Assembly (NCBI GenBank): GCA_032622095.1
Contig: CP136061.1
Span: 13,779,287 to 13,843,286 of the forward strand
Direction: 5' to 3'
Source: Siphonodentalium dalli
Lineage: Eukaryota; Mollusca; Scaphopoda; Gadilida; Siphonodentaliidae
Length of the DNA: 64,000 bases
The notes beneath the pieces are model-generated. The model ran no database searches, had not been told where the DNA came from, and was given only the letters and a program-made list of their open reading frames with translations. Each line of letters starts with the position of its first letter. The stretch's first letter is position 1. Both the position numbers and the translations under genes were made by a program. Shown one piece after another: positions 1 to 64,000 of the stretch.

Positions 1-1419
1 TCGTCCGGGCTTTGACCTTGAATTGTCCATTTTGAAGGTCAAGGTCAAGTGGGGTCACGATTTGACTAGTCCAAAAACACTGCCAGGACAAAAGTACCCG
101 ACAAACGTGCCCATCGAAATCCAACCGGTTTTACCCGATTTGACCTTGAATTGATCATTTTGAAGGTCAATGTCTGGTCGGGGTCACGATTGGACCCGTC
201 CAAAACAATCAGTGGACAAAACTAACCCCACGTATCAAATTTCGTCGAAATCCCATCAAAATTGGCGATTTGACCTTGAATTGACCAGATTTAAAGGTCA
301 AGGTCACGTCGCACGGGTAAATGAATATGCTTATGAGACTCCCCATACGAAAGTACTCCCACATACCAAGTTTCATCGAAATCCCGTGATATTCGGGCGT
401 TTGACCTTGAAATGACCCGATTTCAAGGTCAGTGTCACGTCGCACGGGCTAATTAATAAGTTTATACCACTCCCCGGCCGAAGGTACCCCCACATACCAA
501 GTTTCATCGAAATCTCGTGATATTCGGGCGTTTGGCCTTAACATTACCCGATTTCAAGATTAAGGTCACGTCGCACGGACAAATTAATATGCATATGCCA
601 CCCCTCGGTCGAAAGTACCCCCACATACCAAGTTTCATCGAAATCGGCAGGGCCGTTTTCGAGTTCATCGCGAACACACAGACACACACCCCCCCGACAC
701 ACACACACATACACACAGACAGATCTTCCAAAATATATAATAGACTAGTCGATGAGCCCGACGTTGTCTGGGCTATTCAAAAACCAAATTTCAAGTCGAT
801 AGCTCTACCCAGCCAGACGTTGTCCGGGCTATTCAAAAACCAAATTTCAAGTCGATAGCTTTACCCGTTTCCGAGACCTGGTCTGCGCATGTGCGAAGCT
901 GGCGTCGAAAGGGCTCGGTGACCCGATAAAATTCGTATACGGGGGAAGATACATTCACATACCAAATTTCAAGTCGATAGCTCCATCAAAATTGGCGATT
1001 TGACCTTGAAGTTACCCGATTTCAAGGTCAATGTCACGTCGCACGGGCAAATGAATATGCTTATGAGACTCGCCATAAGAAAGTACCCCCACATACCAAG
1101 TTTCATCGAAATCCCGTGATATTCGGGCGTTTGACCTTGACATGACCCGATTTCAAGGTCAAGATCACGTCGCACGGACAAATTAATATGCCTATGTTCG
1201 TCCCCGGCCGAAAATACCACAACATACCAAGTTTCATTGAAATCGGGTGGGCCGTTTTTGAGTTCATCGCGAACACACAGACAGACACACAGACACACAG
1301 ATCTTCCAAAATATATAATAGACTAGCCGATGAGCCCGACGTATTCCGGGCTATTCAAAAACCAAATTTCAAGTCGATAGCTCTACCCAGCCCGACGATT
1401 TCAAGTCGATAGCTCCACC

Positions 1420-1985
1420 CGTTTCCGAGATCTGGTCTGCGCATGCGCGAAGCTGGCGTCGCACGGGTTCGGCGACCCGATGAGCCCGACGTTGTCCGGG
1501 TTATTCAAAAACCAAATTTCAAGTCGATAGCTCTACCCGTTTCCGAGATCTGGTCTGCGCATGCGCGAAGCTGGCGTCGCACGGGCTCGGCGACCCGATA
1601 AAATTCGTATCCGGGGCAAGATACATTCACATACCAAATTTCAAGTCGATAGCTCTACCCGTTTCCGAGATCTCGTCTGCGCATGCGCGAAGCTGGCATC
1701 GCACGGGCTCGGCGACCCGATACAATTCGTATCCGGGAAAGATACATTCACATACCAAATTCCAAGTCGATAGCTCCACCCGTTTCCGAGATCTCGTCTG
1801 CGCATGCGCGAAGCTGGCATCGCACGGGCTCGGCGACCCGATACAATTCGTATCCGGGGCAAGATACATTCACATAGCAAATTTCAAGTCGATAGCTCCG
1901 CCCGTTTCCGAGATCTCGTCTGCGCATGCGCGAAGCGGGCGCCGCACGGGCTGGCCAATACGACAACGTCCACCGCCTGGTCAAA
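1420..1985 (-). repeat. 122-bp subrepeat array
   Basis: About five head-to-tail units of about 122 bp (121-122). Each contains the 12-bp sequence TGCGCATGCGCG, a match to the consensus bound by the transcription factor NRF-1. The repeats create phased open frames on both strands. These are not genes. Confidence 0.85.
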
Positions 1986-2103
1986 CTACACACACGCACA
2001 AAGTTTCATCCCGATCGGTCGAGAATCGTAGATTTGTATTAATGACAAACATACAGACAAACAGACAGACAAACATACAGACAGAGGTCTTCAAAATATA
2101 TAT

Positions 2104-2106
<3 letters not shown>

Positions 2107-2146
<40 letters not shown>

Positions 2147-2147
2147 T
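2107..2147. repeat. TA microsatellite
   Basis: An uninterrupted TA tract of about 40 bp at the edge of a Helitron-like unit, just before a CTAG mark. A matching shorter tract is at about 5,715-5,746. Confidence 0.9.
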
Positions 2148-2410
2148 AGCCAATGAGCCCGACGTTGTGCGGGCTATTCAAAAACCAAATTTCAAGTCGA
2201 TAGCTCCACCCGTTTCCGAGATCTGGTCTGCGCATGCGCGAAGCTGGCGTCGCACGGGCTCGCCAATACGACAATGTCCACCGCCTGGTCAAACTACACA
2301 CACGTACCAAGTTTCGTCCCGATCGGTCGAGAATCGTAGATTTGTATCAATGACAAACATACATACAAACATACAAACATACAGAGGTCTTCAAAATATA
2401 TATGAGATAT

Positions 2411-2795
2411 AATCTTTCCATAAAAATTCAAGTAAAAATTGAAAAATATACGAAATAGTTGCCAGGAAGGTGATCGTATGAGGTTTTATGAACTTACTGA
2501 TTCTAGACCAGTATTATCGCGAGGTTATACCATAGCCTGTCAAAATTTCATCACAATATGTTGTAAGTTTTACATAAATTAGTAAATTTTCTCATTTTTC
2601 ACAATTAGTTTTCAAATTTTAATCTTAGATCACGTTCAAACACCGTTATTTATAACTCCCTTCATCACTCTCTATACTGTTTCAGTTTATCCTTCTCAAC
2701 CCAACTTGACATCCAGCATTCTAAGTGTAAACTACATAATTCGTTTTTCTGCAAAATTTATATTTTAGAGGGTGGGGTTTACACTCATATCACAC
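2411..2795 (+). repeat. Segment shared with the long-arm element, inside the array
   Basis: About 385 bp of non-repetitive AT-rich sequence interrupts the Helitron-like units. The same segment occurs reversed at about 16,882-17,253, inside the left arm of the 16,365-21,266 element, and partly at 20,560-20,735. The simplest reading is that a Helitron-like unit picked up a piece of that element. No coding potential is evident. Confidence 0.7.
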
Positions 2796-4639
2796 TGCCC
2801 GGACAAAAGTACCCGACAAACGTGCCCGTCGAAATCCATCCGGTTTTACCCGATTTGACCTTCAATTGATCATTTTGAAGGTCAATGTCAGATCGGGGTC
2901 ACGATTTGACCCGTCCAAAACACTCAGTGGACAAAAGTAACCCTATGTATACAATTTCGTCGAAATCCCATCAAAATTGGCGATTTGACCTTGGATTGAC
3001 CAGATTCCAATGTCAAGGTCACGTCGCACAGGCAAATGAATATGCTTATGAGACTCCCCATACAAAAGTACTCCCACATGCCAAGTTTCATCGAAATCCC
3101 GTGATAATCGGGCGTTTGACCTTGAAATGACCGATTTCAAGGTCAGTGTCACGTCGCACGGACAAATTAATAAGTTTATACCACTCCCCGGCCGAAGGAA
3201 CCCCCACATACCAAGTTTCATCGAAATCTCGTGATATTCGGGCGTTTGACCTTGAAATTACCCGATTTCAAGGTTAAGGTCACGTCGCACGGACAAATTA
3301 ATATGCCTATGCCACCCCCCGGCCGAAAGTAGCCCCACATACCAACTTTCATCGAAATCGGCAGGGCCGTTTTCGAGTTCATCGCGAACACACACACACA
3401 CCCCCCATACACACACACACATACACACAGACAGATCTTCCAAAATATATAATAGACTAGCCGATGAGCCCGACGTTGTCCGGGCTATTCAAAAAACAAA
3501 TTTCAAGTCGATAGCTCTACCCAGTCCGACGTTGTCCGGGCTATTCAAAAACCAAATTTCAAGTCGATAGCTTTACCCGTTTCCGAGATCTGGTCTGAAC
3601 ATGCGCGAAGCTGGCGTCACACGGGCTCGGCGACCCGATAAAATTCGTATCCGGGGCAAGATACATTCACATAGCAAATTTCAAGTCGATAGCTCCACCC
3701 GTTTCCGAGATCTCGTCTGCGCATGCGCGAAGCGGGCGCCGCACGGCTCGACAATACGAGAACGACGACCACCTGGTCAAACTACACACATGTACCAAGT
3801 TTCGTCCCGATCGGTCGAGAATCGTAGATTTGTTTAAATGACATACATACATACATACAGACAGACATACATACAGACAGAGGTCTTCAAAAATATATAT
3901 GAGAGATATATATATACTAGAAGGTGACCCGACTTCGTCCGGGCTTTGACCTTGAATTGTCCATTTTGAAGGTCAAGGTCAAGTGGGGTCACGATTTGAC
4001 CAGTCCAAAAACACTGCCCGGACAAAAGTACCCGACCAACGTGCCCGTCGAAATCCAACCGGTTTTACCCGATTTGACCTTGAATTGATCATTTTGAAGG
4101 TCAATGTCTGGTCGGGTCACGATTGGACCCGTCCAAAACAATCAGTGGACAAAACTAACCCCACGTATCAAATTTCGTCGAAATCCCATCAAAATTGGCG
4201 ATTTGACCTTGAAGTTACCCGATTTCAAGGTCAATGTCACGTCGCACGTGCAAATGAATATGCTTATGAGACTCGCCATAAGAAAGTACCCCCACATACC
4301 AAGTTTCATCGAAATCCCGTGATATTCGGGCGTTTGACCTTGAAATGACCCGATTTCAAGGTCAAGGTCACGTCGCACGGAAAAATTAATATGCCTATGT
4401 TCGTCCCCGGCCGAAAATACCCCCACATACCAAGTTTCATCGAAATCGGGTGGGCCGTTTTTGAGTTCATCGCGAACACACAGACAGACACACAGACAGA
4501 CACACAGACACACAGATCTTCCAAAATATATAATAGACTAGCCGATGAGCCCGACGTTGTCCGGGCTATTCAAAAACCAAATTTCAAGTCGATAGCTCTA
4601 CCCAGCCCGACGATTTCAAGTCGATAGCTCTACCCGTTT

Positions 4640-5080
4640 CCGAGATCTGGTCTGCGCATGCGCGAAGCTGGCGTCGCACGGGCTTGGCGACCCGATAAAA
4701 TTCGTATCCGGGGCAAGACACATTCACATACCAATTTTCAAGTCGATAGCTCTACCCGTTTCCGAGATCTCGTCTGCGTATGCGCGAAGCTGGCGTGGCA
4801 CGGGCTCGGCGACCCGATAAAATTCGTATCCGGGGAAAGATACATTCACATACCAAATTCCAAGTCGATATCTCCACCCGTTTCCGAGATCTCGTCTGCG
4901 CATGCGCGAAGCTGGCGTCGCACGGGCTCGGCGACCCGATATAATTCGTATCCGGGGCAAGATACATTCACATAGCAAATTTCAAGTCGATAGCTCCACC
5001 CGTTTCCGAGATCTCGTCTGCGCATGCGCGAAGCCGGCGCCGCACGGGCTCGTCATTACGACAACGTCCACCGCCTGGTC
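4640..5080 (-). repeat. 122-bp subrepeat array
   Basis: About four units of the same 122-bp family as 1,420-1,985. One unit (about 4,776) carries GCGTATGCGCG, a point change in the palindromic core. The others keep GCGCATGCGC. Confidence 0.8.
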
Positions 5081-5269
5081 AAACTACACACACGCACCAA
5101 GTTTCGTCCCGATCGGTCGAGAATCGTAGATTTGTATTAATGACAAACATACAGACAAACAGACAGACAAACATACAGACAGAGGTCTTCAAAATATATA
5201 TGACTAGCCGATGAGCCCGACGTTGTCCGGGCTATTCAAAAACCAAATTTCAAGTCGATAGCTCTACCC

Positions 5270-5575
5270 GTTTCCGAGATCTGGTCTGCGCATGCGCGAA
5301 GCTGGCGTCGCACGGGCTCGGCGACCCGATAAAATTCGTATCCGGGGCAAGATACATTCACATAGCAAATTTCAAGTCGATAGCTTTACCCGTTTCCGAG
5401 ATCTGGTCTGCGCATGCGCGAAGCTGGCGTCGCACGGGCTCGGCGACCCGATAAAATTCGTATCCGGGGCAAGATACATTCACATAGCAAATTTCAAGTC
5501 GATAACTCCACCCGTTTCCGAGATCTCGTCTGCGCATGCGCGAAGCGGGCGCCGCACGGGCTCGCCAATACGACA
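5270..5575 (-). repeat. 122-bp subrepeat array
   Basis: Three units of the 122-bp family, each with the intact GCGCATGCGC core. They end at the segment that runs into the ACAT/ACAG tetranucleotide tract at about 5,650. Confidence 0.8.
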
Positions 5576-5713
5576 ACGTTCACCGCCCGGTCAAACTACA
5601 CACACGTACCAAGTTTCGTCCCGATCGGTCGAGAATCGTAGATTTGTATAAATGACAAACAAACAAACAAACAAACAAACATACATACAGACAGAGGTCT
5701 TCAAAATATATAT

Positions 5714-5745
<32 letters not shown>

Positions 5746-6010
5746 CTAGCCGCTGAGCCCGACGTTGTGCGGGCTATTCAAAAACCAAATTTCAAGTCGA
5801 TAGCTCCACCCGTTTCCGAGATCTGGTCTGCGCATGCGCGAAGCTGGCGTCGCACGGGCTCGCCAATACGACAATGTCCACCGCCTGGTCAAACTACACA
5901 CACGTACCAAGTTTCGTCCCGATCGGTCGAGAATCGTAGATTTGTATCAATGACAAACATACATACAAACATACAAACATACAGAGGTCTTCAAAATATA
6001 TATGAGATAT

Positions 6011-6391
6011 AATCTTTCCATAAAAATTCAAGTAAAAATTGAAAAATATACGAAATAGTTGCCAGGAAGGTGATCGTATGAGGTTTTATGAACTTACTGA
6101 TTCTAGACCAGTATTATCGCGAGGTTATACCATAGCCTGTCAAAATTTCATCACAATGTTGTAAGTTTTACATAAATTAGTAAATTTTCTCATTTTTCAC
6201 AATTAGTTTTCAAATTTTAATCTTAGATCACGTTCAGACACCGTTATTTATAACTCCCTTCATCACTCTCTATACTGTTTCAGTTTATCCTTCTCAACCC
6301 AACTTGACATCCAGCATTCTAAGTGTAAACTACATAATTCGTTTTTCTGCAAAATTTATATTTTAGAGGGTGGGGTTTACACTCATATCAC
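6011..6391 (+). repeat. Second copy of the shared segment
   Basis: Almost identical to 2,411-2,795, with a 4-base deletion near 6,158 and a few substitutions. Its presence in both ~3.9-kb copies shows that capture came before duplication. Confidence 0.75.
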
Positions 6392-7189
6392 ACTGCCCGG
6401 ACAAAAGTACCCGACAAACGTGCCCGTCGAAATCCATCCGGTTTTACCCGATTTGACCTTGAATTGATCATTTTGAAGGTCAATGTCAGATCGGGGTCAC
6501 GATTTGACCCGTCCAAAACACTCAGTGGACAAAAGTAACCCTATGTATACAATTTCGTCGAAATCCCATCAAAATTGGCGATTTGACCTTGAATTGACCA
6601 GATTTCAATGTCAAGGTCACGTCGCACAGGCAAATGAATATGCTTATGAGACTCCCCATACAAAAGTACTCCCACATGCCAAGTTTCATCGAAATCCCGT
6701 GATAATCGGGCGTTTGACTTTGAAATGACCGATTTCAAGGTCAGTGTCACGTCGCACGGACAAATTAATAAGTTTATACCACTCCCCGGCCGAAGGTACC
6801 CCCACATACCAAGTTTCATCGAAATCTCGTGATATTCGGGCGTTTGACCTTGAAATTACCCGATTTCAAGGTTAAGGTAACGTCGCACGGACAAATTAAT
6901 ATGCCTATGCCACCCCCCGGCCGAAAGTAGCCCCACATACCAAGTTTCATCGAAATCGGCAGGGCCGTTTTCGAGTTCATCGCGAACACACACACACACA
7001 CCCCCCATACACACACACAGATACACACAGACAGATCTTCCAAAATATATAATAGACTAGCCGATGAGCCCGACGTTGTCCGGGCTATTCAAAAACCAAA
7101 TTTCAAGTCGATAGCTCTACCCAGCCCGACGTTGTCCGGGCTATTCAAAAACCAAATTTCAAGTCGATAGCTTTACCCGTTTCCGAGAT

Positions 7190-7740
7190 CTGGTCTGCAC
7201 ATGCGCGAAGCTGGCGTCGCACTGGCTCGGCGACCCGATAAAATTCGTATCCGGGGCAAGATACATTCACATACCAAATTTCAAGTCGATAGCTCCACCC
7301 GTTTCCGAGATCTCGTCTGCGCATGCGCGAAGCTGGCGTCGCACGGGCTCGGCGACCCGATAAAATTCGTATCCTGGGCAAGATACATTCACATACCAAA
7401 TTTCAAGTCGATAGCTCCACCCGTTTCCGAGATCTCGTCTGCGCATGCGCGAAGCTGGCGTCGCACGGGCTCGGCGACCCGATAAAATTCGTATCCGGGG
7501 CAAGATACATTCACATAGCAAATTTCAAGTCGATAGCTCCACCCGTTTTCGAGATCTCGTCTGCGCATGCGCGAAGCTGGCGTTGCACGGGCTCGGCGAC
7601 CCGATAAAATTCGTATCCGGGGCAAGATACATACACATAGCAAATTTCAAGTCGATAGCTCCACCCGTTTCCGAGATCTCGTCTGCGCATGCGCGAAGCG
7701 GGCGCCGCATGGGCGCCGCACGGGCTCGCCAATACGACAA
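7190..7740 (-). repeat. 122-bp subrepeat array
   Basis: Four to five units with a period of exactly 122 bp, judged from start-like ATGs at 7,201, 7,323, 7,445 and 7,567. The first unit has GCACATGCGCG, the rest GCGCATGCGC. This is the cleanest place to measure the unit. Confidence 0.85.
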
Positions 7741-7877
7741 CGACGACCACCTGGTCAAACTACACACACGTACCAAGTTTCGTGCCGGTCGGTCGAGAAT
7801 CGTAGATTTGTATAAATGACATACATACATACAGACAGACATACAGACAGAGGTCTTCAAAATATATATGAGATATT

Positions 7878-8284
7878 TATATATTGGTATAGTAAGAGTA
7901 AATAGGTCATTGTCGTCACATGTTCTTGTATTGGGTATTCAGTTTCACGAAACGTATTTTTCGTACCCGATGTTGCTGTTTAATTCCAGATGCTTGCATC
8001 CGATCACATGTCTACGGGAGAGTCATTTGTAAAACTGCAATTGCTACCTCGTCTATGTTTTATCGGCGACTTTTGACGCTAATAAATTGATAATTGCTAT
8101 AACATAAACCCACAAACGTCATGCTGTGTATCCAAAAAGACGAATGACCAAAGCTGGGTTCCAAACACACATATATTCAGATATTATGCGACAATGACTC
8201 CGTTAGCGATAGTAAGACAGCGCATAACATATATATTGATCCACGGCTGGACCAAACTTACTACAAAGTGAACCATTCGTTATA
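7878..8284. other. Unassigned sequence
   Basis: AT-rich single-copy-looking DNA between the Helitron-like array and the ~280-bp repeats. I see no open frame, inverted repeat or RNA gene in it. Confidence 0.6.
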
Positions 8285-9720
8285 ATCAAGACGTGTCCCT
8301 ATTTCATGCATTGGCGACGTCGTTTTACATTTTGGAGTCGTGAGACACGTCTCTAACCTCATAATAGTTACGTGCTAAGACGTGACCAAGATGTGTCCCA
8401 ATATTACGTCTTGGTCACGTGTCCAGGACCCGAAAAGTATTACTTTTCCGACAGTGCTTCAGCGTATCCAGGACCCAAAACGTGTCACATATCTGAGACG
8501 TGCTCGGTTGGTATTGGGGATGTTCTGAAGGCTGCGATAAAACATAAAACCTCCGAAACACAACATGGCTACGTCGTAAAAACTATTACTGCATTGTTGG
8601 GGGCATGACTAATAGGTTCTAGACGCGCCACATTGATATTTTTAGAACACGTGGCCAAGACCACAGAGTTTGGCGTTCTTGAAACGTGCTTTTATAGTCT
8701 TGTGAACGGTCCGAAGACTGTGATAAAACATACATGCAGTAATGGTTTTTATGGCTACGTCGAGAACATGTTTAGGTTATAGAAACGTGATGGAATAGTA
8801 TCGGGTACGTTCGGAAAACTGATATAAAACCTCCGAAACTTTGCATGGCTACGTCGTGAAAACGTATGGTGGTCGGAGTATGCCTAAGTGCCACCGCAAA
8901 CGCTGCGATTAAAATCGTAAGGTGGGGAATCACAAGAGGAAGCATCCAATGCGCATGTCTACGACAATATCGTAGCCAAATCGTAGCAATCATGCACTGT
9001 TTGATTTTATCAGAAAAATCGTGGCGTGACATTGGCAACGAGCGCGATCGTAGCTGTCACATGACCACTGCCGCACTGGTCATGTTGTAAATACCACGAA
9101 TAGGAAAACATTCAAAAATGGCGCAAAGTTTACAAACTTCTTGCACTTACGAAAACGAGGCCACATTGGTGGAGATGTGGCGAGACAGGGAGTGCAGGCC
9201 TATACCACATATCAGGCACGAAGTGGAGGTCTGCCGCAATTGTTGAAATTCAATTGGGGCAGCTGAGCCTGTTGAGTTGACAGGTACAAAAATGTCAAAA
9301 TAAAAAAATATTCAATTCCACTTGAACTTTCAACATCAACTTGTTAGTTTAGAAAATTGAGATACATGCCATGTATATGTATTTAGTTGCATAATGCGGA
9401 GAATGTGGTGTAACATTTTGCTATCATGTGGATAAAATCGTAGCTGCAAACATCGCAGCACCGTAGCGTCTGCAGGCAAGTCACTTTTCTCCACCAGCGA
9501 TTTTCCCCACTTACGATTTTAATCGTAGCGTGTGCGGTGTCGCTAAGACATGCACAATACATGGCCTATTGATACACATAGAACACATGTCCAAGACCCA
9601 AACAATTTACGTACTTAAAGCGTGCCTGTGTGGTATTCGGGAAGTTTTGAAGACATTGCTCCCTAAAAAACACGCTAATGCTCATATATGTCGTGAATAT
9701 GTCGTGACCACACTTTAAAG
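8285..9720. repeat. Imperfect ~280-bp tandem repeats
   Basis: Recurrent phrases include CGTGTCC, ACATGGCTACGTCGT, AAAACCTCCGAAAC and GTGGCCAAGACC, spaced by roughly 280 bp (for example 8,548 and 8,827). The array resumes after the inserted element, at 9,548-9,720. Short open frames here are incidental. Confidence 0.6.
8884..9547. mobile_element. MITE-like element with ~45-bp terminal inverted repeats
   Basis: The left end (CCACCGCAAACGCTGCGATT and following) and the reverse complement of the right end pair over about 45 bp, with a perfect core CGATTAAAATCGTAA. CTAAG is present on both sides (8,884-8,888 and 9,543-9,547) and could be a 5-bp target duplication. At 664 bp with no coding frame it is non-autonomous. 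The superfamily is not assigned. Confidence 0.7.
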
Positions 9721-10275
9721 GAACTCTATCACACTTATAATCCGAGAGCCTGCTGGGTTCTATTTGCACAATGGCGTACGAAAGGTTTGATGCCCAAGAT
9801 TTGTTCCACCCCAGAAACGTTCAAAGAAATCCGAGTTCTTATGTTCCGCATTCCTGTCGTTTACAGACCAGTGACCCCGCAAAAACGCCAAAAAGTACTT
9901 CTATTTGCACTTTGGAGTACAAAGCTGATTTTTTTATTAATAGTGCTCCAGCAATCACTGATCAACGATACACAACTGACACGAAATTCCCTGGCGTTTT
10001 CATTTCAGAAGGTGGTTTTTGTTAGTACCCCCAAAACCCCGAAAAATGACTTGTATTTGCACATTCGAGTACAAAACTGATTTGTTTATTAATTGTGCTT
10101 TAGTCATTACTAATCGACGACACACAATTTCTGAAACGAAATTCCATGGCGTTTTCATTTCAGGAAGGTTTTTTTTAATGTACCCACAACAACCCGAAAA
10201 TTTACTTTTATTTGCACAAATATATACTGTGGAATACAAAGCACAATTTTCAGGTAAACCCGGAATAGATTTATA
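9721..10275 (+). repeat. ~155-bp repeat units
   Basis: About three units with the phrases TATTTGCAC, GTACAAA, GAAACGAAATTCC and GGCGTTTTCATTTCAG. The same family occurs reversed at 22,385-22,830 and 25,500-25,880. Short overlapping open frames follow the repeat and are not credible genes. Confidence 0.7.
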
Positions 10276-10935
10276 AAAAGCTGTTTTGATGTAAATAATA
10301 CAAATCTGCTGACCACAAACGTTCCCTAACTGCTAAATATGACAAAACAGCCAAAATGTCCGCGCGTTTCGTTATTTTTGGGTTTAAAAAAAATGCAGAA
10401 AAACAAGTAAGAAAATGATAATTTAAATATTAGTCCGGAACCAGGTCGGTCAACCTGCGCTCCCAGGATTAAACGTCATTCATTGTTTTGTAAGGATGTC
10501 TGCTCAATCTTTTCGACGTTAACATGTGACAGTGTATGCACCGGGCAATATATGGCGGCCATTTCAGGGAGCATACATCCAGCACTCATTACATAAATTT
10601 AAAACAAAAACCCATTGTTCTTGTTTCCATGTCATATGCCTGTCATTTCATGCATAACTTGACTGTAAAAATCCAAAATGGAGGACAAAATAGAAACCAG
10701 AAGTAATAAAAAAGAATATGTTATGGTAACTTTCACCATGGGTGCCAGTTGCGCCACCATGCATGATGTTCAATCCTAATCCGATAATATTAAGTCATAA
10801 TCCGAGTTTTCAAAAATGATGACGAATATGGCAATCGGATGTCAACAATTGAATTGTTTTTTTGTTATTTCTAACTTTTTAAACTAAATCTTCAAATATC
10901 GGATACATATAGAGCCAATAAGCAGTAGTGCCCAC
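10276..10935. other. Unassigned sequence
   Basis: AT-rich DNA with no convincing open frame or terminal repeat. Confidence 0.6.
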
Positions 10936-11628
10936 AAAACAATGCAACTGGTGCTCCAAACTACAAATAGATTTTGTCCCGAACTACCAAAAATGAGTGT
11001 CCCGAACCATCCAACGAGTGCTCCAATCATACAACGAGTGGGTCAATCCACCCAACGATTGCCCCAACCACCAAATAGGTGTCCAAAACCATCCAGCGAG
11101 TGTTCGAAAGGAAATAAGTGTCTAATATGCACCAAATACCTCTAAAATAGTGTCCCACGATATCTGAGGAGATCCCTAAATCATACAACAGAAGTCTCAA
11201 ACCACCAACTGTCGTCTCAATCCACTCAAAGGCCCAATCAGTGAACCAATCGACAATTAGTTACTTATTCCACCACATGTGTGTCCCATATCCATATCGA
11301 CTGTCCAACCTCCCCCAATTTGTGTATCAAACCGTCCAATGGGTGTCGCAAACAATTAAGTAGGGCCACAAACCATATGCACCTGATTCCCAACCACACA
11401 GATAGTCCCACAAACCATGCAACTAGTCTCCTAACCCCCAAAATGAGCGCCACAAGCCATCCACCGAGTGTCTCAATTCATCCGATTTGTGTCGCAACCC
11501 TGCATCGATTGTTCCAAACCACAGTGCATGACAGTGCCCCAAGCAATGCAACTGGTTTTCCAAATCACATAGGTTTGATCCCAAATCACATATATTTTGT
11601 CCCAAACTACCAAAATGAATGTCCCTAA
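10936..11628 (+). repeat. 21-bp-period minisatellite, block 1
   Basis: Degenerate units of about 20-21 bp of the form GTGTCCCAAACCATCCAACGA. The Harbinger-like element interrupts the array exactly at 11,628. Other blocks are 13,242-13,690, 16,010-16,364 (opposite strand) and 21,267-21,600 (opposite strand). Confidence 0.75.
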
Positions 11629-13241
11629 GGCCCGTTCCAAACGACGGATTTTTGTCGACTCGAATCTAATTGTATTAAATCCGTCGGTGATGCGTCTGCG
11701 GCCAATTTTGTTTCAGACGGACGCATCTTTGTCGTGTCGAATCTAATACATCGGTCGATTTATTTAAAGGTGTACTCCATGTTACCTTCACAAAATGGTC
11801 ACGCGTAGATATAGAGGCCTATATATACCGGTATGTTATACATATATATACTAAAATACAGTATATAAATTATGTATAAATATATGCGTGCTTGCAGCGC
11901 GAATATATGTGCATATGTATATGAGGATGTTTATAGTACATATAGTTATATAATATAATATAATAAAAATATAAAAGGCGCTACAAATAAATGTTAGATC
12001 GTGCATCCAATTGCCATATATGTGTATACCATGCATGTAAATACAGGTATACAAGAATTATTATAAATCAGAGACTACCACCCCTACCCTTATAATAAGG
12101 AATACCGGAATATATGAATTATTATAAATAAGAAGTTACCACCCCTATACCCCTCATAATAGGTAATACCGGTATATATGAATTATTATAAATAAGATCA
12201 GTGGTACCACCCCTACCCCTTATAATGAGGAATACCGGAATATATTAATTATAAATTATAAATCATAGGCTACCACCTATATATCCTTTATAATAAGGAA
12301 TACCGGTATCTATAAATTATTATAAATCATAGGCTACCATCCCTACCCCTCATACTAAGTAATACCGGTTTTTATGAATTATTATTAATCTGAGGCTACC
12401 ACCCCTACCCCTTATAATAAGGAATACCGGTATATATAAATTATTATAAATCATAGGCTACCACTCTGCCCCTTATAACAAGTAATACCTGAATATATGA
12501 ATTATTATAAATAAGAGGTTACCACCCCTTTACCCCTCATAATAAGTAATATCGATATATATGAATTATTATAAATCAGAAGTACCACCTCTGCCCCTTA
12601 TAATAAGTAATACCGGTAAATATATTAATTATTATACATCAGAGACTACCACCCCTATTCCTTACAATAAGGAATATCGGTTTATATGAATTATTATAAA
12701 TCAGTTGCTACAACCCCTACCCCTTATACCGCTATATATGGATTATTCTAAAACATTGATACTATATCCATTATAAGATGTGAGTCAGTGACATGCCATG
12801 TTCGTTGAGGAATCAAACTACCAATATAATTACAATTTGCACAATGTTACCTAAGCTATGCTTATAGATATATCTTTCTTTATGACAAAGAGAGCGTGCG
12901 ACAAATGACGTCATGTGGGTATTTCCTCAGATAAGGGGAGCCCCCTCATTATTATACCATTATCATATCATTATCATATCATTTGCATTCGTTCTTCGGC
13001 AACTTTCGGCTCTTCTCGTCACATGTATTAGATTCGAGTCGTCAAAAATCCGTCGTTTGAAACCAAGACGGATTTCAGACGCATCACCGACGAAGATTCG
13101 TCTGAATTGGACGGAGATTCGTCTGTGATGCGTCTGACACGGATCTAATTGTTTCAAACGTCGCATTTTTGACGCATTTAATACAATTGTGGGTCTGGTA
13201 TTAGATTCGAGTCGACAAAAATCCGTCGTTTGGAACGGGCC
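11629..13241. mobile_element. PIF/Harbinger-like non-autonomous element
   Basis: The 42-bp ends are perfect inverted repeats, starting GGCCCGTTCCAAACGACGG on each side. TAA flanks both sides (11,626-11,628 and 13,242-13,244). A 3-bp TWA duplication is typical of PIF/Harbinger elements. No DDE transposase frame is visible in the 1,613 bp. The middle is filled by a 62-bp tandem repeat, and subterminal GATTCGTCTG / GATGCGTCTG motifs are repeated near the right end. Confidence 0.8.
12060..12745. repeat. ~62-bp tandem repeat inside the Harbinger-like element
   Basis: About eleven units built from GGCTACCACCCCTACCCC, TTATAATAAGGAATACCGG and ATATATGAATTATTATAAAT. It looks like internal expansion of a non-autonomous element. 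Unit number should vary between individuals. Confidence 0.85.
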
Positions 13242-13690
13242 TAACCGTCCAATGTGTGCTCCAAATCATACAACGAGTGGGTCAATCCATCCTATGATTG
13301 CCACAAATCACACAATGAGTGTCCCAAAACCACACAGTGAGTGCTCGAAAGGAAAAAGGTGTCTAGTATGCACCCAATACCCCACAGCTCACCAATCATG
13401 CGAGGAGAGTCCTATGTCGTATAACAGATTCATAAGCCACCAAAAGCCGACTCAATCCATTAATTGGCCCAATCAATGAGCAAATCGACAAATTAGTGTC
13501 TCATTCACCACACGTCTGTCCCATATCCACAGCGAGTGTCCAAAACCACACAAGTGGTGTCTCAAACCATCCAATGGGTGTCACAAAGCACACAGCGAGT
13601 GGCCCAAACCATAAAACTAGTAATACAAACCATATACTAACTGGTACCTCAATACATCCAAAATAGTGTACAAAACCCTGCATCGAGTAA
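13242..13690 (+). repeat. 21-bp-period minisatellite, block 2
   Basis: Continuation of block 1 on the other side of the Harbinger-like insertion, with the same GTGTCCCAAACCA-type units. It ends close to TTAACCCTTTGTGAC, whose reverse complement occurs at about 15,992-16,006. Confidence 0.7.
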
Positions 13691-13834
13691 TTAACCCTTT
13701 GTGACAGGTGGTGTACTGATGCAGCATTAATGACCCTGTGCCATGCATTTTATCATGTATGCGAGTCTCTCATAGATAGTCTCGAGTATATAAGATAATG
13801 CACTGGTCTACATGGCCAAGGTATATATTGTTAG

Positions 13835-15902
13835 TAGGGCCCTGCGAACCTTATAATTTAGGTCGAACCGAACCTTGAAACCGAATCATCGTCTTGGTTT
13901 CGAATCGAACCGAATCTCGAACCTCGAACCCAATTACCGACCGTGTCATTGAAGAGAGTCCAAGCGACGTACTCATAATACTAGTAGCCAGTTAGAACGT
14001 ATGTGGATCATTATAATAGTACAATCAACGTGTTATATACAAATTTATCGTATACGATATAAGATAATTACATGTTGAAGAATTATTTTATATTGGAGAT
14101 GAATGACAATCCGATAAAACGTTGATTTTATGTTCCGTTTATGTCCATACATTATATTACATAACCCCGATTAAAACAAATATCCGATTATCATTCTCCG
14201 TATATACCCGCGTCCGCTCACTGAGCTTCACTCATGAAAAATCATAACTTATGACTTATTCTAACAGTAAGTGAGACAGATGTCTGATTGAATCATCGGT
14301 CAAGCTTCCAGTAGTACATATGTACAATGTAAACAACGCGACAATCAACGCATTTAACTCCTAACACACTGACAGCATGAACGCGCCACGTGGCATAGGA
14401 GCGATAACTCTATTTTAATTGATCGATTATTCCATTCAAGTTGACAAATACATTTAACTAACAAAATTGCAGACAAATATATCGCCAATGATTCGCCCAT
14501 CAGTTGGGACGCATCTACGTTCACCAGTCTAGAGGGGACATAGGATAAGCACATGTTATGGGCGTGGCGGACACTCATTGTACACACAGTTTCACAACGC
14601 AAGTATTAAATTGACTGGGTTGACTTGTTTTCAAATCTGCGCATTTTGCTTCTGTTTTTACAAGTGACTTACAATTGTTTTTATCGGAGAGTAATATCAC
14701 ACTTGTCAAGTAGTCATGCTAAGGTTCTATGATGCGGTTGGTTCCAGTGTTCGTAACCACAAATAGCTAAATTGTAGCAAGACATCAAAGCATTCGACCG
14801 ACATTCTAACTCGGCGACAACACGCGATAAAGATCAAAGCGTGCTGACGTCTTTCTCAATCACTGTAGCAATTTAAGTGTCACGCAGTCTCGTGACAAAG
14901 TGCATTGAGTAACATCATGCCAATCGTTTATGCCAAAGAGCAAAGACCACACCCTCTCTTTGGCCGTCCTGACTCCTGACCAATGTGATTGGTTGAATCC
15001 AATCGTCAATGATGAAGCTCTGCCCAAAAATACTTGTCTAATTGTAATCCTGATTCAGCCTATTTACCGAACTCAAAAAATCTACTTCGTTCTGTATTTC
15101 GACTTCATCGGAAGTTTGTCCGTGTTTATAACATGCTGTCGTCGTATTAAGTTATTAAGTACCGGTATATAATGATTTTATAATCACATGTCTATTAGTA
15201 ATTTATACATGAAATAAAACATAGTTTGGTGACAGATTGAGGTAGAAATTACTAGAAAACCAGAAAGCTTGCGTCACCACTTTCCCATTTAGCGGGAACA
15301 GAATAAATTGAATATCAAAAGATCTCTTGAAAATTCAACGTAATATAACCCAGTGACCCACCGCATAATGATCAAATTAATTATGTTCAATGTCAAGTTG
15401 TAAACATAAAATCATTGTATCATAAGCATACACGTAGATTTAGCAGAATTTTGGGTAAACAATTAACTGATAGTCATTGATAGACTAGTGATAGTATAAC
15501 CAAGAAGCAATTCAAAGTACTTTTCTGACACATGATTCAGATGAATGTTATCTGCGCGATATCACTAAATTATTTAATAAATCATTCTCACACGGTCTCG
15601 TTACACTCGTAATGCGATGGCAATAAAATGCTGTGACAAAAAGTGATTAACCCAACAATACCATGGGCCTAATTTCGAGGTATTGTGTATATGCCGACAT
15701 ATTATATATGACGTGTGTGCATCGAGGATTGAGCGTTTGCATTCAGTGATTCTCGATCGCCCAGAACTGTTTGAATTAATCATTCTGCCGGAAAAATGAA
15801 AAGGTTCGATAAAAATCGAATCCCGTCAAAGGTTTCGAACCGGACCGAATCATCACGGCGGTTTCGAACCGAACCGAACCTCGAACGGTTCGCAGGGCCC
15901 TA
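13835..15902. mobile_element. hAT-like DNA transposon, apparently non-autonomous
   Basis: Perfect 16-bp terminal inverted repeats TAGGGCCCTGCGAACC are flanked by an exact 8-bp direct repeat ATTGTTAG (13,827-13,834 and 15,903-15,910). Eight-bp duplications and ends of this kind are typical of hAT elements. Subterminal CGAACCGAACC motifs are repeated in inverted orientation at both ends. No transposase longer than about 80 residues is open in the 2,068 bp, so this is a deletion derivative or MITE. Confidence 0.85.
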
Positions 15903-16009
15903 ATTGTTAGGCCAATGCATTATAGTATTGACGACTCACATATATTCGAGAATGCATAGACACATCGCAACATTTTAAGAAGTTACAGTCATTAAAGGGT
16001 TAATAACAT

Positions 16010-16364
16010 CAAATGAGTGTTCCAAACTATCCAGTGGGTTAACCAAACCAAGAGACACTTTGAGGTAGTCGATGGATGATTTTGTACAATAGTTTTGTAC
16101 AATTTTGTACAACCAGTCGATGATGGGGGAAATTCTGCATGGTTTGGTATTAGGCACTAGTTTTGATGTTTTTAGACGCTCCTGGTCCTGGTGGTTTGAG
16201 GCAATCGTCATGTTACATGGGACGGCCCTTGTATGGTTATGAACACTTATTGATTAGTTTGGGACACACACGGGGTGGTTTGGGGTTCTCAATTAATGGT
16301 TTGAGACGCTCGTTTTGAAGTTTGGGACACCACGTGTATGATTTGGAACATTCTCTGGATGATA
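16010..16364 (-). repeat. 21-bp-period minisatellite, block 3
   Basis: The same units as block 1 but on the opposite strand (GGTTTGGGACAC-type). It abuts the long-arm element at 16,365 and continues beyond that element at 21,267-21,600. Confidence 0.7.
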
Positions 16365-17249
16365 TAGTCCGTGGGCCAAGCAAGATATTTCTCAAATTGG
16401 CTGCACCCCACATCCAACAAAGGTTTCTATATATCAAATTAAAGGTAATCATATGGCGCATCAGATGTTGCTTGTTGTCCGTTTCAGAAAGTGTCCCAAA
16501 ATAGTTGTTTCAGGGAATACAACTCTTACCCCTAAAATAAAATTAAAATTTTCTCGAGTACAAGTGTCAGAGCATAAACAAATTATTGCAGTTATAAACT
16601 GCACATGATATCGTTTATATTAATAAGAAATGATTATAAAATGACATGAGATACACAACTAGACCAATTTATGAGCTAGTTAGAAAAACATGCGATAAAT
16701 ATTTTGAAATCGCGAAAAATTACTTTGATTTTGAAACACATTGTCACTTATAAATGGCTATAACGTGTGAACAGCATGGGCTATTGATCCGCAACATGGC
16801 TAAAACAGTTGCCCCAATGACATACCAAAACGAGTTTAATTATGGAATGCCAAGAGTATTGCTGTGAAAATCTGATATCAGTGTAAACCCCACCCCCTAA
16901 AATATAAATTTTGCAGAAAAACGAATTATGTAGTTTACACTTAGAATGCTGGATGTCAAGTTGGGTTTAGAAGGATAAACTGAAACAGTATAGAGAGTGA
17001 TGAAGGGAGTTATAAATAACGGTGTCTGAACGTGATCTAAGATTAAAATTTGAAAACTAATTGTGAAAAATGAGAAAATTTACTAATTTATGTAAAACTT
17101 ACAACATTGTGATGAAATTTTGACAGGCTATTGTATAACCTCGCGATAACACTGGTCTAGAATAAGTAAGTTCGTAAAACCTCATACGATCACCTTTCTG
17201 GCAACTATTTCGTATATTTTTCAGTTTTTACTTGAATTTTTATGGAAAG

Positions 17250-17292
<43 letters not shown>

Positions 17293-17590
17293 CAACTGAA
17301 CACATATGGCTACAAAGGCTTGTGAGTAAGACTTACGTTAAACAGAATGTTATTTTCTTATTTGTGCCACGCATGTCGTGAGAGTGATCACAACTGACAA
17401 TATATATGGCATTACATACACTCCATATTTGACAATAAGTTTAGGATGGCATCCAAAACGGCCAACAAAATCGAAGTTTCTCACACTTTCCGTAACCGAC
17501 ATGACTGAGTTCGTTATATGGGGACAAGGGAATTGTTAATCACGAGTTCACTGGTAACCATAAACAAACCGAAGAGCCCTACTATTGCTT
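16365..17590 (+). repeat. Left inverted arm of the 4.9-kb element
   Basis: Pairs with 20,265-21,266 on the other strand. It includes the segment (16,882-17,253) also found inside the Helitron-like array, followed by a TA tract at 17,253-17,291. Confidence 0.65.
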
Positions 17591-18659
17591 CATTTAATTT
17601 AACCTAATGAGTAATTGATTGTCTGGGGAATACTTGATAGAAGTCAATGTGAAAAATATTAATACAATCATCACTAACATGTGTCTTTTGCGTCAGTTTT
17701 GATAAGTCAGATAGGGATAGTTTAGATATAATTTTTTGTGAAATTGAAATTGAAATTGTGTGCCCAAATTTTCGGCCTCCAATCTCAAGTTGCCTATCTC
17801 TGATGTAAACATCTATTCAGGTGAAATATTTTATGTTAACGAAGATGTTTGCCAATAAAGAAATGACTTTTGCAGTATATAATATTGTGTTGTCAAACAG
17901 TTTTCAAGGCATGCAACTACTTCCTATTCTATAAGTTGAGTTATCACTCTGCTATTCATATGAGTCGTCAAAATTTACACTATTTCGGTTATTGTAGACA
18001 TTCTGACATACATCGTTACATGGTTAGTCTGTGATGAAACAAGATCATTTGTTAGATTCATATGAATCTTTACAGCCAAGGCTCAGTAGGCACAGTATAT
18101 CGGCAGGAAGTATAATCCGACCTTGTTTGTAGGACTCAATCAAAGAGCGACCATGTCAGGACATCGCACACCAGGCTGGGGAGTTAGTATGATGTGCCAA
18201 TAACTGGTATAGTTCACATGAATATGTGTTAATGTGATTTCTTAAGGAGTCAGTGGCTGCTGGCGGTAGAAGACGTGTTCCAGTTTTCGGTTATACAACA
18301 TAAGAACGTGTGTGTCGAATTGACGACGGTATGGCTCACTATAATATAGCCACCATGCAAACTTGGTAGGATATATAGTGTCATCGTCAACATTAATAGA
18401 TTGCACAAATTGGTACAAAATTCGCATAAAATTTTACTGCTTTTGACTATTAAGTTAAACGGCTTCATTTTATAAAATTTTGTGAATGTCGTAGCCCGTC
18501 AACGCGTGAATTGGAAGCAATGTTTCACACACATCTTGACAACACTGTCCGATATGTCGTTCACGGAAATGACACATGACCTATTTGTTTTCAGTATGAA
18601 GAATTATCCCAGCTCCTATTCAACGAGAACCATAACATTCTAGTATTTCGACATGTACG

Positions 18660-18911
18660 TCATGGGAATAAAAAAACAATAACTTGCTTCCGCACGAAGC
18701 ATGCTGCATTGGTTGCATGTAACAGCATACCTGTATCCGCTTCCTCGTGGTAACATACTAGCAAGATATCAGGAACTAACTCTAAGCGAACGTCGACATT
18801 CACGGACCGCATCACGTGACATTCGACCCAATGGCAAACATAATTCAGTGTTTTTGAAACAGCATGTAGATTATGCACTCGACCATTCACGAAACAATAG
18901 AAGCATGTCAA
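18660..18911 (-). pseudogene. Possible relic of an element-borne protein (HEEADTG motif)
   Basis: An 83-residue minus-strand frame contains HEEADTGMLLHATNAA. From memory, a motif of the form H/NEEADTRxxLHA occurs in multicopy, repeat-associated proteins of invertebrates. I cannot verify this and do not assign a function. No conserved sequence continues on either side in frame, so at best this is a fragment. It lies in the interior of the 4.9-kb long-arm element, which makes an element-borne origin plausible. Confidence 0.25.
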
Positions 18912-20264
18912 GGAGTCTTTGTTATCACCACCTGATAAATATTGGCGTTGTCTGGAACTGTGTCATGGACACAGAATATGTGAAGCCTTGCCTGAATACC
19001 AGGAATGTATTCTCGGGTTGCAAGAAAAGGGTAGCATAATAACTTATTCTGAAAAAGAAGTGCAATGTATCATACTATGCAACAACTTCAACAATCTACT
19101 AATATCAATGATGACCCATTTACATCCTTCCAATAATTTGTATGTGCTTTATGCGACAAGCCGACATGTATTCAAGTCGATGAATTACGAAAAAAGAGAA
19201 CAATAACACCAAATAAAGACTTCTGAAGCAACAATTATTTCGTGCAAACTATCAGGCAACTACTTGGCACAATAACTCGCCCATTCTGGAATGCCATGTC
19301 CTTACTACCCTATGCAACTTGGGCTCCATATATAGCCCTACGTTGTGTGGCATATATAACCATAGCCCGTCTATAATGCACGAGATACATGTTTATGGCT
19401 ATATGATAACAACACTAGGCGTAGCGATATGAGTTGTCCTTAAAGTATGTCCCTTTACCCATTGCCCGTTTGAGTGTCATGTAAATAATATTATCCCCTG
19501 GACACAGAGCGGGAATTGTCTGCACCAAGATGCACATGCATAAGAACGAATCTATAACCAACGATGAAGCAAGATTCAGGCGTAATCATGATCGGCCAGT
19601 TCACTCTCATTGTCGCTTTCATGTCTGTCGGGTTCGTAGCATAGATCAACGCCATGCTACTATTATAATCTTCGGATTGTTAACTAATCCAAATGATTTC
19701 AGATGACCCAGAATATATACCCACAAGCTAGGCAGAACCATAACAGCTAAATAGAGCCAAATTTTTTCCTAAATTTTTTACTGAACCTTTTGACATGCAG
19801 TGTATCGGATGTATCGGGAGTTCTGGTTGTCTCCCTCAATGTCTGGCTAAAATGACCCCACAACAGAAATACCGATAAAGAAAGCATAGTTACCGTGCAT
19901 GAGATATATGGGTGTATGGGATTATATGGGATTGGTTTTCCATGACGGCCATCGGTGGTCGCTATGTGAGGGGCCCGAAAGCCTACACATCAACAAAGCA
20001 TCGATGTCACTTCATCCCTATCCAAATGCAGTTATGGATCTACTGCGATGTGCAATCGGCTACAATGATTCATGCGAATTGTTGTTATTTGGCCGCCGAC
20101 ATGTCAGGATGTACTGGTGTATGAAATGTGGGGGCATCTGCATGGAATAACCGAAGTAGTACCAATTTTGACTTAAATGGCTACCCTGAGGACGAGCACA
20201 GGTTTTGGGCATTTTCGTCAATGAATTACTCATCCCAATAAATGAGTTGAGACAAGATATTAGT

Positions 20265-21266
20265 GTTCTTTAGTTTGTTGAGGAGCACCAGTGCATGCAT
20301 TTCTTAATGAACAATTCATTATACCCATACGACGAACCCAGTTCAATTTGTGTCGGTAAGTTTGAAAATCTTCGATGTTGGTGGCCGTTTTGGACGCCAT
20401 CTTAAAACAATTATCAAATATGAAGTGTCCGAAGCTGTTTATATCGTCAATTGTGTCTATTGTCACAAAATAAGAAAATAACTCCCGGTAAACGTGAGTC
20501 TCACTCGTCAGCCTAGCCATATGTGACCAGTTGAAATATGTATATATATATATATGGCTTTGCACAAAATTTCATCTTAGAACACGTTCGGACAATAGTG
20601 TTTATAATTCCCCTTCATCAGTCTCTACGTTGTTTCATTGTATGCCCCTAAAGCCTTCTTTACATGCGGCATTCTAAGTGTAAACTATACAAAGCATTTT
20701 TCTAAGAAAATTCTATTTTAGGGGGTGGGGTTAAGTTTATGCCCACAGCGCATATTTACAGAAATATAATTGATATTTCCATCATCCAAATTGTTTTGCT
20801 AGATCCTTGGTGAAATTTGTTAGATATGTTGCCCGTCAATAGAGCATGTGTGTCAGATGTTATAGCCAATTATATGCGACACTATTTTTCAAAATCCAAG
20901 CAATTTTCGCAATTTCAAAATATTTATCGCATTTTTTTCGAACTGCCTTATACAATGGTCCAGCGTTGTGTCACATGTTGTTTTATGGTGATCTATAATT
21001 AATATAAACGATGTCTTGTTCACTTTATATCCGCAGTCATTTTTCTATACGCTGACACTTGTACTCGAAGAAATTTTTATTTTATTTTAGCGATAGGAGT
21101 TGTCTTCCCTGAAAAAAATATACTTTGGGACACATTCTGAAGCGGGCAACAGCACAGTCGGATGCGACATATAATGAACTTTAATTTGATATATAAAAAC
21201 CTTTGTTGGAGGGGGGTGCAGCCATCTTCTAAACAAGAGGCTTTATGAGAATTGGCCCACGGACTA
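20265..21266 (-). repeat. Right inverted arm of the 4.9-kb element
   Basis: Reverse-complement counterpart of 16,365-17,590, diverged and shortened. The segment at 20,560-20,735 corresponds to part of 2,411-2,795. Confidence 0.65.
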
Positions 21267-21440
21267 ATATATGTCAATCGTGGGATGGTTTGGATTACTC
21301 ATTAGGGCGTGTTTGGACACCATTTTGATGGTATGCGTTCGGGACAATGGTTAGCAAATTTGGGACGCCCGTACAATGAACTGGGTTGATTTGCTATACT
21401 ATATTAATTAGGATGGTGGTTTTAGACGTCCGTGTCGTGG
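21267..21440 (-). repeat. 21-bp-period minisatellite, block 4
   Basis: Units of the TTTGGACACC / TTTGGGACGCC kind resume after the long-arm element. They run into the segmental duplication, whose first bases also contain related units up to about 21,600. Confidence 0.6.
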
Positions 21441-23679
21441 ATTTAAGCTCCTTAGATGACGTGATGAAGTGGTTTTGGATACTCAGTGGTTATATTTGGA
21501 TACAAGTTTGGTTGCTTTTGACACTCGAAATTGTGTTCTAAATCTATTTTAATTTGATGGACACTGAATGCCCAAATCCTCGTGATATGGCGGCTCATTA
21601 TTATCAGATATCTATTTAACATGGTATATTTTTTTTCTTAAAGAATGGAAACTATCTGGTAAAATGTGGCGACATTTTCCCAATTTGACCACTTCGGGAC
21701 ATCCTTTTGTCCGCTATTTTGGATTTTGTAATGACAAAAATACTAATTTGTTTTTGTTGCATGTTTCTGCCATCTTTATAACATAAAATTAAATTCCATG
21801 CATTGTATTTAAGTTTATATTCCACAATGAACGAAATATCTGACAATAAAGCCATACATGTAAATGAACTATGAAATGTTACTACACTATTGATTCAGAC
21901 CAAGAATCATACAGAGCTAAGCTTCAGGACTTCTACAACGAAATTCAGATAAACTTGCCAGGTAAATTTGACAGCGTGTGAACGTGTGGGGTCCATAACA
22001 TTTTATTGTTTCATAAGTTTCGTTTCGCCGGGTGATTTCGTTTTGTTTACCATTCGGTCTGTGAACAATGGTGAGAGTGGAGTTAGTATTACATTTTAGA
22101 AGAGATACTCATCTGTGCGTTTGGCAGTGCAGATATAACTATTTTTCGGGTTTTGTTTGGGTACGTTAATTCAAACCAACCATCCCCTTCTTAACACACG
22201 TCCCCAGAACAAACATTTACCCTACCCCAATAATACGTTCTCCTACATAATTAACTATAATTAGGTATTTAGTTCTGGGGGAAATGTGTTTCTTAAATGA
22301 AAAAGTCACGGAATTTCGTTTCTTAAACGAGGTTTTTATGACCAGCGATAGCAGGATCAGTATTGAGGAAAAAATGAGCTTTGTCTTCGACACTATGTGC
22401 AAATAAAAGCAAATTTTCGGGGGCGGGGGTACTTTAAAGAACCCCATTCTGAAATGAAAACGCCATGGAATTTCGTTTCAGAAATTGTGTATTATTGATT
22501 AGTGATGACTAGAGCATTATTAATGAAAATCAGCGTTGTACTCGAAAGTGCAAATATAAGTCATTTTGGGGGTTTTGGGGGTAATTTAAAAAAAAACCCT
22601 CTGAAATGAAAACGCCATAAAATTTCGTTTCAGAAATTGTGTATTTTTGATCAGTGATTATTGAAGCACTAATAATATAAAAATAAGCTTTGTACTCAAA
22701 AGTGGAAATAGAAGACATTTTTTGTGAGTTTTGTCGGGTATCTGGCCCCTAAACGCCAGGAATGCGGAACTTAATAAATCGGATTCCTTTCAAACCTTTC
22801 GTACGCGATTGTGCAAATAGAACCAATCATTCTCCCTGATTATTAGATAATAAATTGACATTCATTATAATTTGTAAGGGTATCGCATATCACATTTTAG
22901 TTTTAGTAGTACCGTGGCGGAGAATCTCTCGTTACTTGCCAAATGTATCCATGATTGTTGAAATAAGTAACGAAAGACCATTTCACATACAAATATTGTT
23001 ACTTGTTACCCGGCCGATTTCATAGTAATATGACCCAATGAAGCGAGCAATACAAAACAAGTATACATCAGTTATATGACTATACGCTAGCGCAATAACG
23101 AACCAAAGCTAAACCACTCACACGAGGGTACATGTAGTTGCAGCTTTTAATATATTTTTTTTATCAAAATCAGTTTATGGATTCCCTGGTTTTCCCAACA
23201 AATAATATTCACATAAGTCTATGTTTCCTGTGTCGATTATCAGTATAATTACACTCCGTACACAACGGTTCGTCGAAAGAATGGACGCCAATCGAAATTT
23301 CGAGTGTAAATTAGGCCAATCGTACTTACGGGTAGTCTTGATTGACAGCTAGACTATATAGGGTATAAACTACTAACATCAAAGTGAAAAAGTTATACCT
23401 TGTCGAGAGGGGAATGTCAACCTTTTTACTGAATTTAAGCAATACATTTATTGACGTTGGGTGAGAGCTGCGACTGAGATACTCTATGGAGAAGAGTGTC
23501 CATTTCATAGCTGTTCATTTCATTCATAAAATGTCACCAAAATCGACGAACAACGTCATCGTGTAACTTTCCCCATTGATCGAGTTTGCCTGAACCTGCA
23601 TGAATGTAGCTTCTGCTTTGTTCATAATTATGTGTCTCCCTTCGATTCCAGAAATAGTATTTTATTTATGGATTATCAC
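21441..23679 (+). repeat. Segmental duplication, copy 1
   Basis: Matches 24,409-28,201 in the same orientation, from ATTTAAGCTCCTTAGATGAC to GGATTATCAC. It lacks the ~120-bp stretch present at about 24,841-24,985 and the 1.5-kb insertion at 25,881-27,390, so it serves as the empty site for the latter (CGCCAGGAATGCGG near 22,757). The short frame shared by both copies near 21,652-21,855 is not recognisable. Confidence 0.85.
22385..22830 (-). repeat. ~155-bp repeat units within copy 1
   Basis: Reverse-oriented members of the 9,721-10,275 family, with CTGAAATGAAAACGCC and GCAAATA phrases. The counterpart in copy 2 is 25,500-25,880. Confidence 0.7.
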
Positions 23680-24408
23680 ATGCATGTATGTACTATGTAG
23701 TCGCATGATAACAATCAATTCCATATTACGTATGTTATGTCGTTTCGCACAGTACCGTACAGTACCAAGTGCTGTACATTAAAAGCCGAACTTCACGCAG
23801 CAGATTGGTAAATTTGTGATGTCAATCTTATCATATTTCACAACACGAATTTCGATCACTTTTCACTCGTCCCGCATGGTGTAGACTGTCGTTACTATAG
23901 TGTCGTTATTTACTGTGTCTTATTTTCTCAATAAAAGGTACACTACAAGTCGCTACAGCTACATATGAACTTACATCGTAATTCAATATTCCTAATTCTC
24001 ATTTGCAATACCAGTAATCGAAAGACACAGCAACAAGATTTTCCGATTACGACATTAATGCTTTAAGCCCACAGATCTACTGTGCGACAAAAGTGGTCGC
24101 ACAAATTCGAAAAAGGAAGCGTCGTATTAGGTAATAGTTGGTGACGTCACAATATCAGATATAGTCTATATACGACCCAAGGGCGTCTGGCTTTGGTTCG
24201 TTATGAATGTCAATGCATTGTCAAAACGTGCTAGCAATAATGAACGATTTAGCGGTGGATATCAATGAGCTTGAGACTTTTAGTAGAAACACATATAGTC
24301 TTATCCACATAACACAGGACTTCAGCATGTAACAACTGATTTGCTTCGCAATATTATTCTAACTTCAATGTTGATCGTACGGCCATATTTTCATATTTTA
24401 GCACTGAA
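23680..24408. other. Unassigned spacer between duplicates
   Basis: AT-rich DNA of 729 bp with no recognisable gene or repeat. Confidence 0.6.
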
Positions 24409-25880
24409 ATTTAAGCTCCTTAGATGACGTGAGGAAACTCATTAAGTGGTTTTGGATACTCAGTGGTTATATTTGGATACAAGTTTGGTTGCTTTTGACA
24501 CTCGAAATTGTGTTCCAAATCTATTTAAATTTTATGGACACTGAATGGCCAAATCCTCGTGATATGGCGGCTCATTATCATCAGATATCTATTTAGCATG
24601 GTATATTTTTTTTCTTAAAGAATGGAAACTATCTGGTAAAATGTGGCGAAATTTTCCCAATTTGACCACTTCGGGACATCCTTTTGTCCGCTATTTTGGA
24701 TTTTGTAATGACAAAAATACTAATTTGTTTTTGTTGCGTGTTTCTGCCATCTTTATAACATAAATTTAAATTCCATGCATTGTATTTAAGTTTATATTCC
24801 ACAATGAACGAAATATCTGACAATAAAGACATACATGTAAATAGGACTTTTTTTTAAAGAACTCTCGAAAATTTTCCCCAAAGCAAATTTTAAAAATGTT
24901 GTTCCCCAGGTTCTTCCCGATAAAACGACACAAACAATTACATATTATGTATTTTCAATTGTGTTAACGCTTACACGAGAACTATGAAATGTTACTACAC
25001 TATTGATTCAGACCAAGAATCATACAGAGCTAAGCTTCAGGACTTCTACAACGAAATTCAGATAAACTTGCCAGGTAAATTTGACAGCGTGTGAACGTGT
25101 GGGGTCCATAACATTTTATTGTTTCATAAGTTTCGTTTCGCCGGGTGATTTCGTTTTGTTTACCATTCGGTCTGTGAACAATGGTGAGAGTGGAGTTAGT
25201 ATTACATTTTTAGAAGAGATACCATCTGTGCGTTTGGCAGTGCAGATATAACTATTTTTCGGGTTTTGTTTGGGTACGTTAATTCAAACCAACCATCCCC
25301 TTCTTAACACACGTCCAAAGAACAAACATTCACCCTACCCCAATAATACTTTCTCCTACATAATTAACTATAATTAGGTATTCAGTTCTGGGGGAAATGT
25401 GTTTCTTAAATGAAAACGTCACGGAATTTCGTTTCTTAAACGAGGTTTTTATGACCAGCGATAGCAGGATCAGTATTGAGGAAAAAATGAGCTTTGTCTT
25501 CGACACTATGTGCAAATAAAAGCAAATTTTCGGGTTTTGGGGGGCGGGGGTACTTTAAAGAACCCCATTCTGAAATGAAAACGCCATGGAATTTCGTTTC
25601 AGAAATTGTGTATTATTGATTAGTGATGACTAGAGCATTATTAATGAAAATCAGTGTTGTACTCGAAAGTGCAAATAGAAGTCATTTTGGGGTTTTGGGG
25701 GTAATTTAAAAAAAACCCCTCTGAAATGAAAACGACATAAAATTTCGTTTCAGAAATTGTGTATTGTTGATCAGTGATTATTGGAGCACTATTAATATAA
25801 AAATAAGCTTTGTACTCAAAAGTGGAAATAGAAGACATTTTTTTGTGAGTTTTGTCGGGTATCTGGCCCCTAAAGGCCAG

Positions 25881-26695
25881 GGGCCTGTTTCATGAAGCAA
25901 GGTCATAAGATTATCTTAAGATGGACTTAATCTAAGATCTAAGGTGGATCTTATGATGTAACTTTTCCGTTTCAAGAACGCGTTTCACAAAACAAGATTA
26001 AGTCCTACTTAAGTAGTAAGTTAAGTGCCCGCAAATTTAGACTGGTTATCGACAATTTTCTACAGTCCGGAACAAAAAAATGTGGGCTTGTTCAATCTTT
26101 ATGTACGGCATTGAGAGGTTATCGAGAAAGTGCCGAGTCCGAGTTGACATTATTGTGTGACAGGGATGCTGGATAACGGCTGTGGTGGGGGTGGGGGAAT
26201 CAGCGCATGTATCTTAGTGTCTATAGTCAGTGGCCTTATATTCGCATATGTATCTTAGACTTGTATGAGTTCCACGATGTGAATTCGAACATGAGTACAT
26301 CGCAGGCTCTTAAAATGACGAGCTTTCCGTTTACTGACGAGTGGTGGTGTCAGAAATAAGACAATATAATTATATGGATCATTGCATGACTGCGACCATG
26401 CATTCACATCGAGTTAATCCACTGAGCGCAATGATCAGACGGCGATTTTTTTTATGTGAGCCGACATAACTCGTGTATTATCGACCACCGCTCTCTACGT
26501 GTAGCAATAATCAAAACTAAATCGGCGATGTCATCAGGACACACATAGGTCATTTTTCGATTCAAAGGGAAATGAAAAATATTTGTTAGAAAAACATTTT
26601 TATTATTTTTATACTTTTTTTTATATATTTTATATAGCTATATTTATATATATATATTTATATATATTTATATATATATATTATATTATATATAT

Positions 26696-26740
<45 letters not shown>

Positions 26741-26933
26741 ATATATTTATATATATTTATATATATATTTATATATGTATATTTATATATTTTTAGATAT
26801 TTTATATAATATATATATATTTTATATATATATTTTTATATATTTTATATATTTTTATATATTTTTATACTTTTTATACTTTTTTTATTATTTTTATGCA
26901 GATGTATATCTATCGGTTGTTATACCATGCATA

Positions 26934-26990
<57 letters not shown>

Positions 26991-27002
26991 CTATATATAT
27001 AG

Positions 27003-27080
<78 letters not shown>

Positions 27081-27390
27081 ATATATATAATATAAAATAT
27101 ATATATAAATATATATAAATATCCCTAAATACCCTTTGTCGTCGTAGATCTCTCCGTAATTGCAAAATAACATAGGCTGCCATACTTGTGATCGATATGC
27201 CACTTATCACGTGAATCTTAACTTTAAGATTATCTTATGACACCTCACAGCAGTCTTAAAGTTAAGACCAAAGCTAAGACCATCTTAAGTTAAGACCTTG
27301 TTCTTGAAACGCACTTATGGCTATGAAGTTTGAACTTATGACCATCTTAAGTCCCAACTATGTCATAAGTTGCTTTCATGAAACAGGGCC
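25881..27390. mobile_element. Inverted-repeat element inserted in copy 2
   Basis: The ends are GGGCCTGTTTCATGAAGCAA on the left and GGGCCCTGTTTCATGAAAGC on the reverse of the right. Subterminal CTTAAG / CTTATGA motifs lie in both halves. CAG (25,878-25,880) and CTG (27,391-27,393) flank it and could be a degraded 3-bp CWG-type duplication, as in some Harbinger-type elements. Copy 1 is the unoccupied site. There is no transposase. About 500 bp of TA-rich sequence fills the middle. Confidence 0.75.
26614..27121. repeat. TA/TTTA-rich low-complexity tract
   Basis: Nearly pure TA with interspersed TTTTTA and TAGC. Long frames rich in isoleucine and tyrosine across it are artefacts of low complexity. 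Confidence 0.95.
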
Positions 27391-28201
27391 CTGGAATGCG
27401 GAACTTAAGAAATCGGATTTCTTTCAAACCTTTCGTACGCGATTGTGCAAATAGAACCAAGCATTCTCCCTGATTATTAGATAGTAAATTGACATTCATT
27501 ATAATTTGTAAGGGTATCGCATATCACATTTTAGTTTTAGTAGTACCGTGGCGGAGAATATCTCGTTACTTGCAGCGAGAAATACAAAACAAGTATTCAT
27601 CAGTAATATGACTATACGCTAGCGCAATAACGAACCAAAGCTAAACTACCCTCACGAGGGTAGTTGCAGCTTTAATATATTTTTTTGTATCAAAATCAGT
27701 TTATGGATTCCCATTCCCAACAAATAATATTCACATAAGTCTATGTTTCCTGTGTCGATTATCAGTATAATTACACTCTGTACACAACGGTTCGTCGAAA
27801 GAATGGACGACAATCGAAATTTCGAGTGTAAATTAGGCCAATCGTACTTATGGGTAGTCTTGATTGACAGCTAGACTATATAGGGTATAAACTACTAACA
27901 TCAAAGTGAAAAAGTTATACCTTGTCGAGAGGGGAATGTCAACCTTTTTACTGAATTTAAGCAATACATTTATTGACGTTGGGTGAGAGCTGCGACTGAG
28001 ATTCTCTATGGAGAAGAGTGTCCATTTCATAGCTGTTCATTTCATTCATAAAATGTCACCAAAATCGACGAACAACATCATCGTGTAACTTTTCCCATTG
28101 ATCGAGTTTGCCTGAACCTGCATGAATGTAGCTTCTGCTTTGTTCATAATTATGTGTTTCCCTTCGATTCCAGAAATAGTATGATATTTATGGATTATCA
28201 C

Positions 28202-29650
28202 TTGTCGGGTACTTTTGTCCGGGCAGTGTTTTGGACGGGTCAAATCGTGACCCCACCTGACCTTGACTTTCAAAAGTGACAATTCACTGTCAGATCGCAC
28301 AATTCGCCGAAAAGCAGAGGGGAAATAGCCCGGACCAATTCAAGGTCAAATCGGGTAAAACCGGATGGATTCCGACGGGTACTTTTGTCGGGTACTTTTG
28401 TCCGGGCAGTGTTTTGGACGGATCAAATCTTGACCATACCTGACCTTGACCTTCAAAATGGACCTTGACCTTCAAAATGATCAATTCGAGGTCAAATCGG
28501 GTAAAACCGGATGGATTTCGACGGGTACTTTTGTCGGGTACTTTTGTCCGGGCAGTGTTTTGGACGGGTCAAATCGTGACCCACCTGACCTTGACAATGG
28601 ACAATTCAAGGTCAAGTCGGGCATTTCGCCGAAAAGTGGAGGGGAAACAGCCCGGACGATGTCGGGTCCACCTGCTAGTCTCATATATATTTTGAAGACC
28701 TCTGTCTGTCTGTCTGTTTGTCTGTTTGTCTGTCATTAATACAAATCTACCATTCTCGACCGATCGGGACGAAACTTGGTACGTGTGTGTAGTTTGACCA
28801 GGCGGTGGTCGTTGTCGTATTGGCGAGCCCGTGCGACGCCCGTGCAGCGCATGCGCCGACGAGATCTCGGAAACGGGTGGAGCTATCGACTTGAAATTTG
28901 GTATGTGAATGTATCTTGCCCCAAATACGAATTTTATCGGGTCGCCGAGCCCGTGCGACGCCAGCTTCGCGCATGCGCAGACGAGATCTCGGAAACGGGT
29001 GGAGCTATCGACTTGAAATTTGGTTTTTGAATAGCCTGGACAGCGTCGGGCTCATCGGTTAGTCTATTATATATTTTGGGAGGTCTGTCTGTGTGTGTGT
29101 CTGTCTGTTCGCGATGGACTCGAAAACGGCCGAGCCGATTTCGATGAAACTTGGTACGTGGGGGTGCTTTCGGCCGTGGACTACATGGTCCTATTAATTT
29201 GCCCGTGCGACGTGACCTTGACCTTGAAATCGGGTCATTTCAATATCGAACGTATGGGGAGTGTCATAAGCCTATTCATTTGCCCGTGCGACATGACCTT
29301 GACCTTTAAATCGGGTCAATTCAAGGTCAAATCGGGAATTTTGATGGGATTTCGACGAAATTTGATACATAGGGTTACATTTGTCCATTGAGTGTTTTTG
29401 ACGGGTCAAATCGTGACCGCGACCTAACCTTGACCTTCAAAATGATCAATTCAAGGTCAAATCGGGTAAAACCGGATGGATTTCGACGGGTACTTTTGTC
29501 GGGTACTTTTGTCTGGGCAGTGTTTTGGACGGGTCAAATCGTGACCCCACCTGACCTTGACCTTCAAAATGGACAATTCAATGTCAAATCGCGCAATTCG
29601 CCGAAAAGCAGAGGGGAAACAGCCCGGACGAAGTCGGGTCCACCTACTAG
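28202..29650 (+). repeat. Helitron-like units, plus strand
   Basis: Three units read on the plus strand: a 5'-truncated one to CTAG at 28,675-28,678, one from 28,679 to TTAG at 29,059-29,062, and one from 29,063 to CTAG at 29,647-29,650, which a T follows. Each ends with the hairpin and GTCCACCT or CTCATCGG spacer seen in the minus-strand arrays. The middle unit contains 122-bp subrepeats with GCGCATGCGC at about 28,850 and 28,973. The last unit starts TCTATTATATATTTTGG and is the best full-length example in the window (588 bp). Confidence 0.6.
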
Positions 29651-31439
29651 TATTATATAATTATATAACTTTTTCAGAATCAATTCACATGACAAGAACA
29701 ATAGCAACCATTCATTAACTCAAAGTGGTGAAATGTGTGTAACAGTAAACCAGCAAGTGATCCAGACAGACATACTGATGGACAAAACCAAACCACTGAT
29801 AGTTATTCAGACCAAATATCCGGGTACCGCCGTTTAACAAGAGATTTTAACCAAATATTTACCATATAAATTCCCATTGCGAGCTCTTTATGAATACTGA
29901 ATAGAACATGGTGTGAAATTAACTAGTGATGGCTACGAGCAAATTTTACCTATTCACAATACAGAACGTTCATAGCACTGATTGACACAAAAGCTTATAT
30001 TTTGGTACTAATACGTGTTAACCGTATTCGTGAATAAATCGATTTGCCATTGATCTATTTGAATGATGTTTCATGTCACCAAGATAGATGAGAGTGGATG
30101 AATTTAGTGTCGACTTGTTTTTGCTCCTTCAAAAATTGGCAGATGCTTCGGCGATCAATCCATTACCGTTCAGTACTTCTGAGTAGCTATATGAACTATA
30201 CTACTGGAAGTCGCATGATTTTCGCGAAAAACTGGTGTTCCTCAAAATTTCACCTTCATGGTATACTGTAATTTATGCACACCGACTGTTACCTATTCAC
30301 GACCAGAGCAAAGCCTAAGCGCGCTGAGTGGGGTCGCGATAAATACATGTAGTGTTAAATATATTCTTGGCGTGCCTGCCTCCCTAAACATAGTTGGCAG
30401 TGTTATGCAATTTTATGTCTGATATCACGATAACTTGATCAAACATCAAACAGTTGCATTACTGTCTGGTATATGGATCTCTCGAAACAATATAACGATA
30501 GACTTAAAAAACAGGTTTGGCCGTTGTTCACGTGTTACGGCCCTTGTTATTTTTTTATTTAATTATTTAAAGCTAGTTGATGAACATGAACGCGATAACT
30601 CGAACAAACTTCAACCGGTGTCATTCATATCTGGTGAAATGATCTGTCACAACAATATCTCGATCGAGGTTTGTCCCATGTGTACCCTGACTTAGTTTGT
30701 CTATTGTTTAGCAATTTTATGACCGTCATTGCAATTTTAGTGATTCTCAGTCGGACGGATTCTCTCTAATGGACAGAAATACTCGGCGAGCACCAAATTC
30801 GATTCTCAACCCTTGTTTTATGTTTTTGCTGCATTTGTAATATCTATGCAGCAGCTAAATATTTTTTCTGCTGTATATCATCTTTATGTTGCTGTATCCA
30901 TATAATACCATAACCTATCCATATATGACATGAATAGCAATTCAAAAAGATTCCATTAAACAAAAGTAATCATATACAACAATTCTAATTTGTAATGTAT
31001 TTATGTACATGTGTACATATATAAATAATACACATTCCACATGAACCCCTTGGGGTGACAAATGGAATGTTTGTCAGTCTACTGATGAATCGATTCTTTT
31101 CAGTTGAGTCATCTGTATGAGGGTGTCCCCGCCAGTTTCTAATACTATACGGTGGATGATTCGGGTGATTTTGAAGTGGTACTCTGGATTCATACCCCTC
31201 TGTTGACTATAGTACTCTGGATTCATAGAGTATGCCAATTGTAACCGTTATTCAGGATTCAACAACAATGCTTGTATGCAGCTTGTAAGCACCAGATTGT
31301 TCAAATGTAGATTATTTCATAGCCAGAATTATATAGTGTGATAAAAGTTAGTCTCATACCTCTTGGCGTGTTGAAGTTATATACATTACTTGTAAAATAA
31401 CCATGAGAGAATACACTTCTTGGTTTCTTAGGCCAACAC
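29651..31439. other. Unassigned AT-rich DNA
   Basis: No gene is supported. A small imperfect direct repeat of about 75 bp (CGATAACTTGATCAAAC... and CGATAACTCGAACAAAC..., near 30,428 and 30,593) accounts for the 86-residue frame at 30,435-30,695. Confidence 0.55.
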
Positions 31440-33330
31440 GAAGCAAACTCTATGGAGGGAAACTTAAAAGATATTGAGTGTGCAGTGGCAATTCAAAATG
31501 AATAATGACAAATATCCAGGCTCTGATAGCTATACTGTTCAGTTTCATAATTTGTGTTGGAAAGAAATTGGGGAATATGTTATAAACTCTTTGAACTTAG
31601 GTTTTGGGGCACAAAAATGATCTATAACACAAAGATGTGGGATAATAAATTGCATTCCGAAACGGAATAAATTACGATTCTATAACAACTGGAGGCCAAT
31701 ATCTGCTAAATGTTGATACTAAAATTGTATTAAACACTTAAACAAACATGACTTCAAATACTCAATTATTTTTTCTTTCTGGCAGTCCACAAATGAATCA
31801 AACAAGAATTTTATTTGAAATACTGGGGAAATGTGACGAACAAAACATCCCCAGTATCATGATGTTTGAATTTAAAAACGCCTTTGACTCGTTGGAGTTG
31901 AGGTTTTTGGAAAAATGTATGAAAATCCTAAAATTTGGTCTGGACATAGTACTGTGGACAAAAACATTCTATGCATATAGTGTCAGTAACACTCAAAATA
32001 ATGGTAACCTGTCATAAAATAGACATGTTCAGGGTCAGATTGCGACAAAGGATGCATTTCCCTATCTATTTATTATTGCCATTATTTCCTCAGTGCAATT
32101 CGTATATAATAAAAACATAAATGGACTTAACAACAATGGCCCGGAATTTTGTCACAATGTGCAGATTATATGATATGATCCTCTTTCTCTGGGATGACAA
32201 TCTTATTATGGTCATTACATATTTGCAAAACGTACCAGACTTGAAAGATAAATTTGACAAACAATAGCTGTCTGGATTGGATCCAAGAGATATTGTGGAG
32301 AAGTTAAAACGACAAACGAACCAGTTGTGTGGAACCATAATCATTCAGTTACCATTGTATATAGTTTGTCCTCTTCGGTACAGAATGTGTAGAAACAATT
32401 ACAACAAAAAACTAAAGAAAATTTAAAACCTACTCAATGGTTGGTCGTCCAGACAGTTAAGTCTAATGTTAAGACAACAGTAACATTAGCATTCCATATT
32501 CCCTCAAACATTGCATAACAATTTTACCATCGCCTTCATGAAATGTGTTCGATAGCATAACTTTCTGTGGTCAAGAAAAATTCGTAAATTTAAGAGAAAC
32601 ATTAATAAAATTGATAAAGGAGGCTTGGTCTTTTCCCACATGGAATCTGTTGGAACTTTAACATTGACAGACTGGAAAACAATTATTCAAGATCGACTGG
32701 AACCAGTTGGATGAAACCAAATTTTGAATTTGAACAAAGATGGCTTGAATTTAATTAGCCAGAATGTTATCACATTTTGGAAGAATGTCTTAATGCCTGG
32801 TCCCTTTCAAATCAAGACATCACCACAACCCCTGAACACATGTTACAAACAATATTTTTAAATACAACCATTACTATCGATCGCAGAAGAACAGTGGACA
32901 AAACATCGGTTATATTTGTCAATGATTTAATGAAATATTAAGGAAAAAGCAAATTCACTCATATAAAATATGAAATTATTGAAACTGACACCGCACTGAC
33001 AAGATATGTAAGGTAATATATCATCTATTTCTGGAAAAGTTTATACAAACTTCAAATAAAGTACAATCAAAACGGCAAGAACGTATTGGAATGACAGTCA
33101 GTGATAGAGACAAACTTTACAACAAAATATACAAAATAACTGATGACAAAGGGCTTCACACTTTATTCAAAGATATACTTTTACACATATTCAAAGTTAT
33201 TCAAATGTTAAATATCAGAAACTGAGTTATGTACATTATGTAGCAACAGGAAGGAAACTGTGCTGCACTTATCTTTTGAATGCTCCATGTAAAAAATCAA
33301 TTTAGCTGTAGTTTAAGGATAAATTTAAGC
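31440..33330 (+). pseudogene. Decayed LINE reverse transcriptase (L1/Tx1-like)
   Basis: Non-LTR retrotransposon ORF2 relic. Reading across frames shows, in order, NDKYPGSDSYTVQFHN-like and WKEIGEY residues (about 31,500-31,580), a NWRPIS-like motif (about 31,690), and an 89-residue open piece (31,748-32,017) with QTRILFEIL and MMFEFKNAFDSLE, which corresponds to the catalytic-aspartate region of the RT. The first aspartate of the usual IDFEKAFDS motif is replaced (EFKNAFDS). A GQIATKDAFPYLF-like stretch follows, and a cysteine/histidine remnant near 33,235-33,290. Stops and frameshifts occur throughout. It cannot be functional. The L1/Tx1-like assignment is by motif style only. Confidence 0.65.
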
Positions 33331-34140
33331 TAAAATATGATTTAACACTAGATATTACTCAACATTATTTACTACTAATCAATTCAACTAATCAATTCCA
33401 TAACGTGATTGACTTATGTTTATAATTGTAACCAACGCAGATTGAAATCGGCTCACACAAGTTGGATACAACATGAAATCTACTGCTTGGACGTCTGCAT
33501 ACTGTGAAATATATTTTAGGGAACATGTAATAAATACGGAATATATTACCTGCATAATGTGTCCTATGTTATAAAGTATCCATCTAAAAGTTACCAAGTT
33601 TTGAACTTGTGTACTATGATCTCTGCAAAGCGGTATTCGAGAATTATGGAATGGTAGTGTTTAAGATATTCTGAAGAAATCGTTTATTAGATTGGGTAAA
33701 AATTCTTTATTGAACAATGTATTTTTTCGATGATTTTATGATTTTCGTTCCATTTTCAGGCAGAAATATGCAGCGACAATTCAACAAAACAACACAAGGG
33801 TGCTGTCAATATTGGAAAATCAGAAGATAGGACTCAACTTACCATCATTAAAATAGGTTGGCCAGAGTACATGCTACTCAACTTACACGATGGTACCGCA
33901 CCCGTTCTGGTGCACTATGGTAAGTACCGGTGCCACAGGGATGGCACCAATTGGCACCGCTCATCTATATAATGTTGATACCGCCGACTGTAATTTTAGT
34001 CTTAGAGTCAAGGTTATTTGCAAGACATCTATGGACTTTGAATATAATGAAAATTATTATAATAACTGTAAGGACTCCTCTTTCTCATATACTTATTCAC
34101 AGTAAGCTCTGATTTTTATGCAATCAGTGCTAATCGTTAC
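33331..34140. other. Unassigned AT-rich DNA
   Basis: No open frame of interest. A short tract rich in GGCACC/GGTGCC lies near 33,895-33,965. Confidence 0.55.
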
Positions 34141-34439
34141 ACTTTAAATAAAAACGTAACACTCTTATTGGAAATTTTCGGCCACATGGCCTTCTTCAAC
34201 CAAAACAAGTTATACAGGTACAATTAATATTAATGTTGACTCCAATTTAACAAGTCCGTTTGTTAGTCACACATTTGCTTCGACGGACGGTTGTGCCTCG
34301 GTCGACGATGACGTAATTACATGACGTTCCTTTCACCTGTGCCGTGAATTCGATTGCGAATTCAGTCTATTCGGAATTCGCGTGTCCATTCGCCTGATTG
34401 GTGCCTCTTCCGTCACAAGACGCAACTGTAGTCCACCAT

Positions 34440-34628
34440 TTACCATGTCCAAAACGAACACATTAGGTCACGGGCACAATGTCCATTTGAATTGAAATGA
34501 GAATAAGCAGGCTTCTTAATATTGCCAATATCCCGGATATGTTCTTTCATCCGTTCCCCTAATGTGCGTTCTGTTTCACTTTCACCAATACAAACACCTA
34601 TACCGCATTTCCTACATGACAAACATTA
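34440..34628 (-). pseudogene. GIY-YIG endonuclease fragment of a Penelope-like element
   Basis: About 60 residues read CRKCGIGVCIGESE, then an arginine/glutamate-rich helix (GERMKEHIRDIGN), then HFNSNGH. This matches the order of the GIY-YIG nuclease domain that Penelope-like elements carry after their RT: cysteine pair, YIGE-like strand, RxxEH helix. The tyrosine of YIG is cysteine here. It is truncated at both ends and has no RT nearby. Confidence 0.6.
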
Positions 34629-34751
34629 AACCACATTTTGAGGTTTACAACGTCATATAATTACGCCATCGTCGACCGAGGCACAAGCGTTGAAGCAAAG
34701 TGTGACTATCAAACGGACTTGTTAAATTGGAGTCAACATTAATATTGGTTG

Positions 34752-34757
34752 TACCTG
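34752..34757 (+). repeat. Target-site duplication, left (TACCTG)
   Basis: Exact match to 48,728-48,733. Joining the flanks with a single TACCTG gives a sequence that matches the reverse complement of 34,141-34,262 without a gap. Confidence 0.85.
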
Positions 34758-34984
34758 TGATGATACCCCGCCCGTTTGGTGTCAGTCTAGACAGGTTGAC
34801 CTACATTCTCTGCAGTACATGGAGTTTGACCTATATTCTCCGCCCACGCGTCGGTCTATTTGTATACCGGTTGGACATGTCCGGACATGACCCGCTGGTT
34901 ATATCTAGACTTCTCCATATGCATGGTATATTATCTACATGTATATCACGTGATGATCTCGGTGGGGTAGCTTCAGTCTTGAAT

Positions 34985-35095
34985 GTTAAAGTGACACTAG
35001 GCTCTCAATGGGGATGATTATTAAAGTGACACTCACTATGGATGAATGTTAAAGTAACACATGGCGCACACTGTGGGATAATGTTAAAGTGACAC
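34985..35095 (+). repeat. Subterminal TTAAAGTGACACT repeats, left arm
   Basis: Four spaced copies of TTAAAGTGACACT (one with AGTAACAC) within about 110 bp, close to the element end. Mirrored at about 48,390-48,500. Short subterminal repeats are often protein-binding sites in DNA elements, but here that is only a suggestion. Confidence 0.75.
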
Positions 35096-35097
35096 TC

Positions 35098-35235
35098 GCG
35101 TTGAAAACTTCAAAAATTTCAAAAAGTTCAAAAAGTTCAAAAAGTTCAAAAATTTCAAAAAGTTCAAAAAGTTCAAAAAGTTCAAAAAGTTCAAAAAGTT
35201 CACAAATTTCACAAATTTTCACAAATTTCAAAAAA
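35098..35235 (+). repeat. 9-bp tandem array (TTCAAAAAG), left arm
   Basis: About a dozen units of TTCAAAAAG with a variant TTCAAAAAT. The variant sits at a different unit in the mirrored array (48,250-48,387), although array length is the same. The serine/lysine-rich frame across it is a low-complexity artefact. Confidence 0.9.
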
Positions 35236-35391
35236 CTTCAAAAATTAAACAAAATTCAGGATTTAGTCAAAAATATGGCTTGTTACCATTCATCGGAAAG
35301 CTATGGGGGTACGGTGGTAAGCGCCACCGAAAACAGCAAGTGAGCGAGGGAAAAAAGAGAAAAATAACATGACAAGTGGTACATAGTACAA

Positions 35392-35397
35392 TTTATT
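35392..35397 (-). promoter_or_regulatory. AATAAA polyadenylation signal, left gene copy
   Basis: TTTATT on the plus strand is AATAAA for the minus-strand gene, 8 bases after its stop codon. The mirror is at 48,088-48,093. The sequence matches the canonical signal, but it is so close to the stop that the 3' UTR would be very short. Confidence 0.5.
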
Positions 35398-35404
35398 ATA
35401 TTAA

Positions 35405-36157
35405 CTAGTCACTGTCACTTTCGTCCGAATTGTCATCACTTTCGTCAGATGTGTCATTTGTTTCGTCCATGAACTTTTCTAGCAATGGTCTGTACTTTAA
35501 TATTGACATTTTCACTGCATCACGATCTTCAAAACCATTCTTTATATATTTCTCCACTTTATCCATGACACTGTTGTGTAGAGTACCATTGCGCAGCCAC
35601 ATATTCTTTATTATTGTCCAAGCATAAACATTCATAAATAGCCTCATGCCTTCAGTTTTAAGATCTGTACTTTTAAGGTCCTTGTCAGCTTGTACTTTTG
35701 CCTCTTTTTCTGTCGAGCCATTTTCCATATACGTTTCCACGTTATCACTCCATGCTTCTTGTGCTTTATCTCTACTCTCATCACACAAACTTTTGAAGTA
35801 TTCATCTTCATTCGATTTAATTTTCTTATTCTGACTATCATCCGTGTCTTCAGTTAATTTTCGTTTTAACTTATTTTCTTGACACCAGTTTTTTACGTGT
35901 CTCTGGACATCATGCTGATCTTCGAACAAAAGCCCACAGTCATTGCAAGGGTACGATATGTCTTCTCGAATGCCTATGTTTTTATGGTTTTCTTTATTAA
36001 TTTCATTGATCTCACCAGGTGTCCTTATGTCCTTAGTATAGCCATTATGTTGACCCTGGGGCACAATATAATTATATGTCATGCACTCCCGTTGACCAGG
36101 GAGATCTCTGTCATCATATTTCATCTCATTCCGTTGATCCACGAAAATATTACTCAT
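35405..36157 (-). CDS. 250-residue zinc-finger, acidic-tail protein (left arm, intact)
   Basis: The only sizeable intact frame in the arm, reading outward from the centre. Residues 1-68 are polar. About residues 70-91 form a single zinc finger, CNDCGLLFEDQHDVQRHVKNWC, with spacing C-x2-C-x12-H-x4-C, a C2HC variant of the C2H2 fold. A basic stretch KLKRKLTEDTDDSQNKKIK (a possible bipartite nuclear signal) follows. A helical, charged middle contains EAWSDNVETYMENGSTEKEAK and VMDKVEKYIKNGFEDRDAVKMSILKYRPLLEKF. The last ~18 residues are Asp/Ser/Glu only. This suggests a nuclear nucleic-acid-binding protein. From memory, multicopy invertebrate proteins share this finger-plus-helix layout, but I cannot name the family. 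The start is the first ATG of the frame. No transposase or polymerase motif. Confidence 0.7.
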   Translation of the reverse strand: MSNIFVDQRNEMKYDDRDLPGQRECMTYNYIVPQGQHNGYTKDIRTPGEINEINKENHKNIGIREDISYPCNDCGLLFEDQHDVQRHVKNWCQENKLKRKLTEDTDDSQNKKIKSNEDEYFKSLCDESRDKAQEAWSDNVETYMENGSTEKEAKVQADKDLKSTDLKTEGMRLFMNVYAWTIIKNMWLRNGTLHNSVMDKVEKYIKNGFEDRDAVKMSILKYRPLLEKFMDETNDTSDESDDNSDESDSD

Positions 36158-37549
36158 ATTATAGACTTCCCTTTGAAGACCTTTGTATGTGACAATGATC
36201 CGTAATATTGTTTCTAAGTGACACTGGCCAGTGAAACTGATACTACGGGTATGAACTAGCCAACTTCACATCGTAACAATAATAAAAGGGACACTTCATC
36301 TATATCAGTCTCAAAACGTGTTGGTACACATCTGTGTGGAAACTAAAACCAATCACTCTTCGTCCGTCATCCGTACATAATTGTAATATAATTTTCTCAG
36401 AAACCACGGGATCCCTTTGGCTGAAATTTGGTCTCAACATGGGATCAGAAATTATCCATGGAAGACAACAGTGTCCGTGTGGGGAGAAGCTTCGTAGTGT
36501 TTCGCTGTCGCCATGGTGTTTGTTTGGGTATAGGCATGGGTGGTGAGTGTGGTTCTCATACGGTCTGAACTAGCCTTTACTGACTGAGGTAATTTAGTGC
36601 ACATGTCATCACTTCACTGATAACCATTATATGGTCAAATCCCAACACTATCAAACGCAATGTTTCAATAATGGGTTTTCTTAAAATTTTGACTAAATAT
36701 TGGTTATATTATACGCATCAGCGATCCTTCTTAATAACGCTCTGTATATTTTCAAACGCATTGCACTAAATGGGTTTGGAATAGCCATACAGGAAAGGAG
36801 AAACTGAGGTCCTGGGTAGGTCGACTGCATATAGCAGTATATATGGGGTACAGACATGGACAGCAATGGGTTCCTCGTGGCTTCTGGCCTACACATGACA
36901 TATTAAAGTTAACCACACCCATCGGCGCGCCTTTAATGGGCTATGAAGCGCCATACAGGCTCGAATCATGGCCTTCGCCATGTGTTTCTATTTGAACCCA
37001 CATTAGTAACTAAATAAAATCTTTCTCTCCAGGTTGTTTCACGCCATAACCTTGATTTGGAAAGCTTGAAGGGCTAATTAAGCTTCAATTTAAATCCCAA
37101 CATTATTTGAAGAACGTATCTGGTTAAACATGTACACCATAGTAAGCTCATTTAATTCAAAGAGCTTCACACATAGTCCCACTAGTAATGATGTGTCGTT
37201 ATTTACTGCAGAAATGGTCATATAGAATACAATACAACACATTTTGGTCACATACCTTAAAGGTGCACGTCACTTTCGCAAGATATCGAACTGACCATGT
37301 ATAGAGTGGAATGACATGTCGGGTATCAAATGTATAATCAGTTCCAGTATTTCGTCCATAAGGCAGTTTTGGTTGTAACATCATTGTGTATGACGGTTCA
37401 TTCATATGATACCTTAGCGGTTGCACACGATACTGTCTGTTGTATTTTATGTCTTATATCATGTATATTAATTGCTCCATGGATGGTAGGAGTATGGCAT
37501 TGGTGTCTGGTTCTTCGATGTATTCTAGTCATAGTTCATTCATATTATT
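36158..37549. other. Arm stretch without recognised content (left)
   Basis: About 1.4 kb between the zinc-finger gene and the ~808-bp duplication, mirrored at about 45,935-47,326. It contains several 60-75-residue frames that I cannot link to any family. For the outward genes this is the upstream side, so promoters would lie here, but I see no clear TATA box. Confidence 0.6.
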
Positions 37550-39060
37550 ACTCTAAAATCTCCATTAAATGGAGAAACTAAAGAGCCCATATTATGTAGA
37601 CTAGTGTATAAATACTTACTTCATGCATTATTTTTATCAATTATATGTATTATAACTCCCATCAAGATAGGCTGTTATACAGAGGAAACAAAGCATGTAC
37701 CAAGTGACAGTCTGTACCAAGTGACAGTCTCATGTCACGAAAGGCCTACTATGTGGACACATTTTCTTATCAAAACGCTCTATTATGTAGGGGGTTATCA
37801 ACCATTGGTCTGGAAAAGGCATACGAACGCAAGGCGTGTATACACATTTATTCGATGTACTCTTTAATCGTCGATTTCTCTTTATTGTCGTTAATTTATA
37901 GCATTATTAGTAGGAATCTAAACTCGCCGTTATATTGAGAAAATAATGCGTCAATACCAGTCAATACTGCTTTATTGGCGGTAAATGAAATTATTGAATC
38001 ATGTATCGCAGCTAAACAAGCGAGACAACTGATCACAACTGATTACAAAAATTAGTAATATTTATGAAGCCTTGAGTGGGTTGTAATACACAGTGTGAAT
38101 TTTCATTATTGCTACCATTTAAGGAAACATGCCCCCGATAGGGCTACTATGCGAACACATGTCTATATTAATTTCACATATTCCTTACCGTTCATTCGTA
38201 TATACTCCAAGCTCTCTGTTAATACAGAGGCATCAAAACATTGGTCTGGAAGAGACCTACTATGTGGATGCGTGTATACATATTTACTTGATGTATTCTT
38301 TAATCGTTCATTTCTCTTTATTATCGTTCATTTATAGCATTATTAGAAGAAATTTAGTCTAAAATCTCCATTACATGGAGACAATAAAGAGCCCATATGG
38401 TGTAGACTAATGCATAAATACTTACTTCATGTATTCTTTTCACCAATTATATGTATTGTACATCCTATACATTTAGTCTGTTATACAGAGGAAACAAAGC
38501 ATGTACTACGTGGCAGTTTCATATGACGATAAGACCTACCATGTGAACACATGTGCATATTAATTTCACATATTCTTCTCAAAACGCTCTATTTTATACG
38601 GGGGGTATCAAACATTGGTCTGGAAAAGGCATGCTATGTGGACGCGTGTATACATATTGACTTCATATATGCATTCATAGTTCATTTCTCTTAATTGTCG
38701 TTCATTTAATAGCATTATTAGTAGAAATAGAGTCTAAAACCGTCGGTATATGGAGAATATATAGCGTCAATACTGTTTTATTGTTGGTAACTCAAATTAT
38801 TGCATCATGTATCGCAACTAAACAAGCGAGATAACTCATAAATTCTTAATAGTTCTGATGTCTATGGCAGTTCACACAGTGTATATTTTCATTGTTGTTA
38901 CCATTTTAGTGCATACATTACTGATTTCTGTGTAAGAACGCCGGTCTCCATTGTTGTTATGATTGTGCCTATAACTGTCCATATTCTTAAAGCAAGTACG
39001 GTACCTCTATGTGATATGATCTATAAAAATTTCCATTTTCACAGGTAAATCACGTATAAA
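37550..39060 (+). repeat. ~808-bp direct duplication within the left arm
   Basis: Two diverged copies offset by about 808 bp. Landmarks include AAATCTCCATTA...GGAGA (37,557 / 38,361), GTTATACAGAGGAAACAAAGC (trimmed; 37,674 / 38,479) and ATTATTGMATCATGTATCGC. Mirrored at about 44,424-45,934. No coding role seen. Confidence 0.7.
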
Positions 39061-40189
39061 CGCTCTTTAATGTATAGTTAAACTGAGTTTTCACATGCAG
39101 GGCTATGTCTTTGTGGACTATATACGTGGTATACTTCAGTATATACACGAAGTGAATGTGTTCTAAGTATGCGTATCTGATTTATGTATACGTCCGTGTT
39201 TCTTAAAGCAAATCCAATACATATTAGTGCGTTATATTATGATGTACATTAAGTGCCCTTTTCACTGTTAAATCAAGTAAAAAGGCCCTCTACTATAGTT
39301 AACTATTCAGTTCCACATACGCTATAAGATCTATGGTGGTCCGGTGTGTCTTATCAATATGCCATTATATGCACGAATGTAATGTGTTCAAATATGTGGG
39401 TTATCATGTATACTTTAATGTTAAAGTATATAAGCACTCTTTAAGATATGCATATGCAGAATGTTGCCTCTTTACACTGACAGAAAAAAAAGGAATATAT
39501 AATTTTGAGTACTACTCTTCATAAAACGTTAGAAAACCATAATCTAACAACGAATATCGAAGAACAATGTAATTACTTGGTAAGCATTGTAAATATTTCG
39601 TCTGTTTTAAATAAAATGGAAATATTTCGTCTATTTGAAATACAGTTGGAAGCAACAATCAAGTATTTAAATGAAATTTGGACCAAAATCTTATAATTTG
39701 AGAAAACGTATATAATTTCTATCGAAGTCTTATAATAAAGGAAGGCTTTGTGCGAATCCATTCGGTCTAATGTGTGAATGTGTTCATCATCGCAAATATA
39801 ATGATGCAGAAATTAATATTTCCTAGAATAATGTTAACATAGCTTGTATTTAACCGAAATAATATAGCATTTGAGTTAAAATGTTTCATATTAGGACCAT
39901 AACGAACCAATGCATAAAAATACAATATTTTGTTTTTCATTCTCGATCAAAATAATGCAGGGTTGTCAATTATCAACAAAAAACAAATACTTTGAAACAA
40001 AAACGATGACATAAGAAGGAATATCCAAGAGCTAGTGTGAAAATAACCCTCACATTTATAAAAAAAAACAATAAAATTAAAGTTTCCGAGTAAGTCCTTC
40101 AAATTTATTGAATGTTTTCGTCTATGTTGGATCAAATTTGACACAAAAATCAATTAGCTCACTAACAGTTCGCGCAATATCTCATATTT
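39061..40189. other. AT-rich arm stretch without recognised content (left)
   Basis: About 1.1 kb, mirrored at about 43,295-44,423. Frames of 60-70 residues occur but show no domain, and their presence in both arms only reflects the palindrome. Confidence 0.6.
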
Positions 40190-41330
40190 TGAGAAAACGT
40201 TTGCAATTTTAGACAACAATATTGCTAGTGAAGGTGAATATTTCATCCTGGAACTCATGAAATATGATAAAAATAGATGTAAAGACACTTCACGAGCCCT
40301 CATATATTTGAGTTATGAACATAAAGTCATCTCATAGTGCCATTGTACCCCATAATTTGGTCAGGAGAAATATGTATTTCATATTTGACCCTTCATCTGT
40401 GGTAAAAAATGAATTAAGGGACATGGGAGTGGTGTCCCTAGACATTAACCTAGAGCATAAATTGACTCAATTATGCAATTTTAGGCAACATTCTTGCCAG
40501 GGAAAGTGTATATTTCATGTTGGAACTCATCCAATGTGATAAACATGCATCATAAGACACTTAATGAGCTCTGATGACTTTGAGTTATGACAACAACGGC
40601 ATCTCATACTAGATTGTAAGCCATAATTTGGTCAGGAAAAGTGTAAATTTCATATTTTATCCTACATGTGTTTTAACAATCAATGTAATTACACCCCATC
40701 GGTCGCCTAGACACAGCGTAAATGTTCTCAAGTTTTCAATTGTAGGCCACAATGTCGGCAGTGAAGGTAAACATTTCATGTTGGAACCCATGAAATGTGA
40801 TAAAATGGATAAAAAGACACTTCCTGAGTCCTTATGACTGAGTTATGAACATAAAGGGAACTCATAGTGTATTGTAGGTCATAATTTGGTCAGGAAAATT
40901 GTAAATTTCATGTCTTAAGCTCCATGTGTTTAAAAAATATATGTAATTACAACCATTGGGTCCCTAGAGATCAATCCACAGTCCATATGTAGTCCATATG
41001 CAATTTTAGGGAACAGTTTTGCTAGTGAAGGTGAACATTCCATGCTGGAACTCATGAAATATGATAAAAATAGATGAAAAGACACTTTCTGAGGCCTTGG
41101 TCGGGAGAAATGTGTATTGTATTTTGACCCTTGATGCGTGGTAGCAATCAATGAAATTACACCCCACGGTATCCTCAGATATGAAGCAACATCATAAATG
41201 CACTCAGTTTTTGGCAATTTAGACAACATTGTTGATAGGGAAGTTGTACATGTCATGTTGGAACTGGTGAAATGTGATAATAATTGATCAAAAGACACTC
41301 GATGAGCCCTGATGGGTTTCAATTATGGTC
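40190..41330 (+). repeat. Diverged ~265-bp tandem repeats, left arm
   Basis: About five units, starting near 40,201, 40,479, 40,737, 41,001 and 41,213. They are marked by CAATTTTAGRCAACA, GTTGGAACTCATGAAATGTG and AAAGACACTT. Mirrored at about 42,154-43,294. The arrays face each other across the centre, with the zinc-finger fragment between array and spacer in each arm. Confidence 0.8.
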
Positions 41331-41596
41331 ATAAAGGCATATGATAGTGTCATTATACAACGGGGAAATTTGTGAAGCGCTAACAAAGCGTATCTGCACG
41401 GTGTTATACGAATCAAAATGATCCTGATATAAGAAATGCAATCTAGATCATACTCAGTATCTTCGTATCGACTGAATATATCGTTATTCGATGGTGTTCC
41501 TGACATACCTCCGTCTTTACTTTTCTTATGCTTTTGTAGATTGTAGTTCGACGATAATATCTTTCTGCACAAATGGCACCCGTGTATTGTCTCGAA
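41288..41596 (-). CDS. Zinc-finger fragment near the centre, possible exon (left arm)
   Basis: Exact mirror of 41,888-42,196, reading outward on the minus strand. The predicted residues are identical. The two copies are head-to-head, with about 290 bp of arm and spacer between their starts, so any promoter in that central stretch could serve both. Confidence 0.35.
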   Translation of the reverse strand, partial: FETIHGCHLCRKILSSNYNLQKHKKSKDGGMSGTPSNNDIFSRYEDTEYDLDCISYIRIILIRITPCRYALLALHKFPRCIMTLSYAFMTIIETHQGSSSVF

Positions 41597-41727
41597 TCAT
41601 GGGAAGAACTATCGTCCTTATACCAGCGAAAAGATGAGCAAATATGGTGTGGTATTATAAACTCGCCGCGTTCGTACCTCTATTTATCGTTTAGAGTAAT
41701 TGTTCTTAGATAAAAAAAATAGGCGCG

Positions 41728-41756
41728 GCGGCAGTGGGGATGAGGGGGGCCGCACG
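41728..41756. other. 29-bp spacer at the palindrome centre
   Basis: G-rich spacer between the arm ends AGGCGCG and CGCGCCT. GCGGC at its left and GCCGC near its right extend the pairing around a 16-base loop, AGTGGGGATGAGGGGG. A short loop joining two long arms is what strand snap-back and self-priming would leave. Confidence 0.8.
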
Positions 41757-41887
41757 CGCGCCTATTTTTTTTATCTAAGAACAATTACTCTAAACGATAA
41801 ATAGAGGTACGAACGCGGCGAGTTTATAATACCACACCATATTTGCTCATCTTTTCGCTGGTATAAGGACGATAGTTCTTCCCATGA

Positions 41888-42196
41888 TTCGAGACAATAC
41901 ACGGGTGCCATTTGTGCAGAAAGATATTATCGTCGAACTACAATCTACAAAAGCATAAGAAAAGTAAAGACGGAGGTATGTCAGGAACACCATCGAATAA
42001 CGATATATTCAGTCGATACGAAGATACTGAGTATGATCTAGATTGCATTTCTTATATCAGGATCATTTTGATTCGTATAACACCGTGCAGATACGCTTTG
42101 TTAGCGCTTCACAAATTTCCCCGTTGTATAATGACACTATCATATGCCTTTATGACCATAATTGAAACCCATCAGGGCTCATCGAGTGTCTTTTGA
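41888..42196 (+). CDS. Zinc-finger fragment near the centre, possible exon (right arm)
   Basis: The frame is open from just after a TGA at 41,885 to a stop at 42,194. It encodes GCHLCRKILSSNYNLQKHKKSKDGG, which has the C-x2-C and first histidine of a C2H2 finger but no second histidine at the normal place. There is no ATG before the finger. GAG|GTATGT at about 41,970 is a strong splice-donor match directly after it. It could be an internal exon of a gene that continues outward, perhaps to the 250-residue frame, or a relic. The mirrored copy is identical. Confidence 0.35.
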   Translation, partial: FETIHGCHLCRKILSSNYNLQKHKKSKDGGMSGTPSNNDIFSRYEDTEYDLDCISYIRIILIRITPCRYALLALHKFPRCIMTLSYAFMTIIETHQGSSSVF

Positions 42197-43294
42197 TCAA
42201 TTATTATCACATTTCACCAGTTCCAACATGACATGTACAACTTCCCTATCAACAATGTTGTCTAAATTGCCAAAAACTGAGTGCATTTATGATGTTGCTT
42301 CATATCTGAGGATACCGTGGGGTGTAATTTCATTGATTGCTACCACGCATCAAGGGTCAAAATACAATACACATTTCTCCCGACCAAGGCCTCAGAAAGT
42401 GTCTTTTCATCTATTTTTATCATATTTCATGAGTTCCAGCATGGAATGTTCACCTTCACTAGCAAAACTGTTCCCTAAAATTGCATATGGACTACATATG
42501 GACTGTGGATTGATCTCTAGGGACCCAATGGTTGTAATTACATATATTTTTTAAACACATGGAGCTTAAGACATGAAATTTACAATTTTCCTGACCAAAT
42601 TATGACCTACAATACACTATGAGTTCCCTTTATGTTCATAACTCAGTCATAAGGACTCAGGAAGTGTCTTTTTATCCATTTTATCACATTTCATGGGTTC
42701 CAACATGAAATGTTTACCTTCACTGCCGACATTGTGGCCTACAATTGAAAACTTGAGAACATTTACGCTGTGTCTAGGCGACCGATGGGGTGTAATTACA
42801 TTGATTGTTAAAACACATGTAGGATAAAATATGAAATTTACACTTTTCCTGACCAAATTATGGCTTACAATCTAGTATGAGATGCCGTTGTTGTCATAAC
42901 TCAAAGTCATCAGAGCTCATTAAGTGTCTTATGATGCATGTTTATCACATTGGATGAGTTCCAACATGAAATATACACTTTCCCTGGCAAGAATGTTGCC
43001 TAAAATTGCATAATTGAGTCAATTTATGCTCTAGGTTAATGTCTAGGGACACCACTCCCATGTCCCTTAATTCATTTTTTACCACAGATGAAGGGTCAAA
43101 TATGAAATACATATTTCTCCTGACCAAATTATGGGGTACAATGGCACTATGAGATGACTTTATGTTCATAACTCAAATATATGAGGGCTCGTGAAGTGTC
43201 TTTACATCTATTTTTATCATATTTCATGAGTTCCAGGATGAAATATTCACCTTCACTAGCAATATTGTTGTCTAAAATTGCAAACGTTTTCTCA
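42154..43294 (-). repeat. Diverged ~265-bp tandem repeats, right arm
   Basis: Mirror of 40,190-41,330. The mirrored 130-residue frame at 42,162-42,554 is a reading through these repeats and shows no domain. Confidence 0.8.
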
Positions 43295-46200
43295 AAATAT
43301 GAGATATTGCGCGAACTGTTAGTGAGCTAATTGATTTTTGTGTCAAATTTGATCCAACATAGACGAAAACATTCAATAAATTTGAAGGACTTACTCGGAA
43401 ACTTTAATTTTATTGTTTTTTTTTATAAATGTGAGGGTTATTTTCACACTAGCTCTTGGATATTCCTTCTTATGTCATCGTTTTTGTTTCAAAGTATTTG
43501 TTTTTTGTTGATAATTGACAACCCTGCATTATTTTGATCGAGAATGAAAAACAAAATATTGTATTTTTATGCATTGGTTCGTTATGGTCCTAATATGAAA
43601 CATTTTAACTCAAATGCTATATTATTTCGGTTAAATACAAGCTATGTTAACATTATTCTAGGAAATATTAATTTCTGCATCATTATATTTGCGATGATGA
43701 ACACATTCACACATTAGACCGAATGGATTCGCACAAAGCCTTCCTTTATTATAAGACTTCGATAGAAATTATATACGTTTTCTCAAATTATAAGATTTTG
43801 GTCCAAATTTCATTTAAATACTTGATTGTTGCTTCCAACTGTATTTCAAATAGACGAAATATTTCCATTTTATTTAAAACAGACGAAATATTTACAATGC
43901 TTACCAAGTAATTACATTGTTCTTCGATATTCGTTGTTAGATTATGGTTTTCTAACGTTTTATGAAGAGTAGTACTCAAAATTATATATTCCTTTTTTTT
44001 CTGTCAGTGTAAAGAGGCAACATTCTGCATATGCATATCTTAAAGAGTGCTTATATACTTTAACATTAAAGTATACATGATAACCCACATATTTGAACAC
44101 ATTACATTCGTGCATATAATGGCATATTGATAAGACACACCGGACCACCATAGATCTTATAGCGTATGTGGAACTGAATAGTTAACTATAGTAGAGGGCC
44201 TTTTTACTTGATTTAACAGTGAAAAGGGCACTTAATGTACATCATAATATAACGCACTAATATGTATTGGATTTGCTTTAAGAAACACGGACGTATACAT
44301 AAATCAGATACGCATACTTAGAACACATTCACTTCGTGTATATACTGAAGTATACCACGTATATAGTCCACAAAGACATAGCCCTGCATGTGAAAACTCA
44401 GTTTAACTATACATTAAAGAGCGTTTATACGTGATTTACCTGTGAAAATGGAAATTTTTATAGATCATATCACATAGAGGTACCGTACTTGCTTTAAGAA
44501 TATGGACAGTTATAGGCACAATCATAACAACAATGGAGACCGGCGTTCTTACACAGAAATCAGTAATGTATGCACTAAAATGGTAACAACAATGAAAATA
44601 TACACTGTGTGAACTGCCATAGACATCAGAACTATTAAGAATTTATGAGTTATCTCGCTTGTTTAGTTGCGATACATGATGCAATAATTTGAGTTACCAA
44701 CAATAAAACAGTATTGACGCTATATATTCTCCATATACCGACGGTTTTAGACTCTATTTCTACTAATAATGCTATTAAATGAACGACAATTAAGAGAAAT
44801 GAACTATGAATGCATATATGAAGTCAATATGTATACACGCGTCCACATAGCATGCCTTTTCCAGACCAATGTTTGATACCCCCCGTATAAAATAGAGCGT
44901 TTTGAGAAGAATATGTGAAATTAATATGCACATGTGTTCACATAGTAGGTCTTATCGTCATATGAAACTGCCACGTAGTACATGCTTTGTTTCCTCTGTA
45001 TAACAGACTAAATGTATAGGATGTACAATACATATAATTGGTGAAAAGAATACATGAAGTAAGTATTTATGCATTAGTCTACACCATATGGGCTCTTTAT
45101 TGTCTCCATGTAATGGAGATTTTAGACTAAATTTCTTCTAATAATGCTATAAATGAACGATAATAAAGAGAAATGAACGATTAAAGAATACATCAAGTAA
45201 ATATGTATACACGCATCCACATAGTAGGTCTCTTCCAGACCAATGTTTTGATGCCTCTGTATTAACAGAGAGCTTGGAGTATATACGAATGAACGGTAAG
45301 GAATATGTGAAATTAATATAGACATGTGTTCGCATAGTAGCCCTATCGGGGGCATGTTTCCTTAAATGGTAGCAATAATGAAAATTCACACTGTGTATTA
45401 CAACCCACTCAAGGCTTCATAAATATTACTAATTTTTGTAATCAGTTGTGATCAGTTGTCTCGCTTGTTTAGCTGCGATACATGATTCAATAATTTCATT
45501 TACCGCCAATAAAGCAGTATTGACTGGTATTGACGCATTATTTTCTCAATATAACGGCGAGTTTAGATTCCTACTAATAATGCTATAAATTAACGACAAT
45601 AAAGAGAAATCGACGATTAAAGAGTACATCGAATAAATGTGTATACACGCCTTGCGTTCGTATGCCTTTTCCAGACCAATGGTTGATAACCCCCTACATA
45701 ATAGAGCGTTTTGATAAGAAAATGTGTCCACATAGTAGGCCTTTCGTGACATGAGACTGTCACTTGGTACAGACTGTCACTTGGTACATGCTTTGTTTCC
45801 TCTGTATAACAGCCTATCTTGATGGGAGTTATAATACATATAATTGATAAAAATAATGCATGAAGTAAGTATTTATACACTAGTCTACATAATATGGGCT
45901 CTTTAGTTTCTCCATTTAATGGAGATTTTAGAGTAATAATATGAATGAACTATGACTAGAATACATCGAAGAACCAGACACCAATGCCATACTCCTACCA
46001 TCCATGGAGCAATTAATATACATGATATAAGACATAAAATACAACAGACAGTATCGTGTGCAACCGCTAAGGTATCATATGAATGAACCGTCATACACAA
46101 TGATGTTACAACCAAAACTGCCTTATGGACGAAATACTGGAACTGATTATACATTTGATACCCGACATGTCATTCCACTCTATACATGGTCAGTTCGATA

Positions 46201-47326
46201 TCTTGCGAAAGTGACGTGCACCTTTAAGGTATGTGACCAAAATGTGTTGTATTGTATTCTATATGACCATTTCTGCAGTAAATAACGACACATCATTACT
46301 AGTGGGACTATGTGTGAAGCTCTTTGAATTAAATGAGCTTACTATGGTGTACATGTTTAACCAGATACGTTCTTCAAATAATGTTGGGATTTAAATTGAA
46401 GCTTAATTAGCCCTTCAAGCTTTCCAAATCAAGGTTATGGCGTGAAACAACCTGGAGAGAAAGATTTTATTTAGTTACTAATGTGGGTTCAAATAGAAAC
46501 ACATGGCGAAGGCCATGATTCGAGCCTGTATGGCGCTTCATAGCCCATTAAAGGCGCGCCGATGGGTGTGGTTAACTTTAATATGTCATGTGTAGGCCAG
46601 AAGCCACGAGGAACCCATTGCTGTCCATGTCTGTACCCCATATATACTGCTATATGCAGTCGACCTACCCAGGACCTCAGTTTCTCCTTTCCTGTATGGC
46701 TATTCCAAACCCATTTAGTGCAATGCGTTTGAAAATATACAGAGCGTTATTAAGAAGGATCGCTGATGCGTATAATATAACCAATATTTAGTCAAAATTT
46801 TAAGAAAACCCATTATTGAAACATTGCGTTTGATAGTGTTGGGATTTGACCATATAATGGTTATCAGTGAAGTGATGACATGTGCACTAAATTACCTCAG
46901 TCAGTAAAGGCTAGTTCAGACCGTATGAGAACCACACTCACCACCCATGCCTATACCCAAACAAACACCATGGCGACAGCGAAACACTACGAAGCTTCTC
47001 CCCACACGGACACTGTTGTCTTCCATGGATAATTTCTGATCCCATGTTGAGACCAAATTTCAGCCAAAGGGATCCCGTGGTTTCTGAGAAAATTATATTA
47101 CAATTATGTACGGATGACGGACGAAGAGTGATTGGTTTTAGTTTCCACACAGATGTGTACCAACACGTTTTGAGACTGATATAGATGAAGTGTCCCTTTT
47201 ATTATTGTTACGATGTGAAGTTGGCTAGTTCATACCCGTAGTATCAGTTTCACTGGCCAGTGTCACTTAGAAACAATATTACGGATCATTGTCACATACA
47301 AAGGTCTTCAAAGGGAAGTCTATAAT

Positions 47327-48080
47327 ATGAGTAATATTTTCGTGGATCAACGGAATGAGATGAAATATGATGACAGAGATCTCCCTGGTCAACGGGAGTG
47401 CATGACATATAATTATATTGTGCCCCAGGGTCAACATAATGGCTATACTAAGGACATAAGGACACCTGGTGAGATCAATGAAATTAATAAAGAAAACCAT
47501 AAAAAACATAGGCATTCGAGAAGACATATCGTACCCTTGCAATGACTGTGGGCTTTTGTTCGAAGATCAGCATGATGTCCAGAGACACGTAAAAAACTGG
47601 TGTCAAGAAAATAAGTTAAAACGAAAATTAACTGAAGACACGGATGATAGTCAGAATAAGAAAATTAAATCGAATGAAGATGAATACTTCAAAAGTTTGT
47701 GTGATGAGAGTAGAGATAAAGCACAAGAAGCATGGAGTGATAACGTGGAAACGTATATGGAAAATGGCTCGACAGAAAAAGAGGCAAAAGTACAAGCTGA
47801 CAAGGACCTTAAAAGTACAGATCTTAAAACTGAAGGCATGAGGCTATTTATGAATGTTTATGCTTGGACAATAATAAAGAATATGTGGCTGCGCAATGGT
47901 ACTCTACACAACAGTGTCATGGATAAAGTGGAGAAATATATAAAGAATGGTTTTGAAGATCGTGATGCAGTGAAAATGTCAATATTAAAGTACAGACCAT
48001 TGCTAGAAAAGTTCATGGACGAAACAAATGACACATCTGACGAAAGTGATGACAATTCGGACGAAAGTGACAGTGACTAG
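47327..48080 (+). pseudogene. Frameshifted twin of the 250-residue gene (right arm)
   Basis: Mirror copy of 35,405-36,157, reading outward on the plus strand. One extra A (six A rather than five, near 47,500-47,510, in the codons after NKENHK) shifts the frame before the zinc finger, so the first frame ends at 47,545. The rest stays open from an upstream ATG at 47,469 to the same stop, giving a possible 203-residue product that keeps the finger and tail. A sequencing or assembly error in the A run would produce the same picture. Confidence 0.65.
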
Positions 48081-48087
48081 TTAATAT

Positions 48088-48093
48088 AATAAA
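48088..48093 (+). promoter_or_regulatory. AATAAA polyadenylation signal, right gene copy
   Basis: Canonical AATAAA starting 8 bases after the stop at 48,080. Mirror of 35,392-35,397. Confidence 0.5.
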
Positions 48094-48249
48094 TTGTACT
48101 ATGTACCACTTGTCATGTTATTTTTCTCTTTTTTCCCTCGCTCACTTGCTGTTTTCGGTGGCGCTTACCACCGTACCCCCATAGCTTTCCGATGAATGGT
48201 AACAAGCCATATTTTTGACTAAATCCTGAATTTTGTTTAATTTTTGAAG

Positions 48250-48387
48250 TTTTTTGAAATTTGTGAAAATTTGTGAAATTTGTGAACTTTTTGAACTTTT
48301 TGAACTTTTTGAACTTTTTGAAATTTTTGAACTTTTTGAACTTTTTGAACTTTTTGAACTTTTTGAAATTTTTGAAGTTTTCAACGC
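48250..48387 (-). repeat. 9-bp tandem array, right arm
   Basis: Mirror of 35,098-35,235 with the variant unit moved by one position, which is one of the two differences I can see between the arms. Confidence 0.9.
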
Positions 48388-48389
48388 GA

Positions 48390-48500
48390 GTGTCACTTTA
48401 ACATTATCCCACAGTGTGCGCCATGTGTTACTTTAACATTCATCCATAGTGAGTGTCACTTTAATAATCATCCCCATTGAGAGCCTAGTGTCACTTTAAC
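48390..48500 (-). repeat. Subterminal TTAAAGTGACACT repeats, right arm
   Basis: Mirror of 34,985-35,095. AGTGTCACTTTAA is the plus-strand reading. Confidence 0.75.
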
Positions 48501-48727
48501 ATTCAAGACTGAAGCTACCCCACCGAGATCATCACGTGATATACATGTAGATAATATACCATGCATATGGAGAAGTCTAGATATAACCAGCGGGTCATGT
48601 CCGGACATGTCCAACCGGTATACAAATAGACCGACGCGTGGGCGGAGAATATAGGTCAAACTCCATGTACTGCAGAGAATGTAGGTCAACCTGTCTAGAC
48701 TGACACCAAACGGGCGGGGTATCATCA

Positions 48728-48733
48728 TACCTG
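48728..48733 (+). repeat. Target-site duplication, right (TACCTG)
   Basis: Exact partner of 34,752-34,757. The flank that follows (TATAACTGGTTTTGGCTGAA) resumes the Penelope-like sequence. Confidence 0.85.
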
Positions 48734-48800
48734 TATAACTGGTTTTGGCTGAAGAAGACCATGAGGTCGAAAATTTCCAATAAGAGTGTGACGTTGTTAT
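48734..48800 (-). mobile_element. Remainder of the Penelope-like end repeat
   Basis: Matches the reverse complement of about 34,141-34,208 (GAAGAAGACC, GGTCGAAAATTTCC, AATAAGAGTG). It is the far side of the host element that the palindrome split. Confidence 0.75.
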
Positions 48801-49489
48801 TTGTTGGATCACCATGAAGTCCCTAGGGCTAGACTATCTATTGTATTAGTTACCCTTTAAGACTAAGAGAAAACTGCTTCCTACAAACTGCCAATAATCT
48901 GCTCGCGAGTCCATGTATAGGTTGATGTTACTAATTAGCAACGTCCACCTATGCACAGTTGATATTCTAACAATTTACTGTGTCAAATTTGGAATTTAAT
49001 TTCACGTACACCTAATTTCTATTAAATGTCACGTGTATTCGAAATATAACACATTTATGGATGCGTTAAATTTTACTTATACGTGCAATTTATGTATAAA
49101 TTATATTCGAGATAACACATTTATGGATGTATTTATATCAATAATACGTGTTGTTTACTATAAAAGTAACATATGCCAATGATATGCATCTTTACTATCA
49201 GCTTAATCCATTATAATAGACGGCATAATCTATTTCACTCAATCATATATATGCTTGGTAGGTAATTGTAAGATATTTATATATCTGAAAATTGAGGGAA
49301 ATATGTAACGTTGGTACTATAAACTGAAAACTGCAAAGTCGTTAACCCCTGGAAAATTTAAAGAGTAAATGAAAACTAGAGGTCAGATTCCATCTCATGT
49401 GAGTGTTATGCGTATATGTGTATTCCTCTTCATGCGAATGCACATTGGTGTTTTGTGATCCGATGTGGACTTGCATTGACATTTCTAAA
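48801..49489. other. Unassigned AT-rich DNA
   Basis: No gene seen. There are weak internal similarities such as AACACATTTATGGATG, present twice near 49,048 and 49,112. Confidence 0.55.
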
Positions 49490-49895
49490 TCTAATATATA
49501 TTTTGGGACATCTGTCTGTCTGTCTGTTTGCCTGTTAGCTATGGCCGGGAAAACTGCTGGACGGATTTTGAGGACATTTGATACATATGGGTACTTTTGT
49601 CCAGGGAGTGTTTTGGACGGGTCAAATCGTGACCCCTGACCTGTCCTTGACCTTCAAAATGGTCAATCCATGTCAAATCGGGTAGAACAGACGGATTTCC
49701 ACGAAATTTGATACCTAGGGGTACTTTGTCCGGGGTGTGTTTTGGACGGGTAAAACGTGACCCCGACCTGACATTGACCTTTAAAATGGTCAGATCAAGG
49801 TCAAATCGAGTAAAACGGACGGATTTCGACGAAATTTGATACCTAGGGAAACTTTTGTCCGGGGAGTCTTTTGGACAGGTCAAATCGTGACAATA
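49490..49895 (+). repeat. Helitron-like fragment with TTGACC units
   Basis: Starts with TCTAATATATATTTTGGGAC and a CTGT tract, then about three ~128-bp units with TGACCTTGACCTTCAAAATGG and TGTCCGGGGAGTGTTTTGG. It has no hairpin/CTAG end, so it is 3'-truncated. Confidence 0.6.
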
Positions 49896-51204
49896 TGTTA
49901 CCTTTATAGTAGAGCGGACATACCTATAGAGTATATCGGTGAGCATATTCATGCATTTGCCTTGCTCCTTGATAAGTCCGTTTGAATTTGCGTCATGAAG
50001 AGAGGGTTTGAATTTAAGTAATATATATCACCCGTTAACAACGTTACACGCTACCAGGGTTAAACCGTCCACTCTAAATCTTAAAAAAATGTACTTGTAT
50101 ACCACAAAATGGATGTCAGGTTGAAAAACTATCCCATTGTGCAATTTTGTGGCAATTTGGCATTGCATGTCGATTTTGAGAAAGAAAATGAGCATTTAAT
50201 TTTTCAATGCCAACAGTTTTATTGGATTCTGATCACTTTATCAACATACATATATGCACGAACGAAAAAGCTACAAAACTCATAACATGCAGATGACATA
50301 ACATTGCAACTCGGAAGCCGGTAATTTTATCGGAACATGTTTTAGTTTTATGGCGGCCATTTTGGTCTCCATCATTGGTTTTACGTAACCAGTTGACTTA
50401 TACATATTACAATACAGCCTCTATGAAATAAAGATCAGTTACAATAAAGCACTTGCGATTTTCCAGTCCGGTGTGCACACTCGGTGTGCACAGAGTGCCA
50501 ATATAAAACTTGGCGGCCATCTTGGACGCCATCTTGGATTTTATTACCTTCATAATCTAGTATTTGAACGGAATCTCACATTCTCCATGTCCCGAATGGT
50601 TCTGCCCTGTATGACACTACAAAATGTGCATTGTCGATGTTTTATAGGAAACAATCTGCATGGGTGCATTTAAGTGGATATTTGTGAAATTGGGGTGAGG
50701 GTTAAGTTTTTCTCGATTAGTTTACCATTTGGAGACATATAATACAGATAGGAACATCATTATGTAGGAAATACCCTACCATTTCTAAAAATATATAAAT
50801 TCGAAGAATTCGACAGATATGCTATATTTGCACAGAGTTGACGCACAACACTTTGTCTGAATCGCCATGAATTTTTGACGTGTCACGCTACATATTTTAC
50901 CATGACGCACGAAATCAGAACGAAAGCAGGAAAACGATATTGAATCTGATTAAGTGTCTATATTTGTTCCATAATTTGCAAATATGTTTACAATCTTTCC
51001 GATGTTGATGTCCTGTTAAGCAGTTGGCTAATGCATGTTAACCTCTGAAAATATGTCATTTTTTAGGTAGGGTACCCTATGAAAACATAGTAAAAAGTTA
51101 TATTTTGTCACCTAACTCGGCTCGGCGCCCTCTGAATTCGAAAACTAGAGTAATTTTCCCATAAGAAAATGATGTTCGCATAAATTCCCCGATGTGCGAC
51201 GATC

Positions 51205-51238
<34 letters not shown>

Positions 51239-51394
51239 AGCACAGCCTAGACTACTAATCTTGCGTTTAGATTCTACTAATCACATCCACTCGTCGGAAA
51301 GTTTTTATCTCAATATCTGATTTTCGGAGTAATTTTCCCCATTTGATTTTCGGTGGAATTTGCCAAATCTGAACCCACCGACACAATCTCCCCG
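49896..51394. other. Unassigned AT-rich DNA with a poly-C tract
   Basis: Begins with a short segment (TTACCTTTATAGTAGAGCGG) that recurs at about 51,405 and 51,887. The rest has no identifiable gene. The 33-base poly-C run is annotated separately. Confidence 0.55.
51206..51238 (+). repeat. Poly-C homopolymer, 33 bases
   Basis: An uninterrupted C33, with a second run of 13 C at 51,675-51,687. The true length is uncertain because such runs are error-prone in sequencing. Confidence 0.9.
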
Positions 51395-52560
51395 TTGAGC
51401 AGGTTACTTTTATAGTAGAGCGGTCAAATTTTGTAGGCGTACCTACAGTAAACCGGCTTACATGCTCCTGCATTAAACTCGCTCCTGCATTAGGCCGTCT
51501 GGATTTGAGGCTAAAAATCGGTTGGTGATAGACTACTTAAGTATACATATTTATGTTATATAGCGTTTTCACGAGTAAACCGTTGCATCTGAAAATTAGA
51601 AAATCGCACTGTAAATGCGCCTGAACAATACCCACCAGATGTTCTGGTCTAAAAAAATTATCTCGATGTTTGAACCCCCCCCCCCCCTTTGCAATTTCCG
51701 TGGAATTTTCCTAAAGTCTCAACCCACCCTGACTAGGATAGGATAGGATAATTTATTTACAATATACATGAATTATACAATGGCAGAAATACATAATAAG
51801 GTAAAGCAGTATATTGTCGGGGGTAGCCTAGCCCTATCGGGCTGTCTTCCTGCTACCCCCTTTGTGACTAGCTTTCTCCGTTGGGCAGGTTACTTTTGAA
51901 AAATAGCGGTCAAACTTTTGGGACGTACATACAGTATGTTAATGTACCTGCTACGACATTATCTTGCTCTTTAATTAGCCGGTTTGGATTTGGCGGGAAA
52001 AATAGGTGCAATATTTCCTTTCCCCGTAACTCGGAAAGTCCTGGGAAAAAACATGTTTACGCGGTATATTCGGGTCCGCATCACTCGTCCAATTCGGAAT
52101 ATGCAATAAAAATTGAGAGCTCGGTTTATTCATCCTGGTGTATAGTGTGTCTCTATTTATGGGCGGTAACTCCTCAGGGAAAGCGCGGACACAAGTTTTG
52201 ATGCCCGTGGGCAGTAAGGCATATCGAGGTGTGCATACGGTCCAATTTTTGATGCTCTGCTCCTTATAATTTCCGACATAATAAAATGACATTTTTTCAT
52301 ATAAAGGGAGATAACTCCGCGGGTAAACGCGGACAATATTCGTTGTATGCCGATCGGTTAGCACTCATTGACCCCAACATACGTACACACGTTCAGTTCG
52401 ATTCTCCCCATACTTTCAGATATTAAGGCGTTGCAAAAGTGTTGAGTATAATAATAATAATAGTGAAAAATAATCGTAAAAGGGCCATAACTCCGTCAAG
52501 AAACATTGGACCGACATGCGGATACCTTTATTTTTTAGTAGACCTCAGATGCCTACATAT
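51395..52560. repeat. Diverged repeats (AGCGGTCAAA and GGTAACTC types)
   Basis: Two related segments start near 51,400 and 51,880 (CCCCGTTGAGCAGGTTACTT / TCCGTTGGGCAGGTTACTT). They are followed by three loose ~150-175-bp units with ATAACTCC...GGAC near 52,155, 52,305 and 52,478. AT-rich, no gene supported. From 52,561 to 52,886 I see nothing assignable. Confidence 0.5.
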
Positions 52561-52886
52561 TCGCTACAGGTTTCGCGTTTCTACTGCAATTACTTTCTGA
52601 GTATTTCCAAATAAAAGGAAAACGGCACCAGTACAAAAACAATATACTTTCTTGGTTACACCATGGAAGAATAATTATACGCATACATATTTCTACATTT
52701 GTTCACCCTCGATTCAAATTAACTATTGGCACATTATAGAGCATGCGTGCCTCCTTTCCGCTATAAACTATGACGAATGAACTCTTTTGTTCCGATGATA
52801 GAAGTGGTGTTATTTCAGCGGGATATCTATTCAAATGTCAATCTGAATGTGCAGTTCGGTAGCCCAGTGGTCATATTTTCTGAATT

Positions 52887-55736
52887 TTGATGGTCCCATA
52901 CAACCCTGAACACCCACAATCACTAATTGACCACATTGTCATTCCCCGGTGCAAACTTGACCTTGTGAATAGAGTAGGAATAATTGAAGATGAGGCTCTT
53001 AATACCTCAAACCACAGGCCAGTTTTCTGTTCGATGGAATTCAACTATCAGGGTAGCGCACATCTAAATGATCATAACAATATTGTCAACTGGTCAAAGG
53101 TTAATCTAGATGCATATCAAGAAGTGGTTCGGAATAAACTGCACACAGTCAATAGATGCATATCGAGCATATCCGACGTTGACGCACTATTTTCGAAACT
53201 AGTCGACATTCTTCTCTCTGCTTCTAAGGAAACAGAGAAAAAGACAACTAAACGGAAGAAATTCACGAAGTCCTACTGGAATTCTGAATTGAAATGCTTG
53301 CATGGTGAAATGCGTCAACGCCGGAAATGCTGGATATAAAAGGGGCGATCAAAAACGATTGACAATCCAACATTTCGAGAATATAGAGATTCTAAACAAA
53401 TATTCCGAAATCGTCACCGTACAGCAGTGTTGGATTCCCAAACAAAATTAATAGAGAACATAGAATATCTCGCTAAAAACAACCAACCCGCTTTCTGGAA
53501 AGCAATTAAACTCCCAAATAAGTGTGGTGTGAACCCTGGGTCAGAATTAAAGTTTGACAACAAAATGTGCAGGGACCCTCAAGACATTGTACTAGGTTGG
53601 AACAAATATTTTCAAAACCTGTATAGTAGGTGTCGTCATAATATCCCCTCTTTTGAATCGTCGGTGAACGACACCATTGCCCAGATAAGTGAAATGTCTG
53701 ACCAAGAGCGTAGAGATAACTCACTGTGTAAGGACGTCACAGGTGCAGAACTAAGTGCTTGCGTTAAACGGCTGAAGCGGAACAAAGCTAGTGGGCACAC
53801 CAATATTGTAAATGAACATCTAATTCATGCACCGGATGCTCTACTACCCGTCCTGTGTCTGCTATTCTCAAGTATGCTCAGATACGAATTTATTCCATCT
53901 AAAATGAAAATGGGAATAATAATTCCGATTTTCAAGGGTGACCCAAAGCCTGTCGACAACCCAGATAGTTACAGAGCTATAACTTTACTGCCATCAATGT
54001 ATAAACTTTTTGAGATGGTTATTTTGGACAGGTTTCTTAAATGCGATGTGTTCGCCGGTTTTCCAAATTGTCTGCAGAATGGCTTCCAGAAAGGGGTTGG
54101 CTGCACAGTAACCTCATATATACTCCAAGATGTCGTCGAATATGCACATCTCAACAATTCTAAGGTATACGCCGCATTTTTGGATTCACAAACAGCTTTT
54201 GACAGAGTATGGCACGAAGGACTACTCTATAAATTAATGCAGAAAGGCCTTGGAGGGCGTATGCTTAGAGTTGTTGCTGCCATGTACTCGGAGATCAAAA
54301 GCAAAGTGCGATATGCTGGCTATTTTTCAGAACCGTTCACCATAGAGCAAGGTACAAGACAAGGAGATGTTCTGTCCCCTTTCCTGTACCTTATCTATAT
54401 AGACGACCTCCTACAGGAACTCTCATTATCACCGGAGGGCGCTCATATAGATTCAATCTCGTGTTCATGTCCGACAACTGCCGACGATGTCTGCGTTCTT
54501 TCTTACTCAGAAGGTGGCTTAAAAAGTCTTCTGAATAAATGTTATAAGTACAGCAAAACGTGGAAATTTGAATACTCATTTGCTAAAAGCGAAATTATCG
54601 TCTTTGACACTCGTAAACGCTCAAACGCTCCAGCGAGAGAACATGAATGGTTTCTCGGACTGAACACTCTGAATGAAGTCAAAGACGTTATTCACCTTGG
54701 TATCCCTCAAAATAATCGGTCTGATAGATCTCGAAATATTGACAGAGCATGTGAAATGCTAAGAAGGACATTCTTCGGTGCATGCCGATCGCCAATCACC
54801 AAATTCCTGACTCCTTCGTCTGCTCTTGAAATTTTGAAATGTGTAGTAATCCCCAAGGCATTATGTGGATGTGAAATGTGGTATGGCCTGACAAATACAC
54901 AAGTTCTGCAACTTGAGAGAGTCTATCGTATGTGTATAAAACATATTCAATGTCTGCCTACTAGAACAAGTACAGAACTTTCACTGTCATTACTTGGTTT
55001 AACACCACTGCATGTCGAAGTAGACCGGAAAAAACTTTTATTCTTGGGAACACTAATAAATATTCCAAACACTCATCGCGATGCTCTAAGAGTGTTTCTG
55101 TTCAATGTTCAGGGCCACCTCCTCTATAAACGGCCCCTCTCTGGCTTTGCGAAGGAAATATTCACACACCTGCACGCATATGATCTCATCGATTACCTCA
55201 CAAATTTTATTGATTCTGGGTTCTTTCCATCACAGAAACAATGGAAAGAAATTGTAAAAGAGAAGATCAACAACTTCGCATATCAAGCACTATGGTGTGA
55301 TTTGACAAATGAATCACTGAATTTCTTTAGGATGGTTAAATCCTATCCTATGTCGATCTGGAGAGGCTGGCTACTATGCAGGGAACACCCAAAGTACAAA
55401 TCTAAAGCTCTCTATATGGCAAACATCATCTCCAGAACGACATATGACAACAACGCACTATGCAAGCACTGTGGGTGCCAATACCCTGACCTCATGTCAC
55501 ACATGTACCTCCATTGCTTCTCTCCGCACATACAGGAACTCAGAAATGAATTCTGGTATAAAATCATAAACATATTCGGAATTCCTACATTTTCATTCCT
55601 GGATTTACTCTCGTCGGTAGGATTCCTCACTTATGCATGTGGATGTGGAAGTCATCCTACTCTGGAACTCATGTGTGATGAGAAACGCTTATTTATTCAT
55701 TGTCTCATATTTGTGTGTGTCCTTTGCTCCATCTGA
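52887..55736 (+). pseudogene. LINE ORF2: endonuclease end, reverse transcriptase, CCHC motif
   Basis: Two open pieces in the same frame are separated by one TAA at 53,337-53,339. The first (150 residues) holds SLIDHIVI and LNTSNHRPVFCSMEF, the S-[ND]-H-x-P end of an APE-type endonuclease. The second (769 residues counted from 53,427) holds an RT domain: NKASG and NPDSYRAITLLP (about 178-189), FLDSQTAFDRVWHEG (251-265), EQGTRQGDVLSPFLYLIYID (307-326) and a catalytic TADDVCVL (351-358). A CCHC motif, CKHCGCQYPDLMSHMYLHC, is at 679-697. The usual aromatic residue before ADD is threonine, and the K of SKAFD is replaced. Few disabling changes suggest a recent insertion. Confidence 0.85.
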
Positions 55737-55876
55737 CCAATGCAAAAGGTCAACCAACCTCATATAAGTTAAATTGATTTAGTTTGAATGTCACTGTTGT
55801 ATTCATAAACATGTATATACCTGTACACATATCTCTCCTTCAAGGAGGCAATAAAACATCTCTCTCTCTCTCTCAC
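52887..55876 (+). mobile_element. 5'-truncated non-LTR retrotransposon (LINE)
   Basis: A single continuous frame (one stop) covers the end of an endonuclease domain, an RT domain and a C-terminal CCHC motif. A short 3' UTR ends in AATAAA near 55,849 and a TC-repeat tail (about 55,857-55,876). The first part of ORF2, ORF1 and the 5' UTR are missing, the usual result of incomplete target-primed reverse transcription. The simple-sequence tail rather than poly-A points to a CR1/L2/Jockey-type group, but the exact clade is not settled. Confidence 0.8.
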
Positions 55877-56629
55877 TGTGATGACTCCGCTGTACGAAGA
55901 CAAAAAATAGGGACCTGGGCACAGTTGCTTGAAAACAGCTTATTATCCGCCTGATTATTCGAAAAAATGGATGGGATCTAGTGTACGCATATTATTATAA
56001 ACACATTGAACTGAATGTCATCGTGCGAGAAAAGAGATATAAAATAGGTTGACAAGTAGACGAAATATTGACATACCGCCTTCAATATGCGTCGAAAAAT
56101 ACATGGTCACAACTATTTCCAATTTCAATTTTTGCACACAAATTAAATAAATGCTCGTTATTCATACCATATCAGGAAATAAATAATAACATGGAACGCT
56201 CTGTTCGGTCTCACGGCGTACATATAGTGTTTGTTTGGAACCCAAACACATTGTTAAAAGTTTGTTATGAATTCAGTGCGTCTTTATGGGCCATATAATG
56301 CCCACAGAACGGTAGTTTATGTATTGGTCGACCTATTTCGATAGGGTGGTCGCAGTTATGCTTGTTAACACGCCCGCGCGTCTATACTGTAGACTAAACT
56401 ATGAACTTCTATGGTCCCATGTAGGTTTTATGCTTTTTCCAGATTATTAGGTTAAATGTCGAACTGCGCAATCATGAGGCTGGTTACCGGTATACGGTGT
56501 GGTTGGGAATTTCAATTTCGTTTATTGTCCTTTACAATATTATGCTAATCAATAAAGTTGATTTTTGGTTTGTGACAAGCTATTTCAATTAAACAGAACA
56601 GAAATTTAAAAGATAATATGTAAGTCGTA
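55877..56629. other. Unassigned AT-rich DNA
   Basis: No gene or clear repeat. The 76-residue frame at 56,068-56,298 shows no domain. Confidence 0.55.
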
Positions 56630-59271
56630 TGTTTCATATTCCATAGATAGTTTCGTTCCCCTCTGCTTTTCGGCGAATTGCGCGATTTGACCTTGAGTTG
56701 ACTATTTTGAAGGTCAAAATCACGTCAGGGTCACGATTTGACCCGTCCAAAACAATCCGTGGACCCAAGTAACCTTGGGTATCAAATTTCGTCCAAAACA
56801 CTCCCCGGACAAAAGTACCCGACAGAAGTACCCGTCGAAATATGTCCGTTTTATCCGATTTGACCTTGAATTGACCATTTGATTTGACCCGTCCAAAACA
56901 TTCTCGGATATAAGTAACCCTAGGTATCAAATTTTTTGAAATCCCGTCAAAATTAGCGATTTGACCTTGAATTTACCATTTTGAAGGTCTGATCGGTATT
57001 ACGATTTGACTTGTCCAAATCACCCCTCCCCCGACAAGTAACTCTAGGTACCAAATGTCGTCGAAATCCGTCCGTTTTATCCGACTTGACCTTGAATTGA
57101 CCTTTTTGAAAGTGAAGGTCTGGTCGGGTTCACGATTTGACCCGTCCAAAAACATCCCTGGAAACAATTACGCCTAGGTATCAAATTTCGTCAAAATCCG
57201 TCTGCCAGTTTCCCCGTCCATAGCTAACACACACAGACACACACACAGAAGTCCCAAAATATATATTACTAGAAGGTGACCCGACTTCGTCCGGGCTTTG
57301 ACCTTGAATTGACCATTTTGAAGGTCAATGTCAGGTGGGGTAACGATTTGACCCGTCCAAAACACTGCCCGGACAAAAGTACCCGACAAAAGTACCCGTC
57401 GAAATCCATCCAGTGTTACCCGACTTGACCTTGAATTGATGATTTTGAAGGTCAAGGTCAGGTCGGGGTCCCGATTTGACCCGTCGAAAACACTCAATGG
57501 ACAAAAGTAACCATATGTATCAAATTTCGTGGAGATTCCAACAAAATTCGCGATTTGACCTTGAATTGACCCGATTTCAAGGTCAAGGTCACATCGCACG
57601 GGCACATGAATAGGCTTATGAGACTCCCCATACGAAAGTATCCCTAGACACTAATTTTCATCGAATATCCCGTGATATTCGGGCGTTTGACCTTGAAATG
57701 ACCCGATTTCAAGGTCAAGGTCACGTCGCGCGGGCAAATTAAAATGCCTATGCCACTTCCCGACCGAAAGTACACACACATACCAAGCTTCATCGAAATT
57801 CCATGATATTCGGGCGTTTGACCTTGAAATCACCCGATTTCAAGGTCAAGTCGCACGGGCAATTTAATAGGCCGATGTTACTTCCCGGCCGAAAATACCC
57901 CCACATACCAAGTTTCATCGCAATCGGGTATGCCGTTTTCGAGTTCATAGCGAACACACACAAACACACCCTCACACACCACACACCACACACACACATA
58001 CAGATCTTCCAAAATATATAATAGACTAGGTGGTGGACCCGACTTCGTCCGGGCTGTTTCCCCTCTGCTTTTCGGCGTATTCCGCGATTTTAACTTGAAT
58101 TGATTATTTTGAAGGTCAAGGTCAGGTGGGGTTACAATTTGACCCGTCCAAAACACTGCCCGGACAAAAGTACCCGACAAAAGTACCCGTCGACATCCGT
58201 CTGATTTTACCCAATTTGACCTTGAATTGACCATTTTGAAGGTCATGGTCAGATCGGCGTAACGATTTGACCCGTCCAAAAGACTCATCGGACAAAAGTG
58301 CCTCTAGTTACCAAATTTCGTCAAAATCCGTCCCGTTTTACCCGATTTGACATTGAATTGATCTTTTTGAAGGTCAAGGCCAGGTCGGGGTCACATCCAA
58401 AACCATCCCTGAAAAAAAACACCCCTAGGTATCAAATTTCGTCAAAATCCGTCGGGCAGTTTTCCCGGCCATCGCTAACACACAGACACACAGGCAGACA
58501 GAAGTCCCAAAACATATAGTAGATAGCTGGTGGACCCGACTTCGTCCGGGCTATTTCCCCCTCTGCTTTTCGGCGGATTGCGCGATTTGACCTTGAATTG
58601 TCCATTTTGAAGGCCAAGGTCAGGTGGGGGTCATGATTTTACCCGCCCAAAACACTGCCCGGACAAAAGTATCTGACAAAAGTACCCGTCGAAATCCGTC
58701 TGATTTTACCCGATTTGAATTGACCATTTTGAAGGTCAAGGTCACGTCGGGGTCACGATTTGACCCGCCCAAAACACTACGTGGACCAAAGTAACCCTAG
58801 GTATCAAATTTCGTCGAAATCCCGTCAAAATTTGCGATTTGACCTTGAATTGACCATTTTGAAGGTCAAGGTTAGGTCGGGGTCATGATTTGATCCGTCC
58901 AAAACACTATGTGGAGCAAAGTAACTCTAGTTATCATATTTCGTCGAAATCCGTCCTTTTTATCCGATTTGACCTTGAATTGACCTTTTTGAAGATCAAG
59001 GTCAGGTCGGGGTAACGAGTTGACCCCACTCACAGGACAAAAGTACCCATAGTTACCAAATTTTGTCGAAATCCGTCCTGTTTTACCCGAATTGTCATTG
59101 AATTGACCTTTTTGAAAGTCAAGGTCGGGTCGTGGTCACGATTTGACCCATCCAAAACCATCCCTGGAAAAAGTTACCCCTCGGTATCATATTTCGTCAA
59201 AATCCGTCGGGGAGTTTTCCCGGCCATAGCTAACACACACACAGACAGACAGAAGTCCCGAAATATATAGT
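56630..59271 (-). repeat. Helitron-like array, minus strand
   Basis: Successive units are marked by CTAG-like ends at about 57,268, 58,026 and 58,523, each followed by the hairpin GACCCGACTTCGTCCGGGC. Starts (AAAATATATWRTAG on this strand) abut those ends. The interior is made of ~128-bp TTGACC units (for example 58,710, 58,838, 58,967) and ~133-bp units carrying CGTCGCACGGGC (57,560-57,900). No 122-bp units occur here, so subrepeat type differs between arrays. Confidence 0.6.
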
Positions 59272-59800
59272 AGACCAGCAGCTCAGCCCGCCACTGGCGT
59301 GGTTGGTCTGAAACATGACATTTAATATTTTTTTGAATCTAATTTAATTTATTTTTTTTTATTTTTTATTTTTAATTAAATTTTAAATTATTTTGTTTAA
59401 TTAATTTTTTTATTTAATTTTTTGTTTTTCAATGAGTTAATTCTGCCTTTTTAATCAAGATAAATGATGGTACCCGTCCCTATGGCGGAAAAAACTGACC
59501 CGATGAAATTCTCCCACCTTCCTAAGAACGACAGACATAAGAATCACACAACACGCATTTTTTGTTTTCTAATGAGTTAATTATGCCTTTTCAATCAAGA
59601 TAAATGCATTCCGCTGTTGCCGTCCGTTTTGCATTCGTAGTTTCGTACGCATTTGTAACAGGTTAGCAACGCCGAAGGCAATAAAGAGCGTTAGTCGGTT
59701 AACAACTCCAAATATGGTCAATATAAAGATCGTGATTGCCTTAACCCCACAGTGCCGAGGACGGTGATTTTGATGATTGGGAGTGGAGAATGAGTTATCT
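59272..59800. repeat. Direct repeat flanking Penelope-like fragments, left
   Basis: Shares CCCGCCACTGGCGTGGTTGG, TAAGAATCACACAACACGCA and GCCGAGGACRGTGATTTTGA with 61,206-61,880, in the same order and orientation. Such long direct repeats are a known feature of Penelope-like elements. Confidence 0.65.
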
Positions 59801-60626
59801 GAGCTTCTCGAAGACGCGACAACGACGCAATTCATGTGGTCTCCACACTTGAACACATGGTGTACCTTTTCCGTTCTGTTATATTTTGCTCTTTTTAACA
59901 GTTTTTTCATATTACGTGGCTGTCTTTTACTGTCCAAAACATTGTTGCCTGGGAATACTTTCACCATGCGTGTGTCCTTATGTAAAATTGGTAACAAGCT
60001 CCTTGCGATTCCCACCTGGTTAGGGTTGTGAGGGTTGTGTGTTGTTACGTATGGAATTGTTTCAACCTCACATACTGTTTGTTTCTCCTGACGCAAATTC
60101 TCAACTGGTATTTGTTTGGCTTTGTTTATGCCACCCAGGATGAGATTTAACGGATAATGCTGCTTTTGGAAAAATGATTCCAATTTCCGTAATCTTATAT
60201 CTCGAGTGTCTGGATTGTCCACTAACGCGCACACTCTCCTAGCTAAACAGAATGGGATGTTCATTTGTGTGTGTGCTGGGTGACATGAATGAAAATCGAG
60301 ATATTGATGTGTGTCAGTATTTTTGTAATATATATCATTTTCTATTTTAGTTCCGAGTTTTCTTATTAGGACATCCAAGATGTTTGTCATCAAAATAGAA
60401 TGTATTGCACTCCAAAACTGTTCGAATTCTTTCCGTAATAAAATCCGCTTTAACTCCATTCTTATTAAGATTCTCACATATGAATCGGTTATCGATTTTG
60501 TCACCACATTTCTCCAACCAGAATTTAATTGCTTCGATGCCCAAGTCATGTGGTATATTAGTGAACAGGCTAACTATTTCGAAACTTGTTAGGATTGATT
60601 CAGTTTCTATTGTTCTTGGTAACTGA
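59790..60626 (-). pseudogene. Penelope-like reverse transcriptase fragment
   Basis: Minus-strand coding remains. Upstream frame: FEIVSLFTNIPHDLGIEAIK (about 60,530-60,590), the first catalytic region of Penelope-like RTs. It then shifts into a 322-residue frame with YYKNTDTHQYLDFHSCHPAH, RRVCALVDNPDTRDIRLRKL and KVHHVFKCGDHMNC, the C-terminal part of the RT and the start of the linker. The YxDD region expected between these parts is missing, so there is an internal deletion as well as a frameshift. The frame runs into the flanking direct repeat. Not functional. Confidence 0.7.
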
Positions 60627-60699
60627 CTACCAACATGGCGATCAAAATATAATCAAGAACAGAGAATCAGAAGATTCTGGGGGAAACTTCCGAAAAGTT

Positions 60700-60997
60700 A
60701 TCTACAATCATAACGAAGTTCGACACAATTGTACCAAATGCAACATTAAATTGTAAATCACGCAATTTAATTTATTGCATCACATGTTCGGGGTGTGGTG
60801 AAGCATACACCGGGCAGACAGGCAATACCATAGTGGAGAGAAATCGGATCCATCGACAACAAGTTAGAGATCCCAGCACTAGAATGATCCCTCTAAGTGA
60901 ACATATATATGTATGTGGTAGAGGGAGGTATACAATCCTTCCATTTTATAAGATGACAAGTGACACTGATTCGGAAGGACTGAGCAAGGAAGATTAG
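60700..60997 (+). pseudogene. Penelope-like GIY-YIG endonuclease fragment
   Basis: Plus strand, opposite to the RT fragment. A cysteine pair CTKCN (about 60,730) is followed after a frameshift by CKSRNLIYCITCSGCGEAYT and GQTGNTIVERNRIHRQQVRD. This matches the linker and GIY-YIG nuclease of Penelope-like elements (IYCITC, Y-x-GQT, RxxxH). The frame stops at 60,995-60,997. Because it faces the RT fragment, the two come from different insertions or an inversion. Confidence 0.65.
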
Positions 60998-61205
60998 TTC
61001 AAACACAAATTCCGGACAACACTCAATAGTTTTAACTTTGACGTCAAGAGTTATCCCCATGTTACTATATGACGTCACAGTGTTATACACGTCATTTCTT
61101 TAAAATTGCCATGAAGGCATGAAAGGCCTAGGAATTAAAGACGTTTTTTGATAGAAAAAGTCGTCATGTTGATTTATCAAACTAGTCATATATATATGTC
61201 TCAAA

Positions 61206-61880
61206 ATATATAGTAGACTAGCAGGTTAACCCGCCACTGGCGTGGTTGGTCACAAACGTGTCATTTTTTAAAATTATTTTTTTTTAAATTTAATTTGGTT
61301 TCAATTTTTTTATTTTTGTAATTTTAAAGTTTTTAAATTTATGTTTTTAATTAATTTTTTGTTTTTCAGTGAGTTAATTCTGCCTTTTTCGGGCTGAAAA
61401 AAACTTACCCGATAACCCCCCCCCCCCATTCCTAGGATAGGTATACATAAGAATCACACAACACGCATTTGTTGTTTTCCAATGAGTTAATTCTGCCTTT
61501 TTAATCAAGAGTAATTATGGTACCATTCCCTAAAAGAGGTATGATTTAAGGAACATCGGGCGGAAAAACTGACCCGCTGAAAATTTCCCCCGTTCCTAGG
61601 AACGACAGACATAAGAATCACACAACACGCATTTTTTGCTTTCCGATGTGTTAATTCTGCCTTTTTAATCAAAAGAAATGCATTTCGCGTTTTGCATCCG
61701 TAGTTTCGTAGGCATAGGTGAGCCTTTAGCAACGCCGATGACAATAAAGAGCGTTACTCCAAATATGGTCAATATAAAGATCGTGACTGCCTTAACCCCC
61801 GCAGTGCCGAGGACAGTGATTTTGATGATTGGGAGTGGAAAATGAGTTATCTGAGCTAGATAGGAAGTTTGAGCTCAATC
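61206..61880. repeat. Direct repeat flanking Penelope-like fragments, right
   Basis: Partner of 59,272-59,800 with an internal duplication of the ACACAACACGCATTT block (61,458, 61,620) and a C-run near 61,418. A shorter third copy of its last part is split by the element at 62,516-63,321. Confidence 0.65.
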
Positions 61881-61939
61881 TGATTCCATGAAGTAACCAC
61901 ACACACACACATATATATATACGAAGTCTCAAAATATAT

Positions 61940-62155
61940 AGTAGACTAGCTGGTGGACACGACTTCGTCCGGGCTGTTTCCCCTCTGCTTTTCGGAGAAT
62001 TGAGCGACTTGACCTTGAATTGACCATTTTGAAGGTCAAGGTCATGTCGAGGTCATGATTTGACCCGTCCAAATCACTCCCCGGACAAAAGTGCCCTACA
62101 AAATTACCCGTCGAAATCAGTCAGGTTTTACCCGATTTGACCTTGTGTAGAGAGC
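61940..62155 (-). repeat. Helitron-like fragment, minus strand
   Basis: GTAGACTAGCTGGTGG, the hairpin GACACGACTTCGTCCGGGC, and one and a half TTGACC units. It is cut off at about 62,155, and its other end (CCCGGCCATAGCTAACAGAC) appears at 63,392-63,435, so intervening DNA was inserted. Confidence 0.6.
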
Positions 62156-62515
62156 AGCAGGAATTAGTGACAATCTTATCAAGAAACATTCATCAAGTGA
62201 CACCTGCAACGTGTCTGAAATCAGACTGCAACTGGCCGGATTCGTCCCATGGCTTTGGTCGATCCATTAATTTTTGTTTTTCAAGGTAATTCCGCACAGG
62301 CACACCGACAGCATGCTGATGCCCGAGCAATCAACGAACAGCGCTTACTGACCGCTCACAATAGGCAATCAACGGACAGCGCGCATTAACTATCACGCGT
62401 CCCCCCCACCTTTATTAAGTGAGTGAGAAATAAATGAATTGAATTGACAATTCCCAGACGGCGGGAGTGAGATGGAGAATGAGTGCTGGGAGCTTCTCCA
62501 AAACGGCGGTAAATA
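62156..62515. other. Unassigned insert between fragments
   Basis: Contains CAATCAACGAACAGCGC and CAATCAACGGACAGCGC as a short direct repeat (62,328 and 62,367). No gene seen. Confidence 0.5.
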
Positions 62516-63321
62516 CAGTCTGATTAAAACCAGACTCAGACTCTAACGATATTGAGTCTGGTGAAAATGGGTAGAGATTCCATTACTCCCAGCAGGAATT
62601 ACGTATTTGCCAGCCAATCACAAACTATCGTCATGATCGCGAAGACCAATAAGGCGACAGTCGCATGGAATTTCGACAGCCGGCGCGGATTCCAGTAAAC
62701 CCCGCCCGATATTTATAAATAGCACAATTATTTTTCCACCACATGCTGCAGCATGGCTTAATGTTTACAAATTCAGTTTTACGACAGCAAATTTAACACT
62801 GAAAAGCGTATTTAAAGAGTGCAAAATTGACTAATACTACTTAATATGACAAATGTAATTGAATATTTCTAAGAAAAACAACATTTAGTACCGAATAATT
62901 GAGAAGTCGACATGTCGTAAATTTATTTAATTTCCGGCATATGATGATAAATATATATCTCGTGTCGATTTATAAAAGTATGTAAAACGTGATTATTTTC
63001 AGTTGAAATTATGTCACAAGGCGCATATGTCGCAATCTGAGGTATATTTCGCCTTTGGATTTGGTTTAATAGCGGTTGATATTGAATAAGAAACCATGTT
63101 TTTCTTTTGCGAAAACGAATGGCTTTCGCGATGGCTTTCGCGGAAACGAAACCGAAACTACATTATGTCAATCACAGTTATTTTTAAAGACAAGTGTGGG
63201 CGGTGACGTCATACTGCAGGGGGTTGTCTGCGGAATTTATCTATAGTCACAGTAATGCGACCAATAGCGATTTCACCAGACTCACTATCGTTCGTTTCTG
63301 AGTCTGGTTTTAATCAGACTG
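62516..63321. mobile_element. 806-bp MITE-like element
   Basis: CAGTCTGATTAAAACCAGAC at the left end is repeated inverted at the right. Similarity runs on for about 50 bp through AACGATA and GAGTCTGGTGAAA. No clear target duplication and no transposase frame. AT-rich interior. Superfamily not assigned. Confidence 0.75.
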
Positions 63322-63435
63322 CGATAAACACTGTCTGTGGCATTTTAACCTTAGATTGGAAGTTTGAACTCAATCGGTCCAGCCATTTTCCCGGCCATAG
63401 CTAACAGACAAACAGAAGTCCCAAAATATATAGTA

Positions 63436-63464
63436 GATATATATATATATATATATATATATAG

Positions 63465-63510
<46 letters not shown>
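63436..63510. repeat. TA microsatellite
   Basis: Nearly pure TA with one TAGCTA interruption, directly after a Helitron-like start sequence. Confidence 0.95.
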
Positions 63511-63513
<3 letters not shown>

Positions 63514-64000
63514 GGACATAAGCTCTTAAAATAAAAAAGTGTTCTTATCAGTTCTATTACTGAAAACAAAAATACACACTCATTGATGTGTCATAACATC
63601 ATCTGTGCCACGACAATGGTTAATACATAATGATTAAAGAAAGAATTTATGTAGTTTTGTTGTGACAATTACAGTAAGTATATCAATAATCATTCGAAAA
63701 TAAAGACAATTTGCCCCAACCACGGCATTCTTTGGTAGTATCTATTTACACATCTCTGTTTTCAAACTAGTTTCTGAAATGTCCTCAGAATTACTGAGGG
63801 GCATAAGGAAAGCTCTTCCCGAGAGCTTTCCTTCAGGTGAATGTAACCAGCCATATTTCCGACTAAATGTTATCCATAATTATGCTGTGGTTAAGGAGTC
63901 AATTGCTTAGAGTATTACTGTACATGTATGTTCTATATAAAATTACGAATCTCTACTCTATCACCCCCCACACTTAAAGATCAGTTTTGTACTGGTTGAT
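63511..64000. other. Window end, with sequence resembling the palindrome's subterminal region
   Basis: AT-rich. At about 63,826-63,868, GAGCTTTCC, GTGAATGTAACCAGCCATAT and GACTAAAT match 48,185-48,230 of the right arm with a few differences. A strong hairpin (AGGAAAGCTCT / AGAGCTTTCC) sits just before it at about 63,807-63,833. Nothing coding seen. Confidence 0.45.

Follow-up and report, generated by a model that had tools for sequence, protein, structure and literature searches.

A near-perfect 14-kb palindrome flanked by a 6-bp target duplication in the Siphonodentalium dalli genome

How does a chromosome come to carry 14 kb of inverted repeat with almost nothing between the arms, and did this sequence arrive as a mobile element? 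We analysed a window of 64,000 nt (the whole stretch of DNA under study) in which positions 34758–48727 form a near-perfect inverted repeat of 13,970 bp (Table 1). Alignment of the two arms revealed differences at 4 of 6,971 columns (identity, 99.94%): a T/G and a G/T exchange at columns 396 and 405 (within a 9-bp tandem array, and jointly equivalent to one swapped unit), a T run that is longer by one T in one arm (column 1222) and a C/T difference at column 3784. All four lie in the outer part, and the innermost 3,187 alignment columns contain none. Both tips (TGATGATACCCCGCCCG) are symmetrical to the base, so that the element ends in TGATGA..TCATCA with the tip (TGA)2. In the window, this tip occurs at the two palindrome ends only, even with up to three mismatches allowed (shuffle mean, 0.08), and the search thus yielded no second copy of the palindrome there. 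The spacer prolongs the symmetry of the arms, and the central fold is highly stable (z = −19.9; 0 of 200 shuffles equally stable), a value to which perfect arm sequence within the folded 125 nt contributes. The original prediction of near-identical 6.97-kb arms, with TACCTG immediately outside both ends and inverted repeat throughout except for a 29-bp spacer, was borne out; what we add is that the spacer itself forms a short hairpin.

The palindrome arrived by insertion and was accompanied by a 6-bp duplication, as shown by the copy of TACCTG next to each of its tips and by the surrounding repeat, the other half of which is uninterrupted. This older repeat of approximately 0.68 kb is broken in its right inverted end. 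CAGGTA is found once in the intact left end and on both sides of the palindrome in the interrupted end, and the approximately 185-nt ends of the repeat align unbroken across the junction once the flanks are joined. The duplication is 6 bp long; a 7-bp reading requires a left tip without a base that is present in the right tip. The intact end is an internal empty site, and both edges and the target duplication are therefore supported without other copies, which gives the proposal of one mobile element firmer ground than could be known before the target repeat was recognized. The clue that revealed this repeat was a 75-nt inverted match, the single clear match between the 3 kb to the left and the 3 kb to the right of the palindrome (remaining matches, E of 0.3 or worse).

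Table 1 Features of the palindrome and its target site (positions in the 64,000-nt window)
Feature	Positions	Strand	Details
Intact left inverted end of older target repeat	34146–34330	+	Empty site; CAGGTA once
Right inverted end of target repeat, inner part	34641–34757	-	Left of insertion
Target duplication TACCTG, left copy	34752–34757	+	6 bp
Left arm	34758–41727	+	6,970 nt; tip TGATGATACCCCGCCCG; from self-alignment and tip search
9-bp tandem array, left arm	35104–35244	.	Mirror at 48241–48381
250-aa open frame, left arm	35405–36157	-	One C2H2-like finger, acidic tail; reads outward to tip
Diverged tandem duplication, left arm	37548–38909	.	Units of 574–594 nt, 74% alike; mirrored in right arm
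Diverged tandem units of ~270 nt, left arm	40199–41358	.	Mostly 71–78% alike, one 89-nt stretch 91%; mirrored in right arm
Spacer	41728–41756	.	29 nt; GCGGC/GCCGC stem, 3-nt bulge, 16-nt G-rich loop atop arm stem
Right arm	41757–48727	-	6,971 nt; left arm inverted; 4 of 6,971 columns different
Right-arm copy of 250-aa gene region	47328–48083	+	Frameshift at T run (47506)
Target duplication TACCTG, right copy	48728–48733	+	6 bp
Right inverted end of target repeat, outer part	48728–48802	-	Right of insertion; 68 of 75 identical to 34146–34220

The structure of the target site bears on two explanations that differ from the insertion of a complete palindrome. A segmental inverted duplication through break repair rather than transposition, comparable to the repeats at the Anopheles gambiae 2Rj breakpoints, is very improbable. 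The 14.6-kb inverted-repeat insertions described there are similar in length, have multi-kilobase arms (5.3 kb) and have no other recognized copy in the genome, but their arms are separated by 4 kb of spacer, their 8-bp duplication is only putative and they are tied to an inversion (PMC1952172), whereas the 6-bp duplication at the palindrome is backed by an empty site and by tips that agree base for base. An assembly artefact at the centre, in which the long inverted ends of the true element would enclose a unique middle and fold-back reads would have lost or collapsed it, is unlikely. Palindromic sequence is readily mis-assembled, and the identity of the innermost 3,187 columns is as an artefact would have it; however, neither edge is in doubt (together, the flanks make up a single repeat end), a fold-back read would have mirrored the flank, which is not mirrored, and the centre is a hairpin-forming spacer rather than a bare mirror point. 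The arm differences extending to column 3784 also suggest that distinct data underlie the two arms in the assembly, although three of the four lie in the tandem array or the T run.

The mirror copy is either recent or has been kept equal, because the arms are almost identical whereas the tandem units within an arm are mostly 70–79% alike. The CpG observed/expected ratio is lower in the arm (0.70–0.87) than in the non-satellite flanks (0.91–1.08), which does not suggest very young sequence and is silent on the date of the insertion. Each arm has one convincing gene, which encodes a 250-aa protein with one zinc finger; in the right-arm copy, the frameshift leaves no single frame that covers the whole protein. 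The gene looks intronless, with a poly(A) signal directly past the stop (AATAAA at 35397–35392 in the left arm). A six-frame Pfam search of 34758–41742 (E up to 1) found no transposase, integrase or polymerase; the same library detected the neighbouring reverse transcriptase. For the 250-aa protein, 0 of 180 candidate relatives reached E ≤ 0.001, comparison with the PDB returned eight sequences at E values of 0.071–0.97 (five zinc-finger proteins and three reverse gyrases), and AlphaFold2 modelling with no alignment gave a mean pLDDT of 45.8. A pattern of this protein had no match in viral contigs and 11 matches in bacterial, archaeal and viral genome contigs, none of which was confirmed. The 20-nt tip had no match in the same genome contigs, nor the arm in phage or plasmid collections; all of these collections consist of bacterial, archaeal and viral entries, and their negatives weigh little. 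An exact 17-nt match in one viral contig was taken as chance (blastn found nothing else in common with the arm, and tblastx was empty). Close to the centre, a 102-aa open frame (41288–41596, minus strand) was rejected as a gene, its zinc-finger matches to five Pfam families all being below the cut-off. There were no Rfam matches in 34000–49500 and no tRNA in the window (bacterial-code search).

With moderate confidence, we read the 13,970-bp insertion as a giant non-autonomous foldback (two-TIR) DNA element that was inserted by an enzyme acting in trans and had become palindromic by fold-back before insertion. Almost all of it is long inverted repeat (6,970 and 6,971 of 13,970 nt), it is flanked by a target-site duplication with an internal empty site, and the lack of Pfam transposase, integrase and polymerase domains in the six-frame search of the arm speaks for the same reading. 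It resembles Galileo 2T/2RT, Foldback and Tetris in consisting mostly of inverted repeats, lacking a transposase, carrying tandem repeats in the arms and having a target duplication (PMC3573991, PMC4079207). Some Galileo copies are described as almost wholly terminal inverted repeats (TIRs) (PMC3573991), and the original claim that a unique centre separates the long inverted repeats of known DNA elements was thus too strong. The arms of the palindrome are much longer than those of Galileo (6.97 kb versus at most about 1.26 kb) and those of foldbacks generally (1–2 kb as of 2007; PMC1952172), its duplication is 6 bp rather than 7 bp (Galileo) or 8–10 bp (Tetris) (PMC3573991, PMC4079207), and it carries a zinc-finger gene within the arms, unlike Galileo, Foldback and Tetris. 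On the basis of the duplication length, we set aside the Mutator-type foldbacks, to which Tetris is assigned, and the P-superfamily Galileo; Kolobok and KolobokP, with a TTAA duplication and, in KolobokP, long terminal direct repeats (PMC9587614), were set aside in view of TACCTG and inverted repeats. The literature found on palindromic and foldback elements, mostly non-subscription and available in extracts, describes no full-length palindromic element of such size, which does not prove novelty. The palindromic non-autonomous DNA transposons of Caenorhabditis and palindromic MITEs are palindromic over the whole element and far shorter.

The palindrome probably originated by fold-back copying. 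Before insertion, a broken or single-stranded donor copy would have folded back at a short inverted repeat (GCGGC..GCCGC), now the centre, and would have been copied to the tip, giving two identical tips and doubling all of the cargo, including the zinc-finger gene, which would then point outward in each arm. The centre carries a short hairpin of the kind that such priming would leave, although with its 3-nt bulge it is not an exact product. Growth in place is unlikely: an ordinary element, its inverted ends shorter and its centre unique, would have inserted here and would later have been broken in the middle and repaired by copying from arm to arm. The evidence for insertion applies equally to this route, and the recruitment of inner sequence into TIRs is described for Galileo, in which the longest TIRs occur in copies without transposase (PMC3573991). 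The concentration of all four differences outside the identical inner 3,187 columns fits it, but four are too few for a gradient from outside to inside, and copying would have had to halt exactly where the copy in the other arm starts.

For the foldback element, a DDE enzyme encoded elsewhere would have recognized both tips and made a staggered insertion. The likeliest kind would be an enzyme resembling retroviral integrase, from the Maverick/Polinton or the GingerRoot/IS3EU group, because the 6-bp duplication and the TG..CA ends fit such groups, of which the palindrome is a candidate member. Duplications of 6 bp are described for Polinton, IS3EU and GingerRoot, and the palindrome would fit a minority form of GingerRoot, which occasionally has TG..CA ends, rather than IS3EU, whose complete families always have TA..TA termini (PMC10045372). 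The six-frame Pfam search of the arm found no IS3/IS481-like DDE transposase, which could still act in trans, and the extracts of PMC10045372 contain no palindromic GingerRoot or IS3EU member. The earlier statement that no known superfamily is recognizable stands only in the sense of 'unassigned', given that the duplication length and TG..CA ends are common to integrase-like groups (PMC10045372). The 250-aa protein, for which no relative was found, may be part of an as yet undescribed autonomous system.

The likeness to Mavericks raises a further possibility, which we consider rather improbable: a satellite replicon derived from a Maverick/Polinton, in which strand-displacement replication would have turned one element end, with its protein-primed origin and some captured sequence, into an inverted dimer. 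This dimer would replicate from its two identical ends by means of a borrowed polymerase, and a borrowed integrase would insert it. As in Mavericks, the target duplication is 6 bp long and the 6-bp tip consists of a repeated unit, a form explained in vertebrate Mavericks by jumping-back in protein-primed replication, and the length of the palindrome falls within their range of 12,723–24,620 bp (PMC8097293). The letters of the tip differ, however, from the three motifs named for vertebrate Mavericks, (AGT)2, (AG)3 and (AC)3A (PMC8097293), and the form is only suggestive because 76 of the 4,096 hexamers have it, accounting for 3.2% of the hexamers in the window. The TIRs of vertebrate Mavericks span 46–1,447 bp (PMC8097293), against arms of 6.97 kb here, whereas Polinton-like viruses can bear TIRs of hundreds to thousands of base pairs (PMC12220804). 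The apparently intronless gene with its adjacent poly(A) signal favours such a replicon; the lack of any Pfam domain for protein-primed polymerase, integrase, ATPase, protease or capsid (six frames of 34758–41742, E up to 1) speaks against it, although the same absence would be expected in a non-autonomous derivative. Whether the palindrome represents a family of mobile replicons of this kind (inverted dimers of a protein-primed Maverick-like element with two origin ends, borrowed enzymes and a zinc-finger gene of their own in each arm) is more doubtful still. If true, such a family would be the chromosomal counterpart of defective palindromic virus genomes. Defective palindromic adenovirus genomes provide the analogy, but an adenovirus palindrome is described in none of the matches listed (best 10 of 39, in extract).

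If the centre holds in single reads, the foldback element would be a naturally occurring, near-perfect palindrome of 14 kb that inserted into a chromosome in one piece. Near-perfect palindromes of approximately 14 kb are generally considered unstable. For elements made only of inverted repeats, the arm length would be extended from the 1–2 kb in the extracts of the cited sources to 7 kb, and the palindrome would provide a testable case for the growth of TIRs by fold-back copying. Transcription through the centre, if it occurs, would produce a 7-kb double-stranded RNA directed against the element's own family.

A repeat search of the window returned two adjacent inverted pairs (35979–41727 with 41757–47505, and 34758–35983 with 47502–48727), which are a single palindrome at 34758–48727 divided by a one-base length difference. 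The near-perfect symmetry of the original prediction was confirmed by alignment: the arms differ in 4 of 6,971 columns (99.94% alike). Two differences lie within a 9-bp tandem array and are jointly readable as one swapped unit; the others are one base in a T-run and one C/T. The symmetry extends into the 29-nt spacer between the arms, where a 5-bp GCGGC/GCCGC stem with a 3-nt bulge sits atop the arm stem and carries a G-rich loop of 16 nt.

The flanks provide evidence on the insertion. The 75 bases just right of the palindrome are identical at 68 positions to the reverse complement of 34146–34220, and 34649–34757 has an inverted copy at 34215–34328 (89% identity). These segments are parts of one older repeat interrupted by the palindrome (target repeat; see table). 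Its intact left end reads GTTATA-CAGGTA-CAATTAATATTAATG and its right end, on the left end's strand, GTTATA-CAGGTA-(palindrome)-CAGGTA-CAACCAATATTAATG. Once the insert and one of the two CAGGTA copies are taken out, the right end aligns to the left end without a gap at the junction; substitutions and two small gaps lie away from it. This gap-free junction indicates that the flanks belong together, that the edges are exact and that six bases were duplicated. An alternative 7-bp duplication (TACCTGT on the other strand) needs a left tip one base shorter than the right. A 21-nt piece of the target-repeat end had no further copy within the window. We regard such an internal empty site as stronger evidence than a pair of matching hexamers; it speaks for edges and flanks and cannot show the palindrome's middle. 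The simplest artefact, a fold-back read, was ruled out: such a read would give mirror-image flanks, which these are not. Apart from the centre, the proposal of one mobile element is thus well supported at this locus by the empty site and the 6-bp duplication.

By structure, the palindrome is a foldback or two-TIR element, so the suggestion that it belongs to no known kind is not supported; its scale is unusual. Enzyme-superfamily tests needing a protein failed, the arm having no such enzyme, as would also be the case for a non-autonomous member. The arms are longer than the foldback arms (1–2 kb at most as of 2007; PMC1952172) and vertebrate Maverick TIRs (up to 1,447 bp in intact elements; PMC8097293) of these sources. 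Long TIRs are in themselves not unheard of: a study of cryptophyte Polinton-like viruses, which retained TIRs of 100 bp–8 kb, mentions lengths from hundreds up to thousands of bp (PMC12220804). A 14.6-kb inverted-repeat insertion known from Anopheles differs, as described, in its 4-kb spacer and merely putative 8-bp duplication (PMC1952172).

One stop-to-stop open frame of 286 codons (35408–36265, minus strand) stands out in the left arm; the largest in 300 dinucleotide-preserving arm shuffles was 192 (0/300 attained 286). From its ATG the product is 250 aa long; it contains a single C2H2-like finger, has a tail of acidic character and matches DUF7128 (E 6.3e-5) and zf-C2H2 (E 0.011) in Pfam, both under the curated cut-offs. 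Base usage varies with codon position, AATAAA begins eight bases beyond the stop, and the gene points outward, toward the tip. The T-run difference, possibly a consensus error, puts the right-arm copy out of frame with the left. No relative of the protein was found in the protein database (which looks mainly microbial, with some animal sequences), PDB, viral contigs or genome contigs. The protein-database negative is not empty, given that the 80 proteins matched by the neighbouring reverse transcriptase include one named from aphid and one from catfish. Three more are from Candidatus Thiodiazotropha, whose bins come from clam symbionts, a hint of host DNA in them. A six-frame Pfam scan of 34758–41742 at E up to 1 (left arm and half the spacer; the right arm is the same sequence but for the four columns) returned nothing in five frames and just the weak finger in the sixth. 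The remaining arm sequence contains diverged tandem units, mostly 70–79% alike (91% over one 89-nt stretch), and CpG observed/expected is 0.70–0.87 in the arm versus 0.91–1.08 in non-satellite flanks.

The window as a whole (64,000 bases, zero N) has a eukaryotic look, with long tandem arrays, one reverse-transcriptase frame and just five open frames of at least 150 aa. Many of the 80 matching proteins carry an endonuclease domain, and the reverse-transcriptase locus is therefore probably a non-LTR retrotransposon; a 150-aa frame just upstream of its 769-aa frame is without a Pfam match. The 322-aa frame may be similar to the end of a protein of Penelope-like elements. CpG observed/expected is 1.43 over 1–8000, the stretch with the first tandem array, 2558–2792 is a further match to the same copy in the 384-nt inverted pair, and 51206–51238 is an unbroken run of 33 C.

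Features of the window, with positions and orientation
Feature	Positions	Orientation	Description
Target repeat	34146–34757 with 48734–48802		~0.68 kb; inverted ends ~185 nt; palindrome within right end
Related tandem arrays	1–7900, 28200–29660, 49490–49890, 56680–59280	both	units about 122–132 bp
Reverse-transcriptase locus	52887–55736	+	769-aa frame, RVT_1 E 2.6e-23
322-aa open frame	59581–60549	−	no Pfam match at E up to 1
Direct repeat pairs	21441–22760 with 24409–25881; 23039–23682 with 27571–28204		95–97% identical
Inverted pair	6007–6390 and 16873–17256	inverted	384 nt, 98% complementary, 10.5 kb apart

The junctions show that a sequence with these two tips (TGATGA..TCATCA) was inserted with a 6-bp duplication, probably by an enzyme supplied in trans. 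This duplication and the TG..CA ends point to integrase-like DDE enzymes: 6-bp duplications are given for Polinton, IS3EU and GingerRoot, and GingerRoot ends as TA..TA, occasionally TG..CA (PMC10045372). Vertebrate Mavericks are described with 6-bp duplications and 6-bp tips built of a repeated short unit (PMC8097293), a form that TGATGA shares in different letters; this is suggestive only, because 76 of 4,096 hexamers, and 3.2% of those in the window, have that form. The palindrome itself was probably produced through fold-back copying at the centre. Because the arms are so much more alike than their tandem units, the mirror copy is recent or kept equal. In Galileo, as reported, TIR-only copies exist, the TIR recruits inner sequence and the longest TIRs (about 1.26 kb) occur in transposase-less copies (PMC3573991), which offers a precedent.
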